Shown here: piece by piece, positions 1 to 64,000 of the stretch
How the letters are laid out: each line of letters begins with the position of its first letter
Position numbering within the stretch: position 1 is the stretch's first letter
Assembly: GCA_015956445.1 (NCBI GenBank)
Contig: WIUZ02000020.1
Location: 682,001 to 746,000 of the forward strand
Length of the DNA stretch: 64,000 nucleotides
Source: Thelephora terrestris
Taxonomy: Eukaryota; Basidiomycota; Agaricomycetes; Thelephorales; Thelephoraceae
Direction of reading: 5' to 3'
Notes under the pieces: generated by a model
Told to the model about the DNA's origin: nothing
Database searches by the model: none
What the model saw: only the letters and a program-made list of their open reading frames with translations
Program-made: the position numbers and the translations under genes

Positions 1-2827
1 TTGTGAGGTGGGAAAAGTAATGGGGGATTATGCACCTGTCCAGATAACTTCAGGGTGGTCAATCTTCAGAGTCAATCTCCTCGTCCCAGCTTCTTTATCG
101 ACTACATCGTTCAAAGCCGTGATCTTGATACTCGCCGGGGCTGCAGACGCTTGCGCGGCCTCGTAATGGGGAACGGTGGGTAAAGCGATCTTAAACGGCG
201 CCAAGAACTGTTCGTTGACGGTGCAAGGGTCAATTAACGCGCATTTCGAGAAGGATTTTGGACAAAAACGCGTACCTGGGAGAAAGGGTATAAAACATCC
301 CAGTCCCCGTTATTTTCATCAACGACGGGTACGAAAGCAGTCGCGCCTTCTCCGACAAATCCTTCAGTGATAGCGGTGGTGATACTTTCATAACCAGGCG
401 CAGCGTCCGCACTTCCGATGAGCAAGTGGTTCTCGCTTGTTGTTACCTAATACGTAAAAACCTTGCGAGTCAGCGGCAGGGAAACCACGGGGAGAGAAAG
501 GAGTTCTCACGTTCTCCATGTGAATGACGAACAACCTCTTCTGGTGCATCTCGTCGAATGGCTCCCTCCGCATGAACACCAGCATCGCCACACCAGACAA
601 CAAAGATAGGCACAGAACCGATCGAACAAGAGTTCGTCGACTGAACCGATGTGATAAAGCTATCACGCTGGGGTAGGCCATAGCCCCAACTAAAACTGTC
701 ATCGAAGCGATGATGTGTTCAGTAGGAGCATCCCGTCCAATTCGTCCTGGAGGATACAAGTCAATCATCACGTCACCCCCAGAAGAAGCAACAAATTTAC
801 CTGTGAGGGGGACGAAAACGTCAAACAAAGTGGCGCACAGTTCCGTGCCGCTCATCAAGGGCATCAATTGTGAGATCGCGTACGTCCACAGTCGGATCTC
901 TTCCGGGTCGGAAACGAAAATCTGGTTCAACACGAGTGAAACACCCAGCGGCAAAGAACAGACGAAGTATATCGCTGCAGATCCGTACCCAATCATCTGC
1001 AACGAAAGAGCGAGAGAGGATTGGAGAAGTAAGAGGGAAGTGAAGATCGTGACTTCGCGAACCCGACCGAAGATCAACTGGGAAGCTAACGCGCCAGCCA
1101 GGGCGGGAGGGAGGTATAATGCCAAGCAAGACAACTCTGCAGAGAACCAGCTCATCCCCTTGTTGAAAACGTTGGCCATAAGATAGGCGACGGCATTTGC
1201 GCCAACGAGAGCTCCAATCGGTGCAGCAATGGCGGCAGCGATACCCCTGAGTTGCTCCTGCCACATGGCTCTACCCTTCTTGAGTGCGGGTGCAGGGTCG
1301 ACGTAGGTCAATTTGACGAACGCGAGGGAGGTGATGAAAAATACAAAATAGGTGATCTTGGCCGTGTGGAAAGAGTAGCGGAAGAAGAGGCCAAATAGAG
1401 AGTAGAAGACCGTTTGAGGTTTCGTGTACCCAGTGTCAAGAGACGGGAGAGGGGATTCCGGGGAGGTGAGGTATTGGAGCAAGGCGAGAGTGTTATCTGC
1501 CATGTGCTACCCGAAAATTAGTACTGAGATTAAAGCTAGGAGGGAGACCGTAAACGAACCTGAGCAACACCCGGTTCTATATTTTCTACAAGGTCTTTGC
1601 GCATATGATACAGATAGCTGTTCGATACAATAGCCATCTGAAAAAACGGCATGTAAGGGGCGGGATCTACAAGGCCGGGGGATTGAGCGACTGACATCCA
1701 GGCCGGTGACATTTAAATATTCCTCGAATTGTCTAAAATCCGTACTGTATGCCGACCGTTAGCTCCTCGGAAGACAGGGAGTATTGATTCAGCTGACTCT
1801 GAAAGCAGAATACCAGAACTGAAGATTTCGTTCGCGATGATCGTGCCAAAGGGTCTCGGGACGCGAGAATATGCGTCTATCATTTGTTCTGATGTAGCCT
1901 GGAAAAGTAGTTCGGGCCCTGTTGTGCCAGCGGCCTCAAGGTTGATGACCGCCCGAACGGTTGGAGCTGAGCGGTCCTGGGTAGAATACAGATGGGAGCC
2001 ATCTTGCAAAGATTCTTCTGCATTATTGAAGACTATCAAGAGGGATCAGCGAAACCGCAATAGGTCTGTATATACGCATCGGGCTCCACTCACGAAAAAC
2101 GATCGCGTGGTGTGGAGACCAGCCTGGTGTTTGGGTTAACACACGGAAGGCTTCTAGCATGACACCACATGGGAGTGCGTCATCCGCAGCACCGGGGCTC
2201 GGAAGGGTGCTGTCCAAATGGGCGTTCACCAAGATCGCGTGGGCCTTTCCGGCATCCGTTCCGTTTGAAACTCGTACGACGATGTTCGAAAGATCGCGAT
2301 AGGTTTTGTACAGTCGTTTGCCCATCATGTCAAAGCTTCGGTAACAGTTACTCTCCAATCGATGTTTCGTAGTGAAATCGAACACACCGGTGGGAGCCGC
2401 TCCCAGACTGTCTCCAGACCTCGCATTCTAGGCCCTTTGGGCACTCCTTTGCAATGAGCTGGGCTTCTTTGAGTAGCCAAGCGTCTCCAAGCGCGTGCTC
2501 TTTGGTTCCAACCGTCCGATAGCCAATTTCTTCCGACAGGTGCTTCGCATACCAGAGTATCTTGGATTCCGAGAGTTGTGGTAGTCCAGTAGACGGATCA
2601 GTGCTGCAAAAAAGCAGCCAAAGTTGAGATCTCGGAAGCGGAGAGGCGAAGACAATAGGCTCACAGCGAGGTCAGCGGAACCGGCAAGGCTGCGGGGCGA
2701 ATTAGAGGGTTGGGAGGGTGGTAGATCGGAACTCACAGTAGTGCAGCCTGTAAGACACGAGGGGCACCAAGACCAGGACGGGTGCCAACGCGAGAAGAGA
2801 GCGAAATAAACCCCAGGGTTTACTCAT
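1..2827 (-). CDS. M28-family ER/vacuolar membrane metalloprotease (ERMP1/Pff1-like), 3' end off the window
   Basis: A multi-exon minus-strand gene. The chosen start (2825-2827) gives MSKPWG followed by a hydrophobic anchor of about 20 residues, as expected for this type II membrane protease. Zn-peptidase motifs follow in order: NAHLDS (His and Asp ligands) and GAADD within the exon 2023-2385, then LFNNAEE (catalytic and ligand Glu), created by a GT-AG intron at about 2092-2036, and INLEAAG in the exon near 2000. The exon 388-1503 encodes at least six hydrophobic segments, matching the multi-pass C-terminal half of the family. Exons below 425 encode a lumenal beta-rich tail that runs off the left edge. 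Family knowledge: these proteins are membrane-bound aminopeptidase-like enzymes of ER or vacuole; the substrate is unknown. No frameshift was seen in the exons checked. Confidence 0.85.
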
Positions 2828-3367
2828 GGTGGCACAAGAAGAGAATAGTCCGCAACCGATCCCTTCCGCGTCAGCGCATACAGCCTCGTCGGGTCTTCCG
2901 CGGTGATCGGTGATCATGACCTGGCACCGTCTTCAGAAAGTTCCGGATTGGGTTGGCGGAAAAATGAGGTGGATTTCTCTTCCTTCATGAGCCCGCCTTC
3001 ACCGTGTATTCTTTTACGCCCGCGTTCATTTTTTTGTTTTTGCGGTAGCCTCGGGTAAGAGTGAGCGCGAATCAGGAACTCGGCGAGGTTCTCGAGCCCA
3101 CTTCGATCAGAATGAAGAGTCACAACGCGAACTCCTCCACTTGAACGCGTTCGATGGCACTGGCGCAACATCCTTCAGACTTTCCGTTCAAATTACATTT
3201 CTACGGCTCATAGATGAAGCAGCAGGACCCCCCAAAGTTACAGAAATTAAACTGGGCTATTTGTGGCAAGTTCGCAGCAATGACGTCCAGCCTTGCTTCT
3301 TAATCCGGTCATCAATAACTTGGCATCGTACTAAGGATTTTAACCCTCTTGTCTTTCATCTCCCACC
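2828..3367. other. Intergenic region between divergent genes
   Basis: About 540 bp separate the minus-strand protease start from the next plus-strand start. Both genes would be transcribed outward from here, so it probably holds both promoters. No convincing TATA box or repeat was found. Short open frames in it have no recognisable protein character. Confidence 0.5.
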
Positions 3368-4018
3368 ATGTCCGTGAGCGACGTGGCAGGCTCACCTAGC
3401 AAACGTACCAGAAAGGACCAGCTCACCCCTTTGCTTGTTTCTCCGAGACTCGCGATTGTACTACAACCAGCGACACCCACCACTCCTTGCAGCACCCCTC
3501 CCACCACCCCTAAAATTGACTGTGATCTACTTTCTCCCCCCTCTGTTGAACGCAGGTCGTCATCGAAGGACAACAGGTCTGCTTCTCCTCCGCCACTACG
3601 CCCTGTCTCAGCCCCACCCAGGCTCGTCTCCCAAAACCAGTCCAGTCCTTCGGCCGCCTCGGGTAATTTCACTCCCTGGTACCTTTCCCATAATTCACTG
3701 GCCGCGAGAAGAACAGGGAGAACGGTCACCGTTCCCCCACCACCCCTCGGTCAGTCCTCGTCTCCTATTCATTTGTCCTTCGCAGCTGACCCACCCCCAG
3801 TTCGACCTACACCCTTTTGGCGAAGGGCAAGCAAATCTGGGGTATCCGACCTTTCCTATTCACCCTCGTTTCACATCATTAGACGGTCTCAATTCATCGC
3901 CGCTGGTCTTAATCTGGACAAGCCGTGTGCCGATCTATCCGCATTCTCCATCGAATCAAGGGTTCTTCGGGCAAACCTCGTCGTCACGCCAAGGTTCATA
4001 TCCGATGTATTTGGGTAG
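3368..4018 (+). CDS. Ser/Pro-rich hypothetical protein
   Basis: An uninterrupted 216-codon frame from an ATG preceded by CCACC. The product is low-complexity, rich in Ser, Pro and Arg, with no domain I recognise. It overlaps the next start (4005) by 14 nt in another frame. It may be a real short gene, the 5' exon of the following gene joined by an unseen intron, or a chance frame in GC-rich leader DNA. The basic, Ser/Pro-rich composition matches the cytoplasmic part of the downstream protein, which slightly favours the exon reading. Confidence 0.3.
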   Translation: MSVSDVAGSPSKRTRKDQLTPLLVSPRLAIVLQPATPTTPCSTPPTTPKIDCDLLSPPSVERRSSSKDNRSASPPPLRPVSAPPRLVSQNQSSPSAASGNFTPWYLSHNSLAARRTGRTVTVPPPPLGQSSSPIHLSFAADPPPVRPTPFWRRASKSGVSDLSYSPSFHIIRRSQFIAAGLNLDKPCADLSAFSIESRVLRANLVVTPRFISDVFG

Positions 4019-5828
4019 TATCGCCCTTTCTATCTCCATTTGCGCGGCGCAAGTCGTCGCGGTGATCTCGGCGGTTGCGAGGCAGGAGACAACGACATCC
4101 CTATTCGTACAATCGAGCACATCGAGCGCTTCCTCCACAACATTTGATTGGTGGCCGTTCGACGATTCCGAGACCCAACCCTTATTAGCATTGAGTAGCT
4201 CTTCCCAGTCACGCACTACGTCCACCACGTCCTCCCTTACTCCTACGCCATCTTCACAAAATTCGCCATTGCCATCCCCTGCCATCATTGATATCACAGC
4301 TCTTCCCCCATCCACAACCAAGGTACCTCGCCCTCAGGTCCGCACGAAGGAAAACATCAGACCATTCTCTCTTGCGCCAGTATTCGTGATCGCCGGACTT
4401 ATTCTTGGAGTGCTCGTGGGATGGTCTGCGTTCGACTCATACAAGCGGTGGGCGGCGAAAGATCATCCTGCTGCGTTGCTTCCAGGGCCTGCGTACGTTC
4501 CAGTGCACCGTAGAGATGCGGAGAGAGGCGAACGGGTAAACGACATACACGGTAGCCCAAGCAAGCATACCAGGCACGGTAACCCATATTTCTCATACTC
4601 TGCCGGGAGGGGTTTTCTTGGCAGGATCCCCTCATCAATGCTTCGCAAACCTTCACCTTCGATGTCCCAAGAGAGGACGAAAGCCGTGGGCTCGGATCAA
4701 TATTTCGCCTGGCCTTCACTTCCCGATTCTTCGCGTTCTACACCGTCTCAATCGCGCTCTACGACAAGCGGCTCGACCACATCTGCCAGGTTGATGGCGG
4801 TGAACGCGGACGACCCATTTATCTCTACGGAAAAGGACTCGAAATCCCCAACTATGGTTGCCGCCTCGCGTACCTCGAGCCGAACGACCTCTACACACGC
4901 GTCGAGATTTAATGAGATGTTGAGTGACGAAGACGAGAGTTCGGTGTTCGTTTTTCCGATTAGCCCCACGCTCCCCGCTGAAGGGGAAAGTGAAGTCAGG
5001 ACAGGGCTGTTCAAGAAGATCAGGTCCAAGTCGAAGTCTTCCAAAAGGAAGAAGCAGAACAAGAGGCCGACGAGCAGCACGAGTGAGTTGGTTCCTCCCG
5101 CAGGAGATTCTCCTAGGAAGAGCAGCTGGACCTGGATTACCGGATCCCCGTCTATCAAACCAGAATCCTACACGCCCCTGCCAGCTAGGACGTCCTCTCC
5201 ACGCTCTCAACCCTTTAGAACTCCCGAATCATCCCCGCGCAAACCCAGCTACCCTCGTTCGGGCGAGAACGTGAGAATGGTGGACACGTCTATCCTTCCG
5301 GCGAGTCCACCGACTTTGACTTCTCCGCGATTGGATTCGGAGTTTTTCTTCAGTGGAGCGATGTTTGACGTTTCTGGGGAACTGACTCCTGGACGCACGA
5401 GCTCGTCCCGGGGCGGAACTGGACACATGAAGGACGGGAAACGAAACGATGCCGACGTCCCGGAGGAACCCTCGTCACCTCAGTCTGGCCGATCTCACCG
5501 TTCTCGCCGGAGCCGTTCTCCGACGAAACGCGATTCGGGAGCTGGACCCAGCAGAGGTCTCTCAATCACGTCTACTCCTTCCATCTCCGAGTTCCCCGGT
5601 GCCCCTCCGCCAAAGAGAACGCCAGCCGAAAGGTTCCACGCGCGACGCTTGGCATTGGGCAAGGTCGACGAGATCGTTCAGCGAAGCAGGAGCCAAACCA
5701 GCGTTGCCACCTCGGCGACAAGTCCTGGAAGGTCGACGTTGGATACGGTTGAAGAGAGCAGTCGATTTGGTCGTGTTGGGAGGGAGTTTGAGAGCGGTGG
5801 GATCGAGCAGAGGTTGTTTGAAGCTTGA
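4005..5828 (+). CDS. Single-pass membrane protein with Ser/Thr-rich ectodomain and long disordered tail
   Basis: The start at 4005 was chosen because it opens with a signal-peptide-like stretch (MYLGSIALSISICAAQVVAV), while the longer open frame upstream has only a TTG start. The predicted 607-residue protein has a short Ser/Thr/Pro ectodomain, then one transmembrane segment at about residues 118-138 (FVIAGLILGVLVGW) followed by basic residues. A cytoplasmic tail of over 450 residues is rich in Ser, Pro, Arg and Lys, with many SPRK/SPTK-like candidate phosphorylation sites and a Lys-rich patch. This layout is common in fungal wall-sensor-like or cell-surface adaptor proteins, but no specific family is recognised. 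No introns are needed. Confidence 0.6.
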   Translation: MYLGSIALSISICAAQVVAVISAVARQETTTSLFVQSSTSSASSTTFDWWPFDDSETQPLLALSSSSQSRTTSTTSSLTPTPSSQNSPLPSPAIIDITALPPSTTKVPRPQVRTKENIRPFSLAPVFVIAGLILGVLVGWSAFDSYKRWAAKDHPAALLPGPAYVPVHRRDAERGERVNDIHGSPSKHTRHGNPYFSYSAGRGFLGRIPSSMLRKPSPSMSQERTKAVGSDQYFAWPSLPDSSRSTPSQSRSTTSGSTTSARLMAVNADDPFISTEKDSKSPTMVAASRTSSRTTSTHASRFNEMLSDEDESSVFVFPISPTLPAEGESEVRTGLFKKIRSKSKSSKRKKQNKRPTSSTSELVPPAGDSPRKSSWTWITGSPSIKPESYTPLPARTSSPRSQPFRTPESSPRKPSYPRSGENVRMVDTSILPASPPTLTSPRLDSEFFFSGAMFDVSGELTPGRTSSSRGGTGHMKDGKRNDADVPEEPSSPQSGRSHRSRRSRSPTKRDSGAGPSRGLSITSTPSISEFPGAPPPKRTPAERFHARRLALGKVDEIVQRSRSQTSVATSATSPGRSTLDTVEESSRFGRVGREFESGGIEQRLFEA

Positions 5829-6280
5829 ATGTTTGAGTCTTGGACCTTTGACTGTGTTTTTGCCTTGTGCGGTGTATGATTTGCCCCATCTTTTTTTTCT
5901 TGGCGAGATATGTGTATGTTTTGAATATAATAGCGTGAGATACCTATAGTTTTGGGTTTAGGTAAGGTAGATGTACGGTACATGTTGTAATTTCTTTTGC
6001 ACTGGCATCTTGTAGCATTTAGGTTCATATTTTCTGTGCAATGGACGCATGGAACAATTCCCCCAGGTCGCGCTTTCCTTGTCCGCGTTTGATCAGAGTC
6101 CTCTCTGCCACTATAGTACGCGCCCACCTCGCGTCAACGACTGTCCCCAAAAGCCAAGCCATTAAATTTCAAACGGTGTCAAGTAAAACTTGACCGAAAT
6201 TATCATGATCTACAGCCACAGGCTGGTCTATCGTCGACGTGAATTGGTACCAAAATAAAGACACCGAGTCAAGCCTGGAT
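5829..6280. other. Convergent 3' region
   Basis: About 450 bp between the 3' ends of two convergent genes. It is AT-richer than its neighbours, with T-runs near 5890 and TTTCTTTTGC near 5995 as expected of 3' untranslated DNA. No gene was seen. Confidence 0.5.
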
Positions 6281-7510
6281 CTACATGATCACACAGCCCC
6301 CGCCATTATCGTGGTGGTGGTGGTGGTGGTGTATCTGGTGTTGCAGATGGTCAATGCGCTCCTGCTCCGCGCGGCGTGCAGCCTCAGCCGCGGCTGCCTC
6401 TGCTGCAAGACGCTCGTTGAGCAACGCTACCTGACGCCGATGTTCCTCCTCAGCTCGTTGTCTCTCAATCCTCGCTTGTTCCGCCAACCGCCTCGCCTCC
6501 TGTTCCACCCGCTCCATCTCCTGACGGCGTTGCAACTCCACTCTTTCCCGCTCCTCCCTCACCCTCCTCATCTCTTCCTCTCGCTTCCTCGTCTCTTCCT
6601 CTATCCTTCGTCTGGTCTGCTCCTCCTTCTCCCTCAACGCTCGTGCCATTTCCTCTTGAGCCTTCTTCACTTCCGCATCGTGTCTCCTCTTCGCTTCTTC
6701 GAGTTCTGCATTGATCGTTTCCGCCGCGGAGGTGTTCGTGATATCTTTGTGTTCGTCCACGAGCTCCTGTTGGATCCGGAGTACGACCGGGTGGTTGTTC
6801 ATGATACGGCGAATGATATCGTGCGCGGATCGTTCGTTGTTGTGGTGGCGGATCATCTGAGCGCCTTTATCGAGGGCAGGCTTGAGAAATTTGGAAGAAA
6901 GCTCCTTCTCGCGGTCCTCGCCGACTTCAAGCGACACTTCACCCCACATGTTCGTGACAAGGACGACGTTCTTCAGGCTCTTCTCTCCACAGAGGTCACG
7001 GAATATCTTGAAGTTTCGCCCTGCGATACCACCGAAGCGTTTGTCGGATATGCGGTGCACGTAGAGAAGCCCTGCGAGCCGGGACCCGCTCTCATACCTG
7101 ACAGTTATGGTTCAGGTCACGTACGGGCAAGGAAATCTGTGCTGGAGCTTACGATGTAGCCAGGAAGGATCCAATCTTCTTCAAGATATCCGTATCGCTT
7201 TTCGTAGTGTCGTCGAACCCAGGCGTATCGATGAGCACCACTCGCCTACCGTCGAGCGTGAACTCGTTCGCGAGCTGGACGTCAGGCGTACACGACTCTA
7301 AGGCCGCCCCGACCTGCAAGTTCGACCTACTGGCGAGGTTTATAAACTAGACCACCCGCTCAGTTTTGTGGAACTTCAAGAATGTGCCACGAATCTCACA
7401 GATGTCTTCCCGCATCCAGTTGCGCCCATAACCCTGTGTAGACGATCAGAGAGGCGTTTGGGTGGCCATAATGGAGGGAGTGCTTACGCAATCTTGATGG
7501 GCTGATCCAT
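6281..7510 (-). CDS. P-loop GTPase (AIG1-like/fungal G-domain type) with coiled coil and C-terminal CaaX box
   Basis: Four exons on the minus strand give an open 355-residue model: 7488-7510, 7400-7433, 7153-7346 and 6281-7097, all with GT-AG introns and matching phase. The joined start reads MDQPIKIAVMGATGCGKTS, so the Walker A loop GATGCGKT is created by splicing. DTPGFDD gives the G3 motif, and LVTNMW lies where G4 is expected. The second half is a charged coiled coil of about 110 residues (R/E/Q-rich). It ends in seven consecutive His, a short Gly-rich linker and CVIM, a CaaX prenylation motif. Inference: a prenylated, membrane-attached GTPase that may polymerise through the coiled coil. 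Three degraded relatives lie downstream (11.9, 16.9 and 27.9 kb). Confidence 0.85.
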
Positions 7511-8861
7511 TGGCGAAGAATAGTGGGTGGAAGGGCGAGTATGTTGTATCCGAAGTTACAGAATTGGCCTGAGATGGGGGATTCTGGGCTTAGCAGCGGG
7601 ATATTTGAAAACGTCGACCAAAACGACGGCGTACTGGGTGGGTGTTTGGGTCGAGGGGGGGTGGAAAGGGATTGCAGCAACGTATTGGGTTCAGCTCACC
7701 CTTTTATTCGAGAGGGTAAAACTGTGGCGGGGGGACGGGAAGGGTTATGGGTTTTAGGTTCATGAATGGATCCGTCCAATCAATGACCACAGAAAGCCGC
7801 TGACGACAAATGAAGTGATTTTAGAAGGTGGAGAACATCCTCATGTTGTGGCAGAGTCTTCCCCGTCCGGTACAGCCATTTTCAGGTCCAGCCCCCCGCT
7901 GACGAAGTTCCTTGGTGGATTCTTGGTCGAGAACTTTCCCTATGCAACCTTCGAGGTACTACTCCGTGCCCATCGGTCAGTAACAAGATAATGCGTGGAC
8001 GCAGCGCAGAGCATGAGGTTACCATGAGGACTGCGAGATAAGCCACGTTATCCGGCCACAGCTCGCTCGCACCCCATGCTACAACCTCAAGTGTGGCGGG
8101 GGCGAGGCCAAGACATATTGAATTGAGATGGAATTGATCCTCCCCGCACACGAACGAGGGTTCGCATGTAGATTTCCATAAGAGATTGCTCGCTCCTGTT
8201 TGATGGGCGGTCATGATTCAATTACGAATCCTTTGATGAGGTCTGTCACCAGGAATCCCGAAGGCGAGCGGGCTGTTCGATGCGCGAAACCTATTCCGGT
8301 GCAGCTTTCGTAATAGGGTGCTGGTGACTGGGAATTTCCTGGACCTCCGAGCTCAAAACTCCTCTGCGATGACCGAGCCTTATCTTGTTAGGCGTGCTTG
8401 CCTTTTTCGTATTCGTATGAATCCATTAGATTCGTGTTCACGCGTCACGGAGCGTCGCTGAGTCTGAGAGCAATCGGCACTTTCCGAGCCCAACTCCGCC
8501 GCTCATCCTCCCTCATCGCCGATCAGGTCAGCCGCTTCTCGTGCATGGGCTATGGTGGACTGCAACCTCGACAGGGGAGGGGTGATGTACTCCAGTATTC
8601 CGTGCCGGCTGGAATTTCCGCTCAGCAACGGCCACATCCTACTTAGTGCATCCCAGGAAGCAGAAAGCTGTTCCAACTTCTTGCATATGTAGATTCTGTT
8701 CGTATCAGCACCTATCGTGCAACAGTCGAATTTGCTTCTGCCAGACCGTCCCAGGGAATTGAATCTCGTCAGCGGCTGTACGGTAGTGTTCGTACTCGCA
8801 TCCTCAATATCAACACGAGTAGCAGACCTATATAGTGACGTAATGGCGCCGCCTCTGTATC
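7511..8861. other. Intergenic region with no supportable gene
   Basis: About 1.35 kb between two divergently transcribed genes. The part near 7511-7790 is the GTPase 5' flank, which is also found in degraded form near 12.3 and 27.9 kb. A 110-codon minus-strand frame (7882-8214) and an 82-codon plus-strand frame (8398-8646) show no family features and are not called. Confidence 0.5.
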
Positions 8862-11634
<2,773 letters not shown>

Positions 11635-13281
11635 ACTAGTTGAGGGTGTGTGGTGCAGAGAGTAGGGGGCTCGGCCGGTTAGTGGAAGGATACCCGGGGC
11701 TTAGTTCACCTTCTAGATTCAATGGGATTAGAGTGCGGCACACGGGCTTTGAAATACGTTTGATGGGACCAGGTTCCCATGTCGTGTACGAGAAAGAGGG
11801 GATAATCGCATAGTAAGTACTCACAGCGTTGGTCCGACCAGTTAAACACGGATGTCCTTCCCGGGAACTCCTTTTACGGAACGGAAGGTCACTGGAGGGG
11901 GTATTTTATCCAGGAAGGTTGCAATGTTCTACAAGATATCCGTATCGCCCTTCTCGGCCTCGTCGAACTCAAGTGCATCGATGAACACCGCTTGTGCCCC
12001 CTAAAACCTGAACTCGTGCGCGAGCTGGACGTCAGTTATGGGTGACTCTAAGGCCGTCCCGGTCCACAGGCTCAACTCGCTGGCAAGGTTTCTAAGATAA
12101 ACCATCCACTGAGTTCTGCCGAACGTTAAGGACGTGTCACGAATCTTGCGAATGTCATGCCACACCAAATTGCGCCCACAACGCTGTAAAGACGGCAGTA
12201 AGGCGTGGAGGGAAAATATGCCGTGGCGGTAGTAAAATCGGCCTGAGTTGAATTTAGTCGCGAAATAATGGAATTCAAAGAAACGATAACCGTTCCGGGT
12301 GGGTGTTTCGGTTGATCATGAATATCTCATGAATATCGATTGCAACGCTTGGTAGTTGAGTTAGACCGAAGCAAACCCTAGTTAAATTGGAGGTAAGGAC
12401 CGAGCACAGGAGGAACTTGGAAGAGCTGGTGTCTGTCGGTGCCTTGAGACGATCAGGTTGTCCCACTTTTGCCTCTCCGAATCCTCCTTAGCGAGTCCGA
12501 GGACTCTAAAACGCGAAGGAGCGCGTGAAGGGAGGAACTTGAAGATGGAGAGCCAACGATTTGACTGACCTCGGACGCGGGGACCCATTCGCCTTTGGGC
12601 AGATCCGAGTGGACGACACTCGGGTAGGAGGCTCGCCTATCCTAAAAGCGCAGCCGTATGCCTCACGAGTGTTGGGTCGGCCGAGTGCCTATCATCCAAA
12701 GGAGGTGCTTATTGAACCGGAGGGCGCCGAAATTTTTCGTGGGCTCGATGGATCTTTTGGGCATCAACACGTTCCCCAACCGATAGAAAAAAAAGACAAC
12801 CCACGTCAACATTAGCAGCCTGGTTACACCAAGCGAAGGGGAGGAAGGGGGGAAGAATGTTTTTCAAAGGGACGTAGTACGCAAGTCATCGTATTTCAAT
12901 CTCATGCTTCTGTACCTGGCCAAATTCTGGTACCAAAGCGAGACGGGCTTGAGCCAGCGGTGGAAAGGTTTGGAGGAACGGACGTAGTTTGCGAGAGAGA
13001 GACCGAGTGGGCCCAAAGTCAATCATCGTTTCGAAAATGGAGGGATAGTTGAAGAGTGATGCATGATGGGAGGGATCATATGGGATTTGTCGATCGATGC
13101 TTTCCGGTTCGTCTGATGGGAGCACAAGAAAAGGGAAGAGGCTAGAACGGGGACCCTATTACACGGAAGCCCACGTGGGGGACTGCCAAGTCCCGCCCAT
13201 GATAGCAGTAGGCCGCCGCCGAGATATCCTTGCCCTCCAGCGGGCGTGGCGCCCGCTGTGGAACTCTGGAAGTATACCCCA
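11635..13281. other. Intergenic region with GTPase relic
   Basis: About 1.6 kb with no intact gene. It contains the degraded GTPase copy listed separately (11910-12220) and its decayed 5' flank up to about 12370. A 79-codon minus-strand frame (12886-13125) and an 84-codon plus-strand frame (12561-12815) carry no recognisable motif and are not called. Confidence 0.5.
11910..12220 (-). pseudogene. Degraded copy of the CaaX GTPase (5' exons)
   Basis: This stretch aligns by eye with 7162-7440 of the intact GTPase gene. Shared blocks include CAAGATATCCGTATCGC, GCGAGCTGGACGTCA and GACTCTAAGGCCG, in the same order and spacing. Many substitutions and small indels destroy the frame. The intron and P-loop exon positions are still recognisable (TTGCGCCCACAA for the GATGCG region). 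The coiled-coil exon is absent. It is a decayed duplicate. Confidence 0.8.
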
Positions 13282-14621
13282 ATGACCACTTCCCAAGTTT
13301 TACAACACCTCTATGCGCTCGATACTTCTTCGCCTGATTTTTCGCGCTGTCTCTTCTGGCTGATGCGAAGCGATGAAGAAGAAAAGTATCTGTCTAGTCT
13401 TCGGGGACCGGAGTTGATTCGACTCATTGACTTCCTCGATGAAGTGGGTTCCTTCTCTCTATCCTCTTTCCAGCTTACAAAGCAGACTGCACAGATCCTT
13501 GATGTTGCTCCGACTGCTGACGATGTTTTCCGACGATGTCTACACAAACTACAAACCATCTGCACCCATAAAACAATCCTGCCATCTTCGTACACCATCT
13601 CAGGCGATCTCGTCCGGGTTGGTAATGATCCGGTCGCATTTGGCGGTTTTTCCGACGTATGGGAAGGCAGCTTAGACGGCGACAAGGTCTGCATCAAACA
13701 CTTGAGAATTTCTGAGCAAGTTCGTGAGGCCGTCGAGAAGGCGAGTATTTGGTCTTGGTTTCCTTTTCCCACGCCCACTGAAAGATGGCCACCGCCGTAG
13801 GCATTCTATAAGGAGGCGATCATATGGAAAAGGCTGAGACATCCTAACGTTGTTGCTTTCATTGGTGTTACGCGAAATCCCTCGCAGTTTGTCTCAAAGT
13901 GGATGCCAAATGGAACCCTCACGGATTATGTCAATGAAAAACCCGGCGCAAACAGGATTGGCCTGGTAAGACATCCCTCCGCTATGCATACTTAACTAAC
14001 TATATGTCTTCAAGCTCTTGGATGTGGCGGAAGGTCTCAACTACCTTCATGCAAATCATACGACGCACGGCGACTTGAAAGGGGCAGGTGCTCACTATAC
14101 GTTATCTTCAGCTGCACCAATGACCTCTCGCTGTAGCCCAACATTCTTGTTGACCACAGCGGGCACGCTTGTGTGACAGATTTCGGCTTTGCCTCAGTTG
14201 TTCGTGGGTTGAATTCGGTTCTCATATCCGAAGTACAAGGATATACTGCGAGGTGGGCCGCACCAGAAGTTCTCAGAAACGGCGATAGAAACACCCAAGA
14301 AGCGGACATCTTTGCTTATGGCATGGTTGTAGTAGAGGTCAGTCACTTGTCTACACCTAGCATTGGATGTGAAAAAAGTGGATGGGTTGCCTGACATCAT
14401 CTAAGGTTTTCACAGGAAAGTGTCCGTTCAGCGAGTTCACGGCCAATGTCACTATCTCGAAAATCATGGACGGTGAACGACCAGACCGTCCGCAAGACTC
14501 GGGTTTAACTGACCCTGTATGGGACTTGGCATGCACTTGTTGGCACCCAGAGCTCACTCGCCGCCCCACAATAACGAAACTGGTCGGGATTATTCGGGAA
14601 TGGCCAGTATTTTTCTCTTGA
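13282..14621 (+). CDS. Protein kinase (TKL-like, agaricomycete type)
   Basis: The start at 13282 (MTTSQVLQ) is chosen as the first ATG after an in-frame upstream extension that lacks protein character. An N-terminal helical region of about 115 residues is followed by a kinase domain. It has a glycine loop (GGFSDVWEG), a VAIK-type lysine (VCIKHL), a catalytic loop HGDLKG and DFG (TDFGFASVV). A WAAPEV activation-segment end and a C-lobe finishing CWHPELTRRPT complete it. All key residues are present, so it should be active on Ser/Thr or Tyr. At least four introns interrupt it; those at 13741-13800 and 14084-14136 look like GC-AG introns. It lies directly upstream of, and head-to-tail with, a pseudokinase gene. 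Confidence 0.8.
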
Positions 14622-14666
14622 AAGAACCGCCATCATGACATACTTCCGCTTTCTGCAGCTATATTC

Positions 14667-14834
14667 CGTATGCTGCAGGCATACATTTATCAACCCCAAG
14701 TCCGCCACGACCGATGAAAAAGGTCGCTAAGGCAAGAAGTCCCACAGTTACGTATGCTGCAGGCATACATTTATCAACCCCAAGTCCGCCACTACCGATG
14801 AAAAAGGTCGCCAAGGCAAAAAGTCCCACAGTTA
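14667..14834 (+). repeat. 84-bp direct tandem duplication (28-codon unit)
   Basis: Two head-to-tail copies, 14667-14750 and 14751-14834, differ at only a few positions. The period is a multiple of three, so both copies can be read in one frame as a YAAGIHLSTPSPP...MKKVAKA.SPTVT unit. It spans the 5' end of the pseudokinase gene. Confidence 0.85.
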
Positions 14835-16604
14835 CAATGCCTCTTGGCTTTCCAAGCGCTTACCGGCGCATCAACGAGATCTCAGGGGTAACACCGCTCA
14901 CTGTCTCTCCTCCCAACGCTATTAACTCTGTTCAAGGAAATTGCGAAAAGAAAAGACGGACCGAACGGGGAACGTTTTACTGAGCTTCTGCAGCTGTGTA
15001 CTCGTTGGCACGCAGTCCCGGCCTCGTATGAACTTGGGGATGTCGTGAAGCAGGGAAACCGTGCCCAACACGTCTCCCGGGTGACCCAAATCTGGAAGGG
15101 TATGCACTATGGTGAGGTGGTGGCCCTCAAGGTTTTTGGGCTGCCCCAAGATGATCCTGACACAAACATGGCCAAAGAAGTAGGCGCGCTGTACATTCCC
15201 CATCAAGGAGCTCGTTTGTTGTTGTGCTGACGGATGTTGTAGCGGTTTTGCACAGCAGCGGTTCTGTTGAAACAATTAAAACACAAGCACATCCTCCCTT
15301 TCTATGGGGTGTCAACGGCCACTCCTGACTTCTGTCTAGTGTTTCCCTGGTACAAAAATGGCAATATCGAACGATATCTGGAGAACAATCTAGGTATAAA
15401 CCGATACAACTTGGCCAGTACATTCAAACTAACCATGTATTCCCGGTGCTCACATGAGAATCACGAACAGGTATCAGGTGTGGTCAAAGGGTTGCTCTTC
15501 TTGCACTCCAATGGAGTGGTTCATGGTGCTTTACGACCAGTAGGCGACACTTTATTTTCGTTGATAATGGTTAACAGCATGAACAGAGTCACGTTTTAAT
15601 CGACAATGATGGCAATGCTCGTTTAACTATTTCCCCATACGATGCCATAAATCCTCACCCTCCAAGCACTCGTCGTTCATCGTACTGGTTGCCCGAAGCC
15701 CCCAAGTGTATCAGCTACGTGGCACCGGAAAATAGAGAGTCTTCGACAATGACGACAGAGGGCGACATGTATGGAATTGCCATGGTCATCTACGAGGTGA
15801 GGCCCCATCAATCCGTATTAACCGACCCGAGAGACAAAGCTCACGTCGGCTCCCTAGGTGTTGACAGGGATAGCGCCGCACTGGGAGTGTCGCGACCAAG
15901 ACTCGTCATTTCGAGTGGCAGAAGAAGGGAATCCTATGCGGCCTCCTGGCGCGATTGAGGATCGGATCTGGAAACCCCTTAGGAAATGCTGGAAGAAGGA
16001 TCATTCTGCACGTCCACCGATCGCCGAAGTCTGCGATGCCCTCGGATTTGGTTCCAAAATCACCCAGACCTCTCGGAGGCGCCCTCCTCTGAGGCGGCCC
16101 TTAGCCGGAGGGTTGCCAAGGACGTTGGAGTTGCATGTCCACAGCATCAAATTTTCGCAAGACTTGGAAAGTGGGCAGCAATTTTATGTCAGGTTCAAGT
16201 ATCGAAACAGAGAGTTCAAGACTTCTCCGACGAATCTTAAAAATGATTGGGGTGGACATACATGGTTTGCTTTCTGTTCGTTTCAACTCTCGCTACTGTC
16301 GCTAAGTCCCACACAGGAACGGTCCGGAAAACTGGGTGATAGATATGGATCAAGAATTTGACCATCAGCTAGTCGTCTTGGACGTGTTCATCCAAACTGA
16401 TCCAGCCAAGAGGGACAAGGTTTGCGCCGCAGGAAGTTTCTCCGTAAGTGTGTCCACCCGCGACCACGGATTTTGCTGACCACCCACATCCAGCTCACAA
16501 ACAGCGTCAACAAGCAAATCATAGTGGTCCTCAATGCATCGAACTATGGGAAAGCGGGGGTTAAGATCTTAGCGCTAGAAAAGCAGTTTTCTATGTCCCT
16601 TTAG
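14714..16604 (+). CDS. Pseudokinase with C-terminal C2-like domain
   Basis: Head-to-tail with the active kinase, about 90 bp downstream. Introns at about 14889-14936, 15179-15240, 15542-15594 and others give a continuous model. The ATP lysine is kept (VVALKVF), but the glycine loop is unrecognisable. The catalytic loop reads HGALRPSHVLID: Asp to Ala, with the following Lys to Arg and Asn to His. The DFG position reads TISPYD. These losses predict no phosphotransfer. After a C-lobe ending CWKKDHSARPPI comes a beta-rich segment of about 120 residues (LELHVHSIKFSQDLESGQQF..., then WVIDMDQEF) that resembles a C2 domain by pattern only. The start is uncertain because the 84-bp tandem repeat covers it; an upstream exon or a fusion with the kinase gene is possible. 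Confidence 0.7.
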
Positions 16605-17776
16605 CACAATTTCACCACTTCGCAAGGTTGTTCGAACCTCTGCAACGATCGTCCGACCGACTTTGTTCAGTGCCGTAATGGTTTTACTGAGGCCCTGGGG
16701 GGATCGGGTCAATCAGATCATTTTTTCAACGGATGACGCTAGGTGTTGGAGGACTCCGTGAACTATATGTGCTGCCGTCACTGCCTCATCGAAGTTCATC
16801 CTTTGAGACTACAACGACGATTTTGGGAGGGATCGTACTATACACTTGTCTCCTTTATGCAACGAAGGGCCTAGAGAGCCGTATCGTTTTTCGTGGTGTC
16901 GTTGAATCCGGGTGTATCGATGAGCACAACTCGTCTCCCGTCGAGCGTGAGCTCGTTTGCGAGCCGGACGCCAGGCGCGCGTGACTCTAAGGATGTCCCG
17001 ACCTGCAGATTCGGCCTGCTGGCGATGTTTACGAACTATACTACCCACCAATTCTTATGGGCTGATCCATTGAGGAAGGGTAACGGATCGAAGAGCGAAT
17101 GTGACGCAGTCGTGTTTAGAAAATTGGCCTGGGATGTAAGGCCTTGGAATCAATCACAGATTATCAAAAGAGACGACGATCGGCTCACATCAAAGAATCA
17201 ACGAATGGAACGACAGGTGCGACATCACCCCGGTCACAGAGATCGTCAGGAACATGGGCCGAGACCCCATAATACCAAACAACCAATGGCATATGGATTA
17301 CCACAACGATCCATACAAATCGTCACCACCCTTATCCGACCCGTCCCAACGATCAGAACCTCGCCCATCAACACGTACAGCATGCCCCTTGCCCAGACAC
17401 GTTCACAGGGTCACTCCCCACCCCCGTCGGCCCGTTCTTCCTATCAACCAATCGGAACGGAGTGGACTATCTTACAGCCCAAAGACCCCACCACCTGATC
17501 ACCCTATCACTGATCCCATCACTGACCCCATTCCAGCCCCTTGCCACGACTGCTGCCTCGCAGCCATCAAGAAGCGAAAGAACCCTAGGGTTCCCATCCA
17601 TGTTGTCAATGTTTTCCCAGAGAACTTGATCGAAAAGTTACTTAAGGAAACACATACCAAACGACCTGCTTCTTCCATCCCCAACCCCCCTCCCTCCCCC
17701 CCCCCTTTCCTCCATCTCCTCCATCCCCTCAGGGGAACTTCTCTCATTCGCAGGCTTTCTGGTCTCTAAGGAAACC
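16605..17776. other. Intergenic region left of the mobile-element island
   Basis: It contains the GTPase relic (16876-17190) and a Pro/Ser-rich open frame, 17254-17769, with no recognisable domain (long C-runs near 17690). I do not call a gene there. The final 23 bp (17754-17776) look like the start of an exon interrupted by the copia insertion. Confidence 0.45.
16876..17190 (-). pseudogene. Degraded copy of the CaaX GTPase, P-loop exon deleted
   Basis: It aligns with 7190-7345 of the intact gene, for example TCGATGAGCACAACTCG and CCGTCGAGCGTGAGCTCGTT. It then jumps directly to the region around the start codon (GGGCTGATCCATTG), so the P-loop exon and adjoining introns are missing. The 5' flank continues to about 17190. 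It is non-functional. Confidence 0.75.
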
Positions 17777-18130
17777 TGTTGAGCAGGTAGAGTATATTCT
17801 ATACTACTACATGGCGTACTCTAGTTCTTACCTGAGAGGGGAAGATATAGTAGTGCAAGTGGGAGAGAGAGAGAGAGAAGCGATTGATTGATCTATGGAC
17901 ACATGTGGGGTATATATACTATCTACTCTATTATCGTCACATCTATACAGTGTGACTGATGCATGGTCCGTGCGGCGGCTTAAGGCACGCGCGTGTCATA
18001 CCGATCGATCGGGTCACTGATGTGACACTGTCCCTTCGGGTCGCTTTATTCAGCGCTCTCCGGCATCGGCTCTCGCACGAAGTGGTAGAGCCGGTTGACC
18101 CGTTGCCGGGCACAGACCTTCAGTTCAACA
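17777..18130 (-). repeat. copia 3' LTR
   Basis: 354 bp, TGTTGA...TCAACA, with short inverted ends and a GA-dinucleotide run near 17865. It matches 26737-27092 and the solo copy at 55817-56169. Outer flank AAACC. Confidence 0.95.
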
Positions 18131-18141
18131 CTCCCCCTTAC
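18131..18141 (-). promoter_or_regulatory. Polypurine tract of the copia element
   Basis: On the minus strand this reads GTAAGGGGGAG, directly abutting the 3' LTR. It is the expected plus-strand DNA primer site. Confidence 0.8.
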
Positions 18142-18762
18142 TAAGTACAGCTCCCTGTATAACTTTATTGGTGGGAACTGGACTGTAGTAAGTTGGAGGT
18201 ATGTGCTCAGAAGAATTCAAGGCCTAAGGCATCTCTAAATTTTCTGAGTTTGACGACTCCAAGGTTCTTCGTCAGGAGGTCCGCGGGATTGTCATCTCCG
18301 GGAATGAAGTACACTACCACGCGTCCATCATTGATGACCTCGCGAATATAATGATAGCGGATGTCGATGTGTTTCGACCTCTTTTCAGTAACCGGGTTTG
18401 AGGCGATAAAGATCGAGCCTTGGTTATCTCCGCAGATTGGGATTGTCAGGAACATGGTATTTTTAAACTTTTTATAACACGCTCTTTCTTCGAACTCTTC
18501 TTACCAATTCTTATGTGTTGAATGCTTCACATTCTTTATCCTTCACACCAATCATTCGAAACACACACACGCGCGTACTATTCCCAGCGAATCCACAACG
18601 AGCTATACAAGTGCTACCCAAGTCTATCAAAAGTCGACTCTATCTACGGCAGGCCTCATGGTCATCACCCTTCCATCCCGGAGATCGAAGTGCTGGCCCC
18701 TCCTCGCTAGGACCTCCCCGAACATGGCGTCACCATCTTCGGCACTCAGCTGAACGACTAGT

Positions 18763-20364
18763 TCAAGCCGATAGGAAGAGATGCCTTCGAGCGGACCGAT
18801 CAGCCTCCCAGATGTCACCGAACTGCTGAACACCTGGTCCCACATCTCCATCACCGGGTGACTGCTCGACAGTACTGTCGACATAGTCGGCAAGCGATCC
18901 TCCGTCTCCCTCATCGGACCCCTGGGCGGAATCCTGTCTTGCGAGTCGAAGCTGGTGGCGAAGCTGGATCTCCGACTCGACTTGTCGGTAGGGACGGTTG
19001 ACCCGATAGCGGAACTCTTGTCCCCCACCTCGACCAGACTGGTCACCATCCGACTCGACTGGACGAGGATAGGGATTAGCCGATGGAGCCATGCGATGAG
19101 CAGGACGGCATCGAGAGCGTTTGCAACGTTGCCCCTTAGTCACCGGACGTACCTCGGCGACCCTCGGAGCATCTTCAGCTCGGTCAACCTCCATGACCTC
19201 ATCCTCGATCTTCACCCACCGATGGATCGGTTGCAAGGCGCAGCGCCCACAGTTCTCCTTGTCGGAAGCGGCCAAGGTGGAAGCCGGAGCCGGAGTCGGA
19301 ACGGGAACCGAGTTCTCGATCGGAGGCGTCGCATAGGACGAAGGGTTAGGCGATGGGAGTACCACCTCGTCGGCGTACTCCAACTCGAACGGAACATCGG
19401 CTGTCCCCTGACCAACCAATTTGGGACCCTCCTTGCAATTACAGGTCTTGTCCTGCAAGGACTCGACCTGCGCTGTCAACACGGCCACCACGTTCTCGAG
19501 TTCCTCGGTCTAGGAAATGTCAGCTTCCATCATTCTAAGCAATGATGAAAGCAGCATTACCTTTTCATCCCTCCTGGCCAATGCCCCCTTAATGTTGTTA
19601 TCCCTAACCTTCAACCCGGCGATCAACTCTTGATGGTTGGCGACCATTGCCTCCAACGCCTCGTTCGTCCCTTGCTGGAAGGCAGCCAAGGTCTCCTTCA
19701 ATTGAAGACCCTCTGCTGACAAACGAAGGACGTCTGCCTTCGCCTCCTTCACCTCGCGCTCCAAACGCTCAACCTAGGCAGTTTGATTAGTCGAGAGTCA
19801 TACTCGAATATTCAAACGGAGAACCTACCTTGCTCTCCCCCTCCCGAACGAGCGACCACAATAACGACGTAGCAGCAGTGGCATGGCGGACGGCCCGAGG
19901 AACGGTCGCTCCGTGCTCCAATAGGTCCTGATCGTAGATTCCCCTCTGCAGGGTGTACCAGAGCTCCTTCTTGATCGGATGCTCCAGCTCCCCGAACCTA
20001 CCCCTCATTCGGAAGGCTACCTTCTCGGCGATGATCGTACGGACCCAGAGCTCATCATCCCAGGTCAACCCCATCAAGTGGGGCATCGTCTCCCTGAGAC
20101 GTTCGGCGTCCACTTCCGTGACGACCTCTAAGATCTAGAAGCCGTTAGTTTGACATCAACGCCAAAAGAACGTTCCTCTACCTAGAGGAAGGCGTTAGTG
20201 CGAACATACTAAGCTCTAGGTCTCCCCCATACCTGGTCATCTGTGGTATAGGGAGTTCCCGCGGCACAAGCGTAGGATTTGCGGGCGGCGGCACGACGGT
20301 CAATGCGAGAGATGGTGGAGATGCCATTGGCGACTTTGTAGGTATGGTTGTTGGGGAAGGACAT
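18763..20364 (-). CDS. Element A protein: coiled coil with Cys clusters and acidic tail
   Basis: Four exons (20233-20364, 19829-20134, 19561-19773, 18763-19509) join in phase 0 at GT-AG introns to an intact protein of about 465 residues. The N-terminus is MSFPNNHTYKVANG. The second exon encodes a Trp-rich block (LWYTLQRGIYDQDLLEHG). The third is a coiled coil (VERLEREVKEAKADVLRL...). The fourth has CNCKEG and CGRC cysteine pairs, a basic patch (KGQRCKRSRCR) and an acidic, Asp/Glu/Gly-rich end. I recognise no family. It has no transposase, RT or integrase motif. The retained introns argue against spread through spliced RNA. Confidence 0.75.
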
Positions 20365-20430
20365 GTTTTGGTAAGATGATGGGGAAGTTGCTGGTGTTGC
20401 TGATCAAGGATGGCTCCAAGAAGACGTCCT

Positions 20431-20440
20431 TCTTATAGCC
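20431..20440 (-). promoter_or_regulatory. TATA-like box of the element A gene
   Basis: The minus strand reads GGCTATAAGA, about 70 bp upstream of the start at 20364. The equivalent GGCTATAAGA is kept in copy A2 near 54545. Confidence 0.5.
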
Positions 20441-23400
20441 TAGATCGGTGATCCTTCACGTGACCTACCTCGACGAACCTCATTGGTCCGGGTCACATCA
20501 ACTTCCGCCCCTGTACCATCATTGTCGGCTTACTACATCAAGCTGACACCTCGGCCCGCGGGACGGCCTTGGAAGAACTTCGTTCCGGAACGCCTAGAAC
20601 GCGCACGCACTAAAAATAGGTCTCAAGACCCTGATGACCCCTTTATGACATCACGAACCCCTTTTTACGACCCCTCATGACTTGACGATTACGAACAACC
20701 CTGGACCCTGGAACACACACGTGGGCACGGGGTATCAACATTTGGACACTGTGCTTCTAATCGGATAGTAACCCTATCTGATCTAGTTGTGCTTTGGAAG
20801 CAGAGTAGGCCCGAGCCGAGAACAGCGGCCGAAGAATATAATCCCTGGTGCCACTTAGGAAGAACGATATTCCCAGGTGCTATGCCTAATCAAGACTGGG
20901 TCTGATCAAGCGATTACGGTTGCAACTCCCAGGTTACTGCCCGTCCGTTGGTACCATACCACCTACAGACAACAAGGGATGTGTAGAGTCTTCGATATCT
21001 CTGGCCAATCGCAGAAGCCACGAGACGGACTCACCTGACCCTTGGGTGTGGTCTGGATTCAGGTACGAACTTTCATGACCCATGCCCCTATTTCTTTTAG
21101 GACTAGTGTTATCTTTACCCTTATGTTTCATGCGGACATTCGTTATCTTTTATGCAATCCTTCACACGCTAGTAAGGCCCTTTGTCCTTTATTCTCCCAC
21201 GCGTCATATTTGTTCGCTTCCCTTACTTAGCGTTCTCACACTCCTTATCTCCCTTTGTTCTGAACTTGATAAGGGTATATTAGGGTATTGACGTCATGGC
21301 CACTCCTTTAGTATAAGTAGCAACTGTGGCTGTATCGTAGTACCTTAGTTTTGTTACCTCAGGAAATCCTCTGCCCTTCTCAGCCCAGTTGCAGTTAAGG
21401 ACAAGTCAGAGTTTCTTGTTTGATCCAAGACATCCCCATCTGCTCTCCCTCCCGCTCTGCGCGTCAACTGCGCCTCGTAATTATAGACTCTCTGCAGTCA
21501 TATTAAAACACCTCGAGCATCCAGTCGATCAACTGGTGGAGTCATCAAATCCTGTCGTAGGGATCAACCCTTGCTTGTTAAACCGAACGAAGTGCGGTTT
21601 AGGTTGGGTTTCTCTTTAGGATTTCAACCTGACTTGTAGTGACCTCGGACAACCTACCGGAAGAATAGAGACGTGATCGTTCTCTCACAAGCTAGTGAGT
21701 ACTCTGCGGAGTCGGCTCAGTGAACTGGTAGTTGTTGGGGTAGAGTGGCCCTGACAGGGATGGCTTTAAGGTCATAGCCGAGCTCCCCCAGTAGGGTATG
21801 CATCCAGACTACTTGGCGGCTACAATCGGAGAGCGCCATGTATTCAGCCTCAGTGGACGACAGCGCAATGGTTTTCTGCGCTCTTGAGGTCCATGAGATG
21901 AGCCCTTTTGCCATTCGGACAAAGTATCCACTTTGGGATCGTCTCTGAGTGGGGTCTGAAGCCCAGTCTGAGTCGGTACAGGCTGAGATACCTTCCCGTG
22001 AATCTCCGTCGTAAGTTAATCGATATTTGGAAGTCCCAATTAAATAGCGGCAGATATACAGCGCTTTCTCGACGTGCTCTTTTGATGGGTTTGCAGCATA
22101 TTGCGCAAGTTTGGTAACCGCAAAGGCGATATCTGGTTGGGTACCCAGCATGAGGTATAGTAAGGAACCAATTATGGTTTGGAACCTGCTTCGTCTTTCC
22201 GGGCATGCTACCTCTGTTGACGGAGTCGGCACATACCCGGCCGGGAGAGGGGTTGTTGCGACCTTAGCATTTTGCATCCCACATCGCTCAAGGACCGTTT
22301 GAAGGTAGGCGCATTGATCTATGGAGATTTTGCTGCCATGTCGGGTGATCCTCATGCGGAGGAAATCGGTTAGGTCCCCTAAATCCCTGGTTTCCCATAT
22401 CTTCATAAACTCCCCCTTGAGCTGCTCCGTAAGCGCTGTGTGGGGTCCGGTAAAGATGGCATTGTCTACGTAGATTAACGCAATCACGAATCTTCCATCT
22501 TTATCCTGGTAGATGAAGATCCCAGCATCTGAGCTCAAGGATTTGAATCCAAGCTTTTCCATGGACCGTTTCAGGGCTCGCCACCATGCGAGCCCGGCTT
22601 GTTTCAGTCCGTAGAGGGCACGCTTTAAGCGGAGAACATGGGTCTCTTTTCCTGGAGCTACGAATCCCTCTGGTTGTTCCATGTATATTTCCTCGTCGAG
22701 TTCGCCGTATAGGTACGCGTTTCGAACATCAAGTCCTTTGAGGACCCATCCTCCGAGGGCGGCCATTGCAAACATTAGGCGCACTGTCTCGAATCGGACA
22801 ACGGGGGAGAACACGGCATCGTAGTCCATTCCCTCAACCTGTGAGAAGCCTTTTGCTACTAAGCGGGCTTTCTTGCGACCATCTGGTTTCTGGTTGAATA
22901 CCCAGTGGTTTTTGATAACCTTGCGGCCTCGAGGGCGCTCTACCAGGTCGTATACTTTGCGCCTGCGAAGAGCTTCCAACTCTTCGTTGCAGGCTGTCCT
23001 CCATTCCTCGAGCTCTGCCTGTGGTAGTGTGGCGATGTCTCGGTATTTCCATTCTTTTGGAGTTTTTTCGTTGGCGGTTGGTGAGACGGCTTTCGAAATT
23101 AAGAGGTTTTGGAGCTCTACTCCCCCTTCCCGGCATAGCCTAGCTAGAAGGGCGTCAGTGTCTTCCTCAGGGGTGGTGAATCCGGATGGTTCAACGGACT
23201 TCTCAACCTCATCTTCGGACTCTGACGCTGCTTCGGTCTCTTCCTTAGCGGAGGATTCTCTCTCAGGAAGTAGCTGCGTGCTAGGTCCGGGAACTGCTCC
23301 TGAACTTCGCCCGCGCCTAGGTGCTACGGAAAAATCTCCGACAACCTTCTTCCAATCCTTCATACGCCGGGTAGATTTAATTATCTCTACCGGATGCTTA

Positions 23401-25343
23401 CTACCGTAAACATTGCCGGGCTTGGCCGGTACCTTCCGCTCACGCTGAGGCCTCTGAGTCTTAGTAGGTGACGGAGGCATAATCGTTGGCGGGGCGGGTG
23501 GTGCATCCTCAGGGCCGGAATCAGAGCTAGAGCTGGGTGTAGGTGATCTCGGCGGTTCCGAACTGGGCGCTCTAGATTGCACCGGCGTCTGCGGCCGTGG
23601 TGCGGGCTCAATAGCACGTTCCTTGCCTTTTGAGGAAGGCTTGGGGGTAGGTTTGGGACGCGCTGAGGGTGCTGCGTCATCTTCCTCTTGTCCTCCTGGA
23701 AGGGGACACTGGCAGTTACCGTCTTTATGACAGTGATGACTGGGTAGGGGTGGCGCAGTAGATTGCAGCCGTGTGTTTCGCCGTACACTGGCAGTTGGGC
23801 ACTTTGGAAAGTGCAACTCATCGAAGGTGGCCTGAGCAGCGGAGAAAATGATGTTGTTAGGTCCGCGCATAAAGATCCATCCTTTTCCTCCCGGGTGAGT
23901 ACCTAGGTAGGTCATCAATTCTGATCGGGGCGCGAGTTTGTTTATCCGTACCTCTTCTGGGATGAAGACGTAGGCTCCGCAGCCGAAGACCCGAAGGTGA
24001 TCAATTGAAGGCTTACTTCCATTTAATAGTTGGAATGGAGTCTGCCAATTTAGGCGACGGTTCGGCGTTCGATTGTAAACGTGAGTTGCGTGGTCAAGGG
24101 CGAATTCCCACCAAGACTGAGGGAGGCAAGCCTGTAATCTCATGGATTCCGCCTTATCCATTAATGTTTGAATGATCCTTTCCGCGCGACCGTTTTGTTG
24201 GTGTGCATGCGGAATAGATTGGAGGATCTCAATCCCCTTTTCCTTGAGCATCGTCGTAAATGTTAGGGACGTGTACTCCCCCCCGGCATCGGACATCCAT
24301 CGACGTACTCTCTTCTGGTATTTGGTTTCAACCATAGCCAGGAAGTGTCTGGTAGCCATAAGTGCAGCGTCCTTAGTGCGCAAATTCATGGTCCAGGCGT
24401 GTGAGGTATAGTCGTCATAGAAGACGATTGAGTACTTGTACTTGCGATAGGATTCAATGGGGAAGGTTTTTAGATCCGAATGGATCAGCTCGAAAGGGGT
24501 GCTTGCTCTGGTGTTGGATGGGGGAAAGGTTTTATTTGTCATCTTTCCTTGCGCACATCCAGTGCAGAGGTGCTCTTTTGGGATTTCGACATGAGGAAAA
24601 TCCTTGACATGTTTCCCAGCCTTTTGGATCACTTCTTTTGAGGGGTGAGCCAGTCGGCGGTGCATGATTTCAAAATCAGCACTATAAATGGTCTCAATTT
24701 TGGCGGCAGTAAGTTGCGCTCCGAGGAGAGTTTTGATGACGTAAATACTGTCATCCTCGGTTCGAGGGTGGAAGGTAAGAAATTCTGTTTCTTCCTCATA
24801 GAGTGAGATTTCGCGAGCACTCCCCCTCGAGAGGAGTCCGCTTTTGAGGAACTGACCAAGGGACAGCAGCCTATGGGAGATGTCTGGGACATGATAGACA
24901 GGACTTAGTCGAACGGCCTTTTCGTTTATGTGGAGGACCACTGTTCCTTTACCAATAATCGTCGTGAAGCTGGTCGCTGTTCTTAAAGGAATGGACTCAA
25001 TAGCCTCGTACTCCACGAAGTCGTTTATGTTAAAGGTAAAGTGCCGGGATGCTCCAGAATCGAGCATCCACACAGCTTCAGTTTCACTCGGGGCAGACAA
25101 GGTAAAACAAATATATTCGGAAGCTACTACTGAAGACCTAGACTTATCTTCAGGTGCTTCCACCAAGGCCAGACGGACCGGCAACCGACGCAGGGGAGAC
25201 AACATCCATCTCTTCATCCGACCATCCCAGGCTTACTTCATCCTCGCCTGGCGGGGTACGCGCCTTTTTGCGGGGGCGAGGATCGATTGTCTGCTCATAA
25301 GAGCGTTCCAGCCTTTTTAGGGTCTCAATCGAAGGCTTCACGC

Positions 25344-26327
25344 TTATGCGTGCTGCAAGGTCCCTAGCCTCCTGTACGGAGGGGTAGAAGGAAGGGGCCC
25401 CTGTGCCTTGACGATGGACGGGGGGATGGCGTATGGGAAAAGCCGCCATGGAGGCAAAACCATAATCCGAGACTGAGATGTTAGAGCCGGAGGTTGTGGA
25501 GGGGGAGGTGGCATTTGAGACTCGTCAGTTTGCTGAGCCTGTTGCTGGAATCTTCCTCGGCCCTGGCCTTGGGGCTGGCTCCCGTCGTGCTGCTGCTGCT
25601 GCTGCTGGAAATTTGGGTTCCCAGGGGCGCGCTGTACGTTGGACAACTTTTGTGCTTGTTGTCCGGAGCGACGGGAGCTGGACTTCTGCTCCCAGGCCAG
25701 CTTGACCATTTTCCTCAGCTCATCGATCTGGACTTTACCGATATCGTCGGCCTGGCAGAGGATCTGGGCAAGGTAATCGTAGGCAGGGGGCATCCGGGAG
25801 AGTATCATCATGGCTTTGATGAAATCTGGGACTGCTGCATTGGCTTCAGCGAGTCGACCAAAGTGGGCCATGATTTTATCTATCGCCGGGATGGGGTCCG
25901 CATTTCCGGGGATCTGTACGTCCAGAGCGCTTTTGAACTCCGAATAGATCCCCATTACGCCGGGTTTCCCATATTCCGCATCGATTGCCTGATACAAGGC
26001 CCAAGCGTCCTCTTCGGACTTGTGTTTTGCCTGGATGTCAGGGCTTAGCCTCAGGAATATATTTCCGAGGGCTTTGGAATTGTTTTCCTCCCACGCTTCG
26101 AGTGCGTCTTCGTCAATGTCTTCACCGCCCTCCTGTGCCGGAATTTCTTCAGCATCATTGGTGGCAGGGACAGCTGCTATGTATGGTCGTACCGTTTTGG
26201 TGGGCTTTCCCTTTTTCATCAGTCTCCACTGTCCTTGTGCCATCAAGAAACTTCTGACGGCAGGGGCCCATCGCTGATAGTTGGGGCCTTCGAGGACGGG
26301 GACGAGAGAGGTAAGCTGAGACGACAT
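25344..26327 (-). CDS. copia gag
   Basis: A 327-codon frame. The N-terminus (LVPVLEGPNYQRWAPAVRSFL) is the usual copia capsid start, with a Gln-rich stretch near residues 240-270. No CCHC zinc knuckle is visible. The frame shifts near 25450 into a spacer (to 25150), and again near 25170-25217 into pol. The second shift is +1 at a GGC CTT GGT context, which could be a programmed slip by analogy with Ty1, or mutation. Confidence 0.8.
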   Translation of the reverse strand: MSSQLTSLVPVLEGPNYQRWAPAVRSFLMAQGQWRLMKKGKPTKTVRPYIAAVPATNDAEEIPAQEGGEDIDEDALEAWEENNSKALGNIFLRLSPDIQAKHKSEEDAWALYQAIDAEYGKPGVMGIYSEFKSALDVQIPGNADPIPAIDKIMAHFGRLAEANAAVPDFIKAMMILSRMPPAYDYLAQILCQADDIGKVQIDELRKMVKLAWEQKSSSRRSGQQAQKLSNVQRAPGNPNFQQQQQQHDGSQPQGQGRGRFQQQAQQTDESQMPPPPPQPPALTSQSRIMVLPPWRLFPYAIPPSIVKAQGPLPSTPPYRRLGTLQHA

Positions 26328-26720
26328 TTTTTCTTTGGTTTTGGGGGGTGGAAGTGCCTACGCCCAAAATAAGAGTCATCAGTTAATGAACGCTTCTATG
26401 CCAAATGCAATGAAAGAGGGAAGAATTTAGCCTTTCCCTTCTTGAGGATTACTTTAGTGAGAGGTTTATTGCATGTTGCCTCAGTCCACACCGTCGGCAG
26501 ATGTTAATCGACTACCCTCCCCTTATGGGGTCTACGAATGTGTGTTGTGCTCAGCTTAGCCAATCACTGTTTCATCCCCTTTTGGGGTTTTGACTTTTTG
26601 TTCTAAGTCCCCTTCCTGCGCAGTGGATAGCGCAGTGGCAGCCACAGAGGGCGCACTAAGGTAAGATTAGAGCCTGTTCACAGCGCAGCCACAGAGGCGC
26701 AGCTTGGAACACAGGGCGTA

Positions 26721-26736
26721 GCCCGGGCTCATAACC
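26721..26736 (-). promoter_or_regulatory. Primer-binding site of the copia element
   Basis: The plus strand next to the 5' LTR reads GCCCGGGCTCATAACC. This looks like the anticodon arm of a Met-tRNA (CAU anticodon flanked by CU and AA) rather than its 3' end. That matches the half-tRNA priming known for Drosophila copia. Confidence 0.65.
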
Positions 26737-27092
26737 TGTTGAGCAGGTAGAGTATATTCTATACTACTACATGGCGTACTCTAGTTCTTACCTGAGAGGG
26801 GAAGATATAGTAGTGCAAGTGGGAGAGAGAGAGAGAGAGAAGCGATTGATTGATCTATGGACACATGTGGGGTATATATACTATCTACTCTATTATCGTC
26901 ACATCTATACAGTGTGACTGATGCATGGTCTGTGCGGCGGCTTAAGGCACGCGCGCGTCATACCGATCGATCGGGTCACTGATGTGACACCGTCCCTTCG
27001 GGTCGCTTTATTCAGCGCTCTCCGGCATCGGCTCTCGCACGAAGTGGTAGAGCCGGTTGACCCGTTGCCGGGCACAGACCTTCGGTTCAACA
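26737..27092 (-). repeat. copia 5' LTR
   Basis: 356 bp, TGTTGA...TCAACA. It contains a CATGGTCTGTGCGG motif at 26924-26937 and a TATATATACTATC block near 26873. Confidence 0.95.
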
Positions 27093-27097
27093 AAACC

Positions 27098-27181
27098 GTG
27101 GTCTACGTCGTGGACAGCCTTCCGCTCGCCCTTACATTTGCATGTTTTATTCTGTTGGCGATTATTGCTTACAAAGTTTAG
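27098..27181 (+). pseudogene. Last exon of an RTA1-like membrane protein, split by copia
   Basis: Joining 17754-17776 (after a TTCGCAG acceptor) to this segment gives one open frame: G-F-L-V-S-K-E-T then VVYVVDSLPLALTFACFILL and a stop at 27179-27181. The spacing G-x-L...E...Y-x-x-D-x-L-P plus a hydrophobic helix resembles the last transmembrane region of the fungal RTA1/lipid-translocating exporter family. No upstream exons were found, so this is a weak call and may be a relic. Confidence 0.3.
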
Positions 27182-28333
27182 CAGCTTTACCTTCACCCTT
27201 CCTTCCTTATTTTATCCCACACTCTTTTACACACACCTCACCATCACCGACACCCCGCTACCCTCTGGACACCGCAGTGTATAGGGTCCCCTTCTAAGAC
27301 GCATCGGAGATGCAACTTGTCTCGTATTTGCGCTTTGCCTCCACTGACGCTGGGGAGCTTGCATAGCTATTGGCCCCTCATGCCAACCTGCTCCCCCCTG
27401 ATGCGCCGCTGGACAAGGACCCACATCCGGTAGCCCCCCCTTACCCCTTTTTCACTTCCATGCAACTCCAGAACTTGAACCTAATCCGACACCGACACCA
27501 CCTGCCCCTGACCGAGGGACAGCAGGACATACAGGAATTCGATCGGAGGTGGTTCGTTCCCGCCTTTTTCCTCATCACTTGCCTCCTTCCTTCTATGGAG
27601 CGCACACGAATTTTTTCCACCACAACATGCAGGGCCAATGCCCCTAATTTTTTCCATACCCTGTCTCTTTCGCAGAGCATGCCCAAACCGGATTCAGTCT
27701 CTTTCTATGCCCCATTTTCTCTTTTATGTAGCCTGAGCCCCGAACCCAGTAGTTACATGGACTTTTTCTTTTTCTTCCCTGCCCCCGCGCAGCTAAAATG
27801 GGATGTCAGTCTTCGTAGGAGTTTGGTATTACTTAGTGTTTTACCACGTGTTCTGTCCATATGGATGAGCAGTAGGTTAGGAGTTGCTGTAGCACGTTAA
27901 ATCAGAATTTAAAAAAATAAAAATAAAAAGACGACGATCGGCGCGGAGGCGTACTGAGCTGGGCAGTATTTGGGTTGACCAAAAAACCAGTTCTCTCGTG
28001 ACCTGTTGGACTAATTAGGAGGTGGGGGGAAACTGCACTGACGTTCAGTCTGCCTCACCCAAGTTTTATTCGAAATTCAAAAGGTGGAAGTGTGGCGGGG
28101 GATGGAAAGGGCTGCGGAACTAATCCAAACTGGCGCACTTCAGCAAATTTTCCAGCGTCGAGGGTCTAGTTTCGGTGCTCGGAAATGAGAACCGGCGACG
28201 TAGGGGAATGTCTTCGGTAGCTTATGTACCTGGATTTTGTCCGCGGGGTACGCGATCAATCCCATCCCTTCTCTTCCCTTTACCACCATCATCCCACTTT
28301 AGCGCTCAACCAATTTCTCTTGTTACTGTACCC
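27182..28333. other. Spacer between copia and the LINE relic
   Basis: About 1.15 kb. It has a C/T-rich stretch with an open 176-codon frame (27370-27900) of no recognisable family, an A-rich patch near 27905-27930 and the GTPase 5'-flank relic at 27928-28115. Confidence 0.4.
27928..28115 (-). pseudogene. Relic of the GTPase 5' flank
   Basis: It shares ordered blocks with 7617-7745: GGCGTACTG, TTTGGGTYGA, TTTTATTCGA and GTGGCGGGGGAYGG. It also shares GACGACGATCGG with the right end of the relic at 16876-17190. No coding exon remains. Confidence 0.5.
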
Positions 28334-29836
28334 ATGTCTCACCCAGGTCAATCTCCTGACAACCCTGGCTCTCACAACCCTCTGGAAGGGCCCACAGTCT
28401 GCAGATCGTCTCCCCGAAACCTAAGTCTCCAATCAGCACTGGATTCGCACTTACTGGTCCAGGCAACCCCCAAGCCACCACCACGGAATTCACCTTTGCT
28501 CCTCCTTCCCCTTTCCCCGAGTCTGCCATCAGGCTCACGACCATCCAGCATATTCCGCCCTTCATGGACGGACGACAAGCTGCTAACAAGAGGAAGGACA
28601 GGCCTAACCCACCCGCTCTTAACTTAAATGACCCGGTTTCTTTCCCTCGCCCTGCCTCCGTTGCGGGTTCACGTGCAAACTCACCAGACTCCGTGAAAAA
28701 ACCAAAAACAGCACATACTAAAATCTCACAAACAAAGTCTATGGGCAAAAGGAGAATGTCCCTTTGCCCTAACGCCTCTCTCCCCTCTTCACCTGTCATC
28801 GGACGTCGTATTTCCTCCACAGACCCGGACAGGAACACTCGCAAACAAGAATCTGTGGACATCACCCATAGGATGCAAGAACGCCTGTCAGGCCGATGCG
28901 ACCTCTACAGTTCAATAGCACTCTTGCTATCCAAACCTATCACACTCAGGGGTCAAACACACAGTAATCACCCTGTTGCAAACCCAGGGATATTGGAAGT
29001 CTCTTCACAGAATAGAGATGGAGAGAAGGAGAAAGAAGGAGACAAGGGTCTTCAGGCACTCTTGCTCTAAGCACACAGCAGTAGAGGTCATGGAGAGTCT
29101 GATGTATTGGTAGTTACTAGCACTTCACTATCAACAAACTTCGTGATAACCTATTTTCTACCAATGTCCTGGTGTTGTTACTGCTTAAGGTTTTAATAGT
29201 GTTATCTGTTGTTTTTGGTCTTTTTGCATGATAACGCTATCGCCTGTGGAGATAGTTACCTCAGCATCCATGCTCTACCCATCCTCTAGCGCCACAGGTC
29301 CTAAGGGCCCTGCTTTTGTACAAGACCTCCGTCTCGCACTCTTGTACCATGTCGCACTGGCCACTGCCAATGGGACTACGTACTCAGCTGTCCTAGAGGG
29401 TTCCTAGAGTCACGGAGAATCTGATGATAACAAATCTAAGGAGTACAGGCTAAACTACTCTGAGTACATATACTACTTAGATTTGTGACGTGACAGTGAC
29501 ATGTAACTACACTAATGATACAAACACAGACAAACATGGTCCGTGCACAGCACTGCATGGTCTGTGCGTTACATGGTGACTAATGCTACAAATTATCAGC
29601 TGATAAACGAAAGTATGGCGGCCAATAGCAATTTGAGAGCATTACAAAACAGTTACAAAGCATGACGTATCCTGAGAATGTTCGGAAGGAATGTGGGTAT
29701 GGCTGACTAACAGTCAATGGCAAAAGGGGAGCATATGACTAAGAAATAGGGGCATATGATGTCATGTGGGTCATGCGCAGTAAACAATAGAAATGATGAC
29801 TCAACTCCTGAGTCGTGGAAGGGGCGTGGCATTTGG

Positions 29837-29843
29837 TATATAA
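29837..29843 (+). promoter_or_regulatory. TATA box of the B1 gene
   Basis: TATATAA, about 60 bp upstream of the ATG at 29902. Confidence 0.55.
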
Positions 29844-29901
29844 CCAAAGGGGGTTGGATGACTGGGTCTTTCAACAAACCCATCTTTGTTACACAACCAA
29901 C

Positions 29902-31608
29902 ATGCCTCGTGCCAACATCCGCTCTACCTCTCGTTGTGCCTCCGTTTCTCCTGTCATGGAGAACAACTTCAACATCAATCGCTTTTCCCATGCTCGTCGT
30001 GATCGTTCTTGCCCTTATCCTACTCTCGGGAACGTCATGGATCGTTCCGCCACCGCCGACCCTAATGAGGGTTTTACCGACTTAGGTTTGGGATGTCGGT
30101 TGACATATTTGGCGTGTCTACTGACGTTCTGTTTTAGGTTTTAGGGACTTCATCCAAGCTTCTCGTAGGGTGTCTCGGCGCAAGTTGGCGCGTATTGAGA
30201 CCAACCCTTATGCAGAAGAACTCCTGACTCGTGGGGTCAAGTTTGTTACTGAAATGAACGAGACCTACAACTCGATCCTTGAGGCCAGTGTTATTCATAC
30301 GAGTAACGTTGGTACTATGTTGATGGATGAGTTGGCCTATGTTCAGGCCCGAGTTGATAGTAGGAAGGAGGATATCGCTAAGCTTGAAGAGTGGAAGGGG
30401 ACCACTCAAGACATCATGCAAGGACAGGAAGACGTGATCGTTCGGCAGGGTGCCGACATCAATATGCTGAAGGGAGAGTTCGTTACTCTCAAGGATTTGA
30501 TCCGGAGTCTGGTTACTAAGACCGGAGAATTGGAAGACGATAAGGTATGGGGGCAGGGATCGAAGATAATTGATTTCTTCTAACCCTATTCCTTTAGGTT
30601 CGCCTTACTCGTTGTATCTCCGAGTTGACCAGAGAAGTCTGGGATCTCTAGAGGAGGTGCAACAAACCGGAGGTCCGAGTTGAAGAAGAGGAGTTGGAGG
30701 TTCCGCATCGGGCTGGTTTGCTGATAGTCCCTAATCGGGCTGAGTCGCCGCCTGCTCGTTTCACTGGGGGCAGGGGCATCTGGAATCGGTGATTACATCC
30801 CGATTACATGGTGAGTTCATGTGCACCTTTCAATGATTGTAATCGCCAATTCCAGGTTGATTACATTTAAAATGTTACCTTGACATGTAATTCAACTGTG
30901 CCCACCAACTCCATTTGAAATTTCCTCAAAGTGTTCCCAAGCAATGTTTCCTGAATGTGCCCACTGGGCACATTGTGAAAACATCTCATGTTTTTGAGCG
31001 CATTTATATGACATCTCAGACGATTGAAGAACATGTTGACTACATTGCAGTATCATTTTTGCTGACAGGTAAAAAACATCCCAGAAACATTTGTAGAGAA
31101 CATTCCAAATGTAATTGGTGGACATTGGCTAGATTACATGTCAAGGTAACATTTGAGATGTAACCAACATGGAATTGGCAATTACAATCATTGAAAAGTG
31201 CACATGAACTCACCATGTAATCAAGATGTAATCACTGATTCCAGGTGCCCTTGCCCCCAGTGTTTGTTGGTCCGTCACGAGAACAGGTTGGTTCCCGTTG
31301 ATGATGAGGTCATTGAGATTGGGAGTGACGAGTTCTACCAGAACATAGGAGTCATCCGTAGGGACACTCCTCGTCCTGAGTTCGTGTCTACTCCTTGGGG
31401 TAGTCGTCGTCAATGGCCTGCCTTGGAGTATGACCCGTATGCTGAGTTCGTTCCTGATAGTGAACCGAACTCTGATACGGAACTTCCAGATTACGATGAC
31501 TTGTCGGACGTGGACCCGAATGAGATTAGGGAGCAGAACTGGTTGGATGAGGAGTTGGTGAGATCGGCCTTGGAGGTAGTACAAAGGATTCGCAGAGATA
31601 TTGATTAA
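29902..31608 (+). pseudogene. Element B protein, disrupted copy
   Basis: Exons 29902-30085, 30138-30544 and 30598-31608 join in phase at GT-AG introns. The product starts MPRANIRSTSRCAS and has a basic segment (SRRKLARIETNPYAEELL) and a long coiled-coil-like middle (YVQARVDSRKEDIAKLEEW). Its acidic C-terminus has LPDYDDLSDVDPNEI and ends VVQRIRRDID. In exon 3 a TAG replaces the CAG seen in copy B2 (WDL-stop versus RDLQRR), and MITE M1 is inserted 110 bp further on. The copy is therefore dead. No family recognised; the function is unknown. Confidence 0.7.
30762..31262. mobile_element. MITE M1 (CACTG-ended, 501 bp)
   Basis: Begins CACTGGGGGCAGGGGCA and ends TGCCCTTGCCCCCAGTG. The terminal inverted repeats exceed 100 bp (TGATTACAT... 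and ATGTAATCA...). Flanked by TTT on both sides (30759-30761, 31263-31265). Removing it restores the sequence seen in B2. M2 at 52377 is the same family and length. Confidence 0.9.
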
Positions 31609-32070
31609 ATAACTCTTTTGTACTATGGCTCCTTAGAATTAATCTTCTATCTTGTCTATTGCGTGTGATCCATGTGTCGTTAAGCATAATGGTTTTCATA
31701 AGTCCAATCCAAGGGTCAGATTAATAAGCCAGTTGACTTCTGCAAGAGGTCAGCACACGTCACTTATTAATACATCCCTTGTTGTCGGTAGCTTGAATAT
31801 CTACTAGTCATCCAGGGGCAACGGAGGGCCAGGTAGGGGGGATCTTTGTATGAAGGTCCGCCGGTACATGTTCATGTATTATACCTTGGGTCTTCTGGGG
31901 TATCTTGACTAGTAGCACGTTCCATGTATTGGACTTTGAGTCGTTAAGCATAGGGCATACTGCATAATAAACAGTTTACTGCCGTGTTTAGGGCAGGGCA
32001 CCAACTGACTTAGTGGTGATGAGGCGTTAAATAAAAGGAAATAAAGGGGATAAACGGCGAAATCATCACA
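31609..32070. other. 3' region of element B1
   Basis: About 460 bp with no gene. It is conserved, reversed, at 58724-59180 and ends at the element terminus ATCATCACA. Conservation outside the gene suggests a terminal sequence needed in cis. Confidence 0.6.
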
Positions 32071-34677
32071 ACGCCTCGCCACTCAGGAACGCATGCGTAA
32101 ACACACTGACATCCTCAAGTACGCCTCACTCAATCCTCCTGCTATCCCTATCCCCCTCTCCCCTGCACAATCAGGCACCCCTGTTTCCGGATGGGAACTC
32201 ACGCCACAACCTCAACCCCCTACATGCCAGAAACAGGAGTCTGCCTCGCCCATCGAGATGGATGCCCAAATCTGTCCCATTACGGGACTACCCCTCTTCC
32301 TCTCCCCCTCGACCTCTCCTGGCCTCTCGTACGTGGCCCCAGAGTACGCACAACCCACCCCCACACCCGCCCCATGAGATCAAATGTGATCTTCAATACC
32401 AACTTTTGTACCTTCCATCCTCCAGTGCCTCAATGCCCAAGTGGGATTTGTCTCACGTGATGACAGACTGGGCTACATTCAGGAACACAAAGAACGCATT
32501 GCAGCAGTTGTCATGGACCAATCATTCAAGACTTCTGTCAAAGCCATTGACGGAGGTGACATGTCCGGAAACCCCAAGTCCAAAGTCATCAACAGGAGAT
32601 TCTTCTCTGAACCTGTATTGACAATTGAGACTGACACGATCCACATCCCCTCTGACAGAACCGTCCATACTCTGGAAATCCCTATTCCTCCTGGCCCACT
32701 CCCCTGTGCCAACACTGCAACAATCGAGACCAGACTCACTAACCTTTCAGTAGCCGTCAATGGCCTCCTCGATAACAGCGCCATCCTCCTCCACCGCCAG
32801 GAATTCGCAATGGGACAGAACCTTGTCAATGGGGCCATCCTGCGATCCAATGACAACAATCTCAAAACTATCAACTCCCACCTCGACGCTAGACTTGAAC
32901 AACTATGTGAAGATCACAAGACCCTCCATGAGTACGTTGGCGAATCTGCCAGACGTACAGGTCAAGCAGTCGGTCAATTGATTGATGGCTCAAATCAGCA
33001 ACGAGATGCCATTCTTCGCCTAGCTGCTGCGGTCTACAACAGAATGGACGATCTCGAACACATTGTCAAAGAACAACCCCAACCTATCCTTGACACTAAG
33101 TCTGCCATAGACTCACTGGCTACACACATGGCAGCCATGCAGAAATCACTGTCTGACATGGAGAAAAGGCTCAACTCCCTCCATAATAATCTCGCTGACC
33201 CTTCTTCACAAAACCTCAATATCCGCACATCGGCCCCCTCTCCACCCCCCACCATGGCAAATACCCCGAGACCTCCCACTCCCAAAATCTCAACCAAACC
33301 TCCCTACAATCCTGCAACTCACAAAACCGAGCTCAATGACGACCAATACATCACATGTTTCCAAAGCAACCTCCACGAAGGCTTTGAATGGTTTGTCCAA
33401 AATGTCTGGGACCTAGACAATGACCACATAAACTGGTGGGCCAGGGTAGTAAGCCTCGGAAGATGGGGCTACATCAATGAAAAAGGATTCCCTACAGGAA
33501 TAGGATGGGGCGTCCAAACACAGAGGAAACACAACTTCTTATACCTTTCCATCCAGCACGCTTTCGGAGGAGGCAATTACAACCGATTTCTCCTTCCCCC
33601 TTCCAGCGCAATCACTACAACCGATGAAACTGAAATCTGTAACCAGTACAACTGGCAAACTTTCAGCAGACGCTTGAGGTTCACTGACAGGCCCAAAGTT
33701 GGCCCCATCTCCATCAACTGGGCACCAGGATGGACTCGAGAGGAGATGGTCGCCAAATCGAACCACTACAGACAGATGCTCCGGAACTCCAACCACGCCC
33801 AGTCCAAAGCTCCCTCCAACTATGACCTCCAAACCACCGGGGGTCCACCACAACAACAACAAACCAGACAGGTCAGATTCAACGGTAAACTCAACATCCC
33901 CGACACCTCCCCCCCTACCGCCTCCTCTTCGAAAATCCCCTCCACCACTCCCACCAACCTCTCCAACCCCTTAGGAGCCGAGTTTAACACTAACGAGCTC
34001 TTTGCTCGTGTGGACCTGGATAACGATTCAGAATACTACGAGGACACTCACAAGGATGACAACACAGCGAAACCCGCCACCAGATCCTACGCCTCTGTCT
34101 CTGGAACGGTCAATACCCCTCTCATCTCCAAAAACTCCAATCTGAAATTCAGACCCCCTGCCCAGGATCACCGCAACATCTATGTTCTCAAATTCCCAAG
34201 AGACAATAAACCTACCCCTGGAACCCAGATCCCCCCTCCTGCTGTCATCAGCAAAATCAACACAGCCTGCAAACAAGCCTACAACATCAAGGCCATGCTG
34301 GCCAAGTGGACCCAGGCAGGCAACCTGTCTGTTTCATTCTCCCCCCAATCTTCTATCAAGAGCATCGACAACGCCTCAGGCACCATCATCAAAGAACTCC
34401 CTCCAGATTACCCTGATGTCACCTTTGCCAAACCCTCTCCCTGGTCCAAAATAGTCTATAAAAGTGTGCCCTGCAGAGCATTCACCATGGACAAAGTCAA
34501 CGGTGACAAAATGGCCCACAACGCCACATGGTCCAAGGAATCTCTTCTCAAGGAAGTCAAGTCTTCTCACCCCCTTCTGACCACTGCCAAATTCATACAT
34601 GACCCTGACTGGACCCTCAAGGAAGTTCCTGATGAACTTCAACATTTCAACCTTACCTGTCAGGGTTGAAGGCCTGC

Positions 34678-35301
34678 TTACTGTTTGTGGGGCGCTAGAG
34701 GATTAGCGGACGGGTGAGGGGTATCGGGTCTGGTTTTGAGGGGGGTTCCGGGTGTAGAGACGAGAGGGGGAGGGATATCAAGAGAGAGAGGGGACTCTGT
34801 CTGATAAGGGTGTACGGGCGAGTGGTAATCTTGGCAGAACTGGTGGAGTTGCTGTACGAGGGGTTCGAAGTCTTGATCGCTAAGGCGTTCGAAGTTGACG
34901 AGATATTCTATAACCGAATAAGGTAGTTCAGTTGGGATTTCCCACCAAAGAACGATGATAGCAGGAGAGTGAGTATGGATGTTAGTGGTGAGATGAACTC
35001 GTGGGGAGGGAAAGTAAAAGGCGGGACTGATACTGAAGTAGACGGTGGCAAGGACGCTTTCGGTAAGATCCGAATTCCAAAGGAATTGATGATCGGCTCC
35101 TAGGAGAAAGGGGGGAGTAGTGACTCCGGCGTCGAGAGCGGCAAAGGGACGGTAGTAAGGGAAATGGGTGAGTAAACCGTTGGTTCGGTTTACTTGAAGA
35201 CTTCTGATGAGCTTATACTCCCAGATAGATCTCCTAGCGTCAGGGATGACTGGTCGCTGAACGGGGCTTGTAGAGGGGAAAGGGTTAGGAGCGCTGAACA
35301 T
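34678..35301 (-). CDS. Element C protein a (207 residues)
   Basis: A single open frame from ATG (35299-35301) to a stop only 20 bp inside the element's end. It starts MFSAPNPFPSTSP, has an aromatic-rich middle (IWEYKLIRSLQVNR; ILWWEIPTELPYSVIEYL in C2) and ends in a Pro/Thr-rich tail. Copy C2 encodes the same length with about ten residue changes and no stop or indel, so the frame looks maintained. No known family, membrane segment or catalytic motif recognised. Confidence 0.7.
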   Translation of the reverse strand: MFSAPNPFPSTSPVQRPVIPDARRSIWEYKLIRSLQVNRTNGLLTHFPYYRPFAALDAGVTTPPFLLGADHQFLWNSDLTESVLATVYFSISPAFYFPSPRVHLTTNIHTHSPAIIVLWWEIPTELPYSVIEYLVNFERLSDQDFEPLVQQLHQFCQDYHSPVHPYQTESPLSLDIPPPLVSTPGTPLKTRPDTPHPSANPLAPHKQ

Positions 35302-35444
35302 ACACTAGCAGGAGAATTCCTGCTGAAATGAGTTAGAAAGGGTAAGACGTGAGGAGAATTCCTCAGCTTACTTTTATTCAAGTTGTGGGTAGAGGAGTAC
35401 AGAAGAGATTGAGAATGGGGAAAAGAAAAGAGCGAACGCTCTTC

Positions 35445-35454
35445 CTTATATACC
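35445..35454 (-). promoter_or_regulatory. TATA box of element C gene a
   Basis: Minus strand GTATATAAGG, about 145 bp upstream of the start at 35301; copy C2 has the same GGGTATATAAGG near 45575. Confidence 0.55.
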
Positions 35455-35961
35455 CAATCCTCTACAGGAGTCATAATTCTAAGACGAACCAAACAGGGAT
35501 CAACATGGTCTGTGCGTAGTTTAGGGTAGGTTGAATGAGTTAGATCGAGGGACTTAGGGTGACGAATGGTAATTGCTAATACGGAGTTAATAGAAGAACG
35601 GACTAATGGAAGCGTCTCAGGGGATTTCTCGTGTTTCGTGGTAGTAATAGAAGCATGGGGGGGATTTCTCATGATCGATGGGGATTTCTCTTGTTTCGCG
35701 GTAGTAGTAGAAGACAGACAGGGAATTCCCATGATCGATGGGGATTTCTCGGAATTTGATGGAATCGGATTGGGGCTGGGGGTTCATTTATCCTAAAGGG
35801 GATATTGTTGGATAATAGATTATTGTTCTCCTCTTTCGGTTTTCGTTGAGTCAAGGTGTATTTAAGTCATGGGGATAAATGATCGTTTTCCCTCATCGTC
35901 TCTTTTCCACTCCCACCAAACACCAGTACCATCTCTTCCTCTTAAATCGTCATCCTTCATC

Positions 35962-36934
35962 ATGTCTGCCTTTGACGCTAATACCGCCATGCTCAACGCT
36001 GCCGCCACCCCCTTCACTCCGTCTTTCGAGACGGACGCTCCCTACCTCGTGGAGCAACACTTATACGACACTCCCGCTGCCATCGCTCAGGACAACGAGG
36101 CGTCCATTAGCTTCCTTACGGCCCACAACGCTCCTCCTCAGATTTGGGAGGAGGCCGGCTATGAAGACCCCCGTCTCGATCGTTTCGATGCTCCCCATGC
36201 TGGGGCAAGGCGTCTTCTTAGCGGCATGGCGGAAGCGGAGTACAACGATCCTATCCGGGCTCGTTTGGATCACCCTGGAGTTCCTCGTTTGTTGGATGCT
36301 ATGGAGCGGGATAGGGAAGATAGAATCTTTAGGCTGGAGAAGAGGATGGATACTATGTACGTGGTTGTTAACAGTTTGAACAAGGATTTCTCTCACTTTG
36401 CTTTGGAACATTGGGGACCCTTCCAGGCATCTCTCTTCCGGTACTTCGGCCATCAATGTCGAGGAGCTTATTGCACCGACCCCCCTTGCAAGTCCCCAGT
36501 CATCCCTTCGCCACCGCCAGGATCAGGGCATTCCTCTCCCTCTATCCCCTCCCTGGAGTCCTGCCCCAGTTCGTCAGATGGTGGAGCGATCCCAGAAGAA
36601 GAAGAACCGCAAGAATCCGATGACTCGTTCTGGTCAACGTTGTCGTCCCTCCGACAAGTCACGTCAGGTTCGGATGAAGTTGAAGGTGGAAGTGGCGGGT
36701 CTCCAGGACCGCTATGGATTCGCCTTAGTGAGTGCAGCCTTGTCGGACGTGAAGCGGGAGATGCATGATAGCCTATATCATGATGTGTTGGGGTGTAGAG
36801 AATGTTGGCAGGATCCGGTGACGCGGGCGTGGTCTTATTGTCCTGAGAGCGTTCACAACCCTCACCACTTCGCTCATCGTTGTCCTCTTCCTCAGGACTG
36901 TTCATGCGATGTTGACCCGTTTGTTCTTGTCTAA
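35962..36934 (+). CDS. Element C protein b (Cys/His-rich, two overlapping frames)
   Basis: Starts MSAFDANTAML. One frame runs to 36768 and has a helical region, CRGAYCTDPPC and a Ser/Glu-rich end (EEEEPQESDDSF). A second frame is open 36398-36934 and has a basic block (VERSQKKKNRK) and a Cys/His-rich C-terminus (CRECWQDP...CPESVHNPHHFAHRCPLPQDC). The second frame's C-terminus is well kept in C2 and the more diverged C3, so it is probably translated. An intron between about 36440 and 36560 (GTACTT donor, CCCCAG acceptor) could join them, but I cannot prove it. Confidence 0.6.
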
Positions 36935-37021
36935 GCTTGTAGTTCCCTTTATTTACCTTTGTATTATTATTACTGCGAATGCGACAAATGTCTTGAATTA
37001 TTTGTGAGATCTTGGCTACTA

Positions 37022-37039
37022 TGTCACGCGTTCGTGACA
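37022..37039. repeat. Terminal hairpin of element C1
   Basis: An 18-bp terminal palindrome, TGTCACGCGTTCGTGACA: 7-bp arms with a 4-bp loop. It is also present at the same end of C2 and, with one change, C3. Confidence 0.8.
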
Positions 37040-37621
37040 TTACCTTCACCATTGAGGACCCAGACGGCTCCATTGCCCTCAACGTCCGACAGTCCGAAAT
37101 TTACATGTTCGCCACCGGCGTACGTGCAGTGGAGTGGACCGAGAAGATTAACCTGAAACAATGCCCAACGTTGCTGGACACTGGATGCCACTCACTCCCA
37201 CTGCACAGAAGTCTGTCACCTCTGTGGCAGCACCAAACATTCGGAACATACACACAACACCAACTGCCAGAAATGCCCCGCTTCGAAGAAACCAATTGAT
37301 GAGATCAGCTCAGCCAACTGGAGATGCATTCACTTCTGCTGTCGCAGTTGTGGTCAAGCACACCCCTCCGATAGCCTGGACTGCCAATCCCGAAGCACTG
37401 CAATTGCCGAGGCCAGGAAGAAGATGAAAGTACCCATCGAACAAACCATCCTTGACCCAAGCACCCTACAAGTCCCTGCTGCTGGTTGGAACACTGTCTC
37501 TCACCAGAAACCCTCTAACAAACACCACTTGAATGGTTGTCCCTATGCCCTCAAACGAGGTGGAGGAATCTAATCCCTCTCTTCCTCTCCTATCCAAACC
37601 ACATTCTCTACATCCAAGCAA

Positions 37622-37969
37622 ATGTCCCTCATGTATCAAGACAACCTCACTATGGATAACTTATTAGCCGAACTAGACCAATTTTCACCTAATATCAACA
37701 AAGACAACCTCTATGTCCCCGCCCCCCAACCTTCTTCCTCCTCTTACACCCCCTCCTTCCCTATCTCCTCCAACCAGCTTCGGGTATGCTCCCAGAACTG
37801 CAGGAAAGACCACAAAACCATCCACTCCCTACTCAACTCATTTGGCCTGGAAACAGACATCTTCTTCATACAAGAAGTCTCCTACTATTGCATAGGAATG
37901 GATTCCCGGGGCAGTATGCCCTGGGTCCTGCAGGTTTTTCATTTGGTTCTGTCCCGCAAAAAACATTGA
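37622..37969 (+). pseudogene. LINE ORF2 N-terminus (APE endonuclease), truncated
   Basis: Begins MSLMYQDNLTMDNLL. The segment LRVCSQNCRKDHKTIH...LETDIFFIQEV is the usual start of a LINE apurinic-type endonuclease (N and E metal-site motifs). The similarity fades after 37900, and no RT follows, so ORF2 is cut off. Confidence 0.6.
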
Positions 37970-38462
37970 CTTTATCGCAGCACGTGCATGTTCTCATGAC
38001 GGCGCCAGAAATTTGCAAATACCTCCTGAGAACCTAAAACAGAAATGGTTGACCGTCATTGCCCCTAGTACATCATGAAAGGAGTGTGATGAGATAATGC
38101 CTGTGTCTGCTTGAGCACGTCTTGCCCAGTGCCCGGTCAAGCTTAAGATTGCTACTGCGCCTCGGCAAAAACCTCAACCCGTCGCGGGACGATGTTTTTC
38201 TTCTTTGTAGGCAGTCATCACTTTTACGCCATCCATCAAAACCCCTGTAGTATGCTGCGAGTGTGATCGGCCGACCGTATCGGTCCGACAAACAAGGTTT
38301 CGGCCGACACCAAGTCGAAAACAATGACTCAGTCACTCAGTACTCAACCCCGGACCGACGCTTTGTGCCGATACAGTGTCCCCTTTCCACACCTTCCGTC
38401 CTCTCTCTTCCCCACGCTTCTTTGTTTCTCTCTTTCATCTTTTTTCCACTCCCACCACCACA
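37970..38462. other. Junction between LINE relic and Helitron
   Basis: About 490 bp without a supportable gene. The Helitron 5' end should lie here, but no unambiguous 5'-TC terminus could be fixed. A C/T-rich stretch just before 38463 resembles a promoter pyrimidine tract. Confidence 0.4.
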
Positions 38463-38890
38463 ATGAACTCCTCGTACCAAAAAATCTTTGTTGGAACCAT
38501 TGCCTCTGTTCCTGTATCCATCGCCATCCAACCGACAACTGCGACATCAACAATCCTCCTCTCTGCCGCATATCGGCTCCAACTTCTTCCTCTGTTTAAT
38601 CGCTTCGGTCTATATACGTGTGACGTCACGTTGTCTGTTCCAACCAGACGTGGTTTCTACACTTCCAAGCTCTCTCTGCAATGTTCTCACGTTTCAGGTG
38701 TAAGCGACGTTGTTCTAGGATTGGATTGGATGACAGCCTGCAGCGCCGTCCTATGTGATGACGGTTCTGAACTACTGGACCCACCACACCTCACAGTTAC
38801 ACCGTTTTCACCTGGTCACTATTGGTCTCGAAATGAAGGTGAAGTTTACTTTTTTCTTCTTCGGTGGAACAGTCTGTTGAAAACCTCGTA
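38463..38890 (+). CDS. N-terminal Helitron segment, retropepsin-like pattern
   Basis: About 142 codons from the first ATG in this frame (MNSSYQKIFVG). The end region DVVLGLDWMTACSAVL resembles the 'ILGxDWL' signature of retroviral-type aspartic proteases, but no D-T/S-G active site is seen. It overlaps the Rep frame, and a very short intron or a frameshift around 38840-38880 probably joins the two. Function unknown. Confidence 0.45.
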
Positions 38891-41800
38891 GACGCGCCTC
38901 CTCCCGGTAACAATCTGATTGACACGGCACTGGCTCTTGATAAACTTAATGAATGCCTGACAGATGATTCCACTGCCGATTGCTCTGCTTTTTTTGCTGC
39001 TCATGGTATGGATGTTGAAGACTCGTCATTGGATCGGTCAGACACTCTTGCTCATCTATTGAATGGTTATTGTGCCAACCACGTAGCTAGTGGATGTTCT
39101 GAAATTTCTCACAATGTCAGATCACCCGTGGAGATGGCGATTGCAGTCACAGAGATGGTCATTGATGGGAACGCACGTAAGCAGATATCTTCCGAGCATC
39201 TTCGTGTAGCCTGTTCCGCAATTGGAATTCAGTCTGGTGGCTGCCGGCCAGAGAGTCCAACACTTTTGAGAAAGCTGGAACAGCGTTGTACCGACTTGCG
39301 ACAGCTCTTAGGCCGCACCAATATAGAAAATGCATTTAGTGCGGTTGAAAGCCTTGGAAAACGGGCCCTTCAGCAGCTTGCTGATCAACATCACCTGGAC
39401 TTACACGCCGGGCACAATGATGTCGACAATATTCGGACGAAGTTGGTTGATCACCTCTCCTCAGGTGCTTGTCAGGCATCTCGGTCCAGTTTATGTTCAT
39501 CTATCCAGGATGAGTTTCAGAACACTGTGTATAGTGACCTTGAAACACACATCCTTGGATTTGCTGCCAAAAAAGGGTCTGTTCGGAAGAAGACATTGAA
39601 ACAGATTCTGAAATGTCGTGGTGTTGAGTTCAGTGGAGATGATGGCATTGGCGGTCTTCGAAAACTGTTGCGCTCGTATGTTACACAACTTCAAAAAGGC
39701 AAACAATCAGAATTATCTCGGAACCAACGCGTTCAAGATCAGTCTGAACATGAGAAGAAGTTGGGTGAGATTCGTAGCACCTGGCCACAGCCTGCTAGTA
39801 TGAAACAAAAGGAGGAATGCATTCGAAATTTTCGCGCAGCTACGTCATCCAAATCCCTTCAACAATTTACGTGTGCCTGTTGTGCAGAAGCTGTGAATTC
39901 TTCTGAATGCAAAGTTGTGTCAATTGAGGATATTGACTTGAGTCTCATGCGCAACCGTACAGACCATGTCTTTGATGCCAGTCAAAGTATTCCATCCGAT
40001 TTACCTTTCGTTGATGGACCACTTGCTGATATACTCGTTGATCCGAATGGTGTGATAGAGATTGAGGAAGGATTGTCACTCCAACTGTGTCATCGCTGTA
40101 GCTCAAGTCTTTCTCGAAACAAACTCCCACGTTTAGCGATCGCAAACCTGAACGTTTTGGGGCCTGTTCCGCAGGAAATGAAGGAAATGACAATAGTTGA
40201 GGAAATGCTCATTGCTCGTTGCCGCGCCAAGCAATGTGTTGTCAAGTTGCAGGACCATCGAAATGATGTTAGTTTGCCATCATCGCAGCGTGGGTTTAAG
40301 GGTCATATCATTGTCTATCCTCAGAAAGTAGAATCACTCGCAAATGTCCTACCTCCGCCTGTTGATGACATTGTCCATCCGATTTGTGTCCTTTTTGTTG
40401 GCTCCACACTGCCATCTCAATCGTGGTTGAAAGATAAGGCCCACCCGCTAGTCATCAGGAGAGAACTTGTGCGGCAGAATCTACTCTGGCTGAAGGCACA
40501 CAACCCACTCTACAAAGATGTTGAGATCAGTGAAGAGCATTTACAAGCATTACCGATAGACGACATACTAAACTACAAGATTGAACACGTTAAACCCTCT
40601 GATAAGACTGATGCACTCGGGTCACGATATGACACAAATCCCTTGTCAGAGACTAATCAATCTGCGCCGCCTCCTGACGAGACAACACATATCCAATTCT
40701 CTAACATCGTGATCACCGACGTTGACGGTAATGCTCCTCCAAAAGATCTCATAGCCGCTGCCTTGCGTCATTACAAACGGGGTGGATCGTTTCTTGCTGC
40801 GCCTCACGAGCCAACACCTGTGAATGAGTTTTTCAATCCAGGTCTGCTACCAATGATGTACCCTACTTTATTTCCATATGGCATTGGTGGTGCCGAGGAC
40901 AGACGTCGGATGAATGCAATTTCATTCGAAAATCACGTGAAGCACTTTCTTGCTCTTGCCAATCATAGATTTCAGGAACACTATTCGTTTATTTTTGCTG
41001 CGTTCAACATAATCCAGCGACGGAAAATGTTGCTCCACACGAGTTTGAAAATCAAGCATCCGAGATTCAAATCGTGGGCACGCAGATTCCAAACCGTTTC
41101 ACCAGATGCAATTGAGAGGGTCATAGAACGATCATCTGATGGAAATTATGCCACCGCGCACGATAACGAGGAACGAAAAGTGTTGGACCTAATGAATGAG
41201 GTAAACACAATCACTTCTCATGTCCCTGGATCTGCCCCTTCACGTGTGGCAATGAGGAATGAGATCAGAGCCTTGACAATGAAGATTGGATTACCGAGCT
41301 TCTACATCACAGTCAATCCTGCCGACGTCCGAAATCCAGTTGTGAAGTTTTTAGCCGGCGAAGATATTGACGTTGATGCATTACTTCCAGAACAGGTTCC
41401 AAATTCCTGGGAGCAATCTATCCTCATTGCAAAAAATCCCGTGATCGCTGCACGGTTTTTTGATTGCTATCTGAAGGCCTTCATTTCGACGTTGCTCGGA
41501 TATGATCCAACACAAAAGGACCTAACTGGTGGGGTGCTCGGTCTTGTGAAGGGTTACTATGGCTGTGTTGAAGCTCAGGGACGCGGGACACTGCATTGTC
41601 ACATGTTGGTATGGCTCGAAGGCACTCTCAATCCAAACGAGATTTGTGACCATGTTTTGAAGGAGGGTGATGCTGAATGGGGGCAGCGGCTTCTCCGGTT
41701 CTTAGATGACACCATTACAAACATTATTCCCAGCGACCCCGATCCTGAACTTTCAATTCCCTTGTCAATTCATCACCCTTGTTCGGTCAGAGGTGTAGAT

Positions 41801-43759
41801 CTGGATGAACCCAATATCAGCCTTCAATTGAAGTCGCGGTTGAAAGACTTATACCACGTGGCAAAGGAGTGCCAAATCCATTCTCATACGAAAACTTGCT
41901 ACAAGCATCATAAGGCGGAACGGACCCTTCACTGCAGGTTTGACCACAATGAGAACAATTTTTGTGAAGAGACGAAATTTGACCCAGAAACCGCCGAGAT
42001 ATGTCTCCGTTGTTTGCAGGGTCTAGTGAATGATTTCAATGCCACCATGCTTGAAGCGATTCGATGCAACATGGACATCAAGTTTATTGGTTCCGGGGAA
42101 TCTGCAAAAGCCATTCTCTATTATATCACAGATTATATTACCAAGACTGAATTGAAGACGCACGTTGCATTTTCTGCCCTGCAACTTGCTGTCGAAAGAC
42201 TTGGCAAACACGATCCGACTGCTGATGAAGCGACGGTCAGGGCAAAGCGGCTATTGCAGAAATGTGCTTACGCAATGCTCTCTCACCGAGAGCTTTCGGG
42301 ACAGCAGGTTGCTGCATGGCTCATCGGGAGTGGTGATCATTATACCAGTCACCAGTTTCGTCACCTGTACTGGACAGCATTTGAAGCCAACATAAATGCT
42401 GAGAACCCATCACCCAAATGCTACAAAGCACGGCGTCAGACATTAACGGAACAAATTGATGGCCTCGAGAACGATTTGAGCACTGATACTCAATGTGATT
42501 CTGAAACAGATCGATCAGAAACACAGAAAGAAAACACCCGATGTGAACGGTCTGAGAGTGACAAGGAAGACGATGAGGAAAGTGATACCGGTGATGATGA
42601 AGAAAAGGACACAAGTGAAGATGAGAATGACGTACACCTTTCTTTCTCTCGAAGTGGCCATGTCTTCGAGCGAAGTTCTCAGGTCGAAAATTACAGGTTA
42701 CGTGCAAAAGAGCTTGAAAACCTTTCGGTTTGGGAATTTGTGTCCACTGTAGACCAGATGTCGAAGTCAAGTACACAGCAGGATTTTGATGAGGAGATAG
42801 ACGATATAGATGATGAAGATGAGCTGCTTGTAGACAATGTCGATGTTGGTACTGGTCCGTACGAACTCCATCCCAAGCACAGCGAATACCAGAAAAAGCT
42901 ACAACATGTTCACACCCTTCACTGGAAGCATTTGGTTCCTGTCCCGATTGGTCCTGCCCTCCCACGACATGACCGCCCTGAACTGTACCCAAAATACATG
43001 CGGTTGATGTTAATCCTCTTCAAGCCATGGCGTACAGAAGCTGACCTACATGGGGGTATGAACGATTGGGCGCAAGCATTTGATGAGTTTGTAAAATCTT
43101 GCTCACCTGAAATAAGGAAGATGTTAGATAATATGCAACTTCTTCATGAGTGCAAAGATTCCAAAAACTCACATTGGGCCAAAAGAAATAGAATTTTCGA
43201 TGAAGAAAGGCGAGCTACACGAAGTGAGCACAATGTGGAAGTTGGCATGGAAGAGATTATGAATCACATTGATTCGGTGGATAATTACCACAATCGAGCT
43301 ATTGCCGAATCCCTGGCAAACATTACAGATTGTTTGTCAGAGTTGCAAGCTGCAGGAATGTTTTCACATACCGAACGTACCGAAAATCTCCCTTCCCCAA
43401 GCATTGCGCGATCTGAGAGGCTCATGCTACCAGTCGATGACACACTTGAAGACCAATGGAAGCATACGTATGATGACCGCCGGAATGCCTGGAAGAAGAA
43501 ATTGAGTAACGCTCATGGTGAGATGCCCGCCACCTCCCCAACCAGGAACGCACAATCGTTAGCCATCATGAGTGCCACTGATGCCAATCCTGCTCCAGTT
43601 GAAGGTCAAATCATGCAGTTGGAGTTGCCATCGTCATCCGGTGTACCTAACATATCCATCGATGAGGTAGTCAATGTGTGGTCCCTCAATGTTGAACAAG
43701 CTAGAACATTTAGGATCATCACTTCACACTCGATTGATTCGAAAGTGAAACCGTTATGA
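38864..43759 (+). pseudogene. Helitron Rep region
   Basis: An open frame of 1631 codons starting from a splice or frame join, since no good ATG is present at its start. A Cys-rich zinc-finger-like block (CACCAEAV...) lies near residue 340. The HUH motif is in GRGTLHCHMLVWLEG near residue 910. The catalytic Tyr pair is in ILYYITDYITK near residue 1085. The segment around residues 1210-1260 is strongly acidic. A TGA (43757-43759) ends it immediately before the helicase frame, which continues without any gap. One C-to-T change of CGA would explain it. Family role: nicking and strand transfer during rolling-circle transposition. Confidence 0.85.
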
Positions 43760-44122
43760 ATGTATATAGGTGGACCAGGTGGAACTGGAAAGTCACGAAT
43801 AATCCATGCGTTGACTGACTTCTTTGGACGGAAGCAACAGTCAAGGAGGTTACGGCTGGCGTCATTCACAGGAGCAGCCGCAAAGAATATCGGTGGAACC
43901 ACCCTGCACACAGCACTGTCTATGAATCCGGCAAGCAAAAAATTAGTTGGCACCAAGACACGTGCAGATTTGATTGCGATGTGGGACGGCGTGGATTATC
44001 TTCTTATCGACGAAGTTTCTATGATCGGTTGTCACCTCTTAGCTGATATTCATAATGCTCTTGTGAACGCTACAGGACGGACAGAGCCATTTGGTGGTGT
44101 CAGTGTGATATTTGCTGGCGAC

Positions 44123-44140
44123 TGTCACGAACGCGTGACA
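44123..44140. repeat. Terminal hairpin of element C2
   Basis: TGTCACGAACGCGTGACA, the same 7-bp arms and 4-bp loop as at the end of C1. Confidence 0.8.
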
Positions 44141-44227
44141 TAGTAGCCAAGATCACACAAGTAATTCAAGACATTGGTCTTATTCGTAGTAATAATAGTA
44201 CAAAGGCGGCAGATGAAAACTACAAAC

Positions 44228-45131
44228 TTAAACAAGGACAAAAGGGTCCACATCACAGGCACAGTCCTGAGCAAACGGACAACGATGAGCGAAGTGGTGA
44301 GGATTATGAACGCTCTGAGGACAGTACGAGTACGCTCGTGTTACCGGATCCTGCCAGCACTCCCTGCACCCCAACACATCATGATACAAGCTATCATGCA
44401 TCTCCCGCTTCACGTCTGTCAAGGCCGCGCTCACTAATGCGAACCCATAACGGTCCTGGAGACCCGTCACTTCCACCTTCAACTTCATCCGAACCTGACG
44501 TGACGTGTCGGAGGGACGACAACGTTGACCAGAACGAGTCATCAGACTCTTGCGGTTCTTCTTCTTCTGGGACCTCTCCACCATCTGACGAACTGGGGCA
44601 GGACTCCAGGGAGGGGATGGAGGGAGAGGAATTCCCTGATCCTGGTGGTGGCGAAGGGATGACTGGGGACTTGCAAGGGGGGTCGGTGCAATAAGCCCCA
44701 TGGCACTGGTGTCCGAAATATCGGAAGAGAGATGCCTGGAAAGGTCCCCAATGTTCCAAAGCAAAGTGAGAGAAGTCATCATTCAAGCTGTTCATGATGA
44801 CGTACATAAGATCCACACGCTTCTCCAATTTCGCAATCCTATCCTCCCTCTCCCTCTCCATGGCGTCCAACAAAAGGATGGCTCCAGGGTGTCCAGCTTG
44901 AACTCGAGGCCTAGAAAGCCTGGGGTCTTCGTACCCAGCTTGTTCCCAAAACTCGGCGGGAGCATTATGAGCAGTAAGGAAGTTAATGGCGACTTGGTTG
45001 TCGTGGGCGATGTTGGCAGGGGAGTCATACAAATGTTGCTCCACGTCGAAGGGAGCATCCGTCTCGAAAGACGGAGTAAAGGGGGTGGCGGCAGCACTGA
45101 GCACGGCGTTGTTGGCAACGAAGGCAGACAT
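44228..45131 (-). CDS. Element C protein b, copy 2
   Basis: Starts MSAFVANNAVL at 45131. One frame is open to 44394; a second, carrying the Cys/His-rich C-terminus (CRECWQDPVTRAYSYCPQSVHNPHHFAHRC), is open 44782-44228. The N-terminal half differs from C1 by one internal deletion of about 15 codons and by scattered substitutions. The C-terminal half is nearly identical. No stop interrupts either frame. How the two frames are joined is unresolved. Confidence 0.6.
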
Positions 45132-45728
45132 AGTAGTAATAATATTTGAGAGAGGAGAGTAGTGCTGGTGATTGTGGGTGGAAAAGAGGCGATGGAGGAA
45201 ACAATCATTAATCCCCCTGACTTAAATACATCCTGACTCAAGAGAAGAGCCGGAAAGAGAAAACAATAACCCATTATCCATTAAGGTCCTAATTAGGATA
45301 AACAAACCCTCAGCCCCGATCGCGATCCCATCAAACCCTGAGAAATCCCCATCGATCATGAGAAATTCCCACCACGCTTCTATTACTACCATGAAACACG
45401 AGAAATCCCCGAATGCTTCCATCGACTCGCGCCTCTACTGTTCCCGTATTAGTAATTACCATCCGTCGTTCTAAGTCCCCTCTCTCTGACTCATCTACCC
45501 TACCCTAAACTACGCACAGACCATGTTGACTCCTGTTTGACTCGTTGCAGAATAATGACTCCTGTAGAGGATTGGGTATATAAGGAAGAGCGTTCGCTCC
45601 TTCTTTTCCCCATTCTCAATCTCTTCTGTACTCCTCTACCCACAACTTGAATAACAAAGTAAGCTGAGGAATTCTCCTCACGCCTTACCTTCTCTGACTC
45701 ATTCAAGCAGGAATTCTCCTGCCAGTGT

Positions 45729-46352
45729 ATGTTCAGTCCCCCAAATCCTTTCCCCTCTACCAGTCCAGTCCAACAACCAAGCATCCCTGACGCCAGGAGA
45801 TCTATCTGGGAGTATAAACTTATCAGAAGTCTCCAAGTAAACCGAACCGTCGGCTTACTCACCCATTTCCCTTATTATCGACCCTTTGCAGCTCTCGACG
45901 CCGGAGTCACTACTCCCCCCTTCCTCCTAGGAGCAGATCATCAATTCCTTTGGAATTCGGATCTTATGGAGAGCGTCCTTGCGACTGTTTACTTCAGTAT
46001 CAGTCCAGCCTTTTACTTTCCCTCGCCTCGTGTTCATCTTACCACTAACATCCATACCCACTCCCCTGCTATCATCATTCTCTGGTGGGAGATCCCAACT
46101 GAATTACCTTATTCGGTTATAGAATACCTTGTCAATTTCGAACGCCTTAGCGACCAAGACTTCGAACCTTTTGTGCAGCAACTCAACCAGTTCTGCCAAG
46201 ACTACCACTCACCCGTTCACCCTTATCAGACAGAGTCACCCCTCTCTCTTGATATTCCTCCTCCCCTCGTTTCCACACCCAGAACCCCTTTCAAAACTAG
46301 ACCCGACACCCCTCACCCTTCCGCTAATCCTCTAGCGCCCCACAAACAGTAA
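45729..46352 (+). CDS. Element C protein a, copy 2
   Basis: 207 codons, MFSPPNPFPSTSP..., ending 20 bp from the element end. It is identical in length to the C1 copy, with roughly ten residue changes, mostly conservative or in the Pro/Thr-rich tail. The upstream TATA box (45578-45584) and CATGGTC-type motif are shared with C1. Confidence 0.7.
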   Translation: MFSPPNPFPSTSPVQQPSIPDARRSIWEYKLIRSLQVNRTVGLLTHFPYYRPFAALDAGVTTPPFLLGADHQFLWNSDLMESVLATVYFSISPAFYFPSPRVHLTTNIHTHSPAIIILWWEIPTELPYSVIEYLVNFERLSDQDFEPFVQQLNQFCQDYHSPVHPYQTESPLSLDIPPPLVSTPRTPFKTRPDTPHPSANPLAPHKQ

Positions 46353-47622
46353 GCAGGCCTACAACCCTGACAGCGACTTCGCTCAGTTACCGCCCATTGG
46401 AGACACAAAACTCTATGCACACCTGAACTATAACAAGCTTCGTGTAGACACTCCATCAGGTCAAAAAACGGTCTTCGGTAAGCTTCTGTGGCGTGCTGTA
46501 GACACGGTCGTTATGTTGAACAAGCAGATGCGGCAGGCTGGTGAGACAAATACCCGATTTTTTTCCCTACTGAACAGGCTAAGAGATGGTTCGTGCACTG
46601 AAGAAGATCTTGTGTTACTGAATACCCGCTTGATTTCTGTTGCTGAGGAACAGTTGTCAGATGTATCTTGGCAAAATGCACCGATGATTGTCTCGGAGAA
46701 CGCTGTGAAAGATGCAATAAATGTAAAGGCTACATTGGCATTTGCGGAAAGAATGGGTCAAGTTGTGGAGTGGTTTGAAGCTATAGACACATACCGTGGA
46801 ACAAAAGTCACAGACCCAGATGTACATGAGTACTTGCTTGCCCAACCGTCCGGGAAAACTGGCCAGTGGTTAGGCAAAATTCCATTGGTGCTCGGAATGC
46901 CTGTCATTGTGAATCAAAACTTTGACATTGGAGGTGGTCTCGTGGACGGAAGTTTTGGGTATCTGAGGGAGTTCCAGTCACAGGAGGACGCTGATGGAAC
47001 TCGGTCGTTGAAGTCGTGCATCGTAGAGGTTCCTGACATCACGTGCGAACCCCTACCTCATCTTCCCCCTAAACACGTTGCAGTCATCTCAGATGCTGTC
47101 GAAATGCGACCCATCACTCACCCGGCCTCTGGAAAGAGCTGCACAATGCGACATTTTCAAATCCCACTGACGCCAGGTTTCGCCATGACCGCCCACAAAG
47201 CACAGGGGCTTACTCTGCTGCATGTGATCATTGACTTTGTCAGCTGCAGGGGCACTGAGTCCCCATACGTCATGGCATCACAATGTACCAGCCTGGAAGG
47301 GCTCCTAATCATGAGGCCATTCCCTATCTCCAAGATTTCTTGCCATCGGTCTCAAGAAGCGAGAGACGAGTTCAATCGGCTGGAGCTTGCGCGATGGCAA
47401 ACGATCGCCATCCATGGAACCCCACAAAAGCAAAACTTTGCGAGAGGGAAGCTGTCGACCGGAGCAAGTGGTCACTCGATGCAAATCGAGAACCTTTTTG
47501 CAAACGGTAGCCCCACCGATCCGGCAACAGCTGCACAGCTTCTTCAACAAATTCAAAACGAGGGTACCCGTGTCGAACAAGGTGCGCCACAACCCGCTAA
47601 AAACTTGCTAAGCTTAGTTTGA

Positions 47623-47823
47623 GGGTCCAGACCCCAATCAAATTCGCAAGCGGTGAAGAACTGGCCAGTCTACCGCCCGAATTACAAAGCGAACTAAACG
47701 ATGACAGCTTTAAAAACCCACGTACGCTTTAATCCTTTCTCTTCCCCCTTCGACGTACTCTCTCCTTACTCATAGCTCAACCTTTTTGTTTGTTTCTGTT
47801 TTAACATGCCACCCTCTTTCAAA
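47623..47823 (+). other. Possible host exon fragment left of G1
   Basis: 47635-47722 can be read FASGEELASLPPELQSELNDDSFKNP, ending before a GTACGC donor. It is protein-like and could be an exon of the gene that resumes at 50160. The relation to the Helitron 3' end just upstream is unclear. Confidence 0.35.
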
Positions 47824-47979
47824 CACAGGGTTCAGCTATCTTTTCTCCATGGGTCATGGACCATACATCGTGACAATTCTCCATGGGTCATGGGCCATGC
47901 AATGTTGTACAACGCATTGTACAACCCATGACCCATGGAGAAAAGATACCATTGTACAACCCATGACCCATGGGTAATG

Positions 47980-48345
47980 GAATAGTATCCGTTGCCCATG
48001 CCCCATGGGTTGTACAATGGTATCTGTTGCCCATGCCCCATGGGTTGTACAACACTATCCCTTCGCCATGGGTCATGGGTTGTACAACACTATCCTTTCC
48101 CCATGGGGCATGGGTTGTACAACACTACCCATTCTCCATGCCCCATGGGTTGTACAACACTATCTGATTCCCATGCCCCATGGGTTGTACAACACTATCC
48201 ATTCTCCATGGTGCATGGGTTGTACAACACTATCTATTTTCCATGCCCCATGGGTTGTACAATGCTATCCAATTCCCATGCCCCATGGGTTGTACATCAC
48301 TATCCAATTCCCATGCACCATGGGTTGTACAACAGCATCTTGTGC
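47980..48345. repeat. 35-bp tandem array, left arm of G1
   Basis: About ten units, each containing CCCCATGGGTTGTACAA with two small palindromes (an NCATGCCCCATGGG-type block and TTGTACAA). Confidence 0.9.
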
Positions 48346-48509
48346 CCATGGGGCATCAGTTGCAGAATGGTGTCCTTTCTCCATGTCCCATGGATTATAT
48401 CACTATTCCAGGAAAGGAGATACTTTATAAATCAACCATTAGCTGTGTGAATTTGAAAAAATTAGACTCTGTTTGTATGCATGATAGACCATATATCAGT
48501 TTGTGGCTC

Positions 48510-48720
48510 TAACCTAATGGAAACTAAACTTAACCTGATAATAGCCACAACCTAATCCTCAATCTAACCTGAGCCAATGTAAACTTGACCCATGAACCTA
48601 AGCCTAACCTAATCCTAAACCTGGTCTAATCCCAAATCTAACCCTAACCTGACCTGACCTAACCTAACCTAACCTAACCTAACCTAACCTATACCTAACC
48701 TAACCTGGTATGGGAAAACC
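48510..48720. repeat. (CCTAA)n-rich block in the G1 left arm
   Basis: Degenerate CCTAA motifs with a perfect run near 48658-48690. The mirror copy (TTAGG)n lies at 49355-49570 and a third copy at 57930-58140. Confidence 0.85.
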
Positions 48721-49744
48721 TAACCTACCTATCATGACCTGTTTCAGCCTAATGTCATGTATGCCAGCCAAGACTAACTTCACCCAGTTGCAAACATATG
48801 ACTTGGGTCACAGGACCATAAAGCAAACTGCAGTCCCCTCACTCTGTGCCCAACCATCCCATAAGCCCACAGACGCACATATATATCATCAGCAACCCAG
48901 CATCATGCTTATCACCCATGTTCAACCACAAACCACTCTCACCCTTTGTTCTGTGCCATCTCACAGACAAACCACAACTCAAGTTCATCCACCTCCTTGG
49001 GCCCACAAGCAAGTGGCCTACAAACATATAGTTTATAGACTTATAACATATTCCACACAAGGATTAATATGGGTGGGTGAGCTAGAGTTATGGTTAGGCT
49101 TTGCGATAGCACAGAACAAAGGGTGAGAGTGGTTTGTGGTTGAACATGGGTGATAAGCATGATGCTGGGTTGCTGATGATATATATGTGCGTCTGTGGGC
49201 TTATGGGATGGTTGGGCGCAGAGTGAGGGGACTGCAGTTTGCTTTATGGTCCTGTGACCCAAGTCATATGTTTGCAACTGGGTGAAGTTAGTCTTGGCTG
49301 GCATACATGACATTAGGCTGAAACAGGTCATGATAGGTAGGTTAGGTTTTCCCATACCAGGTTAGGTTAGGTATAGGTTAGGTTAGGTATAGGTTAGGTT
49401 AGGTTAGGTTAGGTTAGGTTAGGTCAGGTCAGGTTAGGGTTAGATTTGGGATTAGACCAGGTTTAGGCTTAGGTTAGGCTTAGGTTCATGGGTCAAGTTT
49501 ACATTGGCTCAGGTTAGATTGAGGATTAGGTTGTGGCTATTATCAGGTTAAGTTTAGTTTCCATTAGGTTAGAGCCACAAACTGATATATGGTCTATCAT
49601 GCATACAAACAGAGTCTAATTTTTTCAAATTCACACAGCTAATGGTTGATTTATAAAGTATCTCCTTTCCTGGAATAGTGATATAATCCATGGGACATGG
49701 AGAAAGGACACCATTCTGCAACTGATGCCCCATGGGCACAAGAT

Positions 49745-49990
49745 GCTGTTGTACAACCCATGGTGCATGGGAATTGGATAGTGATGTACAACCCATGGGG
49801 CATGGGAATTGGATAGCATTGTACAACCCATGGGGCATGGAGAATGGGTAGTGTTGTACAACCCATGCCCCATGGGGAAAGGATAGTGTTGTACAACCCA
49901 TGACCCATGGGGAAGGGATAGTGTTGTACAACCCATGGGGCATGGGCAACAGATACCATTGTACAACCCATGGGGCATGGGCAACGGATA
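49745..49990. repeat. 35-bp tandem array, right arm of G1
   Basis: About seven units in inverse orientation to the left arm. Arm lengths differ mainly by unit number. Confidence 0.9.
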
Positions 49991-50159
49991 CTATTCCATT
50001 ACCCATGGGTCATGGGTTGTACAATGGTATCTTTTCTCCATGGGTCATGGGTTGTACAATGCGTTGTACAACATTGCATGGCCCATGACCCATGGAGAAT
50101 TGTCACGATGTATGGTCCATGACCCATGGAGAAAAGATAGCTGAAGGGGCTCTTTCAAA

Positions 50160-51471
50160 GACCGCACGGAACGGAAAGGAATCTACACCCTTCCCACTCC
50201 TCTCCTCTCAAAAAGCCGAGACGCTTTGTGTAACCTCGACACCCACACTGCTCTTCAACCTTCACTGTCTGGTCTCTGGGGCAAAAAGGCAAACAACAAG
50301 ACGACCCACTTCAAGGCCACTCATTCGAACAAAGACTTGGTGGTCAACATTTTTGGAGAAGTGCTTGGGCGCGCCGGCGGGACCGCTCTTGGCGCACTCG
50401 GGGGATCGAACCTGAAGGAAGGCCAGGTGGGCAACTATACCATTGCTCGCTTGTGAAACGTCTCACCCCTACAAACTAAAGATCATTGATGATGGTGTTG
50501 CAACTTTTATTCGAGACGTTCTTGCCCTTGACGTTCCCACGGAGGCACCACCGGAGTTGACTGACTTCTACAGAGATCAAGTCAGAACTCTGAATGAGAT
50601 CTTCGATTTGGATCTCGGCTTTTCGGTATGAAGCTTCTCCATCCTTGAAGTAGCCTCACTAACCGTTCGCCTTCAGCAATATCCCAAACGTGACTGGGTT
50701 AGGGCGATCCCCAAACATGACGAAAACCAAGTCATTTCTATCGTCCTCCCCTATAAGTACCGTGTACATTTCCTGTGGTCCATGCCTTGCTGTTGCGTCT
50801 TAAATGATTGTATTTCCCAGATTCCCAAAGACTCGGGAAAGCGAGTAGTCACGCGTTCTAGGAAAAGTGATGACATGGATGTCGCTGATTCGGCAGTAAG
50901 TTAACCCTTTTTTACTCCAGCAACTATCTGGTAACATCTGAACCCGCCAGAAATTACCTTGGACACCACCTATACTGCAAGCCGCCTCTCTGACTTTGAT
51001 CCCAACGTCATCCGCTTGGCACATGCAAAACTCGCACAGCAACCACTCCAGGATCCTAGGGGAAATCTTATTGCACCTTGGTTGGCCCCAGAGGCACTTC
51101 GTCCAGGAACATTTGTGAACGTCGAGGCCAAGCTAGCTGTCCACCATTTTAACGTGGAGAATGAGCCTAGCAGCGTGAGTCTGCAGCCTTGTTCCTCGCT
51201 TCTCGTTTAACGTATCTTTACTGATTAGACCTACCAGATCGTTGCCACCCGAGTCAAGATATTGGCCGAATCCCCGCTCCCCTACGAACCCGACTCGTCT
51301 AGCACAATTCAAACCACGCAAACTTCCTCCCAACCCTCCTCTTCCCAGAACCTTGAATGCGGACTGTTTGACGAACTCAGCGAAACTGTTGAAGAAGCCA
51401 ACGCCCAAACTTCTGATGCGGAAGTAATGGCGACCCTCGAAGAATCGCGCAAAAGGTCGCACCCCAAATAG
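50160..51471 (+). CDS. Intron-rich hypothetical host protein (5' part split by G1)
   Basis: Exons can be read at about 50160-50426, 50482-50625, 50677-50763, 50821-50895, 50957-51175 and 51231-51471. The first four joins keep phase. The product includes NIFGEVLGRAGGTALGALGG, FIRDVLALDVPTEAPPELTDFYRDQ and a C-terminus SETVEEANAQTSDAEVMATLEESRKR. The join near 50896-50957 could not be phased, so either my intron is wrong or the gene is damaged. No family is recognised. An upstream exon may lie at 47635-47722, which would place G1 in an intron. Confidence 0.5.
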
Positions 51472-51761
51472 CTATCCTCGAAAAAAAAATTCTCTCAAGA
51501 ATGTGGCGAGGTTCTTGTCCTGATAGCTTCCCCAGTAGTTCCGTCTGTATAGTTTAGTCACTCTATGTTCAAATGTATTGTGTTTGCATCCACTGATCAT
51601 ACCGGATCATCCGTCAGCCACTTGAACCCATCAACTCTCAGCCCCGGGCTCTGCCGCTTGTCGGCCCTAGGCCTTTGTTGCTTCGGGCGAACCAATTCTA
51701 GGCTTTCCCTCCCACAAAGACTGGATCAGTATCTCACCTGATTTCGCACCTCCACACAGAC
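51472..51761. other. 3' flank of host gene
   Basis: About 290 bp up to the start of element A2. No gene seen. An A-run (AAAAAAAAAT) near 51482. Confidence 0.4.
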
Positions 51762-52376
51762 TGTCAGGAACATGGTATTTTTAAACTTTTTATAACACGC
51801 TCTCTCTTCGAACTCTTACCAATTCTTATGTTTGAATGCTTCACGTTCCTTATCCTTCACACCAATCATTCAAAACACACACACGCGCGTACTATTCCCA
51901 GCGAATGGTAACAACATGGCTATACAAAGTGCTATCAACGTCCCATCAGAAATCGACTTTATCTACGGCAGGCCTAAAGGTCATCAATTGTCCATCCCGG
52001 AGATCGTAGTGCTGGCCCCTCCTCACAAGGACCTCCCCGAACATGGCGTCACCATCTTCGGCACTCAGCTGAACGACTAGTTCAAGCCGATAAGAAGAGA
52101 TGCCTTCGAGCGGACCGATCAGCCTCCCAGATGTCACCGAACTGCGGAACACTTGGTCCCACATCTCCATCACCAGGTGACTGCTCGGCAGCACTATCGA
52201 CGTAGTCGACAAGCGACCCTCCGTCTCCCTCATTGGACCCCTGGGTGGGATCCTGTCGTGCAAGGTGAAGCTGGTGTCGGAGTTGGATCTCAGACTCGAC
52301 CTGTCGGTAGGGACGGTTGACCCGGTATCGGAAGGATCGTCCCTCACCTCGACCAGACTGGTCACCATCCGACTCA

Positions 52377-52877
52377 CACTGGGGGCAAGGGCACCTGGAA
52401 TTGGTGATTACATCTTGATTACATGGTGAGTTCATGTGCACTTTTCAATGATTGTAATCACCAATTCCAGGTTGATTACATTTCAAATGTTACCTTGACA
52501 TGTAATCCAGCTAATGTCCACCAATTCCATTTGAAATGTTCTCTACAAATGTTTCTGGGATGTTTTTGACCTGTCAGCACAAATGATACTGCAATGTAGT
52601 CAACATGTTCTTTGATCGTCTGAGATGTAATCTAAATGCGCTCAAAAACATGAGATGTTTTCACAATGTACCCAGTGGGCACATTCAGGAAACATTGCTT
52701 GGGAACATGTTGAGGAAATTTCAAATGGAGTTGGTGGGCACAGTTGAATTACATGTCAAGGTAACATTTGAAATGTAATCAACCTGGAATGGGGAATTAC
52801 AATCATTGAAAAGTGCACATGAACTCACCATGTAATCAAGATGTAATCACTGATTCCAGGTGCCCCTGCCCCCAGTG
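52377..52877. mobile_element. MITE M2 (CACTG-ended, 501 bp)
   Basis: CACTGGGGGCAAGGGCACC...CCCCTGCCCCCAGTG with TCA duplicated on both sides (52374-52376, 52878-52880). It has the same length and family as M1, with its inner part inverted relative to M1. Excision restores the A1 sequence. Confidence 0.92.
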
Positions 52878-53457
52878 TCAACTGGTCGAGGGTAAGGATT
52901 AGCTGATGCGGTCATGCGATGAGCAGGACGGCGTCGAGAGCGTTTGCAACGTTGCCCCTTAGTCACCAGACGTACCTCGGCAACTCTTGGAGCATCTTCG
53001 GCCCGGTCAACTTCCATGACCTCATCCTTGATCTTGACCAGCTGATGGATCGGCTGCAGGATGCAACACCCACAGTTCTCCTTGTCGGACACGGCCAGAG
53101 TAGAAGCCGGAGCCGGAGTCGGAACGGGAACCACGTTCTCAATCGGAGGTGTCGCATAGGACGACGGGTTAGGCGACGGGAGTACCACCTCGTCGGCTTA
53201 CTCCAACTCGAACGGAGCGTCGGCTGTCCCCTGACCAACCAACACCGGACCCTCCTTGCAGTTGCAGGTCTTGTCCTGCAAGGACGTGACCTGCGCCGTC
53301 AACACGGCCACCACGTCTTCGAGCTGTTCAGTCTAGAAGAAGTCTCTCAGTCATTGCATAAACCTGCAAAGGCTGAAAGTACCTTTTCATCCCTCCTGGC
53401 CAACGCACCCTTGATGTTGTTGTCCCGAACCTTCAGGCCGGCGATCAACTCTTGATG

Positions 53458-53744
53458 CACTGGGTCCAGGATAGGATAGGTTTCTGGGGATTATTCTAAA
53501 TAATATTCAGAATATAATTAGAATAATAAACATGTCTTATTTTAAACATATTCTAGCCATATCCTAGGATTATTTTATTCAAATCTGATGCCCAGAGCCA
53601 ACTCTGCTGAGAGTTCATTTGCATTTGCATATTCCTTGAATGTGGGCAGAATCTGTTTTGAAAATAACACATTTATTATTTTAATTATATTCAGAATATT
53701 GATTAGAATAATCCCCCAAAACCTATTCTACCCTGGACCCAGTG
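53458..53744. mobile_element. MITE N (CACTG-ended, 287 bp, AT-rich)
   Basis: CACTGGGTCCAGG...CCTGGACCCAGTG, flanked by ATG (53455-53457, 53745-53747). The interior is AT-rich (AATAATATTCAGAATAT). Excision restores CTTGATGGTTGG as in A1. A different family from M but with the same terminal CACTG and 3-bp duplication. Confidence 0.9.
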
Positions 53745-54987
53745 ATGGTTGGCAACCATTGCCTCCAACGCCTCGTTCGTTCCCTGCTGGAAGGCAGCCA
53801 AGGTCTCCTTCATCTGAAGACCCTCCGCTGACAGACGAAGGACGTCTGCCTTTGCCTCTTTCACCTCGCGCTCCAATCGTTCAACCTAGGCAGTTTGATT
53901 AGTCGAGAGTCATACTCAAATATTCAAACGGAGAACCTACCCGGCTTTCCCCCTCCCGAACAAGCGACCACAAGAGACTGGTGGAAGCGGTAGCATGGCG
54001 GACGGCCCGAGGAACGGTTGCCCCATGCTCCAACAGGTCCTGATCATAGATCCCCCTTTGCAGGGTATACCAGAGCTCCTTCTTGATCGGATGCTCCAGC
54101 TCCCCAAACCTACCCCTCATCTGGAAGGCCACCTTCTCGGCGATCATGGTACGGACCCAGAGCTCATTGTCCCAGGTCAACCCCATCAGATGTGGGATCG
54201 TCTCCCTGAGACGTTCGGCGTCCACCTGATTGACGACCTCCAAGATCTAGAAGCTGTTAGCTCGACCTCAATGCCGAAAGAACGAACCTCTACCTAGAGG
54301 AAGGCGTTAGCGCTAATACAAGAAGCCCTAGTTCTCCCCCATACCTGATCATCCGTGGTATAGGGAGTCCCCGCCGCATTGGCGTAGGTCTTGCGAGCGG
54401 CGGCACAACAGTCGATACAGGAGATGGTGGAGATGCCGTTGGCGACTTTGTATGTGTGGTTGTTTGGGAAAGACATTTGGTGAGATGATGGGGAAGTTGC
54501 TGGTGTTGCTGATCAAGGATGGCTCCAAGAAGATGTCCTTCTTATAGCCTAGGTGGGTGATCCTTCACGTGACCTACCTCGACAAACCTCATTGGTCCAG
54601 GTCACATCAACTTCTGCCCCTGTACCATCATCGTTGGCTTACTACATCAAGCTGACACCTCGGCCCGCGGGTCGGCCTTGGAAGAACTTCGTTCCGGAAC
54701 GCCTAGAACACGCGCGCACTAAAAATAGGTCTCAAGACCCTGATGACCCCTTCATGACATCATGACCCCCTTTTACGACCCCTTATGACATCATGATAAC
54801 GACCAACCCTGGACCCTGATCACACACGTGGGCACAGGGTATCAACATTTGGACACTGTGCTTCTAATCGGATAGTAACCCTATCTGATCTAGTTGTGCT
54901 TTGGAAGCAGAGTAGGCCTGAGCCGAAAAAGGCGGCCGAAGAATATAATCCCTGGTGCCACTTAGGAAGAACGATATTCCCGGGTGC

Positions 54988-55524
54988 TGTCACGAACGCA
55001 TGACATATTGTCCAAAATCACACAGATAATTCAAGACATTGTTCGTATTCCTGGTAATAAGAGTACAAAGCGAAGTAACAAGTATTACAAAACTAAACCA
55101 AGACAAAGGGGTCTACGTCGCAAGGACAGTCCTGGGGAAACGGGCAACGATGAGCAAAGTGGTGAGGATTATGTACGCTTTGAGGACAGTACGAGTACTC
55201 CCGAGTTACCGGGTCCTGCCAACACTCCCTACACCCTAACACATCATGAAACAAACTCTCATGCATCTCCCACTTCACGTCCGTCAACGCGTTGCTCACT
55301 AATGCGAACCCATAGCGGTCCTGAAGACTCGCTACCTCCACCTTCAACTTCATCCAAACCTGACGTGACTTGTCGGAGGGACGACAACGTTGACCAGTAC
55401 GAGTCATCGGATTCTTGCGCCCTTTCTTCTTCTGGGTCCTCTCCACCATCTGACGACGCGGTGAACAGGGGCTTTGTGGGCTAAGGTCCAATGGGGAGAA
55501 GATGGGGTGCCCTGTCAACGTCAA
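54988..55524 (-). mobile_element. Element C3: diverged copy of C (visible 3' part)
   Basis: It begins TGTCACGAACGCATGACA, inserted in A2 after GGTGC. It is similar to C1/C2 to about 55450, then diverges (GACGACGCGGTGAACAGG...). The other end was not found in the window. Confidence 0.7.
55093..55524 (-). CDS. Element C3 protein b, C-terminal part
   Basis: An open 143-codon frame with VERTQKKKGRKNPMTR, then CRECWQDPVTREYSYCPQSVHNPHHFAHRC and an ending DVDPFVLV as in C1/C2. The upstream part (TLTGHPIFSPLDLSPQSP) is unrelated to C1/C2. Conservation of this C-terminus in the most diverged copy supports it as the translated frame. Confidence 0.5.
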   Translation of the reverse strand: MTLTGHPIFSPLDLSPQSPCSPRRQMVERTQKKKGRKNPMTRTGQRCRPSDKSRQVWMKLKVEVASLQDRYGFALVSNALTDVKWEMHESLFHDVLGCRECWQDPVTREYSYCPQSVHNPHHFAHRCPFPQDCPCDVDPFVLV

Positions 55525-55816
55525 TGAAGGTGGTCCTTGGTCGTACGATGCCTCCTAGCTCCGTAGGGACACGTAGGGAACTGTAGGGAAATGTAGTGAA
55601 ATGTCGGGAATGTCGGGAATGTCGGGACGTGTAGGGAGAAGTAGATATCAAGAGGGAACTAAAGATAACTAAAGATAACAGAAGGGAATCAATGAAACAG
55701 ACAAAGGAACAACGAGGGAAAACTTCGGGACGACGACGAGAACTTCGGGAGGTCGGGATCTTCGGGATGACGACAGGACGCTAGAGACAACGACGAGAAC
55801 GCAGGGACGCAGGTAT
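55525..55816. other. Simple-sequence purine-rich DNA
   Basis: Short reiterations (GTAGGGAAATGTAG, GTCGGGAAT, GACGACGAGAAC) with no gene. Similar GACGACGAGAAC reiterations resume after the solo LTR at 56170-56250, so the LTR was inserted into this stretch. Confidence 0.6.
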
Positions 55817-56169
55817 TGTTGAGCAGGTAGAGTATATTCTATACTACTACATGGCGTACTCTAGTTCTTACCTGAGAGGGGAAGATATAGTAGTGCAAGT
55901 GGGGGAGAGAGAGAGAGAAGCGATTGATTGATCTATGGACACATGAGGGGTATATATACTATCTACTCTATTAACGTCACATCTATACAGTGTGACTGAT
56001 GCATGGTCCGTGCGGCGGCTTAAGGCACGCGCGCGTCATACCGATCGATCGGGTCACTGATGTGACACCGTCCCTTCGGGTCACTTATTCAGCGCTCTCC
56101 GGCATCAGCTCTCGCACAAAGCGGTGGAGCCGGTTGACCCGTTGCCGGGCACAGACCTTCGGTTCAACA
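55817..56169. repeat. Solo copia LTR
   Basis: 353 bp, TGTTGAG...TTCAACA, the same family and orientation as the LTRs at 17777 and 26737. Flanked by a perfect GGTAT (55812-55816, 56170-56174) with no internal region, the usual product of LTR-LTR recombination. Confidence 0.95.
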
Positions 56170-56400
56170 GGTATGACGACGAGAACGATAGGGAAGACGC
56201 AGGAGGCTATAGGGAGACGACAACGACGAGAGGAGAACGATAGGGAGAGGAAAACATGGGAATCAGTCCCCTGGATTGGTCTCTGGTGAGTCTATCGAAT
56301 ACAGAGGCTTATATACTAATCTAGGAGGCTCTGAGAACGTAGGAAGCAAGAGGGAACAAACCAAATGATGTCAAAAGACCTAATGACGAGTCTATGACAT

Positions 56401-58723
56401 CACAGGGTTCAGCTATCTTTTCTCCATGGGTCATGGACCATACATCGTGACAATTCTCCATGGGTCATGGGCCATGCAATGTTGTACAACGCGTTGTACA
56501 ACCCATGACCCATGGAGAAAAGATACCATTGTACAACCCATGACCCATGGGTAATGGAATAGTATCCGTTGCCCATGCCCCATGGGTTGTACAATGGTAT
56601 CTGTTGCCCATGCCCCATGGGTTGTACAACACTATCCCTTCCCCATGCCTCATGGGTTGTACAATGCTATCCTTTCCCCATGGGGCATGGGTTGTACAAC
56701 GCTATCCATTTCCCATGCCCCATGGGTTGTACAATGCTATCTGTTCCCCATGGGTCATGGGTTGTACAACGCTATCCATTCTCCATGGTGCATGGGTTGT
56801 ACAACGCTATCCATTCTCCATGGGGCATGGGTTGTACAACACTATCCATTTCCCATGGGTCATGGGTTGTACAACACTATCCAATTCCCATGCCCCATGG
56901 GTTGTACAACGCTATCCGTTCCCCATGGGTCATGGGTTGTACAACGCTATCCATTCTCCATGGGGCATGGGTTGTACAACACTATCCATTTTCCATGCCC
57001 CATGGGTTGTACAACACTATCCATTTCCCATGGGGCATGGGTTGTACAACGCTATCCAATTCCCATGCCCCATGGGTTGTACAACACTATCTGTTCCCCA
57101 TGGGGCATGGGTTGTACAACGCTATCCATTCTCCATGGGGCATGGGTTGTACAACGCTATCCAATTCCCATGCCCCATGGGTTGTACAACGCTATCTGTT
57201 CCCCATGGGTCATGGGTTGTACAACGCTATCCATTCTCCATGGGGCATGGGTTGTACAACACTATCCATTTTCCATGCCCCATGGGTTGTACAACACTAT
57301 CCATTTCCCATGGGGCATGGGTTGTACAACGCTATCCAATTCCCATGCCCCATGGGTTGTACAACGCTATCTGTTCCCCATGGGTCATGGGTTGTACAAC
57401 GCTATCCATTCTCCATGGGGCATGGGTTGTACAACACTATCCATTTTCCATGCCCCATGGGTTGTACAACACTATCCATTTCCCATGGGGCATGGGTTGT
57501 ACAACGCTATCCAATTCCCATGCCCCATGGGTTGTACAACACTATCTGTTCTCCATGGGGCATGGGTTGTACAACGCTATCCATTCTCCATGGGGCATGG
57601 GTTGTACAACGCTATCCATTCTCCATGGGGCATGGGTTGTACAACACTATCTATTTTCCATGCCCCATGGGTTGTACAATGCTATCCAATTCCCATGCCC
57701 CATGGGTTGTACATCACTATCCAATTCCCATGCACCATGGGTTGTACAACAGCATCTTGTGCCCATGGGGCATCAGTTGCAGAATGGTGTCCTTTCTCCA
57801 TGTCCCATGGATTATATCACTATTCCAGGAAAGGAGATACTTTATAAATCAACCATTAGCTGTGTGAATTTGAAAAAATTAGACTCTGTTTGTATGCATG
57901 ATAGACCATATATCAGTTTGTGGCTCTAACCTAATGGAAACTAAACTTAACCTGATAATAGCCACAACCTAATCCTCAATCTAACCTGAGCCAATGTAAA
58001 CTTGACCCATGAACCTAAGCCTAACCTAATCCTAAACCTGGTCTAATCCCAAATCTAACCCTAACCTGACCTGACCTAACCTAACCTAACCTAACCTAAC
58101 CTAACCTATACCTAACCTAACCTGGTATGGGCAAACCTAACCTACCTATCATGACCTGTTTCAGCCTAATGTCATGTATGCCAGCCAAGACTAACTTCAC
58201 CCAGTTGCAAACATATGACTTGGGTCACAGGACCATAAAGCAAACTGCAGTCCCCTCACTCTGCGCCCAACCATCCCATAAGCCCACAGACGCACATATA
58301 TATCATCAGTAACCCAGCATCATGCTTATCACCCATGTTCAACCACAAACCACTCTCACCCTTTGTTCTGTGCTATCTCAAAACCTAACCATAACTCTAG
58401 CTCACCCACCCATATTGATCCTTGTGTGGAATATGTTATAAGTCTATAAACCATATGTTTGTAGGCCACTTGCTTGTGGGCCCAAGGAGGTGGATGAACT
58501 TGAGTTGTGGTTTGTCTGTGAGATGGCACAGAACAAAGGGTGAGAGTGGTTTGTGGTTGAACATGGGTGATAAGCATGATGCTGTGTTACTGATGATATA
58601 TATGTGCGTCTGTGGGCTTATGGGATGGTTGGGCGCAGAGTGAGGGGACTGCAGTTTGCTTTATGGTCCTGTGACCCGAGTCATATGTTTGCAACTGGGT
58701 GAAGTTAGTCTTGGCTGGCATAC
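56401..58723. mobile_element. Element G3: second palindromic element, cut by B2
   Basis: It starts CACAGGGTTCAGC as G1 does. Left arm about 56408-58374, spacer 58375-58525 in inverted orientation relative to G1, right arm from 58526 broken at 58723 by B2. The rest of the right arm is not in the window. Confidence 0.85.
56545..57770. repeat. Expanded 35-bp tandem array in G3
   Basis: About 35 units of a 35-bp repeat (core GGGTTGTACAAC.CTATCC). The period is not a multiple of three and the unit lacks forward stops, so all three forward frames stay open for 420-460 codons. Those frames are by-products of the repeat. Confidence 0.92.
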
Positions 58724-59187
58724 TGTGATGATTTCGCCGTTTACCCCCTTTCACTCCCTTTATTTAACGCCTCATCACCACTAAGTCAGTTGGTGCCCTG
58801 CCCTAAACACGGCGGTAAACTGTTTATTATGCAGTATGCTCTATGCTTAACGACTCAAAGTCCAATACGTGGAACGTGCTACTAGTCAAGATACCCCAGA
58901 AGACCCGAGGTATAATACGTGAACATGTACCGGCGGACCTTCATACGAAGATCCCCCCTACCTGGCCCTCCGTTGCCCCTGGACGACTAGTAGATATTCA
59001 GGCTACCGACAACAAGGGATGTATTAATAAGCGTCGCGCGCTGACCTCTCGCAGAAGTCAACCGGCTTATTAATCTGACCCTTGGATTGGACTTATGAAA
59101 ACCATTATGCTTTACGACTCATGGATCACGCGCAATAGACAAAATAGAAAGAAGATTAATTGAAAGCCAACAGTACAAAAGAGTTAT

Positions 59188-60300
59188 CTAATCAATATCT
59201 CTTCGGATCCTTTGTACTACTTCCAATGCCGATCTCACCAACTCCTCATTCAGCCAGTTCTGCTCCCGGATCTCGTTCGGGTCTACGTCCGACAGGTCGT
59301 CGTAATCTGGAAGCTCTGTGTCAGAGTTCGGTTCGCTATCAGGAACGAACTCGGCATACGGATCGTACTCCAGAGCAGGCCATTGACGGCGGCTACCCCA
59401 AGGAGTAGACACGAATCCAGGACGAGGGGTGTCCCTACGAACAACTCCCAAGTTCTGATAGAACTCGTCGCTCCCGATCTCGATAACCTCATCATCAACG
59501 GGAACCAACCTGTTCTCGTGACGAACCAACAAACGAGCAGGTGGCGACTCAGCCCGGTTAGGGATGATCGGCGACCCGGCCCGATGCAGAACTTCGTCTC
59601 CCTCTTCTTCCTCAACTCGGACCTCCGGCTCGTTACACCTCCTCTGGAGATCCCGGACCTCTCCGGTCAACTCGGAGACACGACGAGTAAGGTGAACCTA
59701 AAGGAATAGGGTTAGAAGACATCAAAAACCTTCAACCCCTACCCCTTACCTTATCGTCCTCCAATTCTCCGGTTTTGGTAACCAGAGCCCGAACCAAGTC
59801 CTTGAGGGTAGTCACCTCTCCCTAGAGGGAAATGTGGGTTAGAGAAGTCAATTATCTCCCGACCCCACATTTACCTTAAACAGATCAATATCGGCCCCCT
59901 GCCGAACAATGCTATCTTCCTGTCCATGGATAACCCCTTGCATATCCTCTTTCCAATTCTCCAAGGCCTCTATCTCTTCGCGACGACCATCAATGCGCTC
60001 GTTGACATGAGCCACTTCATCCATTAACATGGACCCAACGTTCCCCGTATGGAGAACGCTGGCCTCCAACACAGAGTTGAAGGTCTCGTTGGACTCGGTC
60101 ACGAACTCAACACCCCTGTTGAGGAGTTCGTTCGCATAAGGGTTAGTCTCAATTCGCGCCAACTTGCGCCGAGACACCCTTCGAGCGGCCTGGAGAAAGT
60201 CCCTGAAACCTAAAAGGAGTTAGCTTGGTTTCCTAAATCGGAATTCGCAAGCAGGGCCCCCACCTAAATCAGAGAACCCCTCATTAGGGTCGGCGGTGGC
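59188..60300 (-). CDS. Element B protein a, undisrupted copy
   Basis: Exons at about 60217-59876, 59820-59749 and 59698-59188 give a continuous model over the conserved part: RRVSRRKLARIETNPYANELL, a coiled-coil region (ERIDGRREEIEALENW), CAG (Gln) where B1 has TAG, and an acidic end LPDYDDLSDVDPNEI...RIRRDID. A short upstream exon (ADPNEGFSDL, about 60262-60300) is recognisable by comparison with B1, but the start codon is not settled. No domain family known. Confidence 0.65.
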
Positions 60301-61793
60301 GGTCCGGTGAACTACCCAGTCTCGCTAAGTCGTGGGAACAAGTAGCAAGAAGAGGGAGCTGAAGGGTGTGGGTGACCGGTTGTGCAGACGTCGGTAGGGT
60401 AAAGCAGGTAGAGGTAGAGAGGAGTAGGGAGGAGTAGGGAGGAGTAGGGAGGAGTAGGGAGAAGTAGGGAGGGAATAGGAGGTGGTGGCGATAGAATAGA
60501 GTCTCAATAGACAAGCGTCGCGACGAAGAGGGTCGCGGCGGGATAGGTGGCTAAGAAGGAAGCTATCAGCGCGAGACGAGAGAACGAGCGAATACCTGAG
60601 ACGAGAAGAAACTAGTAGAGGTGGTGAACACTGCGTTCGCCACAAAGAGCTAAGAGCTGAGCACTGCGCTCAAGACTGGAGTAGAGCACTGCGCTCGCGA
60701 GACGAGTAGAGAAGGTCGAGAAGCACTGCGCTTCACGTCGAGAGAAGTCGAGACGAGGAAAGAGAAAAGCTAGAGGGTTCTTCGAGCACTGCGCTCAAAG
60801 AGAACTTGGTCGCGAGGAACGAAGAGTGTTGGAGGCTTTAGACAGCGCAAGGCTGAGTTGAACTTTAGAGGGAAAGGGGGAACTGCACTTCGTTATTCGA
60901 ACCAGGCCTATCTACTGACACTTATATAGTGGGTAGAGAGAGAGGTCGAAAGTAGAACAGGAAAAGAGGGAGAAAGAGAAGTGAACAAAGCGAACGTCGC
61001 GAGAGAACGGGAGTCGTGAAGGTCGTGAAGGGCGTAGGGAGGTCATACAAAGCGAAGAGCGGATCGGATAGAGAGAACAAGAACGCGGGAGGAACGAACA
61101 AGGCGGCGGGAAGGGGTGAGGGAGGAATGAAGGCATCGTGGGAAACTACGAAGCTACAGAATGGATGATCGAACCAAGACGTCAAAAGATGGCTGAAGTG
61201 GAACAGGCGGGAGTCGGGCAACGCGGCGAGAGGATCGGGGCGGCGTCGACGTGCAACAAAGGAGCGGGAGGCACGTGTTCCAGAGTCGGGACGACGGACC
61301 GATGCGGGGGATCCGAACAACGACGAACAAGGGGTCGAGTCATTGTCGAGAGGCGGAAGTGATCGGAGGGCACGCGGGATCGGGGAAGCCGGACTCGGAA
61401 TGTGGACTTAGAGAGTTTTGGTGAAGTCCAGACGGGCGGGAGGTCGCGAGACTGGCGGGAGACTGGCGAGAGTCGATGGAGCGTCAGGTCGAGGAGGGAG
61501 GCTCGCGATACGTCGCGACACAGGGCAGGCAGGTGGGGAAGGGACCCGAATCGCTGGAGGGAGGATGGGTGATGGATCTGAGTCGGAGGGCCAGGAAAAC
61601 GGAGTCAGGTCATCTCCTCGGGACTTGAGATATCAACCATCCCTGGTTGCCACGAGGGAGGCGCGAGGCGAACACGAGGCTGACACGAGGCGTTCGAATC
61701 GGGTAAGTGCGCGAGACAAAAGGAAAAACTTCTCGCTGCCACATCATCACCTCTCTTCTTCGCAGACTCTCTCGACAACCTCTCTACTCTTCA
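60301..61793. other. Divergent intergenic region of element B2
   Basis: About 1.5 kb between two divergent genes. It has a GGAGTAGGGA tandem run (60418-60470) and repeated GCACTGCGCT blocks near 60628-60800. A TATATAAG on the minus strand at about 60927-60935 probably serves gene a. A long purine-rich open stretch (61138-61790) has no recognisable product. Confidence 0.5.
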
Positions 61794-63531
61794 ATGGACT
61801 ATGCTGGCGACTGGACTCCGTCGAAGGGACCCAACGGGATCGCGCCGTTCGCGGAGCTCGATCAACTAGGGGAGGACTGTCTCTTTCCTCCGGAGAAAGA
61901 CGAGTGGTCGAAGCCGGAGATCAGGCAGCTCATCGCGGGGTCTCCCGACTGCGTGAACCTCGTCTGGCAGTCGGTACTGGCGGTGTGGCGGCTCAAGACT
62001 CTGGAGGGGCGCCTCGAGGAAGAGAAGGAGCTACGAGGGCCGTGGGCGGATCACTTGTCGGCGTGGTTGGTGAGTGACGTTACTTAGGGGCTAGGAGAGG
62101 CGGAAGCTAACTGCGCGAGGGTAGTCGAGGCATCGGGACGTTTGTAGGGCCTTCCATATTGAGCCACTGAGGCTCGTTACAGACTTCGCGGAGGCCGCCC
62201 ACAAGGTCGGGCATATCGAAGCAGAGATGGTTCCGGACTTCGGGAACTCGACTGGGACAGCGGCTGGGACGACGGCGGGAACGACGAGTCATAGGGCGCC
62301 AACGCCAGCGCCAAGCGCGAGGATTTCTACTGAACCGGCTCCAATGGCTACGGAACCTGCAGAAGACGTCGAGATGGTGGGCGAGGAGATCGCACCAGCT
62401 CCAGCGCGAGTCGATAAGGGAAAGGGGAGGGTTAGAGAGAGGTTCGAGGTTGTGGTGCCGCCAAGGGCGAAGCCAACACCGAAGACGAGAGCTCAGGCTG
62501 TGGAGCCATCCGTTGGGACGAAGCGGGTGCTCTCGAGCTCGCCTAGCAAGGAGAGGGGCCGTCGACGTCGAAAAAGTCGAGGAAGTCGCGCCGGAACCAG
62601 CGGGTGGAGTCAGACGAGTCGGAGAAGGAGGAGCCGGCGTTGCTGGATCTGAGTGGAGAGACGGTCGTCGAGGGTGATCCGTTGGACGTCGAGCGTATTC
62701 CTCTTGCCAGAGGGGCGGTGAGTCCGTCAGTCGAGAGTCCGGAGCGAGGGTGCTGACGTTCTGTAGACTTGCGGTCTCTGTTCTCGCAAGAAGAAGAGCC
62801 AGAGGAGGTGCGCTCCTTTGTGGTATCCTGGCCAAGACCAGAAGGTGAAGTGCGCGCCCTGTGGCGTCGGGAGGAAGGCCTGCTCCTTCGGGCTGAAGAG
62901 CTTTGGGATCGGGAAGTGGCCGAACATCGAGCCTTCTGAAGCCGGGAAGGCACTGCGTAGGAAGGACGCCGAGAAACATCGCTCGAAGAGCGCGATGGCG
63001 ACGGAACTCGGAACGGTGGAGGTGGGCAGGATGAGGCTGAGGGATGTCGCGCCCTCGATGTCGACGAGATCGAGGTCGGGAGCTGCTGGGGCTTCTTTTC
63101 AGGCTCCGGTTCAAGTCTCGGGGGGTGTGAGACCTCCAGACGTTGCCACGGTCTTCTTCGCTGACCTGGCTCCGTTGGGTGATGCGGCGGGAGGGTCTGG
63201 ACAGTCGAGGTTCGATCTGCAACTCAGACGAACCGAACTTCGCTCCATCCTGCGTCGAGAACGCGCGGACGCCAACGAGATCGTGGCGAGGGTCGAGGAT
63301 CGTCGCCTGGTCGGGAAGGAGATCCTCGCGGCGTTGAACGAGGCCATCATCGCTGACGGTGGTGAGGGCGTCTACGAGGACTCGGACCTCGAGTACGTGA
63401 CGGACGTTCCGCCGGGAGATAGCGACTTCGAGTTGTCGGATGCGGGAGAGGGATCGGGGGCTGGGGATAGTGCGGGAGGAGAAGGTGGTGAAGAGGAGGG
63501 TGGAGGGGACGAGGGGGTAGTGAGCGAGTGA
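61794..63531 (+). CDS. Element B protein b: zinc-cluster protein with acidic tail
   Basis: Exons 61794-62069, 62125-62717 and 62767-63531 with GT-AG introns. The start MDYAGDWTPSKGPNG was chosen as the first ATG after a pyrimidine tract. The middle has a Pro/Ala-rich linker and a basic block. Exon 3 opens with C-x2-C-x9-C-x13-C-x2-C-x6-C, close to the fungal Zn2Cys6 cluster but with wider spacing. A coiled-coil-like helix (LRRTELRSILRRERADANEIVARVEDRR) and a Glu/Asp/Gly-rich tail follow. Exon 2 is one base short of keeping phase (shift near 62560, in GAGGGGCC), so this copy may be broken. Inference: a DNA-binding partner of protein a. Confidence 0.6.
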
Positions 63532-64000
63532 GGATGGGGAGGTAAATTCAATCTGCGCATATCTTGGACTATCAACAATACTGTGTCTTCGTTTTTGTGT
63601 CGTGAATAGATGTCGGTTTTCTTGGTTTTGTAACGTCGTGAGGGGAAAGCGAGCCGGGAGGGAGGGAAGTAAATCGGGAGGGAGTCGGGAGTCGTTGGCG
63701 GTTGGTGAATGAAAATAGGAGAGCTAAAGGAGTGGGGGACATTGCGACGAATCACAACGCAAGGTTAGTAGTATGCGGTGTGACCAGATCCGAAGATCAG
63801 TCGCAAAGCGAGGGAAAAATTGGGTGAGGACCACTACTCGAGGTAGTGTCTCTAGTGGGTCTCACGAAGAGTTACCTCACTATCAGCGAGCGCGAGCGTT
63901 CGCGAGGGTATGGGGCTCCTCGGGACTTGAAATCATGACCGTCCCCGGTCACAAGATCAGTCCGAGCGCAATCTGCAAGAATAAGTAAAGAGAAATGAGT
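63532..64000. other. Downstream flank inside element B2
   Basis: About 470 bp to the window edge with no supportable gene. TTTTGGTTTTG-type T-rich 3' sequence at 63590-63640. Confidence 0.4.

Follow-up and report, generated by a model that had tools for sequence, protein, structure and literature searches.

Chromoviruses are chromodomain-containing LTR retrotransposons and are common in fungi. Ginger DNA transposons have TGTNR...YNACA ends, 4-5-bp target duplications and an element-encoded, integrase-like DDE transposase. In retroviruses, sag of MMTV is a protein gene of the LTR in sense orientation, and HBZ of HTLV-1 is an antisense gene under the control of the 3' LTR that encodes a coiled-coil type protein, its gene body not being limited to the LTR. 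In the descriptions of maize Grande, rice RIRE2, Silene Retand and the fungal Boty brtn, an antisense ORF is placed between pol and the 3' LTR (PMC7264820, PMC8365987). Among the Helenus TRIMs of fungi, some families are described as having no full-length copies and as consisting of fragments and solo LTRs, many of them with 5-bp target duplications (PMC10886601).

Here we analysed four units, A1, B1, C1 and C2, in a window of 64,000 nucleotides of the Thelephora terrestris genome. All four are very probably solo LTRs, A1 from a chromovirus of the Ty3/gypsy group whose LTRs are giant, the others from sister families. The features of the window are as follows (TSD, target duplication).

18439..18443, no strand: left TSD of A1, GGGAT (flank comparison)
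18444..21756, minus strand (gene orientation): A1, solo A-family LTR, TGTCAGG...CCTGACA (LTR pairs elsewhere, TSD, empty site)
18763..19509, minus strand: A LTR gene exon 4, with a CxC motif and then a tail without confident structure
19561..19773, minus strand: A LTR gene exon 3, a portion of the long coiled coil (gene model, aligned copies, structure prediction)
19829..20134, minus strand: A LTR gene exon 2 (gene model and aligned copies)
20233..20364, minus strand: A LTR gene exon 1 (splice sites kept in 9/9 further aligned rows)
21757..21761, no strand: right TSD of A1, GGGAT (flank comparison)
28886..32070, plus strand: B1, B-family unit and putative solo LTR (TSD ACGCC at 28881-28885 and 32071-32075)
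29902..30085, plus strand: B gene exon 1
30086..30137, plus strand: B intron 1
30138..30544, plus strand: B gene exon 2 (aligned copies)
30598..30761, plus strand: first part of B gene exon 3, with an in-frame stop in the B1 copy
30762..31262, no strand: palindromic nested repeat within B exon 3 (inverted arms 30762-30891 and 31133-31262)
34658..37039, plus strand: C1, C-family unit and putative solo LTR (TSD TTACC at 34653-34657 and 37040-37044)
34678..35301, minus strand: C-b, a 207-aa ORF opposite to C-a
35962..36420, plus strand: first coding part of C-a, its exon end not fixed
36578..36934, plus strand: second coding part of C-a, with a Cys/His cluster
44123..46372, minus strand: C2, second complete C copy (TSD GCGAC at 44118-44122 and 46373-46377)

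The first-pass annotation of the window had reported that all four units start with TGTCAGG and are flanked by perfect 5-bp duplications, and the window sequence bears out both. In gene orientation, TGTCAGG is the start of A1, B1, C1 and C2, while TGACA is the end of A and C and TCACA that of B. The annotation had also stated that removal of each unit restores the reading frame of the element it hit. This was upheld when 240 bp were taken from each side and a single TSD copy was removed: all four joined flanks read open through the junction (open codons 158/160 for A1, 159/159 for B1, and 160/160 for both C1 and C2). The element hit by A1 is a Ty1/copia pol, as copia domains were found by Pfam. 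Among copies with both ends inside the genome stretches examined, perfect 5-bp TSDs flank 8/9 solo A, 10/10 B and 9/12 C copies, a frequency that exceeds chance; another four A rows come from full-length elements, as their LTRs. Across the 40.6-Mb T. terrestris genome, we counted 409 A, 221 B and 316 C ends, and 130 ends of a further family, D.

The description of these units as LTR-less holds within the window only, and it fails for A genome-wide, where A pairs flank gag-pol. At one genome locus (C12), a 3303-bp direct repeat with copies that are 100% identical and 9318 bp apart encloses a Ty3/gypsy gag-pol with a chromodomain, and the TSD TGCAC lies outside. A second locus (C23) holds an identical A array, LTR-int-LTR-int-LTR. 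Full-length copies with LTRs, which the annotation itself had named as evidence against its reading, were thus found for A, the LTRs being 3.3 kb long. The A pol contains protease, RT, RNase H, integrase and chromodomain by Pfam, and the A gag contains a zinc knuckle. Relative to the gene orientation of A1, gag-pol of the complete relatives is on the opposite strand. D is a sister family; its LTR pair at locus C12 is 2934 bp long and 99.93% identical, with TSD GTTTT, and its pol was assigned solely by 63% identity to A pol residues 3-1219. The complete elements examined come from two A loci and one D locus and have near-identical LTRs; outer TSDs were read for one A and one D element, both at C12, the C23 array not being covered on both sides.

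In a survey of pol, 38 of 162 candidates were scored. Eight are A-type at 99-100% identity (one with a stop), three are D-type at 63%, and the remaining ones are at most 34% identical. All three D pols sit between D end pairs spaced 8758-8799 bp. LTR/leader junctions were found eight times for A and twice for D, against one in the control. Two candidates for a polypurine tract or primer-binding site were noted: AAGAGGATAA ahead of the A 3' LTR, and TACCAGCCGGTACC, common to A and D, just downstream of the 5' LTR. A and D are Ty3/gypsy chromoviruses with giant 2.9-3.3-kb LTRs. They share with other members of this group gag, the protease-RT-RNase H-integrase-chromodomain series, TG...CA LTR pairs and a 5-bp TSD, but differ from ordinary members in the length of their LTRs and in the intron-bearing protein genes that these contain. 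The majority of A and D ends lie outside any full-length element, and with only eight A pols to 409 A ends, the A copies are mostly solo LTRs.

The A and D LTRs each contain a spliced gene that is antisense to gag-pol and lies wholly within the LTR, not between the LTRs. The two genes have three intron positions in common and are homologous (E 2e-37 in a two-sequence comparison), with about 32% protein identity in an alignment of database proteins, whereas the LTR DNA is nearly unalignable beyond the gene, with one 33-bp stretch at the search threshold. The exon 4 region of the A gene is spliced differently in some database models. We aligned 10 rows of the A gene, taking copies that cover most of it in one piece and leaving out interrupted or cut copies (those at loci C4 and C23, among others) and L010, the second LTR of the element of L009. 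For residues 1-340, dN/dS is 0.02-0.17, compared with 0.03 for pol. Thus the A LTR gene is under strong purifying selection, nearly matching that on pol. Private changes have an N:S ratio of about 0.7 (79:113) versus 3.2 expected without selection; they are relaxed but not neutral, and many must predate the stranding of the copy. The only confident part of the predicted A protein structure is a long helix at about residues 150-240. Database annotation lists many A and D copies as ordinary hypothetical proteins.

The B unit carries one gene, which is also under constraint. For its comparison, 10 of 13 match places were used; dS between copies reaches 0.96, and the gene is still strongly selected. 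An intron of about 54 bp divides exon 2 in 8 of the 10 aligned copies and is missing in B1. The C unit carries two genes, C-a and C-b, both constrained. Nine of 11 C-b matches entered the selection analysis, and the 36 pairs gave dN/dS of 0.00-0.13, with dS among copies of 0.05-0.58. Of the two omitted copies, C17_21400 is open throughout, and C23a_21379, a partial copy, reads open through 200 codons. Further full-length C-b copies are open in L017, L027, L028, L047 and one of two in L045, where the second copy carries a stop. The second part of C-a is open in 9/9 copies compared, interrupted or partial ones being omitted. Private changes in C are relaxed, like those in A. C-b has relatives in other sequence sources, at 71% identity at the lowest, and no significant relative in PDB or Pfam; its predicted model is poor (pLDDT 47), and a fold search with it gave no match at E 0.001. 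Homology to the A/D gene was detectable for neither the B gene nor the C genes.

B and C probably represent LTRs as well. Their uninterrupted copies are about 2.3-2.4 kb, and both families have LTR-like ends, a 5-bp TSD and the gene start on the CCTGACA side, with C-b in the opposite direction. Relative to a putative gag-pol, C-b would be in sense direction, unlike the remaining genes. No full-length B or C element was found among the neighbours examined of the 221 B and 316 C ends, nor in a junction search of the A/D type, and such an absence would be unlikely if the full-length ratio were equal in all families (Fisher p 0.0004, with approximate solo counts). The same-strand B/C neighbours that were looked into gave no LTR-pair structure. 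Pairs at loci C1, C3, C4, C17, C21 and C23 are copies with their own TSDs, or partial or nested copies. In the B pair at C3a, the far end of the second copy lies outside the stretch and no A-type pol match occurs between the copies. The C pair of L045 (locus C12) consists of two copies without TSDs whose flanks match uninterrupted sequence elsewhere; much of the intervening sequence matches other repeats. At locus C14, each of two B copies adjoins D sequence, and at genome locus C2, the C copy is nested in an A copy.

The first-pass annotation had likened A, B and C to Ginger-type DNA transposons with TGTNR...YNACA ends, and the terminal motif and 4-5-bp duplications do fit the general picture of Ginger. 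However, A copies pair around gag-pol, so A ends are LTR ends and not Ginger ends, and this reading is rejected for A. The HMM searches suggested by the annotation, run on the A, D, C-a and C-b proteins and on B exons 1-2, detected neither a nuclease nor a domain of the transposase or integrase type, and a Ginger origin of the three families is highly improbable. The accompanying idea of an integrase-like enzyme survives in part, as the likely enzyme is encoded by A's own pol, but it is not known to act in trans. Such mobilisation might still apply to B and C, both of which lack a full-length copy in what was examined. These two families, and perhaps some A copies, could be LTR-less gene units whose ends the A/D integrase, or a machinery of C-a and C-b, uses in trans. 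The missing B/C pairs among so many ends, when A and D together have 11 full-length pols, would agree with this, as would the match of B and C ends to A and D ends, the two genes of C, unlike A and D, and the strong selection on B and C genes despite many synonymous differences among copies. We nevertheless consider it unlikely. A, which has ends of the same type, an equal TSD length, its gene in the same place and mainly single copies, is a proven LTR, C shares its relaxed private changes, the proteins searched contain no nuclease domain, and a solo unit has no known route to integration-ready DNA. Moreover, A leaves no partial pol among the candidates scored, so vanished internal regions are normal in this genome. 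A related version, in which B and C replicate as single LTR-like segments with their own genes and without gag-pol, whether lost or never present, and rely for integration on an A/D-type integrase acting in trans, has a similarly small chance of being correct.

The LTR genes could also be captured host genes, or chance ORFs held open by the opposite strand. Pfam gave weak coiled-coil-like matches and no domain over the curated cut-off, and almost all database matches of the A/D proteins are T. terrestris proteins, as either origin might predict. Yet the genes are homologous, with common intron positions, in two families with otherwise near-unalignable LTR DNA, the dN/dS of the A gene is almost as low as that of pol, and C-b has its relatives elsewhere, which makes both origins improbable.

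Under the favoured reading, that A1 and most likely B1, C1 and C2 are solo LTRs, the element integrase would insert a complete cDNA. The long identical LTRs would then recombine quickly and delete gag-pol, leaving a single LTR that keeps the 5-bp duplication and the gene. In the genomic RNA the gene is present only in antisense, so that splicing would not remove its introns from that RNA and they would persist each cycle. The coiled-coil A/D proteins, the Cys/His-rich C-a and C-b may be accessory or regulatory factors that aid element replication, in which case selection would maintain the genes in replicating lineages, and weaker selection on single-copy changes would be expected once the copy is stranded as a solo LTR.

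Like the genes of A and D, those of Grande, RIRE2, Retand and Boty are described as antisense to gag-pol and kept in most copies (PMC7264820, PMC8365987). Those genes are described as internal, whereas the A/D gene lies in the LTR, twice per element, and has several introns. The A and D genes thus fall outside the aORF-3R class, in which the gene is internal to the LTRs. LTR recombination would delete an internal gene of the Grande/Retand type, while a gene located in the LTR escapes this loss and can persist in solo LTRs. By description, HBZ resembles the A/D gene in being antisense and coiled-coil, and sag in lying in the LTR. The Helenus families are a precedent for the lack of full-length copies in B and C, but as described they are marked by a tRNA-like LTR sequence, B and C by protein genes (PMC10886601).

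Genes that lie wholly inside the LTR, and are thereby present in solo LTRs too, look like a new arrangement; a search of titles and abstract openings, with most subscription papers outside its scope, found no description of conserved spliced genes in fungal retrotransposon LTRs. The phenomenon concerns about a thousand ends in one fungal genome, and it suggests that a retrotransposon may retain introns by coding on the non-packaged strand. If the proteins regulate the element, these families would provide a natural test system for antisense retroelement genes, relevant to Grande, Retand and Boty.

A 52-nt stretch across B intron 1, positions 1204-1255 of B and 30089-30140 of the window, matches the D LTR at 88% identity, mostly in the last D intron of the gene model. 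This raised the suspicion of a mobile intron (introner) spread through the genome, where 161 matches occur. The idea was set aside: among the 100 of 161 matches listed, those compared by position seem to be D copies and some B copies.

Four insertions of families A, B, and C in the window had been described as having TGTCA...TNACA ends and 5-bp target site duplications (TSDs):

18444-21756, minus strand, A1, insertion of family A
28886-32070, plus strand, B1, insertion of family B
34658-37039, plus strand, C1, insertion of family C
44123-46372, minus strand, C2, insertion of family C

These ends and duplications were confirmed by a sequence check, and the four insertions are real. At each empty site, a single frame is open across the local flank join. 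The host site of A1 is a Ty1/copia pol, and a Helitron-type ORF lies upstream of C2. The copia element containing A1 has an LTR pair that is 98% identical, and there is also a third, separate LTR (window 17773-18130, 26733-27092, and 55817-56169).

The first-pass annotation had also read the families as LTR-less and Ginger-like, which does not hold for A. The genome searched, in which the window spans positions 682001-746000 of contig 13, comprised 40.6 Mb in 60 contigs, and the first search placed the A end at 42 sites (40 of 410 candidates scored). On contig 12, two A copies with starts 9318 bp apart are identical over 3303 bp and have TGCAC on both outer flanks, and the 6.0-kb region enclosed by this pair codes for gag and for a pol in which protease, reverse transcriptase, RNase H, integrase, and chromodomain were identified. 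Contig 23 carries an identical array, A-internal-A-internal-A. Thus, A is an LTR. Among the 38 of 162 pol candidates scored, eight were A-type (99-100% identity, one with a stop) and three, with 63% identity to A pol, belonged to D, a sister gypsy family; no other match in this set exceeded 34%. The D LTRs, read at a single locus, are 2934 bp long and 99.93% identical with the TSD GTTTT, and each of the three D pols is enclosed by a pair of D ends spaced 8758-8799 bp apart. Since LTR pairs in the full-length elements examined are nearly without differences (0 of ~3300 bp in A, ~2 of 2934 bp in D), full-length A and D elements seem to be short-lived.

The LTRs of A and D each contain a predicted spliced gene, oriented opposite to gag-pol in both families. 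The gene models, based on open frames, splice sites, and selection, have four coding exons in A and five in D, where the 3' exons are one of two possible readings and the database proteins P0007 and P0073 are spliced otherwise. The first three introns are at identical, phase-0 positions. The two proteins match with an E value of 2e-37 (two-sequence comparison, no composition correction), and database proteins of the two families align with 32% identity. Copies of the A gene aligned over most of its length in one piece, with interrupted or cut copies left out, gave ten rows representing nine distinct copies, as L010 is the second LTR of the element at locus L009. All ten rows have exons free of frameshifts and three GT..AG introns, and nine are open to the end, the exception being L019, which is interrupted by a stop at codon 392. 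L020 is among the open rows, but its start ATG is replaced by ACG. Relatives of the A protein formed 72 clusters, 71 from T. terrestris and one an ENA protein at 6% coverage, while all four clusters of D relatives were from T. terrestris. AlphaFold predicted one confident long helix (about residues 150-240) and little else in the A-type protein P0001.

Upstream of the antisense gene, the A LTR has a hypervariable block (~2200-2600 in LTR sense positions, ~725-1030 in A1), which is nearly unalignable among copies mostly >90% identical elsewhere. It was compared in complete elements on contig 12 (L009 and L010) and contig 23 (L012-L013), and is perhaps a swapped promoter region. Between the copies A1, L009, L012, L014 (two), L016, L018, and L019, dS of the A gene (0.16-0.33) exceeded intron divergence (0.03-0.13), although the opposite is usual, and many synonymous variants were common to several copies. 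This pattern may come from exchange among lineages or from constrained introns.

Pairwise comparison of nine A-gene copies (36 pairs) gave dN/dS values of 0.06-0.21 across the gene and 0.02-0.17 in residues 1-340, at dS 0.16-0.49; constraint is looser in the final quarter of the protein (0.15-0.50). In two A elements, pol had dN 0.0057 and dS 0.204, and the LTR genes of the same elements had dN 0.017 and dS 0.209. Family C has two genes, C-a and C-b, the second pointing the opposite way. C-b had dN/dS 0.00-0.13 (36 pairs of nine copies, 9 of 11 matches used) and was stop-free in eight of the nine. The second part of C-a, with interrupted or partial copies left out, was open in 9/9 (dN/dS 0.05-0.30, median 0.11). 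The first 144-145 codons of B (exons 1-2) had no stop in ten copies, from 10 of 13 match places (0.02-0.20, median 0.09).

Replacements were far commoner among private than shared changes. Synonymous to replacement ratios were 113:79 private and 86:16 shared for A residues 1-340 (p 7e-6; without the divergent L020, 90:47 and 73:7, p 2e-5), 56:25 and 80:11 for C-b (p 0.003), and 33:31 and 35:11 for C-a (p 0.01); these p values are only indicative, since related copies are not independent. Because about 3.2 replacements would accompany each synonymous change in the absence of selection, the private changes are relaxed, not neutral. Read from this comparison, selection would act during replication and be weaker after insertion.

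Pattern searches on both strands found 409 A and 221 B ends (up to 2 mismatches) and 130 D and 316 C ends (up to 3 mismatches), with none for each reversed control; as one end was counted per copy, truncated copies are included and diverged or end-broken copies missed. Among copies with both ends in the stretches examined, perfect 5-bp TSDs flanked 8/9 solo A (not counting four A rows from the LTRs of full-length elements), 10/10 B, and 9/12 C.

B and C have the same kind of ends as A and the same TSD length, likewise occur as single units, and have their genes placed similarly. Furthermore, B and D have in common a 52-nt stretch, 88% identical and mostly intron (window 30089-30140; D LTR ~1971-2021). 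The B and C proteins have no detectable relation to the A/D proteins, and a search for the LTR-end/leader junction with the A/D leader pattern gave eight A, two D, no B, and no C matches (reversed control, one). In the part of the genome that was read, neither B nor C yielded a full-length copy, compared with 11 for A and D (Fisher p 0.0004, with approximate solo counts). A recently paused family could have lost every internal region, and a passage in PMC10886601 offers a precedent, describing some Helenus families that no longer have full-length copies. B and C are very probably solo LTRs.

HBZ and MMTV sag are analogues of the LTR genes. None of the papers listed by the literature searches was recognised as describing spliced genes conserved within the LTRs of fungal elements. 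Additional antisense ORFs are described for plant elements and Boty of Botrytis (in a passage of PMC7264820), but there they lie between pol and the 3' LTR, whereas the A/D gene is inside the LTR. The Boty gene brtn is absent from the last genome annotation, according to a statement in a later Botrytis paper (PMC8365987). If it holds, the novelty is the position of the gene within the LTR, with two copies per element and retention in solo LTRs.

Relatives of C-b formed nine clusters, one from T. terrestris and eight from JGI, ENA, or a further source, with 71-91% identity; judging from these sources and identities, C-b seems to be present in relatives of Thelephora terrestris. The 52-nt intron sequence is at apparently non-matching places of the B and D genes, and its core has 161 genome matches, of which those compared by position seem to belong to copies of D and, in some cases, of B. 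In B exon 2 (window 30138-30544), an intron of ~54 bp is present in eight of ten aligned copies and cleanly absent from B1 and the copy C23b_4200, which would mean that a mobile family has gained or lost an intron. The database protein P0063 joins a B gene to an A gene and is apparently a gene model spanning nested B and A copies. A palindromic repeat of ~500 bp lies in B1 (window 30762-31262) and in a second A copy (window 52376-52878), with further copies at loci L031 and L040.
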